Shown: in pieces, positions 1 to 64,000 of the stretch
Numbering within the stretch: position 1 is the stretch's first letter
Layout: every line of letters begins with the position of its first letter
Assembly: GCF_009856865.1 (NCBI RefSeq)
Contig: NZ_WVUD01000010.1
Location: 1-64,000, forward strand
Source of the DNA: Solidesulfovibrio aerotolerans
GTDB taxonomy: Bacteria; Desulfobacterota; Desulfovibrionia; Desulfovibrionales; Desulfovibrionaceae
Length of the DNA: 64,000 nucleotides
Reading direction: 5' to 3'
Notes under the pieces: model-generated
Told to the model about the DNA's origin: nothing
Seen by the model: the letters and a program-made list of their open reading frames with translations, nothing else
The model's database searches: none
Position numbers and translations under genes: made by a program

Positions 1-126
1 TCAGCATCTCCTCTCGCTGCCCCTCCCGTCTCCGATGATCGAAGACATCTAAGGGGGCTGCCGAGGGGGTCAACTTTGGACGCTGATTTCATCCAAAGAG
101 GGGTCAATATTCCATGCTGATCAACA
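1..126 (-). mobile_element. End of an IS21-family-like insertion element
   Basis: Two related units lie head to tail: GGGTCAA...ACGCTGAT at 67-87 and GGGTCAA...ATGCTGAT at 101-121. Repeated units of this kind are typical of IS21-family ends. Read leftward, the outer tip would be TGTTGATCAGCATGGA from 126, and a purine-rich GAGAGGAG directly precedes an ATG at 7-5, which would be the first codon of an istA-type transposase running off the left edge. The family name and exact tip are inferences from the repeat pattern; no transposase sequence is inside the window. Confidence 0.5.
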
Positions 127-1021
127 CCCACCTGTCCCCCACTTTCGGATTATATGGGGTGAATCCTCGTGAAGATTGCCGAGGTCCGGGGCATCCACGG
201 CAAAGGGAAAGCTCTGCTCCTCCAGCCGGGCACTCTCCCTTCCATGGGGTTGTTTCCGACCGCAGGATCAACGCCCGCCCCGCCGAAGCCGTGCTTTCAA
301 AACGCACCTTGGCGGCCGCGGCCACAGCCCCAGACCGCCCATAGAATCGACACCGGCCCGGCCCTTGTCACTTTGTCCATGCCGACCACCCGGACGCGAT
401 ATGCAGGCTCTACGGGCCCCATGAAAAACTGCTCCAGCGTCTCAAAATCGCCTTCTATCCCTTCGATGTCCGCGACCAAACTATGGAGAATATGGCCGAG
501 GCCCTTGGCACTTCTTCCATCCAGGTCCATGCCGTCGCACCTTTTGAAGACATACCCCAGAGTGCCCGCACCTCGCCACGTGCTAAAAATGGGACGAGAA
601 GCCCTCTTTGGCACAGGCAGGCCGCCCATGGTCATAATTGGAACCTGGGGCCGCCTACGGCGCTTCCTGGGCAGCGTACGCTGCGCAGCATGCTGGGGCT
701 GGTCATTGCTTCCGTTGCGCTCAGGCCCAGTCCCCCTGCCGCAAACAACCGTTGCGGCAATACCGGCCCCAGGCCCCTGGATTATTTGGAACGGGCCTGG
801 AACTGCACGGGCAATGCTCACGGAGCGGCCGCCTCTGTCCCGGCCCGGGACAGAGGCGGCCGTTCTTGCAATTGTACAGAGATGGGGACTGCTGCCGTAG
901 AGATTCGACGAAGGCGGGTTGCATCTGGAAACACGCCCCACGGGAGGACGTTGCAGCGACGATGCATACTGGGCGCACCTGGAGACCGAGGCACCTTGCC
1001 AGTCGCAGGCACCTCGGACTG
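127..1021. other. Gene-poor stretch with a possible decayed coding remnant
   Basis: No open frame here looks like an intact gene. Around 360-600 both strands stay open and read like protein: plus strand ...HPDAICRLYGPHEKLLQRL..., minus strand ...DIEGIEGDFETLEQFF.... I could not decide which, if either, was once translated, and I recognise neither. Position next to an insertion-element end and an AT-rich gene suggests an old gene broken by insertion. A 37-base palindrome lies at 826-862. Confidence 0.35.
826..862. repeat. Perfect 37-base inverted repeat
   Basis: Two 18-base arms, CGGCCGCCTCTGTCCCGG and its exact complement, flank a single central C. The structure can form a very stable hairpin or cruciform. 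No T-run follows on either side, so a simple intrinsic terminator is not supported. No gene is clearly attached to it. Confidence 0.8.
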
Positions 1022-1624
1022 CTACACTGTTTCTTTCATGACACCCTCTGGAAGAGAAACAGGAGCCACTCCGGTTGTCTTGTAAATGACAAGCAAGCCT
1101 CGCTCACATCTTTCGGAAGCAAGGGTGCTTTTATTAAAAAGCATATGTGGTATTTTGTACTTTACGCATACCTTATAGATATCAAACAAATTTTTGAAGT
1201 CCTTATTTGTTACGTCATGACATACAAAAATTCCATCAACAGAAAGCAGCTCATTGTAGACTCTATCAAACCACTTGTTGCTATTATAATGGTCTGCATC
1301 AGACAAAACAAAATCATATTTTGTCACGCAATTTAGTACGAAATCCTGCTCTGATAATTTATAAAATTTGATATATCTTGATAAATTTTCAGGATTCACC
1401 AGCTGGGTGCCTTCAGTGTCAAACCAGTTATCCACAACAGCATAGTTCACAGGGATGGAATTATATTCAATTGCAGAAACGATTGCCCTGGTGCAAAGAC
1501 CAGAACCATAGCCAAGCTCCAGAATGCTCCTGCTTTTTTGTGATTTAATCAAAGAGGCTATAAGTTCAACGTGATTAATATCCATTGATACCATTTTGTC
1601 GTATTGCGAAAGAGAGATAGCCAT
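1022..1624 (-). CDS. Class I SAM-dependent methyltransferase, AT-rich and probably transferred
   Basis: A 200-residue protein with a Rossmann methyltransferase motif I, ILELGYGSGLCTRAIV, near residues 34-49, and a later acidic strand FVLSDADHYNSNKWFD followed by a FVCHD strand, the layout of the Methyltransf_24 group. These enzymes move a methyl group from S-adenosylmethionine to small molecules or sugars; the substrate here cannot be told. The start at 1624 has AGGA a few bases upstream. The last ~18 residues after the final strand GLLVIYK may be read-through into a junction. Base composition falls sharply from about 1085 to 1620 relative to all neighbours, and codon use is AT-rich, so recent transfer is likely. 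It stands alone. Confidence 0.7.
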   Translation of the reverse strand: MAISLSQYDKMVSMDINHVELIASLIKSQKSRSILELGYGSGLCTRAIVSAIEYNSIPVNYAVVDNWFDTEGTQLVNPENLSRYIKFYKLSEQDFVLNCVTKYDFVLSDADHYNSNKWFDRVYNELLSVDGIFVCHDVTNKDFKNLFDIYKVCVKYKIPHMLFNKSTLASERCERGLLVIYKTTGVAPVSLPEGVMKETV

Positions 1625-1875
1625 CCTGGTCCTCGCTGCGACAGGTCGCTCTGTGTAGGTGGATGTCTCGTCGAAAAACCAACGCGCGCCCGAGGCAGGA
1701 CGCGTGCTCTCGTCCTATCTGCTTCTGAGGCAGGACGTCTGTTCCAGTCGCTTTCTGCTTCTTATGGAGGGCACGAGATACCAAATGGCCCATTGTTGTA
1801 ACATGACAACCGAGCTTGGTCTTTAGGACGAGCGCAATAAAGCGATGGTGCAGGCGCACACGGCTGGCGTGGCCG

Positions 1876-3834
1876 TTAATAGGCCAGTTTGCCCAGGGAT
1901 TTTAAAATAAGCGTGGCCCCCATGGCGAACATGCCCATAAGGCCCATGCCGCAGGAAAATCCGGCCAAGAGCACCGGCGCATACTGCCGCCAACGCTTCC
2001 CGTAATGCTTGAGAAAATAATACCGCCCCAACAGCGCCCCCACCACTTCGAGAATCAGCCCGTGGGGAACGCTCTGCCCCAGCCCCCGCACGATGCCGTA
2101 GACCAGGAGCACCGGCAGACCAAAAATCATGAGCAGCACATAGACGATCAGCCCAAGGCCCAGGCCGGCGCTGACAAACCAGCCGTTTAAGGCCTGGAAG
2201 AAAAGCGAATTGCCTTCCAGGGTGGAGGTCTGCATGAGCAGGGTGTTTAAGGCCTGGAGGTGCCATAATTCCTGGGCATAGGGATAACTGGCCGACGGAA
2301 TGGGCGCGAGTTGCCAGATGAACTGGGAAAAGAGCAGGCTGGCCACCATGACCACCGGGAAAACCACGATCTCGGCCTTTATGATGCCGCGCAGGCTGGT
2401 GCCGGTCAGCTCGATTTCCCGGAAATCCACCGTCGCCTTGCCGTAATTGTGGATGGGGATGGGGGCGTACCAGATTTCGATGCCCTGATAGCCGAAAAAC
2501 CGCGCTCCGGCGATGAAACTGGCCTCGCGCACCAGGGGCAGGCTCACGAATTGGCCGGCGATGCCTTCCATGCGGGCCGTGATGTAGGAGATCAGCGGCG
2601 TGTAAATAAAGCCGTAGAGCACGAAAAAGAGCCAGGGGAACTGGGGCACCAGCCACAGGCACAGGCCGATGTAGGCCAGGGTGGAAAAAACGTAGATGGC
2701 AATGGACACCCAGAAATTGATGTCGCCACGCGCCTTGTTGGTATCAAACAGCGCCTTGTAGGCCGCGCCGCCGACACCGCCCTTTTGCAGGGACCGGGCC
2801 ACCTGCCAGATGCCGATGACGCCGATGGCCAGGCCAAGGCCAATGCCAAAGGACATGTAGAAATCGAAGTTGTTGGCAAAGACCGTATCCACCGTGCTCA
2901 TGCCCTGGCGCCAGCGGTGCAGGATGCCGTGGGAATACAAAATGGGGTTGGCGACAATGGTAATGATCAGCCCGACCAAACCGCCGATAACGGCCCAAAA
3001 CGGCAGCACCATGCCGGTAAAAACCAGCCCCAGATCAAACTGGATGCCCGTGGCCACGGCCGGCAGCCAGGCCTCGGTGTTGCGGGTGAAATCAGCCCAG
3101 GGAATGGGGATCAGGCGCACGGGTTCGGTGAAAATAAGCCCGGAAACCACGGGGAAAAGGACGTAAATGCCGCCAAAGGCCAGCCCGATCATGCCGCCTA
3201 TGGAAAAGACCCGCCATTTCCAGCCGGTTTTGCGGTCCTCGGTGGATTCGGCCAGGGCCATGGTGCCCAAAGCACCCACCGGGGCCATGGGGAAAGGCAG
3301 TTTTTCCACATCGGAGGTGACGCGGTAGAGGGCATAGCCCAGGCCGAAGTGGTCGATGCGCTGGACAATCTGGGAGCCGACCAGCAGCAGGATGGGGACC
3401 AGCCAGTCACGATGCAAAAAGGTGCGGGCGAGCAGCGAATCGGATTCCGGCCCCGGGGCCACCCAATGCGGGATAAGGTCAGTGAGCCCCAGCATCTTGG
3501 CCGCATCGGACTGCACCAGATATTGGTTCCATAAAAGGCCATGAAAGGGCGAGGCCATGGCCGCACCGGCCATGTAATAGAGCAGAAAGATTTCCTGCTG
3601 CTTCAGTTCCGTATAGGCCCGCTTGGCGATCTCGGCAAACAGGATAATGGTGACCCACCGCGCGGCCGGACCAATGCCCGTGCCGATGACCAGTTGCAGA
3701 TACATGCTGCCCGGCATCATGAGAAAGCCAATAAAGACCGCACCGACAATGGTCTTCCAATCGAAGCCCTCTTCGAAATGGGTCGGCGTGGGGAGCAGAT
3801 CCCGGTATTCGGCTAATTCTTTGTCGTCGTACAT
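1876..3834 (-). CDS. Large polytopic membrane protein, OPT-like, last gene of the ABC/M28-like operon
   Basis: A 652-residue protein with a short charged N-terminus (MYDDKELAEYRDLLP...) followed by roughly fifteen hydrophobic segments across its whole length. It resembles proteins annotated as peptide transporter or OPT-like in Planctomycetes and Desulfobacterota that sit beside DUF6785 proteins; that resemblance is from memory. No ATPase or protease motif is visible. It starts 11 bases after the stop of the equally large polytopic protein upstream (3845-5824), so the two are probably made together and may form a heteromeric inner-membrane unit. Substrate unknown. It ends the five-gene leftward operon beginning at 12318. 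Confidence 0.6.
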   Translation of the reverse strand: MYDDKELAEYRDLLPTPTHFEEGFDWKTIVGAVFIGFLMMPGSMYLQLVIGTGIGPAARWVTIILFAEIAKRAYTELKQQEIFLLYYMAGAAMASPFHGLLWNQYLVQSDAAKMLGLTDLIPHWVAPGPESDSLLARTFLHRDWLVPILLLVGSQIVQRIDHFGLGYALYRVTSDVEKLPFPMAPVGALGTMALAESTEDRKTGWKWRVFSIGGMIGLAFGGIYVLFPVVSGLIFTEPVRLIPIPWADFTRNTEAWLPAVATGIQFDLGLVFTGMVLPFWAVIGGLVGLIITIVANPILYSHGILHRWRQGMSTVDTVFANNFDFYMSFGIGLGLAIGVIGIWQVARSLQKGGVGGAAYKALFDTNKARGDINFWVSIAIYVFSTLAYIGLCLWLVPQFPWLFFVLYGFIYTPLISYITARMEGIAGQFVSLPLVREASFIAGARFFGYQGIEIWYAPIPIHNYGKATVDFREIELTGTSLRGIIKAEIVVFPVVMVASLLFSQFIWQLAPIPSASYPYAQELWHLQALNTLLMQTSTLEGNSLFFQALNGWFVSAGLGLGLIVYVLLMIFGLPVLLVYGIVRGLGQSVPHGLILEVVGALLGRYYFLKHYGKRWRQYAPVLLAGFSCGMGLMGMFAMGATLILKSLGKLAY

Positions 3835-3844
3835 CGGGAATTTC

Positions 3845-5824
3845 CTAATTCGGCAGCACGAGATAGCTCTGCCCTGTCCACAGTCCGATCAGCGCATACG
3901 CGCCGCCCATGAGAAAATCGCCCAGTATGAGGCCGATAAATAACAAGCGCACCCGCTTCATGAGCACGATGCCGCCGTAGCGCAGGGTCAGATGGTTGCA
4001 CAGCCAGCCAAGGAAAAACGAAAACCACAGAATGCGCATGGACGAGCTGTACATGGTCAAAAAACCAAGCGGATGGATGGGCCACCAGTAGAAATGCTGG
4101 TAGGCGATGACCAGGGCCAGCATCACCGCCGCGCCGGCCACGGTGAAACCGATGACCGCGCGGTTGGCCCCGGCCGGGGCTTCAAGCAGACGCTGGACGT
4201 TTTCATAGACCGTGCCCACGGTCTGCATCTCCCAATCCACTTGCAGATCCCGCAGGCCGTACTTGTGGCACACGGCCAGCATGGCCAGAAACGACACGGC
4301 CACGGCAGCGGCGATGGCCAGCACAATGGCGGCAAGATAGAGCTTTTTGGGGCCTTTTTTCTCGCCCACCTTGGCGGCGTGAAACAGCGATGGCAGCAGC
4401 GACTCGCGCAGATCGACAAAGAGCATTTTCTGCATAACGGCGGCCATGAGAATGCCCAGGCGGCTGAAAATGCCGGTGCCGAAAAAGGCCAGCAGTCCAT
4501 CGGTCGGGGCGGCGGTCAGGGTGAAATAGGCGATGCCGCCCTGGCAGATGATGCGGCTGGCCACCAGCATGACCATGAAAAACGCGCCCAAAAGGAGCAC
4601 AGCCTGTCCCAGCGGCAGGCCAAAAGACACGCTCCAGGCGGTCAACGCCCCGCCGCCGAGAATAAGCCCCCAGAGCGAGGCCGGCGCACCCACCCATTCA
4701 GCCTCGTCCGGGCCGCGAAAGCGAAACCGCAGGGCGTCTTTGGCTGTTGTGTACAAATGGTGGCGGGCCAGCCACAGCAGAAAGATGAAAAAGACGCCGT
4801 AGGCTCCGATCATCTGCGTCTCTTCGGGGGAGGTGAGCGTCGGGCCGAAGGTGACGCCCAGGGCCGAGGCCGGGATATGTTGGCCGATGATGTCGAAGAT
4901 GCCGTAGACGAGGCCGCCCAGGAGAAAAAAGAGCCAGAAACTCAGCGAAATCTGGCGCGCCGTCAGATAGGCAAAGCCAATAAAGGCCGGGTAGAAATAG
5001 ATCTTAAGCTTGGTGAAGCCCGAAAAAAGGCCGGTTTTGGGGAAATACGGCCCGGCCAGAATGAGGGTGGGAATCTGCGGCACGGACGGATCGTAAAAGG
5101 CGATGCCGTTGATCGTATGCAGGGCCACGCTGAAAAAAAGGCCGGACAACAGAAAGCGGTCGCTGAAAAAGCCGCCCAACCCGCCGGTATCCACAGCCCC
5201 GGTCAGCATTTCCGGCAGCCGCAGCAGCGGAAAATTCATGCGCTCGTTGGACACCCACTGCCGGGAAAAAAGATTGGTCAGGCACAGAAGGACGAAATAG
5301 CACAGGCCGATAAAAACGGCCCAGGTGGCCAGGGGTCCGACCCAGGCCCCCCAGGGGATGGCGGCCAGCACCTGCCCCCAGGGCATGGTATAGCCGCCGG
5401 ACAGGCCATTATACAGCGTCTCCACCGCTTCCGGGTCGGTGGGATACCAGCCCGACGGCAAAAGCGGCCCGAGCACCACGTTCCACTGGTTGCCTTCGGT
5501 GGCAAAATGCAGCGGGGCAGTCAGGCTGATAAAAAAGGTGCGGGCCAGACCCGTATGGGCCACGCCGGAAACCACCACCATAAGCATCCAGCACACGAGC
5601 AAATCCGTGCCGGTCAGGAGCATGCGGCCGCGAAACAGCCGCCCCAGACCGGCGGTTGCCACCGTGAGCCAGGCCAGCACAAAAAACGGGGCCAGGGGAA
5701 AATGCCCGCCACCAAGGGGCGTTGCGCCCAGGTAGAGGTTATTTAAGGGCGTGACCGCACACACGCAAAGCCCCAGCACCAGCCCCAGGGCCACGGCCCG
5801 GAATCGAATGGACCCGGACGTCAT
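3845..5824 (-). CDS. DUF6785/DUF6784-type polytopic membrane protein
   Basis: A 659-residue protein with about fifteen to sixteen membrane segments. The N-terminal segment (LGLVLGLCVCAVTPLNNLYL) and the C-terminal block with WWPIHPLGFLTMYSSSMR and LCNHLTLRYGG match what I remember of the DUF6785 family with its DUF6784 tail. Function is unknown; an oligopeptide-transporter-like fold has been suggested for the group. The ATG overlaps the stop of the upstream 1662-residue gene as ATGA, which strongly implies translational coupling and a shared job. The similarly sized gene downstream (1876-3834) looks like its partner. Confidence 0.6.
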   Translation of the reverse strand: MTSGSIRFRAVALGLVLGLCVCAVTPLNNLYLGATPLGGGHFPLAPFFVLAWLTVATAGLGRLFRGRMLLTGTDLLVCWMLMVVVSGVAHTGLARTFFISLTAPLHFATEGNQWNVVLGPLLPSGWYPTDPEAVETLYNGLSGGYTMPWGQVLAAIPWGAWVGPLATWAVFIGLCYFVLLCLTNLFSRQWVSNERMNFPLLRLPEMLTGAVDTGGLGGFFSDRFLLSGLFFSVALHTINGIAFYDPSVPQIPTLILAGPYFPKTGLFSGFTKLKIYFYPAFIGFAYLTARQISLSFWLFFLLGGLVYGIFDIIGQHIPASALGVTFGPTLTSPEETQMIGAYGVFFIFLLWLARHHLYTTAKDALRFRFRGPDEAEWVGAPASLWGLILGGGALTAWSVSFGLPLGQAVLLLGAFFMVMLVASRIICQGGIAYFTLTAAPTDGLLAFFGTGIFSRLGILMAAVMQKMLFVDLRESLLPSLFHAAKVGEKKGPKKLYLAAIVLAIAAAVAVSFLAMLAVCHKYGLRDLQVDWEMQTVGTVYENVQRLLEAPAGANRAVIGFTVAGAAVMLALVIAYQHFYWWPIHPLGFLTMYSSSMRILWFSFFLGWLCNHLTLRYGGIVLMKRVRLLFIGLILGDFLMGGAYALIGLWTGQSYLVLPN

Positions 5825-8800
5825 GCCGTCCCCTCCCCTGCCGGCGCGTCGCTGCCAAGCCGGGCAGTATAGCCGCCGATGACCTTGTCCTCATACGAGG
5901 TCCGGGTGGATTCCTCCAGAGAACGCCAAACCAGCAACTGTTTGCGCAGATCGTTTAAAAAGCCCTTGTTCAGGCGCTTCCACATGCCGGCTTCACCGGC
6001 CACGCGGGTCAGGGCCACATCAATTTCCATATAGCCCGGAGTTTCCCAGGCCGGGGTAAAGACGATGGAAACGCTCTGCTTGATGCCAAAATCAAAGGGG
6101 GCCAGCCAGACCGTGCCGGTGAGGCGCATGCAGGCCCGCAGATCGCAGAATTCCGGATGCCGCTCTTTGGGATGCGGCGAGGCACCGGGCATGTCCCAGG
6201 GACACTCAAAGACGTAATCAACGTCAGCCGTGGCGAACAGGCCATGGGAAACATCCTGGTGGGCCTGATAATAATCGAAGAGAAAGCCGCCGGCGCATTC
6301 CTGTTCGCGCACCTTGACCAGAAACGGCAGCCGGGTGGTGATAACGCCATCCACGGCCTCAGGCAGGGTCCAGGACCGGTTGACGTCGGGAATGGCGATC
6401 TGGCTGGCCACCTTGGACGGATAAATCACCGAGAGCAGCACCACGGCGATGACCAGCAGCATGGCGGCCACGCCGGCCGTGGAGGAATAATTGGCGGTCA
6501 TGCCGGCCCACAGCGACGTGCCCGAGAGCAGACCGGCCGTGACCTGGGCCAGCAGATAGCCCAGCACCACGCTGATGACGGCAAAGGCCAGGGCCTCGGC
6601 AATGAACAGGAACGAAACATGGGACGGGGCCAGACCGACGGCGGTGTAGACACCGATCTCGCGTTTGCGCTCATAGACGGCACCGATCATGGTATTAAGC
6701 ACTATCAGCACGGAGATGACCAAGGGAATGAGGATGTTGGTTACACCGGCATAGCCCAGGGAATCCCCGGCGTGGTAGAGAAAAACGCCGTCTGCCTGAC
6801 CGGAAAAAACCGCCAGGCCAAAGCGGTCGGCCAATCGGCCGGCCAGGGCCGATCCGGCTTCGGCGGTTGCCGACGCCTCGGCCGCACTGCCGGCAGGCGG
6901 GGCCACCACCACGGATTTGAGCTGGCCGCCAAGGCCCATCAACGTCTCGTAGGGCACGATGACGACCAGATCGTCGTCAATATGCTGGTAGCGGCTTTGC
7001 AGGGTCTTGACGTCCTCACCGGATTCGGCCGCTTCCTTTTCGGCTTCGCTGGATTCCTTTGATACCTCAGAGGGAAAGACCACGGGAGTGAGCGCTTCGC
7101 CGTCCAGGTCCGGGCGCTCTTCCAGGGCGTTTTTGCGGAAAAGGCCGACCACGGTAAAGGTGCGGCCAAAAAGCGTCACCGTGCCGCCCGGGGCGACCCC
7201 CAGGCGCTCAGCCATGGGCTGGGGCAAAATGACGGCATCGGTCTGGCCCGGGGCAAACCACTGCCCGGCCGAGAGCAGCCCGGCCATGCGGCCCAGGCGG
7301 GACTCGTCGGCCGACAGGCCGATAATCCCCTGAACCATTTCGCTGTGTTCACCGACCCGCAGATGGGTGATGGGGGCCACGGTTTTTTCGGGCAGTTCCA
7401 GCCAAGCTAAAGGTGCCACCACCTCGGTGGTGCCGCAGGCATCGGCCAAAACGGCCAAAGATTCGGGGGGCAGGGAATGCCAGCCGATATTTTTGAGCAG
7501 CACGCCCTGATAAGGAGCGGTGTCCGACACCTGGGCAGCACCCTCGTCCCGGGTGGATTTGATGCTGGTAAAGCTCATGATGGTAAAGGTCAGGATAATA
7601 AGCGTCAGGCAGGTCAGGGCCGTGCGGACCTTGCGGCGGCGCAGATTGCTGACGCCTATGACGAAGGCGGCGGCAAAGGCCCGCATGCCGCCGATCTCGG
7701 TGGCTTTGACATGGGAAGCCCGGCGTTGCAGCGCCGCCATCTCGCGCTCAAAACGCATAAAGATTATGGCCGCCACCATAACGGATAGCCCCAGGATGAA
7801 AAAGGCGATGATAACGACCAGCGGCGAGTAGGTCAGTTTAAAGGCCGGGTGGACGGCGTAGACCACGGCAATAACGGCGGTGAGCGTCGCTAAAAAGGCG
7901 GCGATGCGCTTGTGGATGTCGGCGTAGTTGAAAACCACCCGCTCCACGCAGTAGGCAAAGGGAATAAAGAGGGCGATATAAAAAAGGACGCCCAAGAGCA
8001 CGTCGCGCTGGGTCTTTTCCACGTCGTTATAGACCCGCACCGCCAAGGCCCAGCTTGAACGGGCGGCGCTGACCATGGCGTCGAAACGTTTGGCTTCCTT
8101 GGCGGCCAGGGCGTCGGCATACAGCGCCCGGCCCCGGTCGGTCAGGTCGCGCAGGCGCTCGCTGACGATGCCGTGGGCTTCCAGGGTGGCAATGCGCGGA
8201 CCGACCAAGGCCCACATGTCGCGCGCGCCCAGGAGTTCCGTGGCCGGCAGCACCGGGTTGGCGTCCACGGGGTAGCCAACGCCGGTGGGATGCGCGGCGT
8301 CGGCGTTTAAGAGCAGGAGCTTTCGGGACAGCACCGTGTCGGACAGGATGCACTTAAAGGGCGTCCCTGGTTCGAGAAAAATGGAGAGCAGCGTGGAGTC
8401 CAGGGTGTCCAAGCGACTGAACCAGGAGCGCATGGGCGGGGCTTCGCGCCGGGCGTCGAGCAGCTCGATGCGGGTGAAATAGCGAAACGAGCGCGGATCA
8501 AAGGCGGAAAAAAGCGTGGTCTGATCGCAACCGAACATGATCAGATCGGTTTCCATGGCGTTTCGGTTCATCTTGACCCGATACGCGTCCTTGCCGGTCT
8601 GCTTTTTATCGATGGCCCAGACGGCCGAGCCGGTATCGGGATCAAACCGGTAGCCTTCGATGACGGCCTTATCCAGCACAAATTTCTTGTTGGCCAAGCC
8701 ATTGACCCGAAACTGGCCCCGGGCGTCGGTTATGGCGTAAAACCGGGTCTTGCCCTGATAGACACACACCACCGTGCCGGGGGCCGGACGGTCGGGAAAG

Positions 8801-10809
8801 AGTTCGCCCTGGCGGATGAAGTTGACGCGACCGGTCAGCGTGGAAAAAACGTTTCGGGGGCGCTTCTCGCCCACCTCAAAATCCGCAGCCGTCATAGAGG
8901 CCAGGACATCGACGACAAACCGGCCCTGGCTGGCCAGGGAGGCAAAATCCACGCGCGCAGGCGTGTCGCCGGGCGTGCCCCAGGCCTGCCGGGCGTCGCC
9001 GACCGTGGCCAGGGTGATGCCGAGCACGCCGGCGATGTTGGCGAATTCGCCGCCAAGGGCCGGCCGGTCGGGGAGCAGGCCCTGCCACGGATGTTGCCGG
9101 TCGGCGCGCATACCGTCGCGGTAATAGTTCGTGGGCAGCCCGGCGGCCTTGCCGGCGGCCTCAGCAGCGGCACCCAGCGACCGGTTGATGCGGCCATAGG
9201 CCTGCCCCGGATTGACGTCTGGTTTCACCGCGAAGGCAAAGCCCTGGTAAAAGCTCCCGACACCGTCGCCGTGGCTGGACAGGTGCAGGGAAACCTGGGC
9301 CGCAATGTCGCGGTCGCCTAAAAGCTTGCGCAAATCCCGGGCGCTTTCCACGCATTCGGCCTCGGCTGCGGCAGCGGCCCGGGTGTCGGCCAGACGGGTC
9401 TTGGCCGCCGGCACAAGGGCCATGAGCGCCGCCGCCTCGCTAGGTGGCAACTGGACAAAATCGTCGCGCCACATGATGCGGCGCAGATCGCCCCGGCGGG
9501 TGGCCAGGGCGGCGATGGCCGTCTCGTCGCGGTCCTTGCCGGCCAGCCGCAGGCGCATAAGCCGGGTGGTGACGACGTCCACTTCGTCTTTAAGGGTTTC
9601 CAGCAGCGTCTCGCGCACGGCCGGATCGGCCAAGAGCTTTCCCCCCTCCTCCCCGCCGGCCGTCAGGCGGTCGAGGGAAGCAAGCAGCGTATCGGCGTGG
9701 CGCACGCTTTCCGTCAGATCCCGGTACTGGCTGCGCAGATCCTTGCCTTTGCCGCGAAGCGCGGCAAAAAATTCCCGCAAGCCGACCAGAGACTGGCTGC
9801 GACCGGAGGTGGCCAGCAGCAGTGTTGGCCGGGCAGGCGGCTCGGCGGCCAGACGCCGGGCCAATCGCACCAACGCGGCCACAGAGGCGGCCTCGTCAGC
9901 GCCAGGAGCCTGCCCCGGGGTCAACGCGCCGGCATCGTAGGCGGCATCCACCACCAGCAACTGGCCGGCCAGGGCCGGATCGGTTCCGGGGATAAGCAGA
10001 TGGATGTTGCTGGCCACCACCGGTTCCCAGGCGGCCTTGGCGGCCAGGGTGGCGGATTGTCCGGCCGGGTCGCCCTTGAGGCTACGGTAATCGCCCAGCA
10101 GTTGGCTGGCCTGGGCGCCAGACAGCAGAAACCGGGGAAACCGCACCGGGGTCAGCTCGAATTTGTCCTGAAAGACGCCGTTGTCGGCGGGACGTTCGGC
10201 CGGGCTGTCGTCGATGTAGACGACCGCCTTGGCCCCGAGCTGGGCGGCAGCCTGCCAGTTGCGCCCGCTGTGCAGATCCATGAGCACGATGGCGTCTTGG
10301 GGGGAGGTGCCGTCAAAATCACGGTAGCTGCCGGCACCGGCGTAGACGAGAGGGCCGGTCAGGCCCTCGGGGGGAATCGAACCCGGGGTGAAGGCATTAA
10401 GCGCCAGCGGGGTCAGCGTTGTCTGCCCGCCACCGGCCACGGAGAGCCGGGTCGGGCCGTGGACCATGGCCGGCGCGCGGTAGCGAAGCCGCCCCACTTC
10501 GCCCACACCCAGGCCCTTGAAATAGGCTTCCAGGGCGTCGGCGGCGGCACTTGCCCCCGGGGAACCCGGGGAGCGGTCGCCAAGGCCGGCCAGGGCGTCA
10601 ATAACGGCCCGGTCGAGGTCGGCATCGGTTACCCCCAGCCAGGACGCGGCCAGGGCATTGTCGCCGGTATCAGCCGCGCTTTTTTTGACCCGCTTGGCCG
10701 CAGCCGGCCCGGCCGCCAGCAGACACAGTATTATGCCAAGCAGCAGCGCCACGACAGCGCGGCCAGACAGACGGCGGCAGACCAGGGGGAAAAGGAACGG
10801 GGGTGGCAT
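5821..10809 (-). CDS. 1662-residue hybrid: degenerate M28-like peptidase domain fused to FtsX/MacB-type permease
   Basis: Order of parts: signal/anchor segment about 17-38; PA-like insert (TGPLVYAGAGSYRDFDG...) about 145-230; M28-like aminopeptidase fold about 270-345, interrupted by a helical charged stretch about 345-500 and resumed to about 640; carboxypeptidase-regulatory-like beta domain about 650-745; three membrane segments from about 930; FtsX-type segment NLRRRKVRTALTCLTLIIL near 1055; a periplasmic MacB-like loop; three more segments about 1350-1470; a soluble tail. The usual M28 metal ligands are mostly missing: the His of HxD is Ala (VDAAYDAG) and the Glu-Glu pair is absent (LLATSGRSQS), so it is probably a binding rather than a cutting domain. 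It lies 6 bases after its ATPase gene (10816-11556) and overlaps the next gene by 4 bases. Likely the main permease of an ABC machine acting on peptides, lipoproteins or envelope structure. Confidence 0.75.
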   Translation of the reverse strand: MPPPFLFPLVCRRLSGRAVVALLLGIILCLLAAGPAAAKRVKKSAADTGDNALAASWLGVTDADLDRAVIDALAGLGDRSPGSPGASAAADALEAYFKGLGVGEVGRLRYRAPAMVHGPTRLSVAGGGQTTLTPLALNAFTPGSIPPEGLTGPLVYAGAGSYRDFDGTSPQDAIVLMDLHSGRNWQAAAQLGAKAVVYIDDSPAERPADNGVFQDKFELTPVRFPRFLLSGAQASQLLGDYRSLKGDPAGQSATLAAKAAWEPVVASNIHLLIPGTDPALAGQLLVVDAAYDAGALTPGQAPGADEAASVAALVRLARRLAAEPPARPTLLLATSGRSQSLVGLREFFAALRGKGKDLRSQYRDLTESVRHADTLLASLDRLTAGGEEGGKLLADPAVRETLLETLKDEVDVVTTRLMRLRLAGKDRDETAIAALATRRGDLRRIMWRDDFVQLPPSEAAALMALVPAAKTRLADTRAAAAAEAECVESARDLRKLLGDRDIAAQVSLHLSSHGDGVGSFYQGFAFAVKPDVNPGQAYGRINRSLGAAAEAAGKAAGLPTNYYRDGMRADRQHPWQGLLPDRPALGGEFANIAGVLGITLATVGDARQAWGTPGDTPARVDFASLASQGRFVVDVLASMTAADFEVGEKRPRNVFSTLTGRVNFIRQGELFPDRPAPGTVVCVYQGKTRFYAITDARGQFRVNGLANKKFVLDKAVIEGYRFDPDTGSAVWAIDKKQTGKDAYRVKMNRNAMETDLIMFGCDQTTLFSAFDPRSFRYFTRIELLDARREAPPMRSWFSRLDTLDSTLLSIFLEPGTPFKCILSDTVLSRKLLLLNADAAHPTGVGYPVDANPVLPATELLGARDMWALVGPRIATLEAHGIVSERLRDLTDRGRALYADALAAKEAKRFDAMVSAARSSWALAVRVYNDVEKTQRDVLLGVLFYIALFIPFAYCVERVVFNYADIHKRIAAFLATLTAVIAVVYAVHPAFKLTYSPLVVIIAFFILGLSVMVAAIIFMRFEREMAALQRRASHVKATEIGGMRAFAAAFVIGVSNLRRRKVRTALTCLTLIILTFTIMSFTSIKSTRDEGAAQVSDTAPYQGVLLKNIGWHSLPPESLAVLADACGTTEVVAPLAWLELPEKTVAPITHLRVGEHSEMVQGIIGLSADESRLGRMAGLLSAGQWFAPGQTDAVILPQPMAERLGVAPGGTVTLFGRTFTVVGLFRKNALEERPDLDGEALTPVVFPSEVSKESSEAEKEAAESGEDVKTLQSRYQHIDDDLVVIVPYETLMGLGGQLKSVVVAPPAGSAAEASATAEAGSALAGRLADRFGLAVFSGQADGVFLYHAGDSLGYAGVTNILIPLVISVLIVLNTMIGAVYERKREIGVYTAVGLAPSHVSFLFIAEALAFAVISVVLGYLLAQVTAGLLSGTSLWAGMTANYSSTAGVAAMLLVIAVVLLSVIYPSKVASQIAIPDVNRSWTLPEAVDGVITTRLPFLVKVREQECAGGFLFDYYQAHQDVSHGLFATADVDYVFECPWDMPGASPHPKERHPEFCDLRACMRLTGTVWLAPFDFGIKQSVSIVFTPAWETPGYMEIDVALTRVAGEAGMWKRLNKGFLNDLRKQLLVWRSLEESTRTSYEDKVIGGYTARLGSDAPAGEGTA

Positions 10810-10815
10810 GCGGAC

Positions 10816-11556
10816 TCAGCCCTCCCTGGTCCCGATGCCGCCCACGGTGATGTTGAGCTGGGCGCGTTCCTCGATCTTATCGATGCGCCCGTCGCGAATC
10901 CAGACCACCCGGTCGGAAACGTTGAGCATTTTGTAATCGTGGGTGGCGGAAATAACGGTCACGCCCCGGTCGGAACTGAGCCGCTTTAAAAGGGTGATGA
11001 TTTCCTCGCCCGTGGTCAGGTCCAGGTTGCCGGTGGGTTCGTCGGCCAAAACGATGGCCGGGGTGTTGGCCAGGGACCGGGCAATGGCCACCCGCTGCTG
11101 CTGGCCGCCGGAGAGTTCCTGGGGTCGGTGGGCGTGGCGCTCGCGCAGGCCGACCAGCCCTAAAAGCTCCAGGCCTTTTTCCGTGGCCTCGTCCTGGGAC
11201 GCGCCGGCAAAGGTCATGGGCAGGGTCACGTTTTCCAGGGCGGTCATCACCTGAATGAGATTAAACGTCTGAAAAATATAGCCGATTTTGCGGTTTCGCA
11301 GCCAGGCCAGTTCGTAGGCATCGAGCTGGGCAATGTCCACTTCGTCAATAAAGACCTTGCCGGTGGAGGGTTTGTCCAGGCCGCCGATCATGTTGAACAG
11401 CGTGGATTTGCCCGACCCGGAAGGCCCCATGATGGACAGGTATTCCCCGGCCTTGATGGTCAGGTCCACGCCGCGAAGGGCCTGGACCACCTGCGTGCCC
11501 ATGGTGAATGTTCTGGCCACGCCGGCCACCCGGACGATGTTGTGCGCCTCGACCAT
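10816..11556 (-). CDS. ABC transporter ATPase, LolD/MacB type
   Basis: A 246-residue ATPase with Walker A GPSGSGKST near residue 45, signature LSGGQQQRVAIARSLA and Walker B IVLADEPTGNLD, the hallmark set of the LolD/MacB/FtsE group that drives FtsX-type permeases by mechanotransmission rather than substrate passage. It sits between a small FtsX-type permease gene (11590-12318) and the giant M28-like/FtsX hybrid (5821-10809), so it most likely energises one or both. The gene tail reads ...TVGGIGTREG. The ATPase assignment is firm; the choice of partner is inference from position. Confidence 0.92.
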   Translation of the reverse strand: MVEAHNIVRVAGVARTFTMGTQVVQALRGVDLTIKAGEYLSIMGPSGSGKSTLFNMIGGLDKPSTGKVFIDEVDIAQLDAYELAWLRNRKIGYIFQTFNLIQVMTALENVTLPMTFAGASQDEATEKGLELLGLVGLRERHAHRPQELSGGQQQRVAIARSLANTPAIVLADEPTGNLDLTTGEEIITLLKRLSSDRGVTVISATHDYKMLNVSDRVVWIRDGRIDKIEERAQLNITVGGIGTREG

Positions 11557-11589
11557 ACTTCCCGTTGCTCCCTTAGCCCGCCCGGCGGG

Positions 11590-12318
11590 TCATTCCTGAG
11601 CCCGCATGGCTTCCACGGGCCGCATTCTGGCGGCCACCGCCGCCGGATAGACCACGCCCAAAAGGCTCAGCCCCGCCCCCACGGCCACGGACAACCCAAG
11701 GGTCGCCCCAATCGCCACCAGGGAAACATTGGTCACGGCAGCCCACCCGAACCGGACAAGCCCGACCAGCAGCCCGATCAGGACGCCGCAAACCGCGCCC
11801 AGAAGCGACCCGGCCAGCCCCTGCATGCCGGCTTCGAGCAGAAACAGCCGCAAAATGAAGCGATCCAGCGCCCCCAGGCATTTCATGGTGCCGATTTCGC
11901 GAAAGCGCTCGGTGACGGCCATGAGCTGGGCATTGACGATGCCGACGGTGCAGACCAGCAGGGACAGGATGACGATCCAGCGTTCTTTGGGACTGGTGGT
12001 CAGGCGCGCGGCCTCATCCGCCGGCGAGACAGCGGCCGAGGGCAGGCTCGGCAGATCGTAGCCGGCATCGACCAGGGCCAGACGCTGTTGCGGCTCGCCG
12101 GACTGGAGCAGGCCCACGGCCACATCAGAACCGGTGAGAGTAAAACTTAAAAAGGCCACGGCCAGAACCAGACTGGCCACGGTGATCATGGACCGGAAAA
12201 ACCGGACCTGAATGCTTTTAAGGCTGATTTCCAGAGACTTGCGAAACGGCAGGACCACCTGTCTGGCAATCCTGTCCGACCGGCCGGCCTTCGGCGTCGT
12301 TCCACCCGCTTGCGACAT
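11590..12318 (-). CDS. Small FtsX-type ABC permease
   Basis: A 242-residue permease. One membrane segment near residues 42-65 (FFRSMITVASLVLAVAFLSF) is followed by a short extracytoplasmic loop of about 60-70 residues, then three segments and the typical tail GVVYPAAVAARMRPVEAMRAQE. The inner TERFREIGTMKCLGA stretch is the coupling-helix motif of the MacB/LolCE family. The loop is much smaller than in LolC or MacB, so this subunit probably has no large periplasmic domain and may pair with the giant hybrid. First gene of the five-gene leftward operon; ATPase follows after 33 bases. Confidence 0.8.
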   Translation of the reverse strand: MSQAGGTTPKAGRSDRIARQVVLPFRKSLEISLKSIQVRFFRSMITVASLVLAVAFLSFTLTGSDVAVGLLQSGEPQQRLALVDAGYDLPSLPSAAVSPADEAARLTTSPKERWIVILSLLVCTVGIVNAQLMAVTERFREIGTMKCLGALDRFILRLFLLEAGMQGLAGSLLGAVCGVLIGLLVGLVRFGWAAVTNVSLVAIGATLGLSVAVGAGLSLLGVVYPAAVAARMRPVEAMRAQE

Positions 12319-12401
12319 GCACCACCCGATCCCGGCCCAGGCCGGGCCGCAGTCTGTTCCCTGCCTCAGGCGTTCGCGTCGGCGCTGCCGGCGAGAAGGA
12401 A

Positions 12402-12434
12402 GCCTCCGGCGGCCAAAGGTACTTCGCCCTTTGG
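12402..12434 (+). repeat. Dispersed intergenic repeat, short copy
   Basis: Core GCCTCCGGCGGCC at 12402-12414 is followed by a hairpin CCAAAGG...CCCTTTGG (12413-12434). The same core plus hairpin recurs at 23565-23596, 43325-43356, 43734-43770 and 49517-49547, always between genes. Here it sits between the regulator stop (12590) and the permease start (12318). Confidence 0.7.
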
Positions 12435-12589
12435 AATCCCATTACGCACACAAGGTGTTACGGGTTTCCCCGACCTTGATTCCGGTTAACGTCAGGTATT
12501 GCACGCCCCCTGAAGGGACTGTTGTCGAGTTTTGACAGAAACCGTCCCCCTTGCCAAGGCGCGGGAGGGACCGGAAGGCGACGGTCCGG

Positions 12590-13954
12590 TTATTTTTTCG
12601 ACCGGCGCTTGGGAATCTCGATGCCGTATTTCTGGATCTTGTAGTTGAGCGCCCGGCGGCTGACGCCCAAAAGCGGCGCAGCTTCCTTTTGCACCCAGCC
12701 CGACTGCTCCAGGGCACGCACGATGGCGGCCTTTTCGCTCTGATCCAGCGACAGGTTGTCGGCCGAGCGATCCGGCCCCTTGCCGGCGAGCGGCAGTTGC
12801 AGATCCTGGGGGGCCAGCACGCCGTCGGTGCACAGAACCACCCCGGCTTCCAGGGCATTTCGCAACTGGCGCACGTTGCCGGGCCAGGGATAGGCAGTCA
12901 GATAGGCCATGGTTTCCACCGGCACGGTCACTGGCGGCATGCCCTGGGCGGCGCAGAACTGGCGGGTGAAATGTTCGGCCAGGATGGGAATGTCTTCGCG
13001 CCGCTCGCGCAAGGGCGGCACATTGATGGTCACCACTTTGAGGCGATACAAAAGATCCTCGCGGAAAACGCCGTCTTCCACCTGTTCAAAGATATCGGCG
13101 TTGGTGGCGGCGATGACCCGGCAATCGACCTGGATCTCGCGCACATCGCCAATGCGGCGGATCTTGTGGTTTTCCAGAAAGCGCAGCAGGCGGATTTGCA
13201 TTTCAGAGGAGATGTTGCCGATCTCGTCGAGAAACAGCGTCCCCTGGTTGGCCTGCTCAATGAGGCCCTTTTTGTCCTTGACCGCGTGGGTGAACGAGCC
13301 TTTGACGTGGCCGAAAAGCTCGGATTCGAGCAACCCGGCCGGGGTCGAGCCACAGTCCACAGTGACCAGCGGGCCGCTTTTGCGCGGGCCGCGACGGTGG
13401 ATCAGGTTGGCCACCAGCTCCTTGCCGGTGCCGGATTCGCCAAGGACCAGGACGTTGACATCGCGCGGGGCCACCCGTTCGATCATGGCGGCCAGATCGC
13501 GCATGGTCTGGCTCTTGCCGACAAGGCCCGTTTCGCCCAGATCGGCATTTCGGGCGGCATCGAGGCCGGCGGCCTTGGCAAAGACCTCGGTCACCCGCGT
13601 CAGCAGCTCCTGGCCGTCAAAGGGCTTGGTCAGGTAATCCACGGCCCCGTGCTTGATGGCTTCCACGGCCCCGGGAATGCTGCCGTGGGCGGTCAAAAAG
13701 ATGATGGGCAGCTTGATGTTGCGCTTTTCCATCTCTTCGAGCATGCGCATGCCGTCCATGCCGGGCATGCGGATGTCGGAAATGACCAGACGCACGGGCT
13801 TTTTCGCCAAGACGTCCAGGGCTTCCAGGCCGTTGGCGGCGGTGATCACATCATAGCCGGCCGAGACGAGCCGCACCTCCAGCACTTCCAGGATATGCGG
13901 GTCGTCGTCAACGACAAGGACGATCTTGCGGGTCTGCTGCGGGCCTATACTCAT
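12590..13954 (-). CDS. NtrC-family response regulator, GlrR-like, with altered GAFTGA loop
   Basis: A 454-residue regulator. Receiver domain 1-125 has the acidic pair VVDDDP and phospho-acceptor Asp60 (LVISDIRMPG). An AAA+ domain follows with Walker A GESGTGKE near 171 and Walker B LFLDEIG, then a Fis-type helix-turn-helix tail (EAAPLLGVSRRALNYKI). The sigma-54 contact loop, normally GAFTGA, reads GSFTHA. The start at MSIGPQQ is chosen because a receiver domain begins there; the upstream part of the frame is the neighbouring gene out of frame. Order kinase (14608-16062), lipoprotein (13992-14606), regulator matches the GlrK-QseG-GlrR locus of enterobacteria. It probably drives sigma-54 promoters in envelope stress, unless the loop change has altered that. 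Confidence 0.9.
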   Translation of the reverse strand: MSIGPQQTRKIVLVVDDDPHILEVLEVRLVSAGYDVITAANGLEALDVLAKKPVRLVISDIRMPGMDGMRMLEEMEKRNIKLPIIFLTAHGSIPGAVEAIKHGAVDYLTKPFDGQELLTRVTEVFAKAAGLDAARNADLGETGLVGKSQTMRDLAAMIERVAPRDVNVLVLGESGTGKELVANLIHRRGPRKSGPLVTVDCGSTPAGLLESELFGHVKGSFTHAVKDKKGLIEQANQGTLFLDEIGNISSEMQIRLLRFLENHKIRRIGDVREIQVDCRVIAATNADIFEQVEDGVFREDLLYRLKVVTINVPPLRERREDIPILAEHFTRQFCAAQGMPPVTVPVETMAYLTAYPWPGNVRQLRNALEAGVVLCTDGVLAPQDLQLPLAGKGPDRSADNLSLDQSEKAAIVRALEQSGWVQKEAAPLLGVSRRALNYKIQKYGIEIPKRRSKK

Positions 13955-13991
13955 GGGCTGCTTTGGGGCGGCCGGACGCGGGGCGACCGGA

Positions 13992-14606
13992 TCAGTAATT
14001 GCTGAGACCCTTTTTCTTTTCCTGGATCTGCTGGTGGATGGACTCCAGGGCCTTGACCTGCTGCTGCAGGCTTTTGCGCACCTGCTCCTCGCGCTCGGCC
14101 AGTTTCTTGCCGCAGTCGCGCTCCAGGGCCGCTTTCTGTTCTTTAAGGACATAGCCGGGCTTAAATGCCTTGACCACAGGCACCAGGAAGCGTGCATCCT
14201 CGCCGCTGCCGCCCGGAGGGGATTTTTTCGCCCAGGTGTCGAGCATGTCCAGGGCGGTGGCCAGCTCGGCGTCACTGCCGGCCTGGGTCAGCCTGACACC
14301 GGCCATGGCGAACAGGGCTTTTTGACGCACCGCCTGATCGGCGTCCGCTGTGGCCTCGCGCCACAAGGTCATGGCCCGTTTGACCTCGCCGGCGTCGTAG
14401 GCGCGAAGGCCCAGGTCATAGGCCGTCTCGCGCTCGATCTTGCAGATTATGACGTCCTTGGCCGGCGTAGCCGGCGGCGACGCCGGAGCAGCGACAGGAA
14501 CCGGGACCGGTTCGTGCCGGGCACAGCCCAGAACCAGCAATAACGCCAACCCGCAGCAGCCATGGACTGCGGTCGAACCAACACGGTGCAAAACACATTG
14601 GGCCAT
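13992..14606 (-). CDS. QseG-like lipoprotein between sensor kinase and regulator
   Basis: A 204-residue lipoprotein. The signal segment ends in LALLLVLGC (lipobox, Cys near residue 28), followed by a Pro/Ala-rich linker (PVPVPVAAPASPPATPA) and a helical repeat-like middle (AYDLGLRAYDAGEVKRAMTLW). The tail is charged and coiled-coil-prone (EREEQVRKSLQQQVKALES). The start at 14606 directly follows the kinase stop (14608). In the comparable enterobacterial locus, outer-membrane lipoprotein QseG binds and tunes the sensor kinase; by position and size this is its likely counterpart, though sequence similarity was not tested. Confidence 0.75.
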   Translation of the reverse strand: MAQCVLHRVGSTAVHGCCGLALLLVLGCARHEPVPVPVAAPASPPATPAKDVIICKIERETAYDLGLRAYDAGEVKRAMTLWREATADADQAVRQKALFAMAGVRLTQAGSDAELATALDMLDTWAKKSPPGGSGEDARFLVPVVKAFKPGYVLKEQKAALERDCGKKLAEREEQVRKSLQQQVKALESIHQQIQEKKKGLSNY

Positions 14607-14607
14607 A

Positions 14608-16062
14608 TTACGCTCTTGCCCCATCCACTGGAATTGTAAAGTAGAAAGTGCAGCCCTTGCCCGGCAGGCTCGACAGCCAGATATTGCCGCCATGGGCTTC
14701 GACGATGGTTTTGGCGATATTAAGGCCAAGGCCGATGCCATCGGTGGTGCGTTTGGTGCGCACGCCGCGATAGTACTTGTTAAACACGTGGGACTGTTCC
14801 TCTTCCGAGATGCCCGGGCCCTCGTCGGAAATGCTAACAAGCAGCTTTGCGCCGCCGTCGGCCAGCTCCAGGCCCACCCGCACCGTGCGTTCGGGCGGGG
14901 AAAACTTCACGGCGTTGCCGACCAGATTGTACAGCGCCTGGCCAAGTAACTCCCGGTCGCCGATGACGGACACCAGATCGGCGGCCACCCGGGGGGCCAG
15001 GACAATGCCTTTGGCCTCGGCGGCCGGGCCGGCCTTTTCCAGGGTTTCGCGCAGCAGTTCCTCGGGATTAAAAACCACCAGCGACAGGTCCACGATCTGG
15101 GAAGCCATGCTCGACACCTTGAGCAGGCTGGTCAGCATGGCGGAAATACGTTGCAGTTCGTCGCTGGCGATGTCGAGAAAACGCTTTTGCCGCTCGTTGA
15201 CGTCGCCCAGCACCCGCTCGCGCATGAGGTTGACGGATTCGCGAATCGAGGTGAGCGGCGTTCGGATCTCGTGGCTGACCATGTCGATAAAATCCGCCCG
15301 CATGCGCTCTTCTTCTTTCAGGCGCACCGTCATGTCGTTAAAGGCCGCGCCCAGTTCGCCCAATTCGTCCTGGGACAACACCCGGATGGGTTCCAGGCGG
15401 CCGTCGCGGGTGTAGGCCCGGATGCCCCGGCGCAGTTCCCGCAGGGGGCGGCTTAAGGAATAGGTGAGAAAGAGGATGCCGAGCAGGCCCACGCCGATGG
15501 AGATGGTCAACCCGGACACGCCCCGGTTGACGGCCACTTCGCTGATGCGAAACAGCTCGCGCATGCCGGATTCCAGCACCCGTTCGTTGTCCTGGCGGGC
15601 GCTGACCACAATACGCATCCATTGGTTGAGCCTATCCTGGTCAACCCAGGGTTCTTTGGACAGTTCCCTCCCCTGGGCCAGATCGGGAAAGGTCTGGCGA
15701 AATTCGGCATGCAACTCTTCCCAGGCGGAAAAACCTTCGTAGCGAAACCACAAAATGCTCCAGATGGCATTTTTGTATTCGGACAGCGCGGCCATGAAAT
15801 TCTTTTTGTATTCATCAGAATGGAGGATCTCGTACTTTTTCTGGTTTTCCTCCATGATCAGCAAACTGTCCACCAGACGCTGGGAGATGGACAGCACTTC
15901 GAAACGGACCTTGACGATGTCGCGGGAGATGTTGACCGAGTCTTTTATATAAATGAGAAGCGTGGAAATGGTAAAATAGGCCACGATCATAATGCCGATA
16001 AAGACCACCAGCAGCTTAAACAAGATGCCGTAATGCTTGATGGGCTTTCGTGACAAATACAT
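14608..16062 (-). CDS. Membrane sensor histidine kinase with HAMP domain, GlrK-like
   Basis: A 484-residue kinase. First membrane segment about 13-36 (ILFKLLVVFIGIMIVAYFTI), a periplasmic helical sensor about 37-175, second segment about 178-198, HAMP, then a HisKA box with phospho-acceptor His near 264 (DMVSHEIRTPLTSIRE) and an ATPase domain with N (LVGNAVKFS), DEGPGI and GLGLNIAK boxes. All catalytic boxes are present. First gene of a three-gene leftward unit with the lipoprotein and NtrC-type regulator; gaps are one base and 37 bases. It presumably phosphorylates the regulator's Asp60 in response to an envelope signal. Confidence 0.9.
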   Translation of the reverse strand: MYLSRKPIKHYGILFKLLVVFIGIMIVAYFTISTLLIYIKDSVNISRDIVKVRFEVLSISQRLVDSLLIMEENQKKYEILHSDEYKKNFMAALSEYKNAIWSILWFRYEGFSAWEELHAEFRQTFPDLAQGRELSKEPWVDQDRLNQWMRIVVSARQDNERVLESGMRELFRISEVAVNRGVSGLTISIGVGLLGILFLTYSLSRPLRELRRGIRAYTRDGRLEPIRVLSQDELGELGAAFNDMTVRLKEEERMRADFIDMVSHEIRTPLTSIRESVNLMRERVLGDVNERQKRFLDIASDELQRISAMLTSLLKVSSMASQIVDLSLVVFNPEELLRETLEKAGPAAEAKGIVLAPRVAADLVSVIGDRELLGQALYNLVGNAVKFSPPERTVRVGLELADGGAKLLVSISDEGPGISEEEQSHVFNKYYRGVRTKRTTDGIGLGLNIAKTIVEAHGGNIWLSSLPGKGCTFYFTIPVDGARA

Positions 16063-16130
16063 GGTCGCGGATCCACGACGCGGGGTGTTGGGGACAGGGC
16101 CGGGCGGCCCGCCGCCGCCAGCCCCGGACG

Positions 16131-16634
16131 CTATTTGGCGGCGAAAATTTCCTGTTCAAGGACGTGGGGACGGGACAGATTGGTGATGACCAGACGCTGG
16201 CTGCTCGAAGCCGTCAGGATCATCTTGCCGTAGCCCAAAAGCCCCCCGAAAAACCCCGGCTCACACTTGACCGATTCAATCTTGCCGAGATCCAGCGAGA
16301 AACTGCCGAGCAGGGCATCGTCGCAGACCAGGCGCTTGTCTGTCAGGCCCACGCGCAGGGTGAAAAAAGAAAAAAGGCGCATCAAAGCCAAAAGTGTGAG
16401 CAGGATAAAAAACACGTAGCGAAAAAGCCAGACGCCCACGGAGAGGATTTTTGGCACAAACCGCTCCAGCTCTTCCGGCACCTTAAACTGCACGAGTTTG
16501 AGTAACGTCGGTTCGCTCGACCAGACCAGCAAGGCCAGGACAAAAAGCACCAGCGCCTTGGCCAGCACCACCCAGTGCTTGCCCGTCCGGTACCGGATAT
16601 CCTCACCCTCAAATAAAAGGCCCGTTAGGCTCAT
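16131..16634 (-). CDS. Membrane protein with bacterial PH (YdbS/bPH2-like) domain
   Basis: A 167-residue protein. The N-terminus GEDIRYRTGKHWVVL leads into one long hydrophobic segment (LAKALVLFVLALLVW), a short loop, a second segment (RYVFFILLTLLALMRLF), and a beta-rich PH-like tail with LTDKRLVCDDALLGSFSLDLGKIESV, the usual bPH2 signature of tdkRli followed by a strand and kI..V. Such proteins are thought to bind membranes or partners; no enzyme motif is present. It lies upstream of the sensor kinase on the same strand with a 68-base gap and might be co-transcribed, but the link is weak. Confidence 0.7.
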   Translation of the reverse strand: MSLTGLLFEGEDIRYRTGKHWVVLAKALVLFVLALLVWSSEPTLLKLVQFKVPEELERFVPKILSVGVWLFRYVFFILLTLLALMRLFSFFTLRVGLTDKRLVCDDALLGSFSLDLGKIESVKCEPGFFGGLLGYGKMILTASSSQRLVITNLSRPHVLEQEIFAAK

Positions 16635-16769
16635 GGCATCCCCACTCCCAGGCGGCTTGCGCCGATTGCGGCCCTTTCGGGCGCAAAACAGCGACGATCC
16701 ATGGGCTTATCCGAAAACTGCGGCCAAGGCAAAGCCTTCCTGGGCCCACTGCCCCCGCGCCGGCCGGTA

Positions 16770-17810
16770 TCAGCGCACAACCGCCACGCCCCAGGCCGCC
16801 GCAAGGCTTAGAAAGGCCAATGCGCCCCAGAGTACTTGGGCCGCCGTCCCCGGCTCCCCCCGGCGTTTCAACCAGAAACCGGCGGCCAGCCCCAGGGCCG
16901 CACCCGAGGCAAAGCCGAACAAATGGCCGGCCAGATCGACGGCCATCCCGTCCTCGCCGCCGGCCCCGAGCATGGCCAGCAGCATCAACGCCGCCCCGGC
17001 CGGAGCGGATCGGCGAAAGGTCAGCGGCGGCCACTGGTTGGCCAGCCGCACGCCGCCAAGAGCCCCCAACGCCCCGAAAACGGCGGTGGAGGCCCCGAGA
17101 AAATGCATGCCCGGCCCCTGGATGAGCACCTTTAATACATTGCCGGCAACGCCAGCGGCCAGGGTCAGGGCAAAGCCCAGGCCCAGCCCGGTCTCGCGGC
17201 ACAAAAGCGACAGGAACAGCGCCCCGCTGGCGGCGTTGCCAAACAGATGGGCCGGATCGGCGTGCAGGCACAGGGCCGTGGCCGCCCGTTGCCACTGCCC
17301 GGCCAGCATGAGGGCGGAATCCCCGGCTCCCAGGCTTTTCCAGACGATGCGCCGCCCGAAAACGACGGTTTCCCCCAGCATAAATCCCCAGGCAGCGGTG
17401 AGAAGGCCCATCCAGGCCAGCACCGCAGGCCAGACCGGGGGACGCACCGGTTCGGCCTCGGGATCATACAGCACAATGGCCGCGCGTTCGGCCGCATACC
17501 CGGCCAGTTCCGCCAGGGCTTCTACGGCCCGGCGGCGCGGCACAAAAAGCCGGTAGCCGCTGCCCTGACGCCGGATGGAGTGGGGGATGGCCCGCGAGGC
17601 CAGGATCATTTCCCATTCCCGGGCGCGTATGGCCGTGGCCGGACCGGGTTTGCCGGTGGCTTCTTCGGTAATGTCGCGCTGGCCGGGGCGCGGCCACAGG
17701 GAGGGCCGGGGGGCCGTGCGCGGCAGGCGTTTGGGGGCAGGCGGACGCTGCGTCGCTGCGGCGTCTTCCCTGGGGTCGGCTGGCTCAAAAAGGGGGTGCG
17801 TGTCCGGCAT
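16770..17810 (-). CDS. Rhomboid-family intramembrane serine protease
   Basis: A 346-residue protein with a 155-residue cytoplasmic N-terminal part and seven hydrophobic segments. The catalytic serine is in GAST (HFLGASTAVFGALGAL, about residue 238) and the partner histidine in DLAGHLFGF (about residue 295); the oxyanion-side HADPAHLFGN motif is also present, so the protease should be active. It cleaves membrane-anchored substrates within or near the bilayer. Start taken at MPDTHPLFEP, because upstream codons overlap the divergent AI-2E-type gene. The N-terminal part (REWEMILASRAIPHSIRRQG) looks like a small alpha/beta substrate-recognition domain. Confidence 0.88.
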   Translation of the reverse strand: MPDTHPLFEPADPREDAAATQRPPAPKRLPRTAPRPSLWPRPGQRDITEEATGKPGPATAIRAREWEMILASRAIPHSIRRQGSGYRLFVPRRRAVEALAELAGYAAERAAIVLYDPEAEPVRPPVWPAVLAWMGLLTAAWGFMLGETVVFGRRIVWKSLGAGDSALMLAGQWQRAATALCLHADPAHLFGNAASGALFLSLLCRETGLGLGFALTLAAGVAGNVLKVLIQGPGMHFLGASTAVFGALGALGGVRLANQWPPLTFRRSAPAGAALMLLAMLGAGGEDGMAVDLAGHLFGFASGAALGLAAGFWLKRRGEPGTAAQVLWGALAFLSLAAAWGVAVVR

Positions 17811-17900
17811 AGGCAGCGACTCTACGACGGATGCCGGCTGGTCCGCAACGCCTGCGAAAGGCCCTTGCTGCCGCCGCGCCTGATCTGGTACGTCCCCAAA

Positions 17901-19037
17901 ATGAACCAAAACAGCAAACCCATTTATTCCATCTTTTTGCTGCTCATCCTGGCCTCCGCCCTGATTTTGGCCTGCATCGTGCTGCACCCGTTCGTTAACA
18001 TCCTTATCATCGGCGTGGTGATGGCGGCCCTTTTCCGGCCCGTCCACCGCCGCATCGCGGGGCTTTGCGGCGAGAAACGGCCCACCCTGGCAGCGCTTTT
18101 AACCACCGGACTCATCTTCACCTGCATCATCATCCCGCTCTTTTTCTTTCTGGGTTCCCTGTTGGCCCAGGGGGTGCAATCCGTCAACGCCCTGCAGCAC
18201 AAACTGGCCGCCACCGATTTCAACCAGTTGTTCAGCCAGGACGCGCTGGCGCCATACATGGCCTGGGTCCAGGAGCATCTGCCTTTTCTGGATCTGAAAA
18301 AACTGGCCCTGCAAGCCGACCTCATCGATATCTCCAAGACCGCCGGCCAGATGCTCCTGGACAGCGGCAGCCGGGTCATCGGCAACGTGTTCCTTTTGAC
18401 CATGAACTTTCTGATTCTGATGTTCGTGCTGTTTTTTCTCATCCGTGACGGCCACGAGATGCTGGCCCAACTGCGCTATCTGGTCCCCCTGACCACGGAT
18501 CAGGAAAACCGGATCATCCGCCAACTCGACGACGTGTCCAAGTCCGTCATCCTCGGGGCCTTCGTCATCGCCCTGGCCCAGGGGCTGGCCGGCGGCATCG
18601 GGCTTTTCATCGTCGGCATCCAGCCCTTTTTCTGGGGCTGCATGATGGGATTTGCCTCGCTGATTCCTGTCATTGGCACAGCGATTATCTGGCTGCCCGT
18701 GTCCCTCTATCTGATGCTGACCGGCCAGTGGCAGTGGGGCGTTTTCATGATGATCTGGGGCGCGGTGGTCATTTCCAGCATTGATTCGTTTATCCGGCCG
18801 CTGCTCATGCAAAACCGCTCCAACATGTCCACCTTCTGGGTGTTTCTCTCCATCATCGGCGGCATCAAATTCTTTGGAGCGCTCGGCATCCTCTACGGTC
18901 CCTTGGTGCTGGGCTTTGCCATGGTGATGCTGACCCTGTACGCCGAGGATTACCGGCATGTCCTGGAAGAGCGTAATCTCGTGGCCCCGACCCGGCCCCA
19001 CCGGCAGACGCCGGACGACACCGCGGGCACACCCTAG
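17901..19037 (+). CDS. AI-2E family transporter (YdiK/TqsA-type permease)
   Basis: A 378-residue polytopic protein. Two N-terminal membrane segments (IFLLLILASALILACIVL; ALLTTGLIFTCIIIPLFFFL) surround PVHRR, followed by an amphipathic middle and further segments with the family block GFASLIPVIGTAIIWLPVSL and the C-terminal GALGILYGPLVLGFAMV. This matches the AI-2E transporter superfamily, whose members export signals, Na+ or other small solutes; substrate unknown. Start MNQNSKPIYS chosen as the first Met before the first membrane segment. It is transcribed away from the rhomboid gene; the two starts are 90 bases apart. Confidence 0.88.
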   Translation: MNQNSKPIYSIFLLLILASALILACIVLHPFVNILIIGVVMAALFRPVHRRIAGLCGEKRPTLAALLTTGLIFTCIIIPLFFFLGSLLAQGVQSVNALQHKLAATDFNQLFSQDALAPYMAWVQEHLPFLDLKKLALQADLIDISKTAGQMLLDSGSRVIGNVFLLTMNFLILMFVLFFLIRDGHEMLAQLRYLVPLTTDQENRIIRQLDDVSKSVILGAFVIALAQGLAGGIGLFIVGIQPFFWGCMMGFASLIPVIGTAIIWLPVSLYLMLTGQWQWGVFMMIWGAVVISSIDSFIRPLLMQNRSNMSTFWVFLSIIGGIKFFGALGILYGPLVLGFAMVMLTLYAEDYRHVLEERNLVAPTRPHRQTPDDTAGTP

Positions 19038-19184
19038 GCGGCCTCCGACTGACACCGCCACGGGGCCAGCCTATCCGATACGCAGCCGCCGCGCGGGCCA
19101 CAGCGCCGGAATAGAATCCCGCCCCCAGGGTTCTGTATTGTCTGCGAAGGCGCGACCAAGGGTGGCAAAGCTGCTCCAGGAAAT

Positions 19185-19210
19185 AAAAAAGGGCCGCTTG
19201 GCGGCCCTTG
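19185..19210 (-). terminator. Intrinsic terminator of the twin-CX3C gene
   Basis: Read leftward: AAGGGCCGC, loop CAA, GCGGCCCTT, then a run of T. It lies 22 bases past the stop of the gene at 19232-19588 and could also slow readthrough from the AI-2E gene on the other strand. Confidence 0.85.
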
Positions 19211-19231
19211 TGTGAACGTTTAATCGGCTGG

Positions 19232-19588
19232 TTAACTGCCGCCGCCCTGCTGCTGCTGGCACATGGCAAAGCCAATGTTGCAGTTGTTAACACAGGTGCC
19301 GTTGCCGGCACACATCATGGCGCAGCGTTGGTGGCTTTGCACGCAGGAATTGTTGCCGATCTGCTGCTGCTGCTGCTGCTGCTGGCCGCCCTGCTGCTGG
19401 CCGCCCTGTTGCTGGCCGCCCTGCTGCTGGCCGCGCTGACCGCCTTGGCCCTGCTGCTGCGGGGCATACTGGGCCGTTTGCCACTGTTCGCCGTTGCCGG
19501 CAGCCATGGCCGGTGCAGCCATCCACAAGGAGCAGGCCAAAAGCGAACCAAATACAGCAGTTACGGTCCTCAATTTTCGCAAACGCAT
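19232..19588 (-). CDS. Small secreted Gln/Gly-repeat protein with twin-CX3C domain
   Basis: A 118-residue protein. Signal peptide 1-31 ends with APAMA-AG. A low-complexity stretch follows, with repeated QQQGG units and an eight-Gln run. The tail has six cysteines with mirror-symmetric spacing C-x6-C-x3-C-x5-C-x3-C-x6-C (core RCAMMCAGNGTCVNNC), which predicts a disulfide-stapled helical hairpin in the periplasm or outside. The start is fixed by GGGAGG seven bases before ATG 19588; an upstream in-frame Met lacks this. It has its own promoter (19628-19656) and terminator. I know no family for it; the repeat number may vary between strains. Confidence 0.75.
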   Translation of the reverse strand: MRLRKLRTVTAVFGSLLACSLWMAAPAMAAGNGEQWQTAQYAPQQQGQGGQRGQQQGGQQQGGQQQGGQQQQQQQQIGNNSCVQSHQRCAMMCAGNGTCVNNCNIGFAMCQQQQGGGS

Positions 19589-19627
19589 ATTCGACCTCCC
19601 CCTCAAATTGTTTTTTCCGACATTTAG

Positions 19628-19656
19628 ATATAAGCACATGGGTGTGCGCACGTCAA
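19628..19656 (-). promoter_or_regulatory. Sigma-70-type promoter for the twin-CX3C gene
   Basis: Read leftward: TTGACG, 17-base spacer, TTATAT, with the -10 about 40 bases before the ATG at 19588. Both boxes are close to consensus, in a region otherwise rich in GC. Confidence 0.7.
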
Positions 19657-19681
19657 GGACGATCTGCTCCGGCCAAACGGC

Positions 19682-20326
19682 TCAATCGAGCGGGGTCTTG
19701 GCCGAGGGGTCAAGCTTTTTCACTTGCAAAAAATCCTCCCGGGCCTTGTCCGGCTCGCCCAGGGCCTCGTACGTCTTGCCGCGATTCAGATACAGGTCAG
19801 GATCGTCCGGGGCGGCGGCGATGGCCATGGAATAGTTGGCCATGGCACTTTGGAGATTGCCTTTTTTAAACCAGGCCGCTCCCCGGTTATTGAGGGCCTT
19901 GGCGTCCTTGACGTCTGCTTCCAGTGCCTTGGAATAATCGCTTATCGCCAGATCGTAATGTCGCAGGGAAAAATAGGCGTTGCCCCGGTTAAAGACCGCC
20001 TGGGCGTAACCGGCATCCTTCTCAAGCGCCTTGGTATAGTCCTCGATAGCGGCGTTGTAGTCGCCAAGGGCCGCCTTGGCGTAGCCCCGGGCAGCCAGAA
20101 AAAGGTGGACCTGTTCACCCGGCAGCTCGTTGGAGTCCATGGCCTCGGTGAGCTGGGTCAGGGCCGTATGATAGTCCTGGCCGGCCAGGGCGGTCAGGCC
20201 GGCCTTGGCTTGTTCCAGGCCTCCGGCCCAGGCGGCAGGCGCGCCGGACATCGCGGGAAACCCCAGCATAACCACGGCAACAACCGCCCCCTGCCGGGCG
20301 CGTTGCAAAAGACGCAGGCGCTTCAA
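19682..20326 (-). CDS. Periplasmic TPR-repeat protein
   Basis: A 214-residue protein with an N-terminal signal peptide (VVAVVMLGFPAMSGAPAAWA) and five tetratricopeptide-type units, clearest in AIEDYTKALEKDAGYAQAVF, LAISDYSKALEADVKDAKAL and AMANYSMAIAAAPDDPDLYL. TPR proteins scaffold protein complexes; no partner is evident. The start overlaps the stop of the PilZ-domain gene by four bases (20323-20326), so the two are coupled in translation. No T-rich terminator is seen just after its stop. Confidence 0.85.
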   Translation of the reverse strand: MKRLRLLQRARQGAVVAVVMLGFPAMSGAPAAWAGGLEQAKAGLTALAGQDYHTALTQLTEAMDSNELPGEQVHLFLAARGYAKAALGDYNAAIEDYTKALEKDAGYAQAVFNRGNAYFSLRHYDLAISDYSKALEADVKDAKALNNRGAAWFKKGNLQSAMANYSMAIAAAPDDPDLYLNRGKTYEALGEPDKAREDFLQVKKLDPSAKTPLD

Positions 20327-20700
20327 GACTCCTCTCCCTCCCGGGGCAGATCAAAAGCCGGAACTTGTAATTCCTTGTCGATCATGTCCGCGTCCTGGGA
20401 ACAGTACCGCACCATGTTGCGCAGATGGAAAAAGGCGCTTTCGTCCATACTTTCAAAATCAATGGCCACGCCTTCGTCACTGGACCGCACAATGATGGCC
20501 TTAAGCCGCACCTTGATATCTTTGGCCAGCCCGAAAACAACCGTGCAGTCCCGGCCGGCGGCCAGCTTGGACTCCGGCTCAAAGAGCGCCCCTTTGAGGC
20601 TGAGGTTTTGCGTGCTGACCGGGATTTTTTCCCCGTCGATATACACATAGGCGTCGAATTGGGCGCTGACCCGGCTGCGACGGCGTTTGTTCTCGCTCAT
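20323..20700 (-). CDS. PilZ-domain protein, predicted c-di-GMP receptor
   Basis: A 125-residue single-domain protein. The N-terminal RRRSR fits the RxxxR motif and NLSLKG fits the D/NxSxxG motif of PilZ c-di-GMP-binding domains, so binding is likely. The tail is acidic with no added domain. Overlaps the downstream TPR gene by four bases and follows the diadenylate-cyclase-domain gene by 97 bases on the same strand. Its output is unknown. Confidence 0.85.
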   Translation of the reverse strand: MSENKRRRSRVSAQFDAYVYIDGEKIPVSTQNLSLKGALFEPESKLAAGRDCTVVFGLAKDIKVRLKAIIVRSSDEGVAIDFESMDESAFFHLRNMVRYCSQDADMIDKELQVPAFDLPREGEES

Positions 20701-20797
20701 ATATTCCTCACTTCACCGGGCGCACTCCTGCCCCGGCCACGTCCCGAACCTGATCTCTAGCGCTTTCCGGGCCGATTATAAAGCATCAATACGGCGA

Positions 20798-22096
20798 TCA
20801 GGCCACGGGCGCGGACACGGACATGGGGATCAGCGGTCCGCACACCCCGATGCGGCCGTCGGGAAGCCGCACAAATTCCCGCATCTCCCCGTCCTGGGAT
20901 ATCGCCACCACCACGGCCCCAGGCAATCGGGCGCAAAACCGGGCGGCCGAACGGTGGCGCGTCCCGAACGCGGCCAAATCCACCATGCCGGTGGCAACCG
21001 GGTCGGAGGTGTCCGGCGACAGGGACACACAGTCCGGCAGGCGTTCCTCGTCCCGGGCCAAAAGCTCCACCCGAAAGCCGCGCACCGACAGGGACGCGTC
21101 CAAAATCACCGCCCCGTCCACGCACGAGGCCTGGGCCGTGACCCGGGTGGCCGTGTCCCACTGCTCCAGGTGAACGGCCAGATTGCGGCCGGCCCCGGCC
21201 AGATTCTGGGCCACCCGGCCCAGATTGGGCCAGGCCACACCCACCCCCGGCGACAGCAGGCCCTCGATGCCGGCCCCGTCAGGCTGGCCGGACGGCAAAA
21301 AAACAAACAGGCCGCCATGGCCGGCGGTCACGGCCAGGGAAAATACCCGGGCCAGCGTGGCCTTGACCAGACTGGCCAACGAGCCGACGTCCTCGGCCCC
21401 ATTCGCCAACAGCCCGGCCGCCCGACGGCATAACGGCAGAAACACCGGGGAAAAAGCGTTGTCGTGGCACAGCGCCAGCCGGCCCTCTTTGAGTTCCAGA
21501 TAGATGGCCGGGCCGTCCCGGGGCAGCAGGACGGCCCGCATCCGCGCCGGCGCGGTGACGTGCAGGGACAAGCCCGGGAACAGCGTGCCACCATGGTAGT
21601 CGATGCGGCCGCGAAGGGCGGCAAAGCCGGAATACTCCACCCGGGCCACACCTTCGGTCCGCAGACCATCCTGCCCTTGCTTGACCACAAAGGCATAGGG
21701 TCCGGGCGGGATACCGGGACTTAAACGGTGCAAGGTATTGAGACAAAAAGGTTGGGGCGGGGAAAACCGCAGGTCGAGCACCGGTTCCGGGCCGCCGGCC
21801 AGGGGGGAAAACAATTGAAAGGACGGATAGCGCCCCTCTTCCCGCTTGAGGCTGGCGCGATAGGCCGTTTCCACCAGCACGGAAAGCCCCGTTGCGCAAA
21901 GGGCTGTGGGGTTGGGGGAAAGGCCGGCCGCCAGATCCAGGGGACCGGCCGGTCCCGCTGCCGGGAACGGGTCGGGAGACGACTGCATTTGGGCCTTGTA
22001 GGGCTGCTCCGGATGTCTGTCAAACCCGGGCGTCACCCCGAAAATGTTGCGTTCAGAAAGTTCCGTTATGGCTTGCCCAGCAGCAACACCTTGCAT
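20798..22096 (-). CDS. Diadenylate cyclase (DisA_N/DAC) domain protein with long N-terminal sensor-like region
   Basis: A 432-residue protein. The C-terminal ~110 residues carry both catalytic signatures of DAC enzymes: DGAVI near residue 328 and GTRHRSA near 377, with the following AVVVAISQDGEMREF strand. These residues bind ATP and make c-di-AMP in DisA, CdaA and CdaS, so the domain should be active. The first ~310 residues have no membrane segment and resemble what I recall as the DACNV sensor region. ATG 22096 has GGAAAAG ten bases upstream; a second Met (MQSSPDPF, 36 residues in) is an alternative start. It is followed on the same strand by the PilZ and TPR genes. Confidence 0.75.
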   Translation of the reverse strand: MQGVAAGQAITELSERNIFGVTPGFDRHPEQPYKAQMQSSPDPFPAAGPAGPLDLAAGLSPNPTALCATGLSVLVETAYRASLKREEGRYPSFQLFSPLAGGPEPVLDLRFSPPQPFCLNTLHRLSPGIPPGPYAFVVKQGQDGLRTEGVARVEYSGFAALRGRIDYHGGTLFPGLSLHVTAPARMRAVLLPRDGPAIYLELKEGRLALCHDNAFSPVFLPLCRRAAGLLANGAEDVGSLASLVKATLARVFSLAVTAGHGGLFVFLPSGQPDGAGIEGLLSPGVGVAWPNLGRVAQNLAGAGRNLAVHLEQWDTATRVTAQASCVDGAVILDASLSVRGFRVELLARDEERLPDCVSLSPDTSDPVATGMVDLAAFGTRHRSAARFCARLPGAVVVAISQDGEMREFVRLPDGRIGVCGPLIPMSVSAPVA

Positions 22097-22152
22097 TTAT
22101 GGTTCTTTTCCATACAAAAACAGAACTGCTTATGATGTGCGCTCCGTGAGAC

Positions 22153-22181
22153 AACCGTCGCGTAATTGTTGCGCGACGGTT
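22153..22181. repeat. Hairpin between divergent DAC-domain and glpQ genes
   Basis: AACCGTCGCG (22153-22162) and its exact complement CGCGACGGTT (22172-22181) flank a 9-base loop. It sits in the 149-base gap between the two divergent starts. No T-run follows, so an operator or mRNA leader structure is more likely than a terminator. Confidence 0.6.
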
Positions 22182-22245
22182 ATGTCCTGGCAGGCATTCC
22201 GGGCAATGCTCCCCCAATAATCCCAACCTGCGCAAGGAGTGTCCC

Positions 22246-23316
22246 ATGCCCAACGTCTCTTTCCAACTCGTCGTAGTCGCTGCCCTGGCCGTGCTCGCCC
22301 TTGGCGGTCTGGCCGGCGAAGCCATGGCCCAGTCCCGCCCGGCCGCGCCACTCGTTATCGGCCACCGCGGCGCCTGCGGCCACCGGCCCGAGCACACCCT
22401 GGCTTCGTATGAACTGGCCATCGACCTGGGGGCCGACTTCATCGAACCGGACCTGGTCGCCACCAAGGACGGGGTGCTCGTGGCCCGCCACGAAAACGAC
22501 ATCTCCGGAACCACCGACGTGGCCGCCAAATTCCCGGACCGTAAAACCAAAAAAATGATCGACGGCACCGAAATCGAAGGCTTTTTCACCGAAGACTTCA
22601 CCCTGGCCGAAATAAAGACCCTGCGGGCGAAAGAACGGCTCGATTTCCGGGACCACAGTTCTGACGGCCAATACGAAGTGGCGACCCTGGACGAGGTCAT
22701 TGCCCTGGTGCGGCGCAAGGAAGCCGAAACCGGCCGGGTCATCGGCCTGTATCCCGAAACCAAGCACCCCACCTATTTTCGCGGCATCGGCCTGCCGCTG
22801 GAAGGCCGACTGGTGGAAACCCTGCATAAAAACGGCTACGACAAGGCCGACTCGCCGGTCTTCATCCAGTCCTTCGAGTTGCAAAATCTCAAGGATCTTC
22901 GCGAAATGACCAAGCTCCGATTGGTCTTTCTCTATGACGAACCCGACATGCGGCCCTACGATCTCGTGGTCGCCGGGGACCCACGCACCTACGCCGAGCT
23001 GCTCGCGCCCAAGGAACTGGCCGCAATCGCCCGCTTTGCCCAGGGCATCGGCCCCTGGAAGCGGCTGATCATCGCGGAAAACCCGGACAAGACCCTGGCC
23101 GCCCCCAACACCGTGGTGGCCGACGCCCATGCCGCAGGACTGCTCGTCCATCCCTACACGTTTCGCAATGAGGCCCGCTATCTGGCTCCGGAGTATGCCG
23201 GCGACCCTGTGAAAGAATACATCCAGTTTTTCGAGCTTGGCGTGGACGGCGTCTTCAGCGATTTCCCGGACACGGCTGTGGCTGCCCGCGAGGCGTTTGT
23301 TAAGAGCAAGAAATAA
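22246..23316 (+). CDS. glpQ: Periplasmic glycerophosphodiester phosphodiesterase
   Basis: A 356-residue enzyme that hydrolyses glycerophosphodiesters to glycerol-3-phosphate and an alcohol. A signal peptide ends at GEAMA-QS (about residue 29). The GDPD catalytic set is visible: GHRGACGHRPEHT (His, Arg, His), EPD and the metal-site HEND, followed later by the ETKHP strand and the C-terminal GVDGVFSDFPDTA block. The length matches E. coli GlpQ rather than cytoplasmic UgpQ. AAGGAG lies eight bases before the ATG. No glycerol-3-phosphate uptake gene is nearby, so it stands alone. Confidence 0.93.
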   Translation: MPNVSFQLVVVAALAVLALGGLAGEAMAQSRPAAPLVIGHRGACGHRPEHTLASYELAIDLGADFIEPDLVATKDGVLVARHENDISGTTDVAAKFPDRKTKKMIDGTEIEGFFTEDFTLAEIKTLRAKERLDFRDHSSDGQYEVATLDEVIALVRRKEAETGRVIGLYPETKHPTYFRGIGLPLEGRLVETLHKNGYDKADSPVFIQSFELQNLKDLREMTKLRLVFLYDEPDMRPYDLVVAGDPRTYAELLAPKELAAIARFAQGIGPWKRLIIAENPDKTLAAPNTVVADAHAAGLLVHPYTFRNEARYLAPEYAGDPVKEYIQFFELGVDGVFSDFPDTAVAAREAFVKSKK

Positions 23317-23642
23317 CCCTGCCTGCCCTTCCGGCTGCGGCCGCTGCCACTGCGGGGGCGGCCGTTGCCGCCCCGCCTGCCGCGTGGACTGCAAAGCCCG
23401 CACCCACCCTTGCGAACGCCGGACCCATCCCCGGCCGCCGGAGCAACGGTGGTTCCCGCCACGCTTGCGCTGCGGCAGTGCCCATTCGACGGAAGTGCAT
23501 TTTCCTCCCACCAACCGTCGCGGCAACGCCGTTCCCCCTTAACCCCTTGCCTCCAGGTGGGATTCCAAAGGGCTCAGCCCTTTGGCCGCCGGAGGCCTCT
23601 TCTGCCTCCTCCGCCTCTTTTGCCCTTCTATCTCTTCTGCTC
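23317..23642. other. Gene-free stretch with dispersed repeat
   Basis: This stretch separates the converging glpQ gene and the lipoprotein gene. It contains the repeat at 23565-23596. Longer open frames here run across known genes and lack ribosome sites; I see no other gene. Confidence 0.6.
23565..23596 (-). repeat. Dispersed intergenic repeat, hairpin copy
   Basis: Hairpin CCAAAGGGCT / AGCCCTTTGG with one central base (23565-23585), followed by GGCCGCCGGAGGC (23584-23596), the reverse complement of the repeat core at 12402. It lies just past the stop of the lipoprotein gene on the minus strand and may help end its transcript. Confidence 0.7.
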
Positions 23643-24221
23643 TTATTCCCGTCGGCCACCGTCTGCACCCTGGGGCAGGACTGCCGCCACGGCGGTTGCG
23701 GTGGGCCGATGGCGCACCATGAGCCGGGCCGGGCCGTCCACGGCACGTTCCAGGATCAGCTCTGTCTCGCCGGCCGACCACAGGCACACGGTCCGCCCGG
23801 CTGTTTCCCGGCAATGGGCCGGGCCGAAATCCCGGGTCAGGCGGTCGTGCAAGCCGGCGGCGGCCGGGGCCTCGGCCAGGGCGGCGTCGATGGAAAAAAG
23901 CCGTCCCTGGTCAAAGGCCAGGACAGGATCGGTCAGCACAACGCCGGCCCACCCCGTTTCCCGCCGTCCGGGCGCGGTGAAAAAGGCCAGGCGCTGTGAC
24001 ACGTCGGCCGGCAGGGGCACTTGCTGGCGCACCAGTTCGGCCGTCGGGGCCTCGCCAAAGGCCAGACCGAAAAGCCGGTGCGGCAGTTCGGCCGGCCGGG
24101 AACAGGCGGCAACCGCCAGCAGCCAGACGGCGCAAACAACGGCCCGGGCGAGGACGCGGGCTGGAACGGCAGCGGCGACAGAGAGGGTGGCGGCAGCGGC
24201 GGCGATGGCAGGAATGGTCAT
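23643..24221 (-). CDS. Predicted lipoprotein of unknown function
   Basis: A 192-residue protein. The N-terminal hydrophobic stretch ends in LLAVAAC with Cys near residue 40, a lipobox with an unusually long leader; the start may lie at a later codon. GGAG sits eight bases before ATG 24221, which supports the longer form. The mature part is a small alpha/beta fold (RLFGLAFGEAPTAELVRQQV) with two further Cys (AHCRETAGRTVCLW) that could pair. I do not recognise it. It runs away from the M23 peptidase gene. Confidence 0.6.
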   Translation of the reverse strand: MTIPAIAAAAATLSVAAAVPARVLARAVVCAVWLLAVAACSRPAELPHRLFGLAFGEAPTAELVRQQVPLPADVSQRLAFFTAPGRRETGWAGVVLTDPVLAFDQGRLFSIDAALAEAPAAAGLHDRLTRDFGPAHCRETAGRTVCLWSAGETELILERAVDGPARLMVRHRPTATAVAAVLPQGADGGRRE

Positions 24222-24453
24222 GGTCTCACTCCAGGGATTGCGGCCGGATCAAGCGGCCAGGACGCGGGCTCGGGCTCCAGCGCATGACATATTGTTCATC
24301 TTCTGTTTAGCGACAAGCCGGACAAGGGATGCCAAAGCCTCGTTTCCCGCGCCGCCGCAAAGGCGCGTTGCCGCAACCCGCCGTCCGCGATCGGCGCATA
24401 CCGGCAGGCCAACCCGCCCACGAGCGTAACCGCCTATCCTGGAAGGACCAAGC

Positions 24454-25824
24454 ATGCCTTTAGCGCCGCTGCGCGACCCCGAAAGCTCCCCGGTTTGCCC
24501 CCCAAGCTCCCGACGAAGGACCGGCCTTAGGCTGCTGGCGCTTCTGGCCGGCGCGGCCGTCCTGGCCCTGGCCGTGTTCCCGCGCCAGACAGCCGAACGA
24601 ATTGTGATCGGCCCACCCCATCCCCTGGCCGCCGCCCCGGAGCTTCCCCCGGAGCAAGCCGAACCGGCCGGCAACCTCTTTGAACGCTTTGATGCCGCCC
24701 CGGCCAGCCAGACCCGCACCGATCAGGTCCGGCCCGGCCAGACCCTGGCCGATATCCTGGGCAGCCATCTCACCCCGGACAAGTTGGCCGCCCTGGACGA
24801 TCCCGAGGACTTTTCCTTTTCCAAATTGCGTTCCGGCCAGCCCTACCGCCTGACCCTGCGCGACCGGGAACTCGTTTCCTTTGAATACGACATCAGCCCC
24901 ACGGAAATGCTGGTCATCGACGAAACCGACGGCGAATTGGCCGCCCGGGTGGAAACGCGCCAGTGCGAGGTGCGCCCGGCGCTGATCGGGGCCACGGTAC
25001 GCACCAGCCTTTCCGAGGCCGTGGCCGAGGCCGGCGGCAACGCCTCCACGGCCATGGCCCTGGCCGACATCTTCGGTTCGGACCTGGATTTCAGCCGGGA
25101 CGTGCAACCCGGCGACACCTTTGCGGCCGTGGTGGAACGCCGCTACGTCGAAGGCCGGTTCGCCGGCCTTGGCCGGGTGCTGGCGGCCCGCTATGTGAAT
25201 GCGGACGGTGCCCTGGAAGGCTTCGGCCTGCTTGGCGACAAGGGCCGGCTGGACTATTTTGACGCCCAAGGCCGCCCCCTGCGCAAGACCTTTTTGCGCG
25301 CCCCGCTGTCCTTTCTGCGCGTCACATCGGGCTTTAGCGCCTCGCGCCTGCACCCCATCCTCAAGGTGCGAAAAGCGCACTTCGGTGTGGACTACGCCGC
25401 CCCCACCGGCACTCCGGTCTGGACCGTGGGCGACGGCGTGGTCATCGAACGCGGCCGCAACCACGCCGCCGGCAACTACATCACCGTGCGCCACGGCAAA
25501 ACCTACGTCACCCGCTACAACCACTTCAGCCGCTTCGCCAAAGGCCTGGCCGTCGGCTCCCGGGTGGTCCAGGGACAGGTCATCGGCTATGTCGGCTCCA
25601 CGGGCTTTGCCACGGGACCGCACCTGGATTTTCGGATGTATGAAAACGACCGCCCGGTCAACGCCCTGGCCAACCCAGAGATGCGCGCCGAGTCGCTGCC
25701 GGCTGCCCGGCTGGCAGAATTGCGCCAGGACATTCTCACCCTGACCGCCGTCCTTGACGGTCGCAAACCGCCCACAGACTTGGCCGAGACCCGAACAACC
25801 GCCCCAGGCAACCGCCGTCAGTAG
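24454..25824 (+). CDS. M23-family peptidoglycan endopeptidase, MepM-like
   Basis: A 456-residue membrane-anchored protein: one hydrophobic segment about residues 24-42, an OapA/LysM-like region about 85-200, a linker beta domain, and a LytM domain about 300-400. Zinc motifs are HFGVDYAAPTGTPV (HxxxD) and GPHLDFRM. The second motif is HxD instead of the usual HxH, a variant I have seen in other M23 enzymes; Asp may still bind zinc. It cuts peptide cross-links in the sacculus. GGAAGGA precedes the ATG. Its last seven bases overlap the stop of the converging hemW gene. Confidence 0.88.
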   Translation: MPLAPLRDPESSPVCPPSSRRRTGLRLLALLAGAAVLALAVFPRQTAERIVIGPPHPLAAAPELPPEQAEPAGNLFERFDAAPASQTRTDQVRPGQTLADILGSHLTPDKLAALDDPEDFSFSKLRSGQPYRLTLRDRELVSFEYDISPTEMLVIDETDGELAARVETRQCEVRPALIGATVRTSLSEAVAEAGGNASTAMALADIFGSDLDFSRDVQPGDTFAAVVERRYVEGRFAGLGRVLAARYVNADGALEGFGLLGDKGRLDYFDAQGRPLRKTFLRAPLSFLRVTSGFSASRLHPILKVRKAHFGVDYAAPTGTPVWTVGDGVVIERGRNHAAGNYITVRHGKTYVTRYNHFSRFAKGLAVGSRVVQGQVIGYVGSTGFATGPHLDFRMYENDRPVNALANPEMRAESLPAARLAELRQDILTLTAVLDGRKPPTDLAETRTTAPGNRRQ

Positions 25825-26945
25825 CGCAGACGTTCGAGGATGAGGTTGCTGACCAGAAAGCCGTTTTTGGTCAGCCGCAAATGGCCGTTATTTAAGCGTA
25901 TCAGTTCCTTTTGCCGCAACGCGGTCAAAAGGCTCTCGTTTTCCTTGAGGAAATCAATGCCGGTCAGCCGTCGGTAAATCGAGAGCCGCAGTCCCTTGGC
26001 CGTTCGCAACGACAGCATCACGTATTCGCGCACCCGCTCTTCCCGGGTCAGGGCCACGCCCCCGGCCCCGCAGCGGCCGGTCTTGGCCAGGGCGGCCCAC
26101 TCCCGCACGTCCCGGGGGTTTTCATGGCGCACCCCGGAAAGGGTGGACACCGCCCCCGGCCCCAGCCCAAGATAGTCCCGGCCTTCCCAATAGCCGCTGT
26201 TGTGCCGGCTTTGAAAGCCCATGCGGGCGAAACTCGAGATCTCGTATTGCAGGTAGCCCTGCTCCTCCAGAAACTCGGCCCCGTGGATGTACATGCGGCC
26301 CTGCTCGCTTTCGGTGGGCAGTTCCAGCCCGCCGGCCTCGGCGTCGGCGGCCAGCGGTGTCCCCGGCTCCAGGGTGAGGCCGTAGCAGGAAAGATGCTCG
26401 GGGCGCAGGCGCACGGCCATTTTGAGATCTTCAAGCCAGGCGCCCTCGCGCTGATTGGGCAGGCCCCAGATGAAATCCAGGCTCAAATTGACAAAGCCCG
26501 CCTGCCGGACCGCGTTGACCGCAGCCATGGCGGTCTTGGCGTTGTGGGGCCGGCCAAGGCGCGTCAACGCCGCGTCGGAAAAACTCTGCACGCCAAGGCT
26601 GATGCGGTTGACACCATAGCTGGCCAGGATTTTGAGATACTCGACATCCAGGGCGGAATCGGGATTGGCCTCAAAGGTCCATTCCACGGCCGGATGCAGG
26701 TCAAAATGCTTGTTAATTTCCGGCATGAGGCGCGAAAGCGCCCAGGGCGGCAGCAGGCTCGGGGTGCCGCCGCCAAAATAGACCGTCTCGACCTTGGGCC
26801 GACCGAGTTTTTTGCCGAAATGCCGTATTTCCAGCGGCAGGGCCGCGGCGTAGACCTCCACCTCGGCCATGTCCAGGGGCCTGGAGACGAAGGCGCAGTA
26901 GCGGCATTTGCTGCGGCAAAAGGGTACGTGGATATAAAGCAGCAT
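25818..26945 (-). CDS. hemW: HemW-like radical SAM protein (heme chaperone)
   Basis: A 375-residue protein with the radical SAM cluster motif CRSKCRYC (CxxxCxxC) near residues 10-17, GGGTPSLLP, and the HemW tail. It lacks the extra N-terminal segment of coproporphyrinogen oxidase HemN, which supports a heme-chaperone role: HemW binds heme and delivers it to respiratory proteins. The start at MLLYIHVPFC is family-typical; earlier codons belong to another frame. It converges on the M23 peptidase gene with a seven-base overlap. Confidence 0.88.
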   Translation of the reverse strand: MLLYIHVPFCRSKCRYCAFVSRPLDMAEVEVYAAALPLEIRHFGKKLGRPKVETVYFGGGTPSLLPPWALSRLMPEINKHFDLHPAVEWTFEANPDSALDVEYLKILASYGVNRISLGVQSFSDAALTRLGRPHNAKTAMAAVNAVRQAGFVNLSLDFIWGLPNQREGAWLEDLKMAVRLRPEHLSCYGLTLEPGTPLAADAEAGGLELPTESEQGRMYIHGAEFLEEQGYLQYEISSFARMGFQSRHNSGYWEGRDYLGLGPGAVSTLSGVRHENPRDVREWAALAKTGRCGAGGVALTREERVREYVMLSLRTAKGLRLSIYRRLTGIDFLKENESLLTALRQKELIRLNNGHLRLTKNGFLVSNLILERLRY

Positions 26946-27022
26946 AGGGGATGACCAGGCGTTTGAGACTACCGGCCAAAGGCCGACACCGGTCTTTAGG
27001 CCCAAACGCCGTCGTGGGCAAG

Positions 27023-27044
27023 CCCGCCGCGACGACGCGGCGGG
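27023..27044 (-). terminator. Possible terminator hairpin after pit
   Basis: CCCGCCGCG and CGCGGCGGG flank a four-base loop (ACGA), 11 bases past the pit stop. No T-run follows, so it may stall transcription or stabilise the 3' end rather than act as a classical terminator. Confidence 0.4.
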
Positions 27045-27054
27045 CCGTCCGGTT

Positions 27055-28506
27055 TCAGGCCAGCCCGGCAAAGAGGAAAAACAACCCGGCCCCAAGCAGC
27101 ATGGCCGCCGGCAGGGTGAGCACCCAGGCCATGGCAATGGAACGCAGGGTTCGCATCTGCAAGCCGCTTTTATGGGCGGCCATGGTGCCGGCCACGCCAG
27201 AGGCCAGCACATGGGTGGTGGAGACCGGCAGCCCCAGACCATCGGCCAGGGCAATGGTGCCCATGGCCACAATCTGGGCCGAGGCACCCTGGGCATAGCT
27301 GAGCCTGGTCTTGCCGATTTTTTCACCGATGGTGACCACGATGCGCTTCCAGCCGACCATGGTGCCGCAGCCAAGGGCCAGGGACACCGCAAAAATCACC
27401 CAGCTCGGGGCGTATTCCGTGGGCCGGCGCAGGGTGGTGCGCAGCCCATCAAGCTTTTGGCGCTCCTCGCTCGTAGTGGCAAGGCCGGCCATGACCCGGG
27501 CCGCATCGTCCAGGCACAGGATGTCGGTGCGCAGCGTCCACCGCTCGGCCGCCGGCACAGCCGCGATACTCGGATATTGGGCCAGACACTGCTGGATGGC
27601 CTCGGAGGCGGCCACGGCCCCGCGCACGTCGCAGGAGACGGCCGAAGTCTTGGCGGGCAGTTCCGCGATATCCCCGTTTTGATAGAATTTTTCGATTTCC
27701 AGGCGGTGGGCGTCGAAATAATCGGTAAACTGCGCCGCCGCCTGGCGCACGCCCAAAAGTTCCTCGGTGGTGGCGTCGGAGTTTATGGCATAGACCCCGG
27801 GCACAATGCCGATCAGGATGAGCATGATCAACCCCACGCCCTTCTGGCCGTCGTTGGAGCCATGGGCCAGACTCACCCCGAGGCCGGAGGCGATAAGGGC
27901 CGCCCGCATGCCAAGCGGCGGCGGCGCGTTGCCCACCGGCGGACTGTGCAGGGTCGGATTTTTGAGCAGGCGCTGCAGGAGAAGGAGCAAGGCCCCGGCC
28001 AGGACAAAACCGATGACCGGGGAAATAAAAAGCGACAGCCCCACTTCGGCGGCCTTGTGCCAATTGACGCCCGAGCCAAGCGGCAAGCCTTCGCGCAGGG
28101 CATTGGCCAGACCGACGCCGAGGATGGAACCGATAAGCGTGTGGGAGCTTGAGGCCGGCAACCCCAGATACCAGGTGGCGAAGTTCCAGAGAATGGCAGA
28201 AACGAGCAAGGAAAAGACCATGGCCAATCCGATGGTGGAGTTGACCGAAACGAGCAGATCGACCGGCAGCAGATGGACAATGGCGTAGGCCACGGCAATG
28301 CCGCCAAGGGAGACACCCAGGAAATTGCACAGTCCCGACAGCACAACGGCGCTGCGGGCACCCAGGGATTTGGTATATATGACCGTGGCCACGGCATTGG
28401 CCGTATCGTGGAAACCGTTGACGAATTCAAAAGCAAGGGCAATGCCCAGGGAAAGACACAACAATAAGAGGGTGTGGCCGTCGAGACTGGAAATGGACTG
28501 CAACAT
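27055..28506 (-). CDS. pit: PiT-family inorganic phosphate transporter
   Basis: A 483-residue transporter with the two inverted PiT halves. The first carries GFHDTANAVAT and the second SLAHGSNDGQKGVG, both family signatures, and the tail reads PVSTTHVLASGVAGT. A hydrophilic loop of about 130 residues (about 240-370) separates the later segments, with several Cys. PiT proteins take up phosphate, usually as a metal-phosphate complex, using the proton gradient. It follows a small Nif11-like gene on the same strand and lies opposite the PhoU-containing GAK operon, so a link to phosphate control is plausible. Confidence 0.92.
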   Translation of the reverse strand: MLQSISSLDGHTLLLLCLSLGIALAFEFVNGFHDTANAVATVIYTKSLGARSAVVLSGLCNFLGVSLGGIAVAYAIVHLLPVDLLVSVNSTIGLAMVFSLLVSAILWNFATWYLGLPASSSHTLIGSILGVGLANALREGLPLGSGVNWHKAAEVGLSLFISPVIGFVLAGALLLLLQRLLKNPTLHSPPVGNAPPPLGMRAALIASGLGVSLAHGSNDGQKGVGLIMLILIGIVPGVYAINSDATTEELLGVRQAAAQFTDYFDAHRLEIEKFYQNGDIAELPAKTSAVSCDVRGAVAASEAIQQCLAQYPSIAAVPAAERWTLRTDILCLDDAARVMAGLATTSEERQKLDGLRTTLRRPTEYAPSWVIFAVSLALGCGTMVGWKRIVVTIGEKIGKTRLSYAQGASAQIVAMGTIALADGLGLPVSTTHVLASGVAGTMAAHKSGLQMRTLRSIAMAWVLTLPAAMLLGAGLFFLFAGLA

Positions 28507-28593
28507 GCCTTTCTCCGGATCGTAAGCATCGGCTTTAAGGAGGTGGTCGCCGGGCAGCGACGGCCGCAGGGAAACAGCGAAAACGGAGAGGGC

Positions 28594-28776
28594 CTAGGTG
28601 CCTTCCATCAGATGCACCAGCGCTTGCCTGGCTTTGAGTTCCTCAGCGGTGAAAACGAAACCCAAGGCGGCAGCATGCTCCACCAATTCGGCAACGGACA
28701 TGCCGCTGACAAGCAACAATTGATCCTTATCAGCTTGCAACCACTGTAAATAGCGATCAATATTCTCCTGACTCAT
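28594..28776 (-). CDS. Nif11-like leader-domain small protein
   Basis: A 60-residue protein. MSQENIDRYLQWLQADKDQL followed by VAELVEHAAALGFVFTAEEL has the spacing of the Nif11 domain: an N-terminal helix, then a helix ending in G-F-x-F-T/S-x-x-E-L. Nif11 domains are leaders of ribosomally made natural products or stand-alone proteins near nitrogenase. Here there is no core peptide after the leader and no modification enzyme, so it is stand-alone. GGAGG lies five bases before ATG 28776. It reads into pit on the same strand, 87 bases away. Confidence 0.7.
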   Translation of the reverse strand: MSQENIDRYLQWLQADKDQLLLVSGMSVAELVEHAAALGFVFTAEELKARQALVHLMEGT

Positions 28777-29007
28777 ACCCACCTCCATACAGGAATATGG
28801 TTCATTTGCTCGCCACGCAATAGGCTCCAACTGTGTAGTTTGGGTCAATGCCGCATGGCAATCCGGTGTTCGTTTGCCCTGACTGGACGGGGGGGTGAAA
28901 GAGTGTCAGAAATTTCAGCCCAAAGTTCACCTTTTCTTCATATTCGGATGCTACAAGCGTGGCCCGGCCCAGGTTAAAGCGCCTGGGGCCAGCAAAGGAG
29001 GATGCGC

Positions 29008-29283
29008 GTGAACAAGCTTTTCAAATATGACGGACTCCAACAGCCCGATACCATCGCCGCCTATCTCGAGGCGGTGCGTGACGGGTTTGCCTCAGGCGAA
29101 ATCACCCTGACCCAGGGCGAAGACGTGTTGACACTCGCCCCCAAAGGCGTGGTGGCCGTCACCGTCGAAGGCAAGCTCAAGGGCGAGGATCGCAAGCTCA
29201 AGCTGACGTTTCGCTGGAAGGAGCGCGAACAGGAATGTAACGGGCCTTTGCTCATCACAGCCCGGGACGACGGCGATGCATGA
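29008..29283 (+). CDS. Amphi-Trp domain protein, GAK system
   Basis: A 91-residue protein starting at GTG. GGAGG at 28997-29001 is six bases before GTG 29008, while the ATG at 29002 touches it directly, so GTG is the better start. The sequence (KLFKYDGLQQPDTIAAYLEA, then EDVLTLAPKG and a strand ending in LKLTFRWKER) fits the amphi-Trp domain I recall from GAK loci. Its role is unknown. It overlaps the PhoU-kinase gene by eight bases and begins the rightward operon of four GAK genes. Confidence 0.75.
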   Translation: MNKLFKYDGLQQPDTIAAYLEAVRDGFASGEITLTQGEDVLTLAPKGVVAVTVEGKLKGEDRKLKLTFRWKEREQECNGPLLITARDDGDA

Positions 29284-30907
29284 GATTGAACGCAATTTTA
29301 AATTCCTGCTCGTCGAGGTCGAACGCCAGATCGAAGGGGCCATTGCCGTCCTTGAGCACCGCAACGAAAAAGCCATCGCCAAGATCGAGGCCCGCGACGA
29401 CTATATCGACAATTTAAAAAGCGTCATTGAAAACGCCTGTTTCGCCACGCTCCATGGCGAAACCCGGCCCAATGCCCCGGAAGTCGCCCGCATCCGGGCC
29501 TTTCACATCATCGGCAGCAACCTGGAGCGGGTGGGCGACCATGCCGTCAATGTGGTGCGCCAGACCCGCCATTATGACGACCCGGAATGCCTCAAACGCT
29601 ATGCCTACAAGCCGTTTTTCCAGGAAATCCGCAACGCCCTGGCCTGGATGCCCAAAGCGGTGCTCGAACACGACATGGCCACGGCGCTTAAAATCTGTCG
29701 CTGCGAACTGCATCTCGACCGGCTCTACAAGCAGGAATTCGACCGCATCCGCGATGAGTTGCGCACGGGTTTTAATACCGGCGACCTGCTGACCACGCTG
29801 TTTATCTTCCGCTATCTGGAGCGCATGGGCGACGCCTTGTTAAACGTCGGCGAGGCGGCCATTTTCGCCATCACCGGCGACAAATTCAAAATCCGCCAGT
29901 TTACGGCCTTAAGCGACATCCTGGCCGAGTCCGGCCATGAAAACCCGTTGTCCGACCTCGAATTCGAGTCCATCTGGGGCACCCGTTCGGGCTGCCGCAT
30001 CGGCCGGGTGCTGGATCGCGGCGGTGAGGACGATTGCCACAAGGAAGTCATCTTCAAAGACGGCGACAGCGACAAATTGCGCCAGGAAGTCGCCAACTTC
30101 GCCCGCTGGGAAGCACTTATGCCCGGTCTGGCCCCGCGCCTGGAAGCCTTTCGCGAGGGGAAAAAGACCAGTTCCATGCTCATCGAACTGCTGCCGGGCC
30201 AGACCATCCAGGATCTGGCGCTTTCCGGCGACCTCGAACTGCTGGGACGGGCGCTTTCGGCCCAGTGCCGCACGGCCAAAGCCTTGTGGGAAAAGACGCT
30301 GGCTCCGACCCCCGTCACCGTCAACGCAATCAAGCAGTTGCGCGCCCGACTGCCGGAAGTGCTCTCGGTCCATCCCCACTTCCAGCTCAAACGCCGCTCC
30401 ATCGGCTCCTTTGTCGTGCCCTCTCTCAACGAACTGCTTGCCGCTGCCGAGGCTGTGGAGAAAACGCTGCCTGCGCCCTTCTCGGTGCTCATTCACGGCG
30501 ACTACAATTCCAACAACATCCTCTATGACCCGGCCGAAGACCGCATCCACTACATCGACCTGCACCGCTCGACAGAAACCGATCTGACCCAGGACGTGTC
30601 GGTCTTTATGGTTTCCAACTTCCGCCTGCCGGTCTTTGACAAGGCCCGACGCAATGTGCTCAACGCCGTTATTATGGAGTTTTACCGTTTTGCCGCTGCC
30701 TTTGCCGCGGCCAAGGGCGATACGACCTTTGATATGCGTCTGGCCCTGGGCCTGGGCCGCTCGCTTATCACCTCGACCCGGTTTGAACTGAGCCAGCGCT
30801 TTGCCAAATTGATGCTCAATCGCGGCGTCTATCTGCTGGAACGCGTGACCGCCCATAGTGGCGATCCGGCCACGTTCCGGCTGCCCCTGGCCGCGCTATG
30901 CTACTAA
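29276..30907 (+). CDS. PhoU-like domain fused to aminoglycoside-phosphotransferase-type kinase, GAK locus
   Basis: A 543-residue fusion. Residues about 1-215 are two PhoU-like helical repeats, each ending in the RVGDHAVNV and RMGDALLNV type motif. Residues about 240-543 are an APH-fold kinase with the catalytic loop HGDYNSNN and the metal-binding YIDLHRS near residues 402-428. All key kinase residues appear present. The PhoU part suggests control by or of phosphate; the kinase substrate is unknown. It overlaps amphi-Trp by eight bases and is followed after 37 bases by the ATP-grasp gene. Confidence 0.78.
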   Translation: MHEIERNFKFLLVEVERQIEGAIAVLEHRNEKAIAKIEARDDYIDNLKSVIENACFATLHGETRPNAPEVARIRAFHIIGSNLERVGDHAVNVVRQTRHYDDPECLKRYAYKPFFQEIRNALAWMPKAVLEHDMATALKICRCELHLDRLYKQEFDRIRDELRTGFNTGDLLTTLFIFRYLERMGDALLNVGEAAIFAITGDKFKIRQFTALSDILAESGHENPLSDLEFESIWGTRSGCRIGRVLDRGGEDDCHKEVIFKDGDSDKLRQEVANFARWEALMPGLAPRLEAFREGKKTSSMLIELLPGQTIQDLALSGDLELLGRALSAQCRTAKALWEKTLAPTPVTVNAIKQLRARLPEVLSVHPHFQLKRRSIGSFVVPSLNELLAAAEAVEKTLPAPFSVLIHGDYNSNNILYDPAEDRIHYIDLHRSTETDLTQDVSVFMVSNFRLPVFDKARRNVLNAVIMEFYRFAAAFAAAKGDTTFDMRLALGLGRSLITSTRFELSQRFAKLMLNRGVYLLERVTAHSGDPATFRLPLAALCY

Positions 30908-30944
30908 CAACATCTTTGGCCAACTCATGAGCAAGGAGCACATG

Positions 30945-31829
30945 ATGCAAAAAATCGGAGTGGTAGGTATCCCTGGCGGTTGGTCCACCCTGCGCCTTCT
31001 GGACGCTTTGGAGACGCGCACCGGCTATCGCCTGTGCATCGACATGGCCGAAGTGCGCCTGGATCTGGAAACGGGCAAGGCCTATTATAAGGACACGGAC
31101 TTAACCACCCTGGATGGGCTGATCGTCAAAAAGATCGCGCCGTCCTACACCCCCAATGCCTTGGACCGCATGGAAATCCTGCGCTTCCTGCACTCCGGGG
31201 GGCTGCCCGTTTTTTCCGATCCCGACAGCATCTACCGGCTCATCGACCGGTTGAGCGGCACGGCCGTGCTGCGCCGGGGCGGGATTCCCATGCCGCCCAC
31301 GGAAATCACCGAAGACATTGAGGAAGCGGTCGCAATCGTGGCCCGCTTTGGCCGGGCCGTATTTAAGCCGCTGTACAGCTCCAAGGCCCGGGGCATGACC
31401 GTCATCGAGGACGGCCCCGAGGCCCACGAGGAAATTGCCGACTTCAAGGCTGCCGGCAACCAGGTCATGTACATCCAGCAGATGGTCTCCCACGCCGGCG
31501 GCCACCACGATCTGGGCGTGTCCTTTCTCGGCGGCAAGTACCTGGCCACCTACGCCCGCCAGGGCAGCGGCAATTCCTGGGACACCACCACCCGCACCGG
31601 TGGCCGCTACGTGTCCCGCGACCCTTCGCCGGAAATCATTGCCCTGGCCCACAAAGCCCAAAGCCTGTTCCCGGGCATGGCCTTTACCTGCGTTGACGTT
31701 GTGGAGACGCCGGCTGGCGCGGCCATTTACGAAGTGTCGGCCTTTGGCGGCTTCCGGGGGCTGCTCGACGCCTGCAATATCGACGCCGCCGCCGCCTACG
31801 CCGACTACGTCCTGGAGCAGCTGCGATGA
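30945..31829 (+). CDS. GAK-system ATP-grasp enzyme
   Basis: A 294-residue ATP-grasp protein. The N-terminal Rossmann part starts KIGVVGIPGGWSTLRLLDAL; the central lid has AVFKPLYSSKARGM with the lysine of the ATP site, and the C-terminal metal/ATP part reads CVDVVETPAGAAIYEVSAFGG. RimK-like ATP-grasp enzymes form amide or peptide bonds using ATP; here the acceptor is unknown. Two ATGs lie together (30942 and 30945) behind AAGGAG; the second has the better spacing and is used. The last four bases overlap the HprK-related gene. Confidence 0.82.
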   Translation: MQKIGVVGIPGGWSTLRLLDALETRTGYRLCIDMAEVRLDLETGKAYYKDTDLTTLDGLIVKKIAPSYTPNALDRMEILRFLHSGGLPVFSDPDSIYRLIDRLSGTAVLRRGGIPMPPTEITEDIEEAVAIVARFGRAVFKPLYSSKARGMTVIEDGPEAHEEIADFKAAGNQVMYIQQMVSHAGGHHDLGVSFLGGKYLATYARQGSGNSWDTTTRTGGRYVSRDPSPEIIALAHKAQSLFPGMAFTCVDVVETPAGAAIYEVSAFGGFRGLLDACNIDAAAAYADYVLEQLR

Positions 31830-32908
31830 ACAATCCCACTATCGCCGGGCTCATGGCCCCCCTTCTCGAAACTGCCCCCATCGACCAGCGCCTGGAAATC
31901 ACCTTCGACGACGTGACCGTGGTCCTGACTTCCAACTCCCAGGCGCTCACCGACAAGCTTGGTCGCTATTTCCGCGACTTTCTCGGCGGCGGCGGCCAGA
32001 CCGTCATCGAAGTCACGGCCATCGAGGCCGGGCCGCCGGCCTTTGACCTGCCCTTTGCCGTCCACCCCCGGGAACCCGGCAAGACCAAACTCAAGGAAGC
32101 CTCCATCGATCTGCCCGACGGACGCGTGGTGCATAAGCTTTTAACCGGTCTGGTCTTTTTGTTTGGCCAGGGCAAAAACTATGCAGTTGGGCCGTGCTTG
32201 GAAAACGACAATCAAGTGGTCAATTTCATCAATAACCGCTTTATTGAAAATCGCCTCAAGCGCGGTGCCCTGCTCTTTCACGCCGCCGGCGTGGCCATGG
32301 GCGGTGCCGGTCTGGTCATCGCCGGCTTTGCCGGGGCCGGGAAATCCACCCTGGCCCTGGATATCATGGGCCAGGGCACGGATTTCATCAGCAACGACCG
32401 GGTGATGGTCTCGCGCGAGGGCGCCAATCTGACCATGGCCGGGGTGGCCAAGATGCCCCGGATCAATCCCGGCACGGTGCTCAATAACCCCAACCTGGCC
32501 TCGGTCATGAACGCCGAGGATCGGGCGCGCTTTTCCGCCCTGCCCCAGGCCGAACTGTGGGATCTGGAACACAAGTACGACGCCTTTATCGACGAGTGCT
32601 TTGGTCCGGGCCGCTTCAAGCTGGCCTGCCCCATGGCCGGGCTGGTGATCCTTCGCTGGAAACGCGACGCCTCGCCGCTGCTCGCCAACAGGGTCGATCT
32701 GCGCCAGCGCCGCGACCTCATGCCGGCCTTTATGAAGGATATGGGGCTTTTTTACGAATTCGAAGACCCGGCCGAGCCGTCCATGGCCAGCCAGAACGCG
32801 TATCTTTCGCTGCTTGGCGACGTGCCGGTGCTGGAGATCGACGGCGGCGTGGATTTTGCCAAAGCGGCCCGCGTCTGCCTGGAATTTCTGGAGTCGGTGC
32901 GCCGGTAG
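31826..32908 (+). CDS. HprK-related kinase B, GAK system
   Basis: A 360-residue protein with an HPr-kinase-like C-terminal half. The P-loop is GFAGAGKSTLALD near residues 170-182, followed by DFISNDRVMV, the counterpart of the HprK strand with the second acidic residues. The N-terminal half (LEITFDDVTVVLTSNSQALT...) is alpha/beta and shared by the HprK-related group. HprK phosphorylates a serine in HPr; the target here is unknown. ATGA overlap with the ATP-grasp gene indicates tight coupling. The next gene, mgtA, begins 53 bases later. Confidence 0.82.
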   Translation: MNNPTIAGLMAPLLETAPIDQRLEITFDDVTVVLTSNSQALTDKLGRYFRDFLGGGGQTVIEVTAIEAGPPAFDLPFAVHPREPGKTKLKEASIDLPDGRVVHKLLTGLVFLFGQGKNYAVGPCLENDNQVVNFINNRFIENRLKRGALLFHAAGVAMGGAGLVIAGFAGAGKSTLALDIMGQGTDFISNDRVMVSREGANLTMAGVAKMPRINPGTVLNNPNLASVMNAEDRARFSALPQAELWDLEHKYDAFIDECFGPGRFKLACPMAGLVILRWKRDASPLLANRVDLRQRRDLMPAFMKDMGLFYEFEDPAEPSMASQNAYLSLLGDVPVLEIDGGVDFAKAARVCLEFLESVRR

Positions 32909-32961
32909 GAACTCGCCTTGCGGCTCGGATTTGCCAGGGATCAGTTGCACACGGAGTTGTC

Positions 32962-35754
32962 ATGACCGACCCGACGCCGCACGCGGCCTCTCCCGGAGAG
33001 CATCCGGCCTTTTCCCAGGGCCAAGACGCACTGCGTCTTGGCCCGGAAGAGGCCTTTGTCAAAAACCTCGAACATTTCGCCCAGAAAGCCCATGTTTTCG
33101 CCGCCCTGGCGGCCAAGGACAAGGTTTCGCCCTACGAAGCGTTCCAGCACCTGGAAGCCCTGTGGGGCGCGGTGGCGCAAAGCGGCGCAAATCTGGTCGA
33201 ACCCGCTCCGGCGGCCAAACCGGCCATGGCGGGTCTGTCCACCGAAGAGGCCCGGGAGCGCCTGCGCCAGTACGGGCCAAACCAGGCCGGAACGTCAAAG
33301 CGCATCACCCTGGCCAGCCGCATCATCGATGCGGTGAAAAACCCCCTGGTTCTCCTGCTCTTTGTTCTGGGCGGCATCTCCTACGCCACCGACGATGTAC
33401 GCTCGGCCCTGGTCATTATCGGCATGGCCGTACTCGGGGTCACCCTCAAGGTCATCCAGGAGGCTAAGGCCGACACCGCCGCCGAACAGCTCAAAAAAAT
33501 GGTCCACACCACGGCCACGGTGCTGCGCGACGGCGAGCAGCGCGAAATCCCCATGGCCGAGGTTGTCCCGGGCGATGTGGTGCTGCTGGCGGCCGGCGAC
33601 ATGGTGCCGGCCGACGTGCAGCTCGTGCGGGCCAAGGATCTCCACGTCAATCAGGCCATGCTCACCGGCGAAGCCCTGCCGGTGGAAAAAATCGCCCGCG
33701 CCCCCGGCGAACCCACGCCTGAAAGCGAGACGGGCCTGGGCGATCCGGCCATGTGCTTTATGGGCACCAATATCATCTCGGGTTCGGCGGCGGCCCTGGT
33801 CATGGCCACCGGCATCAAAACCTATTTCGGCGGCATCGCGGCCAAACTCTCGGAAAAACGCGCTCCCACCGATTTCGACAAGGGCATCAAAAACTTCACC
33901 ATGCTCATGCTGCGGTTCATGGCAGTCATGACCCCGCTGGTGTTTGTCATAAACGGGACCACCACCGGCGACTGGATGGGCGCTTTCATGTTCGCCCTGG
34001 CCGTGGCCGTGGGGCTGACCCCGGAGATGCTGCCCATGGTGGCCACGGTGTGCCTGTCCAAGGGCGCCCTGGCCATGGCCAAGCACAAGGTCATTGTCAA
34101 ACGCCTGGACGCCATCCAGAACTTCGGGGCCATCGACATCCTGTGCACGGACAAGACCGGCACCCTGACCCAGGACAGGATCATCCTGGAAAAATACCTG
34201 GACGTCACCGGCGAAGAGGACCACTCGGTTCTGGAATACGCCTATATCAACAGCAAGCTGCAAACCGGGCTTCGAAACGCCCTGGATGTGGCCGTGATCA
34301 ACTCCGGGGACGACGCCGGATCAACCATTGACCCGTCCCACTACGAACTGCTGGACGAAATCCCCTTCGATTTCATGCGTCGACGCTTGAGCGTCATTGT
34401 GCGCGACAAGCGCTCGGGCAAGGCAATCCTCATTTGCAAGGGTGCGGCCGAGGAAGTCTTTTCCAAAAGCTGCGATTGCCTGCACGACGGCGTTGTCTCG
34501 CCCCTGGACGCCGTACACCGCGAAACCATGCAGGCGGTCGTCCACGACCTCAACGAAGACGGATTCCGGGTGGTGGCCCTGGCCTTTAAGGAAGTGGACG
34601 GCGCGCGCCACGATTTCGCCGTGGCCGACGAGTCCGGGCTGACGCTTATGGGCTATCTGGCCTTTCTCGATCCGCCCAAGGACACCGCCGCCGCCGCCCT
34701 GGCCACCATGCTGGCCCACGGCATCCAGCCCAAGATCCTCACCGGGGACAATGCGGTCATAACCGCCAAGATCTGCCGCGAGGTCGGGTTTGACGCCGGC
34801 CATCACATCATCACCGGCGAGATGGCAGCCGCCATGACCGAGACGGAACTCTCCGAGGCCGTGGAAACCTGCCACGTCTTTGCCAAACTCGACCCCATGC
34901 AAAAAGAGGCCATCGTCAAGGCGCTGCGGGCGCGCGGCCATGTGGTCGGATTCATGGGCGACGGCATCAACGACGCCCCGGCCCTGCGGGCCGCCGACGT
35001 CGGCATCTCGGTTGATTCCGCCGTGGACGTGGCCAAGGAATCGGCCGACATCATTTTGCTCGAAAAAAGCCTCGCCGTCCTCGAACATGGGGTCTGCGAA
35101 GGCCGTAAGATCTTTTTTAACATCACCAAGTATATCCGCATGGGGGCCAGCTCGAACTTTGGCAACATGTTCAGCGTGCTCGGGGCCAGCGCCTTTTTGC
35201 CCTATCTCCCCATGCTGCCCATCCAGATACTGGTCAACAACCTCATGTACGACTTCTCCCAGACGGCCATTCCCACCGACAACGTGGATGAGGACATCGT
35301 CAAAAGCCCCAGGCGCTGGCGCATCGACGATATCCGGCGCTACATCCTCTATCTCGGGCCGGTCAGTTCCATCTTTGACTATGTCACCTTTTTCATCCTG
35401 CTCCATGTCTTTGGAGCCTGGGACAACGCCGCCCTGTTCCAGACCGGCTGGTTTATTGAATCGCTGCTGTCGCAAACCATCATCGTGCATGTCATCCGCA
35501 CGGATAAGATTCCATTCCTGCAAAGCCGTTCCAGCCTGACGCTGGGCCTGACCACCCTGCTCATCTGTGCCCTTGGCGTGTGGCTGCCGTTTTCACCGCT
35601 CGCCGAATCCTTCGGGCTGGTTGTCCCGCCGGTCGGCTACTGGGGACTGATCGCCCTGGTGATCTTTTGTTATATGTGTCTGGCCCAGATCGTTAAGTCC
35701 TGGGTGGTGCGCCGCATCGCTGCGACTTCGACCGCCTGCCCGACCCGGGCCTGA
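32962..35754 (+). CDS. mgtA: P-type ATPase, MgtA-like magnesium importer
   Basis: A 930-residue P3B-type ATPase. DKTGTLTQD holds the phosphorylated Asp, TGEALPV the actuator loop and GDGINDAPALR the hinge. The C-terminal LPIQILVNNLMYDFSQTAIP block with NVDEDIV follows the MgtA/MgtB pattern rather than that of calcium pumps (no Ca2+-ATPase PEGL/NATE set). It should import Mg2+ down its gradient using ATP. Start MTDPTPHAAS sits behind GGAG. It follows the GAK genes by 53 bases and may be read with them; a strong terminator ends the unit at 35877. Confidence 0.88.
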   Translation: MTDPTPHAASPGEHPAFSQGQDALRLGPEEAFVKNLEHFAQKAHVFAALAAKDKVSPYEAFQHLEALWGAVAQSGANLVEPAPAAKPAMAGLSTEEARERLRQYGPNQAGTSKRITLASRIIDAVKNPLVLLLFVLGGISYATDDVRSALVIIGMAVLGVTLKVIQEAKADTAAEQLKKMVHTTATVLRDGEQREIPMAEVVPGDVVLLAAGDMVPADVQLVRAKDLHVNQAMLTGEALPVEKIARAPGEPTPESETGLGDPAMCFMGTNIISGSAAALVMATGIKTYFGGIAAKLSEKRAPTDFDKGIKNFTMLMLRFMAVMTPLVFVINGTTTGDWMGAFMFALAVAVGLTPEMLPMVATVCLSKGALAMAKHKVIVKRLDAIQNFGAIDILCTDKTGTLTQDRIILEKYLDVTGEEDHSVLEYAYINSKLQTGLRNALDVAVINSGDDAGSTIDPSHYELLDEIPFDFMRRRLSVIVRDKRSGKAILICKGAAEEVFSKSCDCLHDGVVSPLDAVHRETMQAVVHDLNEDGFRVVALAFKEVDGARHDFAVADESGLTLMGYLAFLDPPKDTAAAALATMLAHGIQPKILTGDNAVITAKICREVGFDAGHHIITGEMAAAMTETELSEAVETCHVFAKLDPMQKEAIVKALRARGHVVGFMGDGINDAPALRAADVGISVDSAVDVAKESADIILLEKSLAVLEHGVCEGRKIFFNITKYIRMGASSNFGNMFSVLGASAFLPYLPMLPIQILVNNLMYDFSQTAIPTDNVDEDIVKSPRRWRIDDIRRYILYLGPVSSIFDYVTFFILLHVFGAWDNAALFQTGWFIESLLSQTIIVHVIRTDKIPFLQSRSSLTLGLTTLLICALGVWLPFSPLAESFGLVVPPVGYWGLIALVIFCYMCLAQIVKSWVVRRIAATSTACPTRA

Positions 35755-35876
35755 GGCCAGCTCTCTGCGGCCGCCGGCGGCCACTCGGGCAGCCCCGGTG
35801 CTTCCCTGACCGGCCTGTCTGGGACTGGCTACGGGCGGGTGGATGGGCACACCAACAGCCTCTGCGCTTAGGCAAA

Positions 35877-35916
35877 CGGCCTGCAACGCACCAGCGTTGC
35901 AGGCCGTTTGTTTTTT
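35877..35916 (+). terminator. Strong intrinsic terminator after mgtA
   Basis: Thirteen-base perfect arms (CGGCCTGCAACGC and its complement) flank loop ACCA, followed by TTTGTTTTTT. It closes the rightward GAK-mgtA unit, 123 bases past the mgtA stop. Confidence 0.92.
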
Positions 35917-36191
35917 GGAGATGCCTGGGGGAGGGGGCGCGCAGGAAACCTCACGCCGCAGCGGTAGCCCACCCGCCAAGCAGATGCCGCGGGCAATCCT
36001 GTAAGGACGGGCCGGCGGGCCGGCACGAGCAGTCGGAGAGGAGACGCAACAGGTGTTGCATCCCTTCAAAAAGTGCTGGGATATTTTAAGAAATAACGCG
36101 GCATGGCCCTGCCTGCGCTGGCAGACATGTCTGCGCGGGCAGACACGGAGACGCCGGCAGGCACGCCGGCAGCGACGCTGCGGCCGCCGCC
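35917..36191. other. Gene-free stretch
   Basis: With the preceding 162 bases this makes a 437-base gap between mgtA and the small protein at 36192. Apart from the terminator I see only short inverted motifs near 36110-36180 (such as GCCGGCAGGCACGCCGGC), which may form the end of the minus-strand transcript. Confidence 0.5.
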
Positions 36192-36416
36192 TCAGCCGTT
36201 GCCGGCCAGGGTGCGGCGGCAGGAACGCAGCATGAGTTCCTGCAGGATCGCCCGCTCGTATTCCAGGGAATGTTCCACTTCGGAATTTTCCTCTTCCACG
36301 AGCATGCGCTCAAGATATTGGGTTTCCTCCCAGAAATCGAGCAACTCATCGTCGCCGAGGTGCTTGATCTGATCTTCCAAGGGAAACTGGTCGGCATCGG
36401 GAAAAAATTGGCCCAT
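36192..36416 (-). CDS. Small acidic protein of unknown function
   Basis: A 74-residue, acidic, mostly helical protein: FFPDADQFPLEDQIKHLGDD, then a long predicted helix through EETQYLERMLVEEENSEVEH. No signal, no membrane segment, no known motif. AAGGAG lies nine bases before ATG 36416, so this start is preferred over upstream Mets. It follows the bactofilin gene on the same strand (80-base gap) and could share its transcript. I do not recognise the family. Confidence 0.6.
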   Translation of the reverse strand: MGQFFPDADQFPLEDQIKHLGDDELLDFWEETQYLERMLVEEENSEVEHSLEYERAILQELMLRSCRRTLAGNG

Positions 36417-36495
36417 GCGGCGGGACTCCTTACAACGGGGCGCTTGGCGGCGTTTTGCCATTAAACGCCCGCAACGGTTTTGGCAATCCCTCAAT

Positions 36496-36930
36496 TTACG
36501 ACGTTTGCGCGACTGCGTCGCTGCCGGCAGCGGCCAGGGCGCACGGGGACTCGCCGTCTTCTACGATGACGGCCTGGGGTTCTGTCATGCACAGTTGGCC
36601 ATTGATGATGGCGCCGTCGGCAACGACCACAGCCGGCGTGGCCAGGTTGCCGCGCACTTTGGCGCTTTTATGGAGAATCACCCGCCGGCTGGCGGCGACG
36701 TCGCCGACAATGCGGCCGCTGGCGATGAGTTCGCCCACCCGGACGCTGCCCTCGACCAGCCCTTCCTCGCCAAGCACCAGCACCCCGTCGGAGATGATGT
36801 CGCCGATGACGGAGCCGTCGATGCGCACGACGCCTTGAAAATTGAATTGTCCATGATATTGGGTGCCGGCCCCGAGAAAGGCTGTGATGGCGTCAAGGCG
36901 CGGTTTCTTTTTTGATGCACGTCCGAACAT
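36496..36930 (-). CDS. Bactofilin, polymer-forming cytoskeletal protein
   Basis: A 144-residue protein. The core is a right-handed beta-helix with hydrophobic repeat units: GQFNFQGVVRIDGSVIGD, ISDGVLVLGEEGLVEGSVRV and RRVILHKSAKVRGNLATPAV. Bactofilins polymerise into membrane-linked filaments that place envelope enzymes and help set cell shape. The N-terminus FGRASKKK is basic, as in membrane-binding bactofilins. The tail (EDGESPCALAAAGSDAVAQTS) is unstructured. The small acidic gene follows. Confidence 0.88.
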   Translation of the reverse strand: MFGRASKKKPRLDAITAFLGAGTQYHGQFNFQGVVRIDGSVIGDIISDGVLVLGEEGLVEGSVRVGELIASGRIVGDVAASRRVILHKSAKVRGNLATPAVVVADGAIINGQLCMTEPQAVIVEDGESPCALAAAGSDAVAQTS

Positions 36931-37182
36931 GGCAGTGGTCCTTGGTTCTCATGGGCGGCTACGCCTGGGCGGCCCTGCCGCCCCATCCTGCTCGCCGCTG
37001 CGTGTTGCCTTCGGGACAGGCCGCTGGGCTGGCCCCGGAAACAACAGCCTCACCTAAGTGTTGCATTCACAACAAACAAACACGTTTCTGACTCTATGCC
37101 ACACCGGCCGAAGCGAAAATTGACGGGCCGCAACATCGTGGCACATTCTGGCCGCCAATCTTACGGCCGCACTGGCCACCCG

Positions 37183-37452
37183 CTAGTATTGCGGATTCGT
37201 CTGGCGGTGCAGCTCAATGTTAATCTGAATCAACCGGGCATTGATACGTTGGATGCTGTCGATGTTTTCGCTATAGTCTTCAGACAGGGAGCGCTTTTCC
37301 TCTTCCAATTGATTCCGCTCGACCTCCAGGGGCGAAGTCGGCGCGGGATAGGTAATCTGCGGCATGGCCGGCGGCGTGCTATTTTTCTTGCAACCGACGG
37401 AGCCTACGACAGCCAGCAACAGACAGGCGAGGATCATGGCTCGTAACGTCAT
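37183..37452 (-). CDS. Small lipoprotein with coiled coil
   Basis: An 89-residue lipoprotein. The signal segment ILACLLLAVVGSVGC has a clear lipobox (SVGC). The mature part is a Pro-rich linker (PPAMPQITYPAPTSPLE) then one long helix with charged heptads (VERNQLEEEKRSLSEDYSEN). Start at MTLRAMILAC is chosen by an AAGGG site and by the signal peptide. It precedes no other gene in its direction; the MscS gene upstream on the same strand is 203 bases away. Unknown function, perhaps an envelope tether. Confidence 0.65.
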   Translation of the reverse strand: MTLRAMILACLLLAVVGSVGCKKNSTPPAMPQITYPAPTSPLEVERNQLEEEKRSLSEDYSENIDSIQRINARLIQINIELHRQTNPQY

Positions 37453-37655
37453 GCGATTTCCCTTTTTCCAGACCCTAGCAGATTCGCAGCCGGCTGTCCC
37501 GCACCAAGAGCGCCTCATGGCTGATGGACCACCCATGCCCGGCAGCCGGATTCGCCGCCGGCTCACCCGCGCCAGGACAGCCGGAGCTGGTGGTCGGCGG
37601 GCCGGTGGCAACAAGCCGGAATCGCCGCAGGCTGTCCCGCGCCAAGCCTCCCCAG

Positions 37656-40430
37656 TCAATCGGCCGCGCCGGCCACGGCTGCCTGGGCCAGTTCGTCCGG
37701 GTGGCCGGACACGATGCGCACCTCACGCTGGGGGAAAGGAATGTCGATGCCTTCCTCGCGAAAGCGCTTGTCAATGGCAAAGCGGATGTCCGAGGTCGTG
37801 ACCACGGCAGCGCCCACGTTGTCCACCCAGAACAGCAGCTTGAAATCAAGGGAGCTTTCCCCAAAATTCTGAAACTGCACCGACGGCCCCGGGGTTTCGA
37901 GAACATGGGGATGGACAGTGGCGGCATCGAGAAGAATCTGGCGCACGAGCTCGGTATCTGAGCCATAGGCCACGCCCACGGCAATTTCCCGGCGCACGGT
38001 GGGGTCGCGGTGGGTCCAGTTGACCAGTTTGCCGCTTATCAAATCGGAGTTGGGCACGAACAGGGTGGCATTGTCGAAGGTCTGGACCACGGTATTGCGG
38101 ATATTGACCTTGCGCACCTGCCCCCAGATGGCGTCGATCTGGATGGTGTCGCCGGCCTGGATGGAACGGCCAAACAGCAGGATCAACCCGGCCACAAAGT
38201 TATTGACGATATTTTGCAGGCCAAAGCCTATGCCGACAGACAGACCACCAGCCACCACAGCCAGGCTGGTGAAAGAAAAACCGAGCAGAAAGAGCGAAAT
38301 GAGGATGTAAAATCCCCACAGTACATACAACGACGTTGTCTCCAACACGTCACGCACGCCGGGATCAACCCCCGGACGCAGGCGCGGCAGGTCGCGGATA
38401 AACGAGCGGATGGCGAATAGGGCCGAGCGGGTGACGAAAAAGCCGGTGAGGATAAGGGCCAACCGGCCCAGGGTGACGGAAACCGGGCCCACGGTGATGG
38501 TGAACCCGACGGCTTCCATAAAGAGTTCCTGGCCGCCCAATTCCGTGGAAAACCAATAGAGCACCAGCAAAAAGAGCGACATGAAGATCAGCGGAAAGCC
38601 CAACCCCGAAACCATGGCCCGGGTCAGGGCCGAGGCCCCTTCCTGGCTGGCCCGGGCCTGCCAGGAGTTGACAATGCGCGACAGCCCGGCCCCGATCTGC
38701 ACCGCTGCCAGCAGCATAAACCAGCCCGCCAGAACCAGCACGGACAGATGCTGCCAGCCAAGGGCCGTCATGACCACCAGGATGGTGAAAAGATGCGGCG
38801 TAGCCCGGCACAACAGCCGCAACGGTCCTTCATAGCGACGCAGGGACCGGCCCACCGTGAGGATAAACAGCAACAGCAGGCTCATCCAGGCCGCTGACAG
38901 GGCCGGCTCGGGCAGATCGGCAATCTGCAGCAACAGCCCCAGCGAAAACATGGCCCACAACCCGCGCAAGGGACTGCCGGCCCCGGCGGGCACGGCCCCG
39001 GAAACCTCGGCCAGATACCGCGAGAAAACAGCCAATCCGGCAGCCAGCAGAATTTCAGCCACAATGTTAAGGATTTCCTGGAGCAACAGCGGCGCGCCGC
39101 CAGCCACCCAGTGCAGGATGAGTCCCAACCCGGCCAGCAGCCAGACGCGGTACAGCGTCCCCACCTGGGCCACCTCCGGGTGGCTGCGGCGCAGGCGCAA
39201 GACACCGACGATGCCGGCGACCAGCAGGATGGCCAGGGCCACGCCGGCCTTGGTCAACACGGCCACGGCCCGGGCGGCGTCGCCTCCCCGGGTGAGTGAG
39301 CGCAGCATGGACGTGTTGGACTTGAGCCAGTGCGTAAACCGGGTGTCCAGATCGTTCCAGGCCTTTTGCGAAAACAGGTCGTTTGAGGCCACAAAATAGT
39401 ATGTTTTCCAGGCCTTGGGGATCTTTACACGCAGGGCTTCCTCGGACTTGTCCAGACCGGCTAAGACATCGCGGGCCGGGGCAAGCTCCTTGTCCAGGGT
39501 GGATTTGACCCCGGAAAGCGAGGTGCGAACACCCTTTAAGTAGCGCAGATAATAATTGATGGCGTCGGCGATCTGCGGTTCGGGATCATCTTCCAGCCGC
39601 TTGGTAAATTCTTCCTTGAGCGAATCCAGGCGCGCGGCGATCTTCTCCAGTTCGTCGCGGCTCTCCTGGGACGGCGCCATAAGCGCCTCCACCGCACGAC
39701 GCACCCGGGCAAAATCGCCCAGCACGGCCCGAAGCTCCCAGGGGTTGCCACCCGACAGGCTGATGATCAGCCCCAGTTCGTCGATCTTGCCCTCCAGGGC
39801 CGAGAGATCGGTGCGGAAGCGGCGGATATTTTTGGGCAGCAGCTCTTCCATGGATTTAAACCGGGCCGCCTGCTGCACCACCGATTCCTGGTGGATGGAC
39901 AACAGCACCTGCCAGTCCTTGGGCTGGTCAGCCTCGGACTCGGCTTCCTCCGACGCCTTGTCGCCGGCCGCTTTTTTGACCGCCGGCTTGTCCGCGGGTT
40001 TTGCGGTCTCCTTGGCCGGGAGCTTGTCGCCGTCCTTGGCCACGGCCTTGTCCGCCGGTTTCTCGACCGGCTTTTCAGCCGGCTTCTCGGCTGTCTTGTC
40101 AACAGGCTTGTCCGTCGGCTTGTCGGCAGCCTTGTCAGCCGGTTTGTCCGCGGGCTTCTCAGCCGGCTTGTCGGCAGTGGTGTCAGCAGGCTTCTCAGCC
40201 GGCTTGGCAGCGGGCGCGTCGGCCGGTTTGGTGGCGGGCTTGGCAGCCGCAGTATCGGCCGACGGATCGACCGCCTTGTCTGGACCCGGGTTGGCCATAG
40301 CCGCGCCGCCCTGGTCATTGGCGGCAGCCGGTTGCGGGTCGGCTGCGGCGGCCGGAGCCACGCAGACGGCGGCCAGACACAGGATCACGGCCAGACAATA
40401 CATCAATCGAATAACGCTATTGCGGAGCAT
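37656..40430 (-). CDS. Large MscS/MscK-type mechanosensitive channel with Lys-Pro-rich spacer
   Basis: A 924-residue channel. Signal segment (LMYCLAVILCLAAVCVAPAA) ends near residue 33. Residues about 60-155 are a repeat-rich spacer built from DKPAEKPADKPA-like units, resembling the TonB spacer that crosses the peptidoglycan. Next come a periplasmic coiled-coil (about 160-380), about eleven membrane segments, and the MscS core with GLSVGIGFGLQNIVNNFVAG and the C-terminal cytoplasmic beta domain. The long periplasmic part is like MscK. It should open under membrane tension to release solutes. GAGG precedes ATG 40430. Confidence 0.88.
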   Translation of the reverse strand: MLRNSVIRLMYCLAVILCLAAVCVAPAAAADPQPAAANDQGGAAMANPGPDKAVDPSADTAAAKPATKPADAPAAKPAEKPADTTADKPAEKPADKPADKAADKPTDKPVDKTAEKPAEKPVEKPADKAVAKDGDKLPAKETAKPADKPAVKKAAGDKASEEAESEADQPKDWQVLLSIHQESVVQQAARFKSMEELLPKNIRRFRTDLSALEGKIDELGLIISLSGGNPWELRAVLGDFARVRRAVEALMAPSQESRDELEKIAARLDSLKEEFTKRLEDDPEPQIADAINYYLRYLKGVRTSLSGVKSTLDKELAPARDVLAGLDKSEEALRVKIPKAWKTYYFVASNDLFSQKAWNDLDTRFTHWLKSNTSMLRSLTRGGDAARAVAVLTKAGVALAILLVAGIVGVLRLRRSHPEVAQVGTLYRVWLLAGLGLILHWVAGGAPLLLQEILNIVAEILLAAGLAVFSRYLAEVSGAVPAGAGSPLRGLWAMFSLGLLLQIADLPEPALSAAWMSLLLLFILTVGRSLRRYEGPLRLLCRATPHLFTILVVMTALGWQHLSVLVLAGWFMLLAAVQIGAGLSRIVNSWQARASQEGASALTRAMVSGLGFPLIFMSLFLLVLYWFSTELGGQELFMEAVGFTITVGPVSVTLGRLALILTGFFVTRSALFAIRSFIRDLPRLRPGVDPGVRDVLETTSLYVLWGFYILISLFLLGFSFTSLAVVAGGLSVGIGFGLQNIVNNFVAGLILLFGRSIQAGDTIQIDAIWGQVRKVNIRNTVVQTFDNATLFVPNSDLISGKLVNWTHRDPTVRREIAVGVAYGSDTELVRQILLDAATVHPHVLETPGPSVQFQNFGESSLDFKLLFWVDNVGAAVVTTSDIRFAIDKRFREEGIDIPFPQREVRIVSGHPDELAQAAVAGAAD

Positions 40431-40694
40431 GGGCACCTCGGGCAGCCGCGACGGTTCACGAATAAGGCGGGACGCCTCAGGCAATTGCAGGGTTGGCTTT
40501 ACTGACACGGACTCCAGCCCAGACCATCCTGCCAGGCGCGCCCGGTACAACAACCGGCGAACCTGGAGGGAAAATGGCTGTTGCCGACACGGCAGGAGCC
40601 GGCTTAGCCCGCCAACCCGACACGGGATGGGGACAGCAGGCCAAGGGCCGCCGCCAGGCGGTCCGCCTGCCCGGGCCGGCGCATCGCAGGACGA

Positions 40695-41990
40695 TCAGGA
40701 TTTGCGTTTCTCCATGGGCGTATAGGCATGGCGCTTGCGGCCGATATAGATCTGGCGCGGCCGATGGATGCGCTGGTCCGGGGAATTGGTCTCCTCGCTC
40801 CAGTGGGCGATCCAGCCGGGCATGTTGCCCATGGCGGTGATGACCGGGAACATGCGTGACGGGATGTTGATGGCCCGCAGCAGCAGACTGGCGTAGAAAT
40901 TGGTGTTTGGGTACAGATTGCGCTCGGCGAAATAGGCGTCGGCCAGGGCGCGTTCCTCGATTTCCAGGGCGATGTCGTGGAAGGCGTCGCGTTTGGCGTA
41001 GCCGTTTTTGACCAGATTCTGATACGTATTTTTGATGATGCGGGCCCGGGGGTCTTCGACCTTGAAAATACGCTGGCCAAAGCCCACGAGCCGCTCGGCC
41101 CGGGACTTGGATGCCTCGATGATGCGCGCAACCGTGGTGCGCCCGGCCACGACATCCTCGAACATGCCGAGCGCCGCCGAACTTGCCCCGCCATGGCGGC
41201 GTCCCCACAAGGCGCTTATGCCCGAGGACACGCTGGCGAACAGGTTGGCCTGGCTCGAACCCACCATGCGCACCGTGGCGCAGGAGGTGTCCAGCGCCTG
41301 ATCGGCGTGGCAGAGCATGAAGACACTCAAGGCCCGCACCACCGGGTCCGGGGCCTGATAGGTCCAAAACGGCACCGAAAACATCATGTGCAGGAAATTG
41401 CGGCAGTAATCCAGGTTGGGATTGGGGTAATTAAGCGGCAATCCCTGGGATTTGCGGTAGCAAAAGGCGGCAATGGTGCGCACCTTGCTCATGATCTTGG
41501 CCGCAGCCAGCCGGAAATCCTCCGGCGAGTCGATCTCGTAAAGCTCGGGATAATAGCTGCCCATGGCGTTGATCATGGCCGCAAGGATGGCCATGGGGTG
41601 GCCGTTGGGCGGAAACCCGTCCAGATGGCTCAAAAGGGCCTCGTGCAGCAACTCCTGGTCGCGCAGCATGATGCGAAATTCTTCGCGTTCATTGCGGGTC
41701 GGCAACTCGCCGAACATGACCAGCATGGCCGTTTCCACGAAAGTGGCCTTCTCGGCCAATTCTTCCAGATCGTAGCCACGATAGAGCACCACGCCCCGCT
41801 CGCCGTCGATGTGGGTGATAGCACTCTTGCAAGCCGCCGTATTGGCGTAGCCGGGGTCCAGGGTGATCCAGCCGGTCTGGCTGCGCAGCTTGCGGACATC
41901 AAGAGCCGTTTCGACATGATCGCCCCGAATGATGGGCAATGTAACGGTCTTCCCTTCAAACGTCAGGGTGGCCGAGGTGGGTTCGTTCAT
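40695..41990 (-). CDS. gltA: Citrate synthase homologue with two of three catalytic residues replaced
   Basis: A 431-residue protein aligning end to end with type II (si-) citrate synthase: SSQANLFASVSSGISALWG, RRHGGASSAA, VEDPRARI and WIAHWSEETNSP all line up with the E. coli enzyme. The enzyme makes citrate from oxaloacetate and acetyl-CoA. The E. coli triad His264, His305, Asp362 reads His266, Gln306 (FGQRIFK for FGHRVYK) and Asn364 (YPNTNFY for YPNVDFY) here. Codons are unambiguous (CAG, AAT). Frame and length are intact, so this is not a broken gene. It may have changed reaction or role; sulfate reducers of this group can make citrate with an unrelated Re-citrate synthase. AAGGAA precedes ATG 41990. 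Confidence 0.85.
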   Translation of the reverse strand: MNEPTSATLTFEGKTVTLPIIRGDHVETALDVRKLRSQTGWITLDPGYANTAACKSAITHIDGERGVVLYRGYDLEELAEKATFVETAMLVMFGELPTRNEREEFRIMLRDQELLHEALLSHLDGFPPNGHPMAILAAMINAMGSYYPELYEIDSPEDFRLAAAKIMSKVRTIAAFCYRKSQGLPLNYPNPNLDYCRNFLHMMFSVPFWTYQAPDPVVRALSVFMLCHADQALDTSCATVRMVGSSQANLFASVSSGISALWGRRHGGASSAALGMFEDVVAGRTTVARIIEASKSRAERLVGFGQRIFKVEDPRARIIKNTYQNLVKNGYAKRDAFHDIALEIEERALADAYFAERNLYPNTNFYASLLLRAINIPSRMFPVITAMGNMPGWIAHWSEETNSPDQRIHRPRQIYIGRKRHAYTPMEKRKS

Positions 41991-42180
41991 GGCGCTTCCT
42001 TTTTGGCAGAAGCGGCCTTGATACCAATGGAGCCATTCCCTGTAAAGCGCACGGTCCGCCACAACCCTGTCCCAACGCCCCCTCCCGAAGCATCGTCCCC
42101 GTGCCGCGTCCTGGTTGCCTGCGGCCTGCAAAACGCTTACCGTGGCCGCATCCGTTTATTCCCTGGAGAAGGAGCGCGCC

Positions 42181-42906
42181 ATGCCCCTGCTTGCGGTCAA
42201 CGTCGATCATGTGGCCACCATCCGCCAGGCCCGCCTGGCCAAAAGTCCTGACCCGGTGGCCGCCGCCGCCCTGGCCGAACTCGGCGGCGCACGCGCCATC
42301 ATCGTCCATCTGCGCGAAGACCGCCGCCATATCGGCGACCGCGATGTCCATGTGCTGCGCGAAACCGTCAAGACGCGCCTGCACCTGGAAATGGCCGCCA
42401 CCCCCGAAATGCTCGGCATTGCGCTCAAACGCAAACCCGACATGGTCTGCCTCGTGCCGGAAAAACGCCAGGAACTGACCACCGAAGGAGGCCTGGGCGT
42501 GGCCGGACGCGAGACCGAACTGGCCGCTTTCATCGCCTCCCTGGCCGACGCCGGCATCCCCGCCAGCCTTTTTATCGATCCCGACCCGCGCCAGATCGAG
42601 GCGGCCGCTGCCGTTGGCGCAGCCTACGTCGAACTGCACACCGGTGCCTTTGCCGATGCGATAACCCCGGCCGCCCGGTCCGGCGAACTCCATCGCCTGC
42701 TGGCCGCCATCCCCCTGGCCCGGCAGGCCGGCCTTGGCGTCAACCTCGGACACGGCCTGGACTACGACAATATCTTTGCCTTTCAAAATACCAGCGGTAT
42801 CAGCGAATATTCCATCGGCCACAGCATCATCGCCCGGGCCGTTATGACCGGACTGGTCGAGGCCGTCGCCGCCATGTGCGCCATCATCAACCGCTTTCCC
42901 GATTAG
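42181..42906 (+). CDS. pdxJ: Pyridoxine 5'-phosphate synthase
   Basis: A 241-residue TIM-barrel enzyme that joins 1-deoxyxylulose-5-phosphate and 3-amino-1-hydroxyacetone-phosphate to make pyridoxine phosphate. [12 protein letters not shown], the phosphate-loop HLREDRRHI and [14 protein letters not shown], and [14 protein letters not shown] are PdxJ signatures. AAGGAG seven bases before ATG 42181 fixes the start. Followed after eight bases by acpS, the common pdxJ-acpS pair of many Proteobacteria. Confidence 0.96.
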
Positions 42907-42914
42907 CCCCGGCC

Positions 42915-43286
42915 ATGATCTGCGGCCTTGGCATCGACGTGGTGGAACTCGAACGCATCGAGGCCTCCCTGGCCCGGTTCGACGACCGGTTCTTAAAGCG
43001 CATCCTCACCCCGGCCGAACGCGCCGCCCTGCCGCCCCTGCGCCTTGCCCGCACCGCCGGCCTCTTTGCCGCCAAGGAAGCCGCCGCCAAAGCTCTGGGC
43101 ACCGGCTTTGCCCAAGGCGTCACCTTCCATAACCTGGAAATCCTCTCCGACGCCGCCGGCCGCCCCACCCTGGCACTCACCGGCCCGGCCCACGCCAGGG
43201 CCGTAAGCCTCGGCGCGGCCACCTGGCACGTCAGCATCACCCACAGCCGCACCACCGCAGCGGCGGTGGTTATATTGGAAGGATAA
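42915..43286 (+). CDS. acpS: Holo-[acyl-carrier-protein] synthase
   Basis: A 123-residue phosphopantetheinyl transferase. The metal-binding MICGLGIDVVELERIE and AAKEAAAKALGTGF motifs are both present, with the usual C-terminal HVSITHSRTTAAAVV. It loads the 4'-phosphopantetheine arm onto acyl carrier protein for fatty acid synthesis. No clear ribosome site precedes ATG 42915, which lies eight bases after the pdxJ stop, so translation is probably coupled. Confidence 0.96.
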   Translation: MICGLGIDVVELERIEASLARFDDRFLKRILTPAERAALPPLRLARTAGLFAAKEAAAKALGTGFAQGVTFHNLEILSDAAGRPTLALTGPAHARAVSLGAATWHVSITHSRTTAAAVVILEG

Positions 43287-43318
43287 GAGAAGAGAAAGTA
43301 TAAGAGAGAAGAGAAGAC

Positions 43319-43420
43319 AGAAGATGCCTCCGGCGGCCGGGGGGGATAACCCCCCCCGGACCCCCTTGATAGGAGAAGTTTTTCAAGGTGTTATGGGCGT
43401 TGGCTGGCGAATGGGTCGGC
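43319..43420 (+). repeat. Dispersed intergenic repeat, long copy A
   Basis: Core GCCTCCGGCGGCC (43325-43337), a GGGGGGG/CCCCCCC hairpin around GATAA, then CCTTGATAGGAGAAGTTTTT and TTATGGGCGTTGGCTGGC. About 100 bases match copy B at 49508-49612 at most positions. It begins 33 bases past the acpS stop. Confidence 0.85.
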
Positions 43421-43669
43421 TGCAAGCCGACAGCCAGCACTTGCGTTCAACGGGAAACAACCGTGTTAATGTCGCGTTACACAAATAGCTATGTACTAAA
43501 TTACAGTCGGTGCTGCAAAAAGATATGACGCCACTACTGCTTTTCGCCAAATGAAGTACAAACTTATTTGTGGAACGTCACACTAGGCGGCCGTGGCCTC
43601 AAGTCCCCCAAATGGGACACATACAAACGGGGATCTGGCTTTCATTATTTTTCTTCTCGGAGACTTCCT

Positions 43670-43725
43670 GTTTGGGGGCTTTTTTCGGGGCAGTGCTTTG
43701 ACTGCCCTGAAAAAAGCCCCCAAAC
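43670..43725. repeat. Large hairpin with 25-base arms
   Basis: GTTTGGGGGCTTTTTTCGGG... pairs with ...GAAAAAAGCCCCCAAAC over 25 bases with a single G-T wobble; the loop is GCTTTG. The T- and A-tracts inside the stem would allow termination in either direction. It sits between the acpS end and the nnr start. Confidence 0.8.
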
Positions 43726-43733
43726 TGGGAGGG

Positions 43734-43770
43734 TCCGGGAGGGGGCAACCCCCTCCCGGCCGCCGGAGGC
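43734..43770 (-). repeat. Dispersed intergenic repeat, inverted copy
   Basis: Read leftward: GCCTCCGGCGGCC then hairpin GGGAGGGGG/CCCCCTCCC. Same core and layout as the copies at 12402, 23584, 43325 and 49517, here in the opposite orientation to copy A, 400 bases away. Confidence 0.7.
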
Positions 43771-43836
43771 ACTCTTTTTTCTCTCTCCACGCTGCTCAAT
43801 GCATCTCCACGCTTCTCCCTTGTAAAGGAGACCACC

Positions 43837-45381
43837 ATGCTTCTAGACCCCCGTTATTTTGATCCGCTGCCAACGCCGGCCGAAATAGCCGGGTGGGATG
43901 CGGCCTGTGTGGCTGAGTGCGGCATGTCGTTTCTGGCCCTTATGGAAAACGCCAGCCGCGAGGCCATGCACGCCTTGGTTGGCGAGGTGGGCGAGGTGGC
44001 CGGCAAGCGGGTTTTGTTGCTGGCTGGTCCTGGCAACAACGGCGGCGATGCGGTCGCCCTGGCCCGGCATCTGGACAACCGGGGCGCGCTGGTCACGGTG
44101 GGGCTGGCCCGGGCGAGGGGTAAATACACGGGCGCGGCCGGGTATAACGTCCGTTTGGCAGCGAAGCTGGGTTTGACGATGCTGCCGCTGTCCCGGGTGG
44201 ATTTGTCCGGGGCCGACGCGCCGGATATCATCGTGGACGGGCTGTTGGGGACGGGCTTTCGCGGACCGTTGCGACCGGACATGCTCGCCCTGGTCGAGGC
44301 AGTCAATGCGCTGGCCACGCGGTCGTATATTTTCGCTTTGGACATCCCATCGGGCCTGGACGGCGACACGGGCCGGCCTTCGCCCATGGCGGTTACGGCC
44401 CGGGCCACGGTGACGTTCGAGGCGGCCAAGACCGGGCTGGTAACAGCCCAGGCCGCGCCGTATGTCGGGCGGCTGCTGGTGCGCGAGATCGGCATAGCGC
44501 GCACCGTGCGCCAGCGCCATCCCTGCCGGGCCGGGCGCATCGCCCCGCGCATTCTGGATGCGGTGCGCCCGATTTCGCCGACGCTCCACAAAGGCAGTGC
44601 CGGCCGGGTGGTGGTGGTGGGCGGCAGCCGGGGCTTGACCGGGGCACCGCTTTTGGCCGCTCTTGGCGCGCTGCGGGCCGGGTCCGGGCTGGTCAGCGTG
44701 GCCTGTCCCGGGGCGGTGGAAGTGTCGCTTAAAGCCGGTTTTCCTGATGTGATGACCATGCCCATTGGTGCGGGCGGCCATTTTTGCGCTGCCGACGCCG
44801 CTTCCGTGCGCGATTTCGCGGCCGGGGCCGGAGCCGTCGCCCTGGGGCCGGGGCTGGGCCGCCACCCGGAGACAGCCGGGTTCTTAAGCGCCCTGCTCCC
44901 CCTGCCCTGTCCGGTGATTTTCGATGCCGACGCCCTCTATTTCCTGGCCCTTTCGCCGGAACTGGCGGCAAAGCTCGGTCCTGACGCGATCATGACACCC
45001 CATCCCGGCGAGGCGGCCCGGCTGCTGGCCACGGACATTGCCGGCGTCGAGGCCGACCGGCTGGCCACTGCCCGGGAACTGGCCGCGCGCTTTGGCTGCG
45101 TGGCTGTGCTCAAGGGACCGGCCACGGTGGTGGCAACGCCGGACGGGTTGGCGGCGGTGAGTCCCGTCGTCGCCCCCAATCTGGCTGTGGGCGGGTCGGG
45201 CGACGTACTTTCCGGGCTGGCCGGGAGCCTCGCGGCGCGGGGCCTTTCCCCCTTGCTCGCCGCCAGCCTTGCAGTGTATTGGCATGGACGCGCTGGCGAA
45301 TTGCTCGCCAACGTCTATCCCGCGCGGGGCAATCTGGCCTCGGAAATTGCCGGCATGCTGCCGCACGCCCTCACGGAGTAA
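43837..45381 (+). CDS. nnr: Bifunctional NAD(P)H-hydrate epimerase / ADP-dependent dehydratase
   Basis: A 514-residue fusion that repairs damaged NAD(P)H hydrates. The N-terminal epimerase (about 1-215) has GPGNNGGDAVALARHL and the DIPSGLDGDTG motif; the C-terminal kinase-like dehydratase (about 225-514) has VVVVGGSRGLTGAP, TPHPGEAARLL and catalytic Asp in NLAVGGSGDVLSG. AAGGAG lies six bases before the ATG. It starts a rightward run with a CBS protein, tsaE and lysC; nnr beside tsaE is a common bacterial arrangement. Confidence 0.95.
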   Translation: MLLDPRYFDPLPTPAEIAGWDAACVAECGMSFLALMENASREAMHALVGEVGEVAGKRVLLLAGPGNNGGDAVALARHLDNRGALVTVGLARARGKYTGAAGYNVRLAAKLGLTMLPLSRVDLSGADAPDIIVDGLLGTGFRGPLRPDMLALVEAVNALATRSYIFALDIPSGLDGDTGRPSPMAVTARATVTFEAAKTGLVTAQAAPYVGRLLVREIGIARTVRQRHPCRAGRIAPRILDAVRPISPTLHKGSAGRVVVVGGSRGLTGAPLLAALGALRAGSGLVSVACPGAVEVSLKAGFPDVMTMPIGAGGHFCAADAASVRDFAAGAGAVALGPGLGRHPETAGFLSALLPLPCPVIFDADALYFLALSPELAAKLGPDAIMTPHPGEAARLLATDIAGVEADRLATARELAARFGCVAVLKGPATVVATPDGLAAVSPVVAPNLAVGGSGDVLSGLAGSLAARGLSPLLAASLAVYWHGRAGELLANVYPARGNLASEIAGMLPHALTE

Positions 45382-45384
45382 CGG

Positions 45385-45837
45385 ATGCTCACAGCCAAAG
45401 ACGTGATGACGACCAACGTCGTCACCATCCCCGAAGACACTGACATCAGCGTCGCCGCCCAGCTCCTTTTTGACAAAGGCTTTAACGGCGTCCCCGTGGT
45501 CAACACCGCCGGAGCCTTAACCGGCATCCTGTGCCAGTCCGATCTGGTGGCCCAGCAGAAAAACCTGTCCCTGCCCTCGGTTTTTTCCCTGCTTGACGCT
45601 TTTATCCCGCTGGGTTCCATGAAGGATCTCGACCGGGAAGTGGAAAAAATCTCGGCCTTGACCGCCGCCCACGCCATGACCAAAAATCCCGTGACCGTCA
45701 CGCCGGCCACCGGCATCGACACCGTGGCCACGCTGATGACCGAAAAGGGCTACCACTCCATTCCGGTGGTGGATGCCGGGGCCATCGTCGGCATTATCGG
45801 CATGCGGGATCTTTTGGCCACGCTGTTAAAGAAATAG
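45385..45837 (+). CDS. Tandem CBS-domain protein
   Basis: A 150-residue protein made of two CBS motifs only. The first starts TAKDVMTTNVVTIPEDTDIS and the second HAMTKNPVTVTPATGIDTVA, each ending in the GILCQSDL / GIIGMRDL strand. Such stand-alone pairs bind adenine nucleotides or SAM and regulate partners. It starts three bases after the nnr stop and eight bases before tsaE, so it is within that operon. The partner is unknown. Confidence 0.88.
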   Translation: MLTAKDVMTTNVVTIPEDTDISVAAQLLFDKGFNGVPVVNTAGALTGILCQSDLVAQQKNLSLPSVFSLLDAFIPLGSMKDLDREVEKISALTAAHAMTKNPVTVTPATGIDTVATLMTEKGYHSIPVVDAGAIVGIIGMRDLLATLLKK

Positions 45838-45845
45838 CCCGGACC

Positions 45846-46355
45846 ATGGACCCCAGCCCATCGCTGACCCTGCGACTGCCGGGTGAAGCCGACACCCTGG
45901 CTCTGGGCCGGGCTTTGGCCGCCATCCTGGCCGATCCGGGAAAACGGGCCGCGCTGCTCTTGCGCGGCGACCTGGGATCGGGCAAAACCACCCTGGTCCG
46001 GGGACTGGCCGAGGCGCTGCCCGGCGGCGACGAAGCCGAAGTGGCCAGCCCGAGTTTTAATATCGTCAATGTCTACCCGACCCGACCCGAAGTGTTCCAT
46101 GTGGATCTCTACCGGATACCCGGCGGCGATCCTTGTGTTGAGGAACACCTGGAGGCGGCTGCCGCCGGCGGTGCCCTGGTGGTCGTGGAATGGGGACAAT
46201 ACCTGCCGCGGGACATGCTCCCGGCCCATCGCCTGGAAGGCGACTGGCTGCCGGCGGCGACCGGCCGACTGTGCCGGATGACCGCCTGGGGGGCGAGGGG
46301 ACAGGCCGCGTTGGCCGCCCTGGCCCAGACGTGTCCCGACCTCGTGGCGGGTTGA
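45846..46355 (+). CDS. tsaE: tRNA threonylcarbamoyladenosine biosynthesis ATPase
   Basis: A 169-residue ATPase with Walker A GDLGSGKTTLVRGLAE and the TsaE motif VASPSFNIVNVYPT, followed by HVDLYRI. It works with TsaB and TsaD to make t6A at position 37 of tRNAs reading ANN codons. No clear ribosome site precedes the ATG, which lies eight bases after the CBS gene. Slightly long C-terminus otherwise normal. Confidence 0.92.
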   Translation: MDPSPSLTLRLPGEADTLALGRALAAILADPGKRAALLLRGDLGSGKTTLVRGLAEALPGGDEAEVASPSFNIVNVYPTRPEVFHVDLYRIPGGDPCVEEHLEAAAAGGALVVVEWGQYLPRDMLPAHRLEGDWLPAATGRLCRMTAWGARGQAALAALAQTCPDLVAG

Positions 46356-46397
46356 ACATCCGGGAGAGCGGACTGCCCGGATTATTTGGAGGCAACC

Positions 46398-47630
46398 ATG
46401 CGGATTATGGTGCAAAAATACGGCGGCACGTCGGTTAAGGGCCTGGAGCGCATGCGTCTGGTCCTTAGCCGGGTGCAAAAGGCCCACGCCGAAGGTTTCA
46501 AAGTCGTGGTGGCCCTTTCGGCCATGTCCGGCGAAACCAACCGGCTGCTCAAAATGGCCAATGAGTTTTCCCCCAATCCCGACCCGGCCGAACTCGATGT
46601 GCTGGTGACCACCGGCGAACAGGTTTCGGTGTCCCTTTTTGCCATCTTGTGCAAGGACGCCGGGCTTCGCGCCCGCTCCTTGCTGGGCTTTCAGATTCCC
46701 ATCACCACCAATTCCAATTTCACCCGGGCGCGCATCATGGAGATCGACACCGAGCGTTTGCGCGGCCTGCTCGAAGACCATGACGTGCTGGTGGTGGCCG
46801 GATTTCAGGGCGTGGACTGCCTGGGCCGACCGACCACCCTGGGCCGGGGCGGCTCCGACACCACGGGTGTGGCCCTGGCTGCCGCCCTTGATGCCGAGGT
46901 CTGCGAAATCTACACCGACGTCAACGGCGTCTACACCACGGACCCGAATCTGTGCAGCACCGCCCGCAAGCTAGAGCGCATCTCCTATGACGAGATGCTG
47001 GAATTCTCCAGCATGGGCGCAAAAGTGCTGCAAATCCGTTCGGTTGAGCTTGCCAAGAAATTCAACGTGCCGGTTCGCGTCCGTTCGACGTTTACCGACG
47101 ATCCCGGCACCCTGGTCACTTTGGAGGATACGGAAATGGAAGACGTGCTGGTTTCGGGCATCGCCTACGACAAGGACCAGTGCCGCATCACGATCAGAAA
47201 CGTCATCGACCGCCCGGGCGTGGCCGCTGCCATTTTCGCCCCCATCGCCGAAGCCGGCATTCTGGTGGACATGATCATCCAGAACACCGGCCGCGAAGGC
47301 CGCACCGACATGACGTTCACCATCTCGCGCGCCAACCTCGACGCTACCCTGGCCATCCTGCAACGGTTGCAGCCGGAAATCGGCGCGGCCGAAATCCAGC
47401 ACGACACCAACGTCTGCAAGGTCTCGGTTATTGGCGTTGGCATGCGCAGCCATTCCGGCGTTGCGTCGATGATGTTTACCATCCTTAAAAAGGAAAACAT
47501 CAACATCCTGATGATCGCCACCTCCGAGATTAAGATTACCTGCCTCATCGAGGAAAAGTACCTCGAACTGGCCGTTCGGACCCTGCACGACGCCTTCGGG
47601 CTGTCCCAGGCTCCGACCAAGGCCTGTTAA
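46398..47630 (+). CDS. lysC: Aspartate kinase with two ACT domains
   Basis: A 410-residue enzyme making aspartyl phosphate for lysine, threonine and methionine. Substrate motif MVQKYGGTSVKG, FQGVDCLGRPTTLGRGGSDT and EIYTDVNGVYTTDPN are visible, with C-terminal ACT domains (about 265-410) for feedback control. GGAGG five bases before ATG 46398 fixes the start; a TTG start 12 bases upstream is less likely. It is the fourth gene of the nnr run. The 42-base gap before it leaves no room for a lysine riboswitch. Confidence 0.95.
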   Translation: MRIMVQKYGGTSVKGLERMRLVLSRVQKAHAEGFKVVVALSAMSGETNRLLKMANEFSPNPDPAELDVLVTTGEQVSVSLFAILCKDAGLRARSLLGFQIPITTNSNFTRARIMEIDTERLRGLLEDHDVLVVAGFQGVDCLGRPTTLGRGGSDTTGVALAAALDAEVCEIYTDVNGVYTTDPNLCSTARKLERISYDEMLEFSSMGAKVLQIRSVELAKKFNVPVRVRSTFTDDPGTLVTLEDTEMEDVLVSGIAYDKDQCRITIRNVIDRPGVAAAIFAPIAEAGILVDMIIQNTGREGRTDMTFTISRANLDATLAILQRLQPEIGAAEIQHDTNVCKVSVIGVGMRSHSGVASMMFTILKKENINILMIATSEIKITCLIEEKYLELAVRTLHDAFGLSQAPTKAC

Positions 47631-47861
47631 TGCCGCGTCCGTAAAGGCCGCCCTGCCGTTTTTTGAGATAACCACCCGGTATTCTTAAAAAATACTGTAC
47701 GGTTTTTAAGGACGCAGCGCCAGGCAGGTTCCCCCGCGAAACGCCCGCCGGTTTCGCGTCAAGGGCCGGCCGGGACGACGAACCAAGTCCCAGGCCGACC
47801 GGCAAAGCTCACGCCCGGGGCGCGTTGCAAGCGCGCCCCGGCCCCTACAAGCAGACACCCT

Positions 47862-49487
<1,626 letters not shown>

Positions 49488-49507
49488 CGCACGAGCGAGA
49501 AGAGAAG

Positions 49508-49612
49508 GCAGAAGAGGCCTCCGGCGGCCGGGGGGGATAATCCCCCCGGTCCCCCTTGATAGGAGAAGTTTTGCAAGGGGTTATGGGTGTTGGTTGGCAG
49601 TCTGGTCGGCTC
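49508..49612 (+). repeat. Dispersed intergenic repeat, long copy B
   Basis: GCCTCCGGCGGCC at 49517-49529, a GGGGGGATAATCCCCCC hairpin, CCTTGATAGGAGAAGTTTTG and TTATGGGTGTTGGTTGGC. Nearly the same as copy A at 43319-43420. It begins 21 bases past the cimA stop, just as copy A follows acpS, so it may act in 3' end formation. Confidence 0.85.
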
Positions 49613-49716
49613 TAGACTGGGACAGATTTCGCGAACGCGCGGCCAACGCGTCATTTCCCTGCCGGTCCGCCTCACGCAGGCGGGCCGATATTCTTTAATC
49701 GGTCCTGCCTTGGGCA

Positions 49717-50820
49717 GTGCACCGCGAAGACACGAGGCAACGACGCCGCATGGGTTTGGTGCGATTTCTCCTGGCTGCCGCCGTGGTAATAAACCACACC
49801 GGACCGCTCTACGGTCTGGTGCTGACCGACGGCTACATGGCTATCAAGGTCTTTTTTATCATCTCGGGCTTTTACATGGCCCTTATTCTGACCGAAAAAT
49901 ACAACGGTCCGGGCCAGACCAGCCTGTTCTTCTCCAACCGTTTCCTGCGCCTTTTTCCCTTGTATTGGGTGGTGCTCCTGCTCTCACTGGGGGTATCGCT
50001 GGTCTTTAAATTCGGCCTGCATACCGCCTTGCTCCTGGGGCCATGGCAGACCTGGCTGGGCCACCTCAAACCGGCGACGATAGCGCTCCTGGCAGCAGCC
50101 AACATCACGATTTTCGGCCAGGATCTGCTTTTTTTCAGCTCCCTTACCGACGCCGGAACTCTGGCGTTGAGTACCGACGCCCTCTACCGGGCCACGCCGG
50201 CCTGGTTTTTCCTGCTCATTCCCCAGTCTTGGACCATATCCCTGGAGTTGGTCTTTTACGCCCTGGCTCCCTGGCTGGTGCGCCGGAGCACCGGAGTGCT
50301 CGTGGCCCTGGCCGGGGCGAGCTTTGTCCTGCGGGTGCTGATCTATTGGGCCGATCTGCCTTTTGATCCCTGGAAACAGCGTTTTTTCCCTGTGGAATGC
50401 GGCTTTTTCCTGCTCGGCATCCTGGCCTACCGGCTCTATGCCGCGCTCAAACCCGTGGCCATCCCCCAGGCCACGCTCTGGAAAATTGTCGGCCTCTATC
50501 TGGCCGCCCTCCTGGGCTACCAGTTCCTGCCGGGGTTTATGGGCAAGGAGCTTTACCTCTACGCCGCAACCGTTTTGTCCATCCCCTTTCTCTTCCGGCT
50601 GACCAAAAAAATGGCCTATGACCGAACCCTTGGCGAGCTGTCCTATCCCATCTACATCACCCACTGGACCGTGATCCTGATGGTTGAATACGCCTGCGGC
50701 CGGGCCCATCTGCCGGCCATCGCCCTTATCGCCACGGTGGCCGTCAGTTGGCTGCTCAACCGTTTTGTAGCTGACCCCATCGAGGGCTACCGCCAGCGCC
50801 GCGTCTTGCGCAGCCGTTGA
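49717..50820 (+). CDS. Acyltransferase-3 family membrane protein (OafA-like)
   Basis: A 367-residue polytopic protein. Its first helix VRFLLAAAVVINHTG carries the His conserved in the family, followed by GYMAIKVFFIISGFYMALIL and the FFSNRFLRLFPLYW motif. The family O-acetylates surface sugars using acyl-CoA. Start taken at GTG 49717; ATG 49750 (MGLVRFLL) is an equally good alternative because neither has a strong ribosome site. A weak hairpin CGAAAAGC/GCTTTTCG follows its stop. No sugar-synthesis genes are next to it. Confidence 0.82.
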   Translation: MHREDTRQRRRMGLVRFLLAAAVVINHTGPLYGLVLTDGYMAIKVFFIISGFYMALILTEKYNGPGQTSLFFSNRFLRLFPLYWVVLLLSLGVSLVFKFGLHTALLLGPWQTWLGHLKPATIALLAAANITIFGQDLLFFSSLTDAGTLALSTDALYRATPAWFFLLIPQSWTISLELVFYALAPWLVRRSTGVLVALAGASFVLRVLIYWADLPFDPWKQRFFPVECGFFLLGILAYRLYAALKPVAIPQATLWKIVGLYLAALLGYQFLPGFMGKELYLYAATVLSIPFLFRLTKKMAYDRTLGELSYPIYITHWTVILMVEYACGRAHLPAIALIATVAVSWLLNRFVADPIEGYRQRRVLRSR

Positions 50821-50908
50821 CGCCAAGCCCCGAAAAGCGGCTTTTGCTTTTCGCACCGCCGTGTTAGGGTAGTTCAGCCCACAACCCGAAACACGCGAGG
50901 AGCAAGCC

Positions 50909-51361
50909 ATGGTTGCCATCAAAACCATTTTGTGCGCCCTGGATTTCTCGGAAGTCAGCCCCAAGGTGGCCGAATACGCCAAGACCCTGGCTGCGGCCTG
51001 CGGTGCCAAAGTCGTGGCCCTGTATGTGGCCCCGTCCTTGACCCAGTATGTGGAATTCCACGTCCAGGCCAGCTACATCGACGATTTCGTCTCGGGCATC
51101 GTCAACGGTGCGTCCGACACCATGGATTCGTTTATCCAGGAGTATTTCAAGGGCGTGCCGGTGGAAGGCCGGGTCGTCTCCGGCTATGCCGCCGAGGAGA
51201 TCGTCAACGCCGCTGAAGAAGTCAACGCCGATCTGATCGTGCTCGGCACCCACGGCCGCAAGGGCATCGACAAGATCCTGTTCGGTTCCGTGGCCGAGAA
51301 GGTGATTAAGACCGCCAAGGCACCGGTGCTGTCCATGCGCCCCGAGATCAAGACCGCCTAA
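50909..51361 (+). CDS. Universal stress protein, UspA family
   Basis: A 150-residue single USP domain. KTILCALDFSEVSPKVAEYA and the C-terminal nucleotide loop GTHGRKGIDKILFGSVAEKV (G-x2-G-x9-G-S) show the ATP-binding subtype. GAGGAG precedes the ATG. USPs help survival under starvation and oxidant stress. A TGTTAGGGT extended -10-like element lies at about 50862-50870. It stands alone and converges on the rpoD operon. Confidence 0.9.
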   Translation: MVAIKTILCALDFSEVSPKVAEYAKTLAAACGAKVVALYVAPSLTQYVEFHVQASYIDDFVSGIVNGASDTMDSFIQEYFKGVPVEGRVVSGYAAEEIVNAAEEVNADLIVLGTHGRKGIDKILFGSVAEKVIKTAKAPVLSMRPEIKTA

Positions 51362-51487
51362 CGGTGCGCCCGGTATTTTCTATGAAGCTGTGCCAAGCAG
51401 CAACCCAATGAACGTATAACTGTTATTCACAAAATCTCCGCTGTCAGGGACTGCCCACCGCCCAAAGCATTCCCCCGGCCTGACAAC

Positions 51488-51521
51488 AAAAAAATCCCCC
51501 GGTCGCGTAAGCGGCCGGGGG
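51488..51521 (-). terminator. Intrinsic terminator of the rpoD operon
   Basis: Read leftward: CCCCCGGCCGC, loop TTAC, GCGACCGGGGG, then ATTTTTTT. It lies 43 bases past the rpoD stop. Confidence 0.9.
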
Positions 51522-51563
51522 AACATCGTTTGGGGCAGCGCCCGAAGGCAGGGGGCGTGCCGC

Positions 51564-53322
<1,759 letters not shown>

Positions 53323-53330
<8 letters not shown>

Positions 53331-55059
53331 CTCCCCTCCCGGAAAGGGCCTGTAGTTCCCCGAGAAGCCGCAAGGCTTCTTCGTTTTCTCCCCGCTGCTG
53401 TGCCCGACGTATAGCTTCCATGACGGCTCCTCGCCGGTCCGTTATTCTCGCCTCGTGCAAAAACACGCGGATTTCCTCAAAAAACGCCGCCGCGTCCTGG
53501 TCGTCAAGGGCCGGTTCCAATTGGGCCTTGGTCCAAAACGCCCGCTCGGCTTCGCCAAAACGCGAAGCCAACTCGTCAGGGCCGTCCCCGGCGAGTTTGC
53601 TGAAAAATTCCCGAGCCGATCCACTGCCCAGATGCTCGACCAATCCTTCACCGGCCAGCCCGGCAAGATAATCGGGACGCCGCACGGCAAAGGACAAGAG
53701 CTGGGCGTCCCGAGGCGAAAGCTCCAGCGTTTGCGGCTTTTGGGGCGTGCTATTGTTTCGCGCCGCCACCGCCCCGCCGCCCGGCCGCCTGGAAGGCGCG
53801 GCTACGGTCCGGCGCAGCTCGATTTCGGCCAGCCCAAGCCCAGCCGCCACCCGCGGGAGAAACACCGCCCGCAGCCCGTCGTCGGCCAGGCCGCCCAAAA
53901 AATCCGTGGCCCAGGTAATGATCTCCTTGGGCGAAGACGCCTCGCGCACCATGCGCAGGCAAAACGTCAGCCCGTCCTCGGCCCGGGCCAGACACGCCTC
54001 GAAACCGTCCCGGCCGGCGGCGTGGAGCAGGCTGTCCACGTCCTCGCCGTCCGGCAGCGGCACCACCCGGCAGGCCCCGCCAAGGGTTAAAAACATCTGG
54101 GCCGAGCGCAGCGCCGCCTTGCGTCCCGGCGGATCGCCGTCAAAAACCAGATCGACCTTGGGGGCCAACCCGGTCAGCCGCCGGGCCTGCTCATGGGTCA
54201 TGGCCGTGCCCAGCACGCCGCAGGCGTCGGTGTAGCCGAACTGGTGCAAGGTAATGACGTCGAGATACCCTTCGGCCAAAAGCGCCCGGCGCGACTTGGC
54301 CATGGCCGGACGCGCCTCGTACAGCCCGTACAGATGCTGTCCCTTGGTATAGATCGGCGTCTCGGCGCTGTTTAAATATTTGGGGTCGCCATCGCCCATG
54401 GTGCGCCCGCCAAAGGCAATGACCCGCCCGCCGCCGTCGCGGATGGGAAACATGAGCCGGCCGCGAAACCGGTCCCAGGTGCGGCCGTTTTTGCCCAGGG
54501 TCAAAAGCCCGGCGGTCACGGCTGCGTCGTCGTCAAAGCCCCGGGAGCGCAACACGTTTTGCAGGCCCTGCCACCCCTCGGGGCTCACCCCCAGGGCGAA
54601 ACCCTCGATCATGGCGGCGCTCACCCCGCGCTTTTCCAGATACTCCCGGGCAACCGCCCCCTCGCCCTGCCCCAGCAGATGGCGGTAATAGCGGTCGGCC
54701 AGCTCGTGCATGGCCAGGCAGGCGTCACGCGCCTGCTTTCTGGCTGCCGCGCGCGGATCGTTGCGCACCCGGCCCAGATCGACGCCGAATTCCGAAGCCA
54801 GCCGTTCCAGGCCCTCGCGAAATTCCAGGCCGTTTATGCGGCAGTAAAAATCAATCACATCGCCCGAGGCCTGACAGCCGAAGCAATGAAAAAAACCCTT
54901 GTCGGGATGGACGTTAAACGAGCCTTTCGTCTCCTGGTGAAACGGGCACGGCCCCACCAGCCGGCTGCCGATGGAACGCAGGTTCACATAGCGTCCCACC
55001 ACATCGGCAATATTGGCCCGGGCCTTAACCGCCGCCACCGCTCCGGAATCATTTTTCAT
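53323..55059 (-). CDS. dnaG: DNA primase
   Basis: A 578-residue primase. The zinc site is CPFH...CFGC (about residues 38-66); the TOPRIM catalytic part has [16 protein letters not shown] and [14 protein letters not shown]; the C-terminal third is the DnaB-binding region. It makes RNA primers for replication. Overlaps rpoD by eight bases and follows mutS2 by 169 bases. The ribosome site before ATG 55059 is weak, which fits read-through from upstream genes. Confidence 0.97.
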
Positions 55060-55228
55060 TGCACCCGGCCGGCGGGGATAACCCCTTGTGGCGCGCAGGC
55101 TTCGGCAAGCGGGCGAAACCGGAGATCCTGCATATGCGTTTTGCGCCTTTCTCTTTTTCGTTGACCAAACCCAGCCGGCCGACCAGTCTTATCGTTGCGC
55201 TCCCAAGCGCGGCAGGCCCTAGGGCAGC

Positions 55229-57568
55229 CTATTTCAGCGTCACCATGGTCATGCCGTCGCCGCCGCGATCCTCGGGAGCCAGGGCAAACTGCGTCACTTG
55301 CGGGTGGGCTTTGAGCAGGCGGTGCACCTCGCGGCGCAGCGCCCCGGTGCCCCGGCCGTGGATGATCTCCAGTTCGCCATGCCCGCGCAGCAAAGCCTGA
55401 TCGAGAAAGGCCAGCAACTCGCTTTCGGCCACATCAGCCCGAAGGCCCCGAATATCGCACACCAGCCCGCCACCTCGCACCGCATCGGACGGGGCCGTGT
55501 TGACAATCGTCGTGCCCCCGGCCTTGGCCGCTTTCCCGGCCGCCGCCAGATCGGCCACGCCCACCCACAGGCTGACACCGCCAATATCGACCTTGGCCGC
55601 TTGGCGCTTCAAATCTTTTTCCCGCACCACGGCGGTTTTTTGCCAACTCACCACCAGCACCGTATCGCCCAAGGGGACAGTGGCCAGATCAAAGGCTGCG
55701 GCCGGCGACTCGGCTTTGCGTTCGCCAAGAATATCGCTGCTTGCATCAATAAGACTTTTGCGCGCATCGGCAAGGGCCTTTTGCGCTTCCTTGCGACCAA
55801 GACGTCCGGCTTCGTGGCGGCGCACGATGTCCCGGGACAGTTCGCGCATCTCTTCAACCAGCTTGTCCTGGGCTTTTTGCAAGTTGTCCTTGAGCTTTTG
55901 GATGCGCTGTTCTTCCACCACCCGCTTGGCGGCAATGGCTTCCAATTCCTGTTCGCGGCGCAGGGCCAACTCGTTTAAGCGCTCGAAAACCAAGCCCGTA
56001 TCGTTGCCGTCCAGCAGCAGATAGCGGTTGGCCCGCTCCAAAATATCTTCAGGCAGGCCGTGCTCCCGGGCCACATCCAGGGCGATGGACGCCCCGACCT
56101 GATCATAGGCCAGCCGATAAAGCGGCTTTTTGGTGGCCGGATCAAACAGCATGCAGGCGGCGCGCACCCCCGGCCGGGACAGGCCGTAGGCTTTGAGCGC
56201 CGGGAAGTGGGTGGCCGCCGCCAGACAGGCTCCCCGATCCAGGAGGCCGTCCACCACGGACTGGGCCAGGGCCGCGCCCTGGGAAGGATCGGTGCCGGCC
56301 CCGAATTCGTCGAGCAGTACCAGGGTATCGGCGTCGATGGCGGGCCAGACCCGGGACAGATGGCGAATCTGGGCGGTAAAGGTGGACAGATGGTCCTCAA
56401 GGCTTTGCTCGTCGCCCAGAAAGACGAAAATCTTGCGGAAAAAGGGCAGGCTGCTGCCCTCCCCAGCCGGTACGGGCAGCCCGGACAGGGCCATGGCCGC
56501 CAAAAGGCCCAGGGTCTTTAAGCACACGGTCTTGCCGCCGGCATTGGCTCCGGTGACGATAAGCGCCCGCTGGTCTTCGGCCAGGACCAGATCCTGGGCC
56601 ACGGCCGGGTTGCCGGCGGCAGCAGCCAGGACCAGCAAGGGATGGCGGGCGGCCAGCAACTGGACGGCATGGCCGCCGGCCACTTCCGGCAGGGTGCCGC
56701 CAAAGGCGTCGCACAAGGCCGCCTTGGCCCACAACACGTCGCAGTCCACCAGCAGGCGGTAGGAGGCGACGATCTCGCGGCGCTCGTCCTTGGCCAGACC
56801 GGTTAAAAAGGCCATGACCCGGGCCTCGGCCTCGCGCTCTTCGTTTTTAAGCTCCTGGAGACGGTTGTTGATCTCCACCAGGAAAAACGGTTCCACGTAG
56901 ATGGTTTCCCCGGTCTGGGAATAGTCGTGGACGATGCCGGGGAGCCTCCCCTTGAAATTGGCCCGCAGCGGCAGGACATAGCGGTCCGAGGAGATGGTGA
57001 CGTAGTCGTCCTGCAAAAGCGGTCCCAGATCGCGTTCAGAGACGAACTCTTTGACCTTATTGAGGATCGTCTGGTGGATGGAGCGGATCTCCTGGCGCAC
57101 GGAAAAAAGCTCGGGCGAGCTTTCATCACGCAGCCGTCCGTCCGGGGCCAGACAGCGGGTCAGCGCGGCCTGGGTCTTTTTGGCCCAAGGCGTGCCGGAG
57201 ACAATGGCCCCCAGTACGGACGCCGGTGCCTCGCCGGAAATCGGCTGGCCCAGGGCGTCGCGCAGGGCGGCCACCCGGGACAGGACATGCCCCAAAGCCA
57301 CCAACGCATCCAGATCAAGGGTTCGCCGCTCGCTGTCGAGCACGGGGAAAAGGGGTTCAAGATCTGGGAAAGGAGAAAATTCAAAGGCGCGATTACGGCG
57401 CAACTCCAGGGCTTCGGCCAGTTTCTGCTGTTCCCTGGCCACAAGCGCAACATCGCCCAGGGGCACAATGGCCCGACAGGCGGCGGCGGCGGGTTCGGAA
57501 GCGGCCATATTGGCCAACCGCTCCAAAACCTTAGGAAACTCCAGCAACGAGAGGGTTCTGGATTCCAT
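55229..57568 (-). CDS. mutS2: MutS2, endonuclease of the MutS family
   Basis: A 779-residue protein without the mismatch-recognition domain of MutS1. It has the clamp and ATPase domains (VTGANAGGKTVCLKT Walker A, VLLDEFGAGTDP) and a C-terminal Smr domain with HGRGTGALRREVHRLL, the nuclease signature. MutS2 acts against recombination and, in Bacillus, rescues collided ribosomes. No Shine-Dalgarno is seen before ATG 57568; T-rich bases precede it. It is placed inside the rpsU-rpoD operon, which is unusual outside this bacterial group. Confidence 0.95.
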   Translation of the reverse strand: MESRTLSLLEFPKVLERLANMAASEPAAAACRAIVPLGDVALVAREQQKLAEALELRRNRAFEFSPFPDLEPLFPVLDSERRTLDLDALVALGHVLSRVAALRDALGQPISGEAPASVLGAIVSGTPWAKKTQAALTRCLAPDGRLRDESSPELFSVRQEIRSIHQTILNKVKEFVSERDLGPLLQDDYVTISSDRYVLPLRANFKGRLPGIVHDYSQTGETIYVEPFFLVEINNRLQELKNEEREAEARVMAFLTGLAKDERREIVASYRLLVDCDVLWAKAALCDAFGGTLPEVAGGHAVQLLAARHPLLVLAAAAGNPAVAQDLVLAEDQRALIVTGANAGGKTVCLKTLGLLAAMALSGLPVPAGEGSSLPFFRKIFVFLGDEQSLEDHLSTFTAQIRHLSRVWPAIDADTLVLLDEFGAGTDPSQGAALAQSVVDGLLDRGACLAAATHFPALKAYGLSRPGVRAACMLFDPATKKPLYRLAYDQVGASIALDVAREHGLPEDILERANRYLLLDGNDTGLVFERLNELALRREQELEAIAAKRVVEEQRIQKLKDNLQKAQDKLVEEMRELSRDIVRRHEAGRLGRKEAQKALADARKSLIDASSDILGERKAESPAAAFDLATVPLGDTVLVVSWQKTAVVREKDLKRQAAKVDIGGVSLWVGVADLAAAGKAAKAGGTTIVNTAPSDAVRGGGLVCDIRGLRADVAESELLAFLDQALLRGHGELEIIHGRGTGALRREVHRLLKAHPQVTQFALAPEDRGGDGMTMVTLK

Positions 57569-57594
57569 AAAAAAAGGGGTGTAGGCGAGGCTGG

Positions 57595-58041
57595 TCAGGA
57601 AGCGAGGCGCGCCTTGACGGCGTCGCTGACCCGCTTGCCATCGACCCGCCCCTTGTGAGCGGCCAACACCGACTGCACGACCTTTCCCATGTCCTTCATG
57701 GTGCTGGCGGCAAGTTCGGCCACGGCGGCGTTGACGGCGGCGGCAAGCTCGTCGTCGGTCAGGGGAGCGGGAAGATAGGCAATAAGGACCGCCAGTTCCC
57801 GCTCCTCTTTTTCGACCAAATCAGCCCGGTTCGCCTTGGCGAACAGATCGATGGACTCCCGACGCTGCTTGACCTGCTTGGCGAAGACGTCAAAAAACTC
57901 CGCCTCGGTCAAGGGACGACGCAGCTCGACCTGGAGCGTCTTGGCGGCTGCTCGCAGCATGCGCAAGACACCGAGGGTCAGTGCATCCCTGGCCTTCATG
58001 GCAATCAGGGAATCGGATTCGATACGGGCTTGTAGATTCAT
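57595..58041 (-). CDS. yqeY: GatB/YqeY-domain protein
   Basis: A 148-residue helical protein: [20 protein letters not shown], then LGVLRMLRAAAKTLQVELRR and the C-terminal MKDMGKVVQSVLAAHKGRVD GKRV stretch of YqeY. Related to the tail domain of GatB, which binds tRNA; a tRNA-linked role is presumed. Its ATG overlaps the rpsU stop by one base (TAATG), so translation is coupled. rpsU-yqeY-dnaG-rpoD is a classic order. Confidence 0.92.
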   Translation of the reverse strand: MNLQARIESDSLIAMKARDALTLGVLRMLRAAAKTLQVELRRPLTEAEFFDVFAKQVKQRRESIDLFAKANRADLVEKEERELAVLIAYLPAPLTDDELAAAVNAAVAELAASTMKDMGKVVQSVLAAHKGRVDGKRVSDAVKARLAS

Positions 58042-58241
58042 TACATCATGTTTATTTTGCGCATTTTCTTAAGCAACCGCTTGCGAGCGGCAGCCTTCTT
58101 CTTCTTGCGCATGACGCTGGGTTTCTCAAAGTGCTGACGTTTCTTCAGCTCGGAGAGAATCCCGGATTTTTCGACTTGCTTTTTGAAGCGGCGAAGGGCC
58201 ACGTCAAAGTTGTCGGATTCGTCAAGGTAGACACCGGGCAT
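58041..58241 (-). CDS. rpsU: 30S ribosomal protein S21
   Basis: A 66-residue basic protein: [20 protein letters not shown], then [20 protein letters not shown] and a Lys/Arg-rich tail, all typical of S21. It helps start translation by opening the 16S 3' end. GAGGGGGTGATG precedes the ATG. It is the first gene of the macromolecular-synthesis operon, with a promoter at 58286-58314. Confidence 0.96.
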
Positions 58242-58285
58242 TTACATCACCCCCTCTTTGGAAAATTCCCTGCGGCAAAACGTGC

Positions 58286-58314
58286 GGTTTATCCGAGTCG
58301 ACCCGCCATGTCAA
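58286..58314 (-). promoter_or_regulatory. Sigma-70-type promoter for the rpsU-rpoD operon
   Basis: Read leftward: TTGACA (perfect -35), 17-base spacer, TAAACC as a weak -10, about 45 bases before the rpsU ATG. It would drive all five genes down to rpoD. Confidence 0.55.
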
Positions 58315-58335
58315 GACATGCGGCCGACACGCAGA

Positions 58336-58364
58336 ATAAAAACCGCCCGGCTGACACCGGGCGG
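58336..58364 (-). terminator. Intrinsic terminator of the small membrane gene
   Basis: Read leftward: CCGCCCGG, loop TGTCAG, CCGGGCGG, TTTTTA. It lies between the small membrane gene and the rpsU promoter and insulates the two. Confidence 0.85.
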
Positions 58365-58393
58365 CGGCAGAGTCCCGTGACCAGGCGGCAAGG

Positions 58394-58576
58394 CTAGTGG
58401 TGGCCGTGGGCCGGTGCGTTCTTGGTGTCCAGATAGGCCTTGTACATGCAATAGCCCATGCCCGAGGCAATGATGAAAAGCACCAGATACAGCACACTGA
58501 AAAACACGAAATGATCGGGCTGCCACCAGGGGAGATCCTGCGGCAGGGGGCTGTGAACAGTTTCGCCGTGTAACAT
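58394..58576 (-). CDS. Small single-pass membrane protein
   Basis: A 60-residue protein: a soluble start MLHGETVHSPLPQDLPWWQP, then one membrane helix (FVFFSVLYLVLFIIASGMGY) and a short tail ending HGHH. GGGAG lies eight bases before ATG 58576 and a terminator follows, both supporting it as a gene. The His-rich tail and size resemble small subunits or accessory proteins of respiratory complexes, but I recognise no family. It lies between HU and rpsU on the same strand. Confidence 0.65.
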   Translation of the reverse strand: MLHGETVHSPLPQDLPWWQPDHFVFFSVLYLVLFIIASGMGYCMYKAYLDTKNAPAHGHH

Positions 58577-58597
58577 GAAAAATTCTCCCGCGATTGG

Positions 58598-58870
58598 TTA
58601 TTGGATGGCGTCCTTAAGCAACTTCCCCGGCCGAAATTTGACCACTTTGGAGGCCGGGATGTTGATCTCGGCACCGGTGCGGGGGTTGCGGCCGGTCCGG
58701 GCCTTGCGCTCATCGACCATGAAGGTGCCAAACCCCGTCAGTGTGATCTTCCCTTCGCCCACCAACGTCTCCTCAATGGCCTCGATAAAGGCATTGAGCG
58801 CGCGTTCGGCATTGGCTTTGGTCAGTCCCGTCTTTTCGGCAATCTTACCTACCAGATCAGCCTTGGTCAT
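58598..58870 (-). CDS. HU-family DNA-binding protein
   Basis: A 90-residue histone-like protein. MTKADLVGKIAEKTGLTKAN opens the helical body; GFGTFMVDERKARTGRNPRT carries the DNA-bending arm with the conserved NPRTG; the tail is FRPGKLLKDAI. It bends and coats DNA. GAGGAGAGG precedes ATG 58870. HU and IHF subunits are hard to separate at this level; HU is favoured by the single gene. It follows rsmA on the same strand. Confidence 0.95.
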   Translation of the reverse strand: MTKADLVGKIAEKTGLTKANAERALNAFIEAIEETLVGEGKITLTGFGTFMVDERKARTGRNPRTGAEINIPASKVVKFRPGKLLKDAIQ

Positions 58871-59084
58871 CAGTCCTCTCCTCCTCGGTTAATCGCCCCC
58901 GGCAAACGCGGCGGCACCATGCTCCCGATCCTCTCTGCGCGCCTGTCTCGCAAAAAACGTCAACAGGGACGCCCCCCCTCGCCTCCCCGCGGCGAGAACG
59001 GCCCTCCTGCCCCTGGTGCGCTGCCCATGCGGCAAAACGCGATACGCACGAGTGGGCAAACCAAAATCGATTTCAAGCCCAAAG

Positions 59085-59921
59085 TCAAGAGGGCAGGCGC
59101 GTTTTGAGCAATTTGGCCAGTGCGCCGAGCTGGCCCGGCGATAAAACTTCGGGCCGGTCCCGCCCCTGAATGCCGAGCGCCTCGCAGGCCTCGGGGAGGC
59201 CATCCGTCCAAAACGGTTTCAGGATACCGGCCAACTGTTTGCGCCGCAACGAAAAAAGCCGTTTGAGCAACAACGACAGCGCCCGGGGTTCTTCAGGCCG
59301 CTCGCCAGCCGGCCGGGGCGTTATCGCCACCACGGCCGAATCCACTTTGGGCTGGGGCCGAAAAACCGTCGGCGGCACCTTAAAGCAGTATTCGAGCTTG
59401 GCAAAAGCCGAAGTCCAGGCCGTCAGCGCCCCGTACTGCCGCCCGCCCGGCGGGGCACACAGGCGCAGCGCCACCTCGTGCTGGACCATAAAGACGCCCC
59501 GGCCAAAGAGCAGCGAGCCGGCGCAAATGTCCCAGAGCAGCGGCGAGGCGATGTTATACGGGAGGTTGCCGATAAGCTTGACCCCGGGCAGTCGGTCCAG
59601 CCGGCTCCAATCCATACGCAGGGCATCAACCAGGGCCGGATGCGCCCCGGGATGGGCCGTTGGCAGACGCGCCGCCAGCTCGCGGTCTTTTTCCAGGGCC
59701 AGATAGGCCCGGGGGCCGGCGGCCAGGATATGGGCCGACAGCGCCCCCCGGCCCGGCCCGATCTCGATGACCGTATCGGCGGCGGTGATGCCCAGGCGGG
59801 CCACAATTTTGGCCGCAATGTTGGGATCGACCAGGAAATTCTGCCCCAGGCTCCGCTTGGCCGGGGCGTAGTGCGCGCCGGGCGCGTCCCCGGGCGCCTG
59901 GGCGCGTTCGCGACGTGTCAT
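59085..59921 (-). CDS. rsmA: 16S rRNA dimethyladenosine transferase
   Basis: A 278-residue methyltransferase that dimethylates two adjacent adenines near the 16S 3' end. Motif I is VIEIGPGRGALS and motif IV is GNLPYNIASPL; KRSLGQNFLVDP opens the conserved part. AAGGAG before ATG 59921 sets the start, which overlaps the stop of the upstream glycosyltransferase as ATGA. Loss of this enzyme gives kasugamycin resistance, hence the older name ksgA. Confidence 0.96.
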   Translation of the reverse strand: MTRRERAQAPGDAPGAHYAPAKRSLGQNFLVDPNIAAKIVARLGITAADTVIEIGPGRGALSAHILAAGPRAYLALEKDRELAARLPTAHPGAHPALVDALRMDWSRLDRLPGVKLIGNLPYNIASPLLWDICAGSLLFGRGVFMVQHEVALRLCAPPGGRQYGALTAWTSAFAKLEYCFKVPPTVFRPQPKVDSAVVAITPRPAGERPEEPRALSLLLKRLFSLRRKQLAGILKPFWTDGLPEACEALGIQGRDRPEVLSPGQLGALAKLLKTRLPS

Positions 59922-61585
59922 CCATGCTCCTTTTCCAGCAAATCGTGTTTGAGCGCCCACAGGACATGCCCGGCCGCATCCGCGCCAGAAAGACCGGGCA
60001 CGGCCGCCGCCAGCCGTTTGGCCAGGGTCAGGCCGGGACACCCGGAGCGGGCCAGAAAGACCAGAATACGCAAGGCATCCGGCCGTATTTCCTTATCAAG
60101 TTCTGCATAAATAACGGGAAAATCCTGCCGGTTATAGAGTGCCAGTCCGGCCCGGCTCCATGTCAGGCGCACGCCGTCGCCAAGCTGGCCGCCCGGATAG
60201 CCGGCAAAGACCTCGCCATAGGCCAGGGTCAGGGGATGGGGCGTGCGGGCAAGCAGCGCCCGGTCCGGCACGGGCGCGCCGGCCAGACGCTCCCACAACG
60301 CCAGATGCCGGGCCAGGCAGGCATCCCAGGTGAACAACTCGGTGGCTCGTTGCTTCCCGGCCAAGCCCATGGTTTGACGCAACTGCGGTTCCCGGATGAG
60401 CGCCAGCAGGGCCTGGGCCAGGGCCGGCACGTCCACGGCCAGGGACTGGGCCAGACGCAGATGGGTGTGGTTGTCATAGCACAACGGTGCCAGCACGTCG
60501 CGCAGGCCGGTTTCGACCGGCCCGAGCGTGGGCAGCAGCCAACCGGTGCGGCCGTGGACCACGATATCGCGGTAGCCGTCATAGTCCGAAGCAACAACCG
60601 GCAATCCGGCGGCCATGGCTTCCAGGAGGGTGAGGCCAAACGTCTCCTGGGGATTGTCCGCCAGGGACACGAACACGTCGGCCAGCCCGAACAGCGCCTG
60701 CTTGGCCGCCTCGGCCGGCCGCCGGATAAGCACCAGGGACAAGCCGATATTGGCGGCCAGATTGGCCAGGGTGGTCAAAAACGGATCGTCATCGGTGTCC
60801 GTATCTGTCCAACCGGCCACGACCAGGGTCAGCCCGGCCGCAGCGACGCCGGCGGCAATAAGACGCTGCACCGCCCGGAAAAGCGGCAGCAGATCCATCT
60901 TGGAGCTGTGGGAGATGCGGCCGAAAACCAGTAAAACCGCCGTCTCGGGGGCAATGCCGAAGGCGTCCCGGGCCGCGCGGCGCGCCTCCCCGTCAAGGCG
61001 CGTCCAATCGGCCGGATCGACACCTAAAGGAATAAGGGCCAGTTCCGGGGCCGGATAGTCCTCGGGGGAAAGCCCATAGCCCCGGCGCAGGGAGGCAAAG
61101 ATCGCTTCCACGGCCCCCAGGCCGGCCGTGGACGTGGCCACGATAGCGTCGCGCCGGGTGGTGCCGGGCCAGAGGTGGGCCAGAAAATCCCGCTGGAACA
61201 CGGCGTTACTCAGCGAATGGGTGGTGCCGGTGATGGGAAAGATCGAGCGGGCCAGGGCGTTTCGGGCGGCTGCGAGACGGGCCTGGGCGGTGATGCAATC
61301 GGAGAGGTGAAAGACGGCGTAGTCGGTGTCGGCCAGGGCGTGCGGCAGTTCCTGGCGCGTCAGAACTTTGAACGCCCCGCGCTGGGCCACCTGGGGATAG
61401 CGGGCGGCGAGAAGTCCTTCCTGCCGGTCCCGCCACTGCCGCGACGGCATGAAAAAATGATAGGCGTCATAAGGATCGGCCCGCATCAGCGCGTCTAAAA
61501 AGGCGGCGTTGGCCACTTTGCGGCCCATGACATCGTCGGATTCGACAAAGGGATCGAGGGTGCCAAAAATTCGTTGTGCGCGCAT
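59918..61585 (-). CDS. Glycosyltransferase, GT4 type
   Basis: A 555-residue protein with a GT-B fold. The nucleotide-sugar end has the ETFGLTLLEAMAAGLPVVAS motif (E-x7-E), and VLLVFGRISHSSKMDLL opens the C-terminal domain. Start MRAQRIFGTLDPF is chosen at 61585; upstream codons overlap the divergent diguanylate-cyclase leader. After the GT domain about 120 residues form an extra C-terminal region (LALYNRQDFPVIYAELDKEI), unusual for GT4. Donor and acceptor unknown. ATGA overlap with rsmA. Confidence 0.8.
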   Translation of the reverse strand: MRAQRIFGTLDPFVESDDVMGRKVANAAFLDALMRADPYDAYHFFMPSRQWRDRQEGLLAARYPQVAQRGAFKVLTRQELPHALADTDYAVFHLSDCITAQARLAAARNALARSIFPITGTTHSLSNAVFQRDFLAHLWPGTTRRDAIVATSTAGLGAVEAIFASLRRGYGLSPEDYPAPELALIPLGVDPADWTRLDGEARRAARDAFGIAPETAVLLVFGRISHSSKMDLLPLFRAVQRLIAAGVAAAGLTLVVAGWTDTDTDDDPFLTTLANLAANIGLSLVLIRRPAEAAKQALFGLADVFVSLADNPQETFGLTLLEAMAAGLPVVASDYDGYRDIVVHGRTGWLLPTLGPVETGLRDVLAPLCYDNHTHLRLAQSLAVDVPALAQALLALIREPQLRQTMGLAGKQRATELFTWDACLARHLALWERLAGAPVPDRALLARTPHPLTLAYGEVFAGYPGGQLGDGVRLTWSRAGLALYNRQDFPVIYAELDKEIRPDALRILVFLARSGCPGLTLAKRLAAAVPGLSGADAAGHVLWALKHDLLEKEHG

Positions 61586-61640
61586 GGTGGAGACGGAGCC
61601 ACAGCCGTGCTCCGATGTCAAATGGCTTGATTTACTTGTC

Positions 61641-61657
61641 TTGGCCTGTCTCTTGCA
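61641..61657 (+). promoter_or_regulatory. Sigma-54 (RpoN) promoter for the diguanylate cyclase
   Basis: TTGGCCTGTCTCTTGCA has GG and GC separated by ten bases, with TTGGC and TTGCA blocks both at consensus. It ends 52 bases before ATG 61710. An NtrC-type regulator would be needed to open it; one (12590-13954) is encoded in this window, but no link is shown. Confidence 0.78.
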
Positions 61658-61709
61658 AACGAGGCTGTGGACAGGAAGTATTTTCCTGGCCAGACGCAAG
61701 GAGGCTGTC

Positions 61710-63209
61710 ATGACGCGCGGCATGCGACCCGAGCAGGTATGGGGCATTGGCCTGACCAACGAGGCCGAAATGGCCATTTCCAAGGCCCTGGGCACAGGCT
61801 ATGTCCTTCGCAACTGGCCTGCCGGCTCCTCGCCTGGCGAGCGCGACATTGCCAGGGCCACGCCCCTTGTCGTCTTCGTGGTCAAGGAGGCCTGGGACGC
61901 CCTGCCCCCCGCCACCCGACTGGGCATTGAGGAGTGGGAGATTCCCCAGCGCGTGCTGGTTTTGGGCGCGTCGCAGTCCGTGGCCGATTTCGAGGAAGTG
62001 CTGGAAAACGGCTTTCTCTCGGCTATTTCCGAGCCGCTCACCGACAAAAAGGTCCGCGACGTTATCTTTCGGGCCAAAGAAGTCAAAAGCCTCTACGACG
62101 ATATTTTCCGCATGACCCGCGAGATCATGCTGGAGCGGGAACTGCTTGCCCGCAAGACCGATCTGGTGCTGTTTTTAAACCGCATCCTCAGCCGGGCCAG
62201 CGAATCCCTCGACCCCAGCGTCATTTTGGACAACGCCCGGGAAGATCTGCAACTGCTGCTGCCGCTTAACGCCCTCATGGGCGCGTTCTGGCAGACCGGG
62301 GACTCGGGAACCCTGGAAGCGGAATTGTTTCTCGAACCCGACATGGATCAAAGCGCCGAACAGCATTGGACCGAGCAACTGCTGCGCCAGGCGGCCAAGA
62401 TCGCCGGCAAGCCCATGCACAGCTACCGGGCCAGCTTCCTCGAAGGTTCCCCAAACCGCGAGCCGGTCGGCATCCCGAGCGTCCCGGAAGAACTGATCAC
62501 CTTGCCGCTGCGGGCCGGCGGGCAGATGTTTGGGCTGCTCGTGCTCTACCGGGCCAAGGGCCGGGCTCTGGGCAAGGATCAGGTGCAGGCGCTCTACGCC
62601 TCGGTCAACCACTTGGCCCTGGCACTTAAAAACGCCGCACTGTTTAGCCAGGTCAAGATCCGGGCCGATCACGACGCCCTCACCCGGATTCACAACCGTC
62701 GGGCTTTTGACGAACGATTTATTGACGAATTGCGCCGCCACCAGCGCTACCACCATCCCATGAGCCTGCTCATGGTCGATATCGACCACTTTAAGGGTAT
62801 TAACGACCGCTTCGGCCATCTGATCGGCGACGAGGTGTTGCGCGAGGTCGGCAGCATCCTCTCCGGGACACTTCGCAGCACGGATTTCACAGCCCGTTAC
62901 GGCGGTGAAGAATTTGTGGTGATCCTGCCCCAGACCACCGAGGAACAGAGCCGGATTCTGGCCGAGCGCCTGCGCGCCATCATCGCCGGTGCCCGGTTTG
63001 CCCATGACGGCGAAGCCTTTTGCATCACCGTATCCATCGGCGCAGCCACCTTGCAGCCCGGTTCCCTGACCAAGCGCAAGGAATTACTGGAAAAGGCCGA
63101 CAAGGCTCTGTATCAGGCCAAGCATCTGGGACGCAATCAGGTCTGTACGGCCCTGGGTCCGGTGACGCGGACCGACGAGGCCGCCTACGAGGCGGTGGAA
63201 GCTGGCTAG
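61710..63209 (+). CDS. Diguanylate cyclase (GGDEF) with receiver-like N-terminus and GAF-like sensor
   Basis: A 499-residue protein. The N-terminal ~125 residues look like a receiver-type fold without a clear phospho-Asp; a coiled linker and a GAF-like domain (about 160-320) follow. The GGDEF domain has ALTRIHNRRAFDERF, DIDHFKGINDRFGH and active site RYGGEEFVV, with the inhibitory RSTD site five residues upstream, so it should make c-di-GMP under product control. AAGGAGG lies seven bases before ATG 61710, behind a sigma-54 promoter. Confidence 0.9.
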   Translation: MTRGMRPEQVWGIGLTNEAEMAISKALGTGYVLRNWPAGSSPGERDIARATPLVVFVVKEAWDALPPATRLGIEEWEIPQRVLVLGASQSVADFEEVLENGFLSAISEPLTDKKVRDVIFRAKEVKSLYDDIFRMTREIMLERELLARKTDLVLFLNRILSRASESLDPSVILDNAREDLQLLLPLNALMGAFWQTGDSGTLEAELFLEPDMDQSAEQHWTEQLLRQAAKIAGKPMHSYRASFLEGSPNREPVGIPSVPEELITLPLRAGGQMFGLLVLYRAKGRALGKDQVQALYASVNHLALALKNAALFSQVKIRADHDALTRIHNRRAFDERFIDELRRHQRYHHPMSLLMVDIDHFKGINDRFGHLIGDEVLREVGSILSGTLRSTDFTARYGGEEFVVILPQTTEEQSRILAERLRAIIAGARFAHDGEAFCITVSIGAATLQPGSLTKRKELLEKADKALYQAKHLGRNQVCTALGPVTRTDEAAYEAVEAG

Positions 63210-63306
63210 TGTCGCGTTCGGGAATTGCCGATAGGGCCAACCTGGAATCAAAGGCACCGAAGTTTGTTGACAACGTCAACCGTGACGCGTAGGTACATCG
63301 TTCCTC

Positions 63307-63383
<77 letters not shown>

Positions 63384-63393
63384 AATGATTCCA

Positions 63394-63425
63394 AAGGGTT
63401 ACGGTTAACGCCGTAACCCTTATTT
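63394..63425 (+). terminator. Hairpin terminator after tRNA-Arg
   Basis: AAGGGTTACGG, loop TTAACG, CCGTAACCCTT, followed by ATTT. It ends the tRNA transcript ten bases past the CCA. Confidence 0.8.
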
Positions 63426-63473
63426 CGTTGTAAGTAGCTTCCCAAAATTCTTCCCCCGCGCTATCCCGAAACC

Positions 63474-63560
63474 ATGGCCGGAAAGTATCTCAAGACGCGC
63501 CATAAGAGCGTGTTTTATCGGGAAAGCAACGCGCAAACCTGCTCCTACGGGCCGGTCATA
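63474..63560 (+). pseudogene. Truncated tyrosine-recombinase (phage-type integrase) start
   Basis: The frame opens MAGKYLKTRHKSVFYRESN, which resembles the N-termini of phage integrases (M-x-K-Y-L-K-T-R/K-x-x-G/S-V-F/Y-Y-R-E). The likeness stops within about 30 residues, and the frame then runs into the antisense of the next gene. With the tRNA 90 bases upstream, this looks like the scar of an element once integrated at tRNA-Arg. No catalytic region is present. Confidence 0.5.
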
Positions 63561-63623
63561 CCAGGCGACAAAGGCGTACAGCTTGGTTCGCTTCTCACGC
63601 CGGACGTCGTGGCAAAGACCGTG

Positions 63624-64000
63624 TCAAACGCCTTGACAAGCTGGGCTCCCCTTTCCCATGACTCTCTCGATGACGGTTTTGAGCTCGTCTCTGTCCACCG
63701 GCTTGGAAATGTAATCATCCATTCCCGCCGCGAGAAACCTTTCCTTGTCGCCAGTCATCGCATACGCGGTCATGGCGATTATGGGAATTTGAGACTTCGC
63801 CCCAAGGTCCGATGACCCTCTGATGGCCTTCGTCGCTTCGACGCCATCCATGACAGGCATCTGGATATCCATAAGAACCAAATCAAAGTCCTGCTCATGA
63901 AGGATGCCAAGGGCCTCCATTCCATCTGGTGCTGTTGTTACGGAATAGCCCATTTTGTGCAGCATCCGCTTTCCGGAGAACAAGCTGAGTTCTTCATCCT
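63624..64000 (-). CDS. Receiver domain at the C-terminus of a (hybrid) kinase or regulator, partial
   Basis: At least 125 residues, entering from the right edge in the frame DEELSLFSGKRMLHKMGYSV. It holds the phospho-acceptor Asp in DLVLMDIQMPVMDGVEA, IIAMTAYAMTGDKER and the Lys in GMDDYISKPVDRDEL, so the receiver is complete except at its very start. The short tail (ERVMGKGSPACQGV) fits the end of a hybrid histidine kinase. Its stop lies close to the integrase scar. The upstream part of the gene is outside the window. Confidence 0.8.
   Translation of the reverse strand, partial: DEELSLFSGKRMLHKMGYSVTTAPDGMEALGILHEQDFDLVLMDIQMPVMDGVEATKAIRGSSDLGAKSQIPIIAMTAYAMTGDKERFLAAGMDDYISKPVDRDELKTVIERVMGKGSPACQGV

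Follow-up and report, generated by a model that had tools for sequence, protein, structure and literature searches.

What the GAK system does, and which of the genes around it take part, is the question raised by this locus, in which GAK genes lie between genes for a phosphate transporter and an MgtA-type pump. The GAK families are so far names without function, in agreement with the first-pass annotation, and no GAK paper was found in the literature searched. The features of the window (the whole 64,000-nucleotide stretch analysed), and of GAK genes elsewhere in the genome, are as follows.

27055-28506, minus strand: PiT-type phosphate transporter (PF01384, 292 bits)
28594-28848, minus strand: Nif11-like ORF in its longest form (PF07862, 22.1 bits; TIGR03798, 21.1 bits)
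28594-28776, minus strand: bare Nif11 domain of 60 aa without core peptide, likely start ATG 28776
28777-29001, strand not applicable: divergent intergenic region between the Nif11 and amphi-Trp genes
29002-29283, plus strand: amphi-Trp protein, 93 aa (TIGR04354, 65.6 bits; cut-off 31)
29276-30907, plus strand: PhoU-APH fusion kinase, 543 aa (PF01895, 79.6 bits in two stretches; PF01636, 36.6 bits)
30945-31829, plus strand: GAK system ATP-grasp enzyme, RimK/MptN-like (TIGR04356, 420.9 bits; cut-off 300)
31826-32908, plus strand: HprK-related kinase B, HprK-B (TIGR04355, 543.3 bits; cut-off 200)
32962-35754, plus strand: MgtA-type P-type ATPase (TIGR01524, 1085.5 bits)
C11:104881-105984, outside the window: CofD-GAK (523.3 bits)
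C85 and C139, outside the window: XXXCH proteins (102 and 91.2 bits)

The gene set proposed earlier is confirmed, and the strands and coordinates agree with divergent PiT and Nif11-like genes and a following MgtA gene. Of the overlaps claimed for the four central genes, those of 8 bases (amphi-Trp and PhoU-APH) and 4 bases (ATP-grasp and HprK-B) stand, while the third junction is a gap of 37 bases if the ATP-grasp gene starts at ATG 30945, which follows AAGGAG and is most plausibly the start. An alternative start, GTG 30858, would give an overlap with PhoU-APH.

The ATP-grasp, HprK-B and amphi-Trp proteins exceed the cut-offs of their families, bearing out the assignment to GAK. Genome-wide, the NCBIfam GAK models (TIGR04354, amphi-Trp; TIGR04355, HprK_rel_B; TIGR04356, grasp_GAK; TIGR04357, CofD_rel_GAK; TIGR04358, XXXCH) all find members above their own cut-offs, with the CofD-like and XXXCH genes located elsewhere in the genome, as had been anticipated. 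The genome encodes six amphi-Trp proteins, a second HprK-B (359.6 bits, cut-off 200) outside the window beside PstB-PhoU-CofD, and a second amphi-Trp/PhoU-APH pair, also outside, whose amphi-Trp is the sole other GAK gene found in the 14 kb covered around that PhoU-APH. The GAK system is thus split across several loci here, and the window holds the part rich in kinases. Judged by database record names, many of them of metagenome bins, the cassette is shared by sulfate reducers and other proteobacteria, by planctomycetes and myxobacteria, and by several candidate phyla, and an answer on GAK function would therefore apply widely.

PhoU-APH is a core GAK part that was previously unlisted. It is encoded in 20/20 genomes above the grasp_GAK cut-off, versus 2/277 others (p=4e-29), and a family-level survey found 109 genomes with both PhoU-APH and grasp_GAK genes, one with each of them singly and 136 with neither. 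The neighbourhood survey, in which it is present at 55 of the 57 named loci that have 3 kb either side, likewise bears out its proposed role as a recurring GAK partner. An amphi-Trp gene lies immediately 5' of it in 22/22 testable places of the phylum sample, and adjoins it in all 28 further family loci fetched. That GAK genes merely stand by chance beside unrelated kinases and transporters is scarcely credible: PiT, Nif11 and MgtA do resemble mainly genus-level neighbours, but for PhoU-APH chance is refuted, because the co-occurrence holds in surveys of 297 and 247 genomes.

PhoU is a long-studied regulator. The PhoU repeats of the fusion carry ERVGD (29525-29539) and ERMGD (29819-29833), and thus both ExxxD motifs, which we take to be metal motifs; the nearest solved structures of this half are PhoU proteins, and at 83.3 bits it falls below the TIGR02135 equivalog cut-off of 130.25, the fusion not being a plain PhoU. 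The APH half contains HGDYNSNN (30494-30517), and K261, H407-D409, N414 and D428 are invariant across 63 aligned rows; K261, the HGDxxxxN loop residues and D428 are presumably the beta-3 lysine, catalytic loop and following aspartate of an APH-type kinase. Identity with an APH(3') aminoglycoside resistance enzyme was rejected (NF033068, 28.6 bits, cut-off 205).

A second previously unlisted core part is a PHP-fold enzyme, encoded outside the window and present in 17/20 GAK genomes versus 4/277 others. The members scanned have no Pfam or NCBIfam match, and sequence comparison with the PDB gave nothing at E values of up to 1. The structural model (pLDDT 90.7) matches 9etk with a Foldseek E of 8e-5 and gives Z scores of 15.9 to 3o0f and 15.4 to 9etk (RNase AM type), and a conserved pattern of HxH, H, HP and DxH is presumably the PHP protein motif; the enzyme is predicted to be a phosphatase-like PHP enzyme. 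PHP genes occur in 54/80 loci and those of a PGM-like His-phosphatase in 8/80, the two never together (0/80); at L102, however, a His-phosphatase-Nudix gene accompanies PHP. Some other lineages have a His-phosphatase, mostly with a metallophosphoesterase. The core GAK set is amphi-Trp, XXXCH, the PHP-fold enzyme, PhoU-APH, ATP-grasp, HprK-B and the YvcK-like CofD-GAK.

Catalytic motifs are present in APH, HprK-B and ATP-grasp. HprK-B has the P-loop GFAGAGKST (32324-32350), and SNDR replaces the ADDR motif in alignment with HPr kinases; it was rejected as an HPr kinase/phosphorylase proper (TIGR00679, 30.4 bits, cut-off 240), the core alone being related, and the genes that recur around GAK loci include no HPr gene among those identified. 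The ATP-grasp enzyme, whose nearest solved structures are of the RimK/LysX type, has EVS where the EVN motif is expected. CofD-GAK reaches 100.7 bits on the YvcK model, below its cut-off of 196, has two stretches that can be aligned with 2ppv, 2o2z and 2hzb, and occurs without ATP-grasp, HprK-B, PHP or PhoU-APH in 9/277 genomes.

The phosphate link proposed for the system has independent support. Pst/PhoU genes are found in 8/74 GAK loci outside the genus versus 0/60 control windows (p=0.0085). This genome has its own PstB-PhoU-HprK-B2-CofD cluster, and locus L243 has PstSCAB-PhoU-CofD. A published Desulfovibrio PhoB-box motif, applied with an 11-base period to cassette upstream regions, matches exactly in 6/91 versus 1/1677 control regions; with at most one mismatch it is found in 19/91, and in none of the other 72. 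With the literal 4-base spacer as published there was no enrichment upstream of cassettes, and the pattern was absent from two PstS upstream regions tried as a positive control. In the window, the divergent region 28777-29001 has no PhoB-box-like site at up to two mismatches and no sigma-70-like match; across 28300-29300 no site has fewer than two mismatches, and three have two (29077, 29078 and 29226).

The transporter genes are another matter. It is unlikely that the system regulates phosphate and magnesium transport, with PiT and MgtA as functional parts and the kinases controlling the transporters. The order from PiT and Nif11 through the four GAK genes to MgtA is kept in 11/12 sufficiently long loci of the genus, MgtA also adjoins GAK genes at L058 and L123, and its start (ATG 32962, preceding an N-terminal DUF7219 extension; PF23856, 27.9 bits) lies 53 bases downstream of HprK-B on the same strand. 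However, PiT occurs in 5/80 named loci and Nif11 in 5/80, all within the genus, and MgtA in 8/80, six of them from the genus, while L315, from the same genus, carries the four GAK genes but none of these three. They are mainly genus-level neighbours and not core GAK parts, so that their proposed membership is not upheld; the suggested magnesium role has MgtA, mostly a genus-level neighbour, as its basis.

The Nif11 domain adjacent to the cassette also bears on a RiPP-like peptide maturation cluster, with a Nif11-like leader, a graspetide-type ATP-grasp and a lasso-type HPr kinase homologue. In lasso precursors the C-terminal Ser is a phosphorylation target of HPr kinase homologues (PMC8498205), and radical SAM and asparagine-synthase genes lie near 6/80 and 3/80 loci, respectively. 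We regard this reading as very improbable, since these genes are retained in few loci, the ATP-grasp scores 26.2 bits on the peptide-maturase model GRASP_SAV_5884 (cut-off 350), and Nif11, present in few loci and without a core peptide, is under both cut-offs (23.8 bits for PF07862 and 32.3 for TIGR03798), the protein ending with the domain.

The proposed modification of amphi-Trp is possible. The window copy (an alpha helix and four beta strands predicted; AlphaFold2 pLDDT 86.4) belongs to the class directly preceding PhoU-APH, which speaks for it, but no site can be named: the serine of the ESxQD motif could be one, and here the FxxESxQD signature reads DGLQQ (29029-29043), the family motif with its serine being lost. 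A small phosphorylated metabolite or messenger, made and broken by GAK, is a less probable though serious candidate: APH would phosphorylate, the YvcK-like protein nucleotidylate (compare GlmR on GlcNAc-1P), ATP-grasp add an amino acid, and PHP or the His-phosphatase, ApaH-like and Nudix enzymes degrade, amphi-Trp proteins being receptors. Relatives of APH, the MptN/LysX-type ATP-grasp and the YvcK-type protein include small-molecule enzymes; the PHP model also resembles 2yb1, solved with AMP and phosphate; and the hydrolases of other lineages are ApaH-like, PGM-like or His-phosphatase-Nudix proteins. A GlmR is demonstrated to be a uridyltransferase (PMC10128056). Against this, the tightest pairing involves a small protein, and HPr kinase homologues phosphorylate peptides (PMC8498205). 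Moreover, 41 neighbour clusters recur, each of which was identified, and beyond the GAK parts they include no widely kept candidate for a metabolite-building enzyme.

The best model, held tentatively and at somewhat under even chances, is phosphate-gated reversible phosphorylation of amphi-Trp proteins, or of something they carry. The analysis establishes composition, co-occurrence, gene order, the intact catalytic motifs, the modelled PHP fold and PhoB-box enrichment in relatives; the model's sensing, substrate, direction and chemistry are inferred. A PhoB-type phosphate response would control the cassette in a number of relatives; the PhoU half would report phosphate status, like PhoU acting together with PstB/PhoR, and gate the APH kinase; APH and HprK-B would phosphorylate amphi-Trp proteins or a carried ligand; the ATP-grasp and YvcK-like enzymes may extend or cap the phosphorylated group; and the PHP enzyme, or in some other lineages the His-phosphatase, mostly with the metallophosphoesterase, would reverse it. 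PiT and MgtA would be later neighbours, plausibly co-regulated. Several observations speak against the model: the window's intergenic region without a PhoB-box-like site and the 72/91 cassettes lacking a box, the negative results with the 4-base spacer and the PstS regions, the lost ESxQD serine, SNDR in HprK-B and EVS in the ATP-grasp, CofD-GAK occurring apart from other core parts, and the L102 locus. The obligate PhoU-kinase, PHP-fold enzyme and PhoB-box pattern thus yield a specific, testable hypothesis of phosphate-gated amphi-Trp modification.

A bacterial phosphate-status signalling logic like that of inositol pyrophosphates and SPX is conceivable by analogy but improbable. A nucleotidyltransferase-like protein would work with three ATP-using enzymes to build a phosphorylated tag or messenger, its removal would fall to phosphatases that can replace one another (either PHP or a His-phosphatase together with metallophosphoesterase and Nudix), the PhoU-gated kinase would read phosphate, and amphi-Trp domain proteins would carry or read the signal. 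Compared with the NCBIfam GAK system, the parts here are dispersed, with the window copy between PiT and MgtA, and PhoU-APH and the PHP-fold enzyme are two added core parts for which the scans showed no dedicated GAK model. The latter has the predicted fold and residue pattern of RNase AM/YciV-type PHP phosphoesterases but, in the members scanned, lacks a sequence-profile match. HprK-B aligns with HPr kinase/phosphorylase and the lasso-peptide homologues in the P-loop, upstream His and Asp-Arg region. CofD-GAK shares the GGT and DxGGS regions of YvcK/GlmR (UPF0052) and stands here beside PhoU and HprK-B, unlike YvcK/GlmR genes, which we take to be usually accompanied by yvcJ/yvcL. With PhoU/Pst signalling the fusion has both ExxxD motifs in common, whereas its sub-equivalog PhoU half is joined to a kinase, and a PhoU joined to its own kinase could reveal directly what PhoU controls.

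Pfam and NCBIfam matches bear out the first-pass calls of the PiT transporter, amphi-Trp, PhoU-APH (PhoU repeats fused to an APH-type kinase), ATP-grasp, HprK-B and the MgtA-type pump at their positions. The ATP-grasp and HprK-B both score over the NCBIfam cut-offs, which places them in the GAK families as proposed.

Genes of the window and their profile matches
29002-32908, + strand: GAK cassette (amphi-Trp, PhoU-APH, ATP-grasp, HprK-B)
PiT transporter: PF01384, 292 bits
Nif11-like, likely ATG 28776: bare domain, 60 aa; 22.1 bits (cut-off 23.8) and 21.1 bits (cut-off 32.3), under both cut-offs
amphi-Trp: TIGR04354, 65.6 bits (cut-off 31)
PhoU-APH: PF01895, 79.6 bits in two stretches; PF01636, 36.6 bits
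ATP-grasp: TIGR04356, 420.9 bits (cut-off 300)
HprK-B: TIGR04355, 543.3 bits (cut-off 200)
MgtA, start 32962: TIGR01524, 1085.5 bits (cut-off 610.75)

The four cassette genes had been described as overlapping, which holds for amphi-Trp/PhoU-APH (8 bases) and ATP-grasp/HprK-B (4 bases), while PhoU-APH and ATP-grasp are probably separated by a gap. The likeliest ATP-grasp start is 30945, preceded by AAGGAG and 37 bases past PhoU-APH, leaving overlaps at two of the three junctions. Scanning the window for promoters and terminators gave no excess over shuffles, and the sole Rfam match over threshold within the window is a tRNA gene (63307-63380).

PhoU-APH is almost certainly a core GAK part missing from the named families. 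Among 297 genomes of the phylum, grasp_GAK scores over its cut-off in 20 and PhoU-APH (called at E<=1e-30) is found in 22, comprising all 20 plus G219 and G241 (Fisher p=4e-29); the copy in G193 is cut by a contig end and that in G046 contains stops. In this count, 77 of the 97 genomes with a grasp_GAK match have it only below the cut-off and are scored negative, including G078, which carries a truncated gene and an HprK-B. Among 247 genomes of the family, ATP-grasp and PhoU-APH are each present in 110, both in 109 and neither in 136, the singles being G348 (a partial PhoU-APH) and G459 (ATP-grasp at a contig start). The anticipated recurrence of PhoU-APH near GAK genes is confirmed by a survey of named loci, the best 80 of 518 by ATP-grasp and hence a sample biased to close relatives: 71 contain PhoU-APH and 2 more a truncated copy, and it is present in 55/57 of those having 3 kb on each side. 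The two without it are L057, whose genome (apparently G213) carries PhoU-APH on another contig, and L058. Several named loci come from the same genomes as in the genome surveys, e.g. L057/G213 and the genus mates. Amphi-Trp lies directly 5' of PhoU-APH in 22 of 23 places in these phylum genomes, the remaining place being cut by a contig end. Both amphi-Trp and a PHP-fold enzyme (PHP) adjoin PhoU-APH in 28/28 further family loci fetched (of 110 genomes), with amphi-Trp scored as locus presence and order and PHP taken from printed rows. K261, HGD407-409, N414 and D428 of PhoU-APH are invariant in 63 alignment rows, and both PhoU ExxxD motifs are retained.

The PHP-fold enzyme is very probably a second core part missing from the named families. 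It emerged from clustering ORFs of at least 70 aa in the best 80 of 518 loci, as an unnamed ~400-aa family lying 5' of ATP-grasp on the same strand in all 54 carrier loci. None of the members scanned matches a Pfam or NCBIfam model, and a sequence search of the PDB with the family gave no match up to E 1. The predicted structure of the copy in this genome (pLDDT 90.7) has a PHP fold, with a Foldseek E of 8e-5 to RNase AM (9etk) and Z scores of 15.9 to 3o0f, 15.4 to 9etk and 14.7 to 2yb1. In the phylum the family is found in 17/20 grasp_GAK genomes vs 4/277 others. A PGM-like His-phosphatase takes the place of PHP in 8 of the best 80 of 518 loci, including all six labelled alpha- or gammaproteobacteria, and is joined in 7/8 by an ApaH-like metallophosphoesterase (L097, L115, L119, L127, L129, L130, L131); 5 of these 7 also have a His-phosphatase-Nudix match. 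The 54 PHP loci and 8 PGM-like His-phosphatase loci do not overlap (best 80 of 518, p=5e-5), which suggests replacement in some lineages. A His-phosphatase-Nudix gene is present in one PHP locus, L102.

Recurring clusters number 41: PhoU-APH, amphi-Trp, PstB-like, MgtA and 37 whose representatives were Pfam-scanned, several matchless. Outside the GAK parts and the named phosphatases, none occurs in >16 collapsed locus groups (best 80 of 518). Within the same set, a radical SAM gene lies near the cassette in six loci (L073, L092, L100, L101, L113, L117). A low-molecular-weight phosphatase/ArsC-family gene (PF01451) lies just 5' of the cassette in L075, L078, L087, L090 and L104; PF01451 genes occur near cassettes in 5 of the best 80 of 518 loci vs 2/60 control windows.

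Every named GAK part is retained in this genome (4.6 Mb, 161 contigs), though dispersed; among the matches listed, 'Desulfovibrio sp. DV' (90%) and Solidesulfovibrio have the closest ATP-grasp. The CofD-like and XXXCH parts, reported as absent from the window, were both located elsewhere in the genome. CofD-GAK (523.3 bits) lies outside the window, yet on the same contig, in one same-strand cluster with PstB, PhoU and a second HprK-B (359.6 bits). XXXCH proteins are encoded on contigs C85 and C139, the C85 gene adjoining a PHP-like gene. There are six amphi-Trp genes, of which that on contig C24 is directly 5' of a second PhoU-APH, with a PAS/HisKA sensor histidine kinase on either side; the 14 kb fetched there holds no further GAK gene.

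Dispersed GAK genes of this genome (G000)
L040 (G000:C11:96000-115900), 8876-13245: PstB (ATG 12711), PhoU, HprK-B2, CofD-GAK
L041 (G000:C24), 1758-10292: second amphi-Trp/PhoU-APH pair

Across the phylum, HprK-B is found in 19/20 and CofD-GAK in 16/20 grasp_GAK genomes, and CofD-GAK also occurs without ATP-grasp in 9/277. At the cut-offs used, seven genomes of one genus (G076, G109, G138, G165, G190, G235, G256) have CofD-GAK and none of ATP-grasp, HprK-B, PHP and PhoU-APH; in G076 (L245) a PiT-like gene lies ~2 kb from it. The nearest relative of CofD-GAK is YvcK/GlmR rather than CofD, making CofD-type F420-like chemistry less likely. XXXCH counts, obtained with a home-made profile, are probably low, and an amphi-Trp domain can occur within an XXXCH protein. 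Class-a amphi-Trp proteins share the motif FxxESxQD (Ser 85%); a phospho-site there was considered and rejected, the window copy lacking the motif. The confident amphi-Trp model has no PDB match (best Foldseek E 1.5, VIA-align Z <=2.5), which is not proof of a new fold.

The suggestion that PiT, Nif11 and MgtA are recurring partners fared less well in the neighbourhood survey, being kept mainly within the genus. There the block PiT-Nif11-[GAK]-MgtA is kept in 11/12 sufficiently long loci (several the same records as named loci), and L315 has none of the three. Elsewhere among the named loci (best 80 of 518), MgtA turned up only in L058 and L123, and neither PiT nor Nif11 was detected. The three are neighbours and not core, perhaps co-regulated. 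A Nif11/RiPP reading was set aside, the Nif11 being below cut-off, without core peptide and genus-restricted. The N-terminal DUF7219 extension of MgtA (window 32962-33300) has similar counterparts in genus mates and L058 and was not seen in L123.

The function of GAK is likely to be phosphate-related. This link, raised in the first-pass annotation, gains support from the PhoU domain that PhoU-APH brings to the core, from Pst/PhoU neighbours, from a PhoB-box pattern 5' of relatives' cassettes and from box-like sites 5' of PstB in this genome's L040 cluster. Besides PstB-PhoU next to HprK-B2 and CofD-GAK in L040, PstB-PhoU lies 5' of the cassette in L063, L064, L075 and L106, L243 has PstSCAB-PhoU-CofD, and L242 has PhoU ~3 kb from PHP. 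Any Pst/PhoU gene is present in 8/74 loci outside the genus (best 80 of 518; three a lone PstS-like gene, one a lone PstA) vs 0/60 control windows, drawn from four GAK genomes only (p=0.0085).

Passages of PMC3333781 give the Desulfovibrio PhoB box, found experimentally, as repeated (c/t)GT(n)AC with a stated spacer of 4 bases. With an 11-base period, exact boxes are found in 6/91 cassette upstream regions vs 1/1677 controls (p=1e-7; 0.2 expected from shuffling), and boxes with <=1 mismatch in 19/91 vs 39/1677 (p=1e-11; 3.8 expected); two spacers and two mismatch limits were scanned, and the 91 regions include related pairs whose kinship the statistics ignore. The literal 4-base spacer gives no enrichment (0/91 exact; 2/91 with one mismatch vs 4.15 by shuffling), and two PstS upstream regions scanned as positive controls have no site. 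In this genome, one-mismatch sites lie 99 and ~520 bases 5' of PstB (L040:12810, 13229); the 64-kb window has two, neither near the GAK operon, whose upstream region has none. An E. coli-type Pho box reaches p<0.05 against dinucleotide shuffles in 8/51 regions (binomial p 0.004, kinship ignored).

We tentatively propose phosphate-gated phosphorylation of amphi-Trp proteins or their ligand, in which sensing, substrate and chemistry are all inferred. Phosphate status would influence the APH kinase of PhoU-APH by way of its PhoU half; this kinase and HprK-B would phosphorylate amphi-Trp proteins or a ligand held by them; the phosphorylated group may be extended by ATP-grasp and the YvcK-like protein; and PHP would reverse the phosphorylation. 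The main rival, a small-messenger version of GAK, appears somewhat less likely.

No paper on the GAK system was found under its own name or those of amphi-Trp, HprK-related kinase and XXXCH, most subscription papers lying outside the search, and in two Desulfovibrio fitness papers (PMC10102598, PMC5193443) term searches turned up no mention of GAK, HPr or ATP-grasp. Excerpts of PMC8498205 describe lasso clusters whose peptides are phosphorylated by HPr kinase homologues, and part of PMC10128056 describes one GlmR as a uridyltransferase. GAK is a real, common system already known in part by its family names; these named families lack two of its core parts and its link to phosphate.
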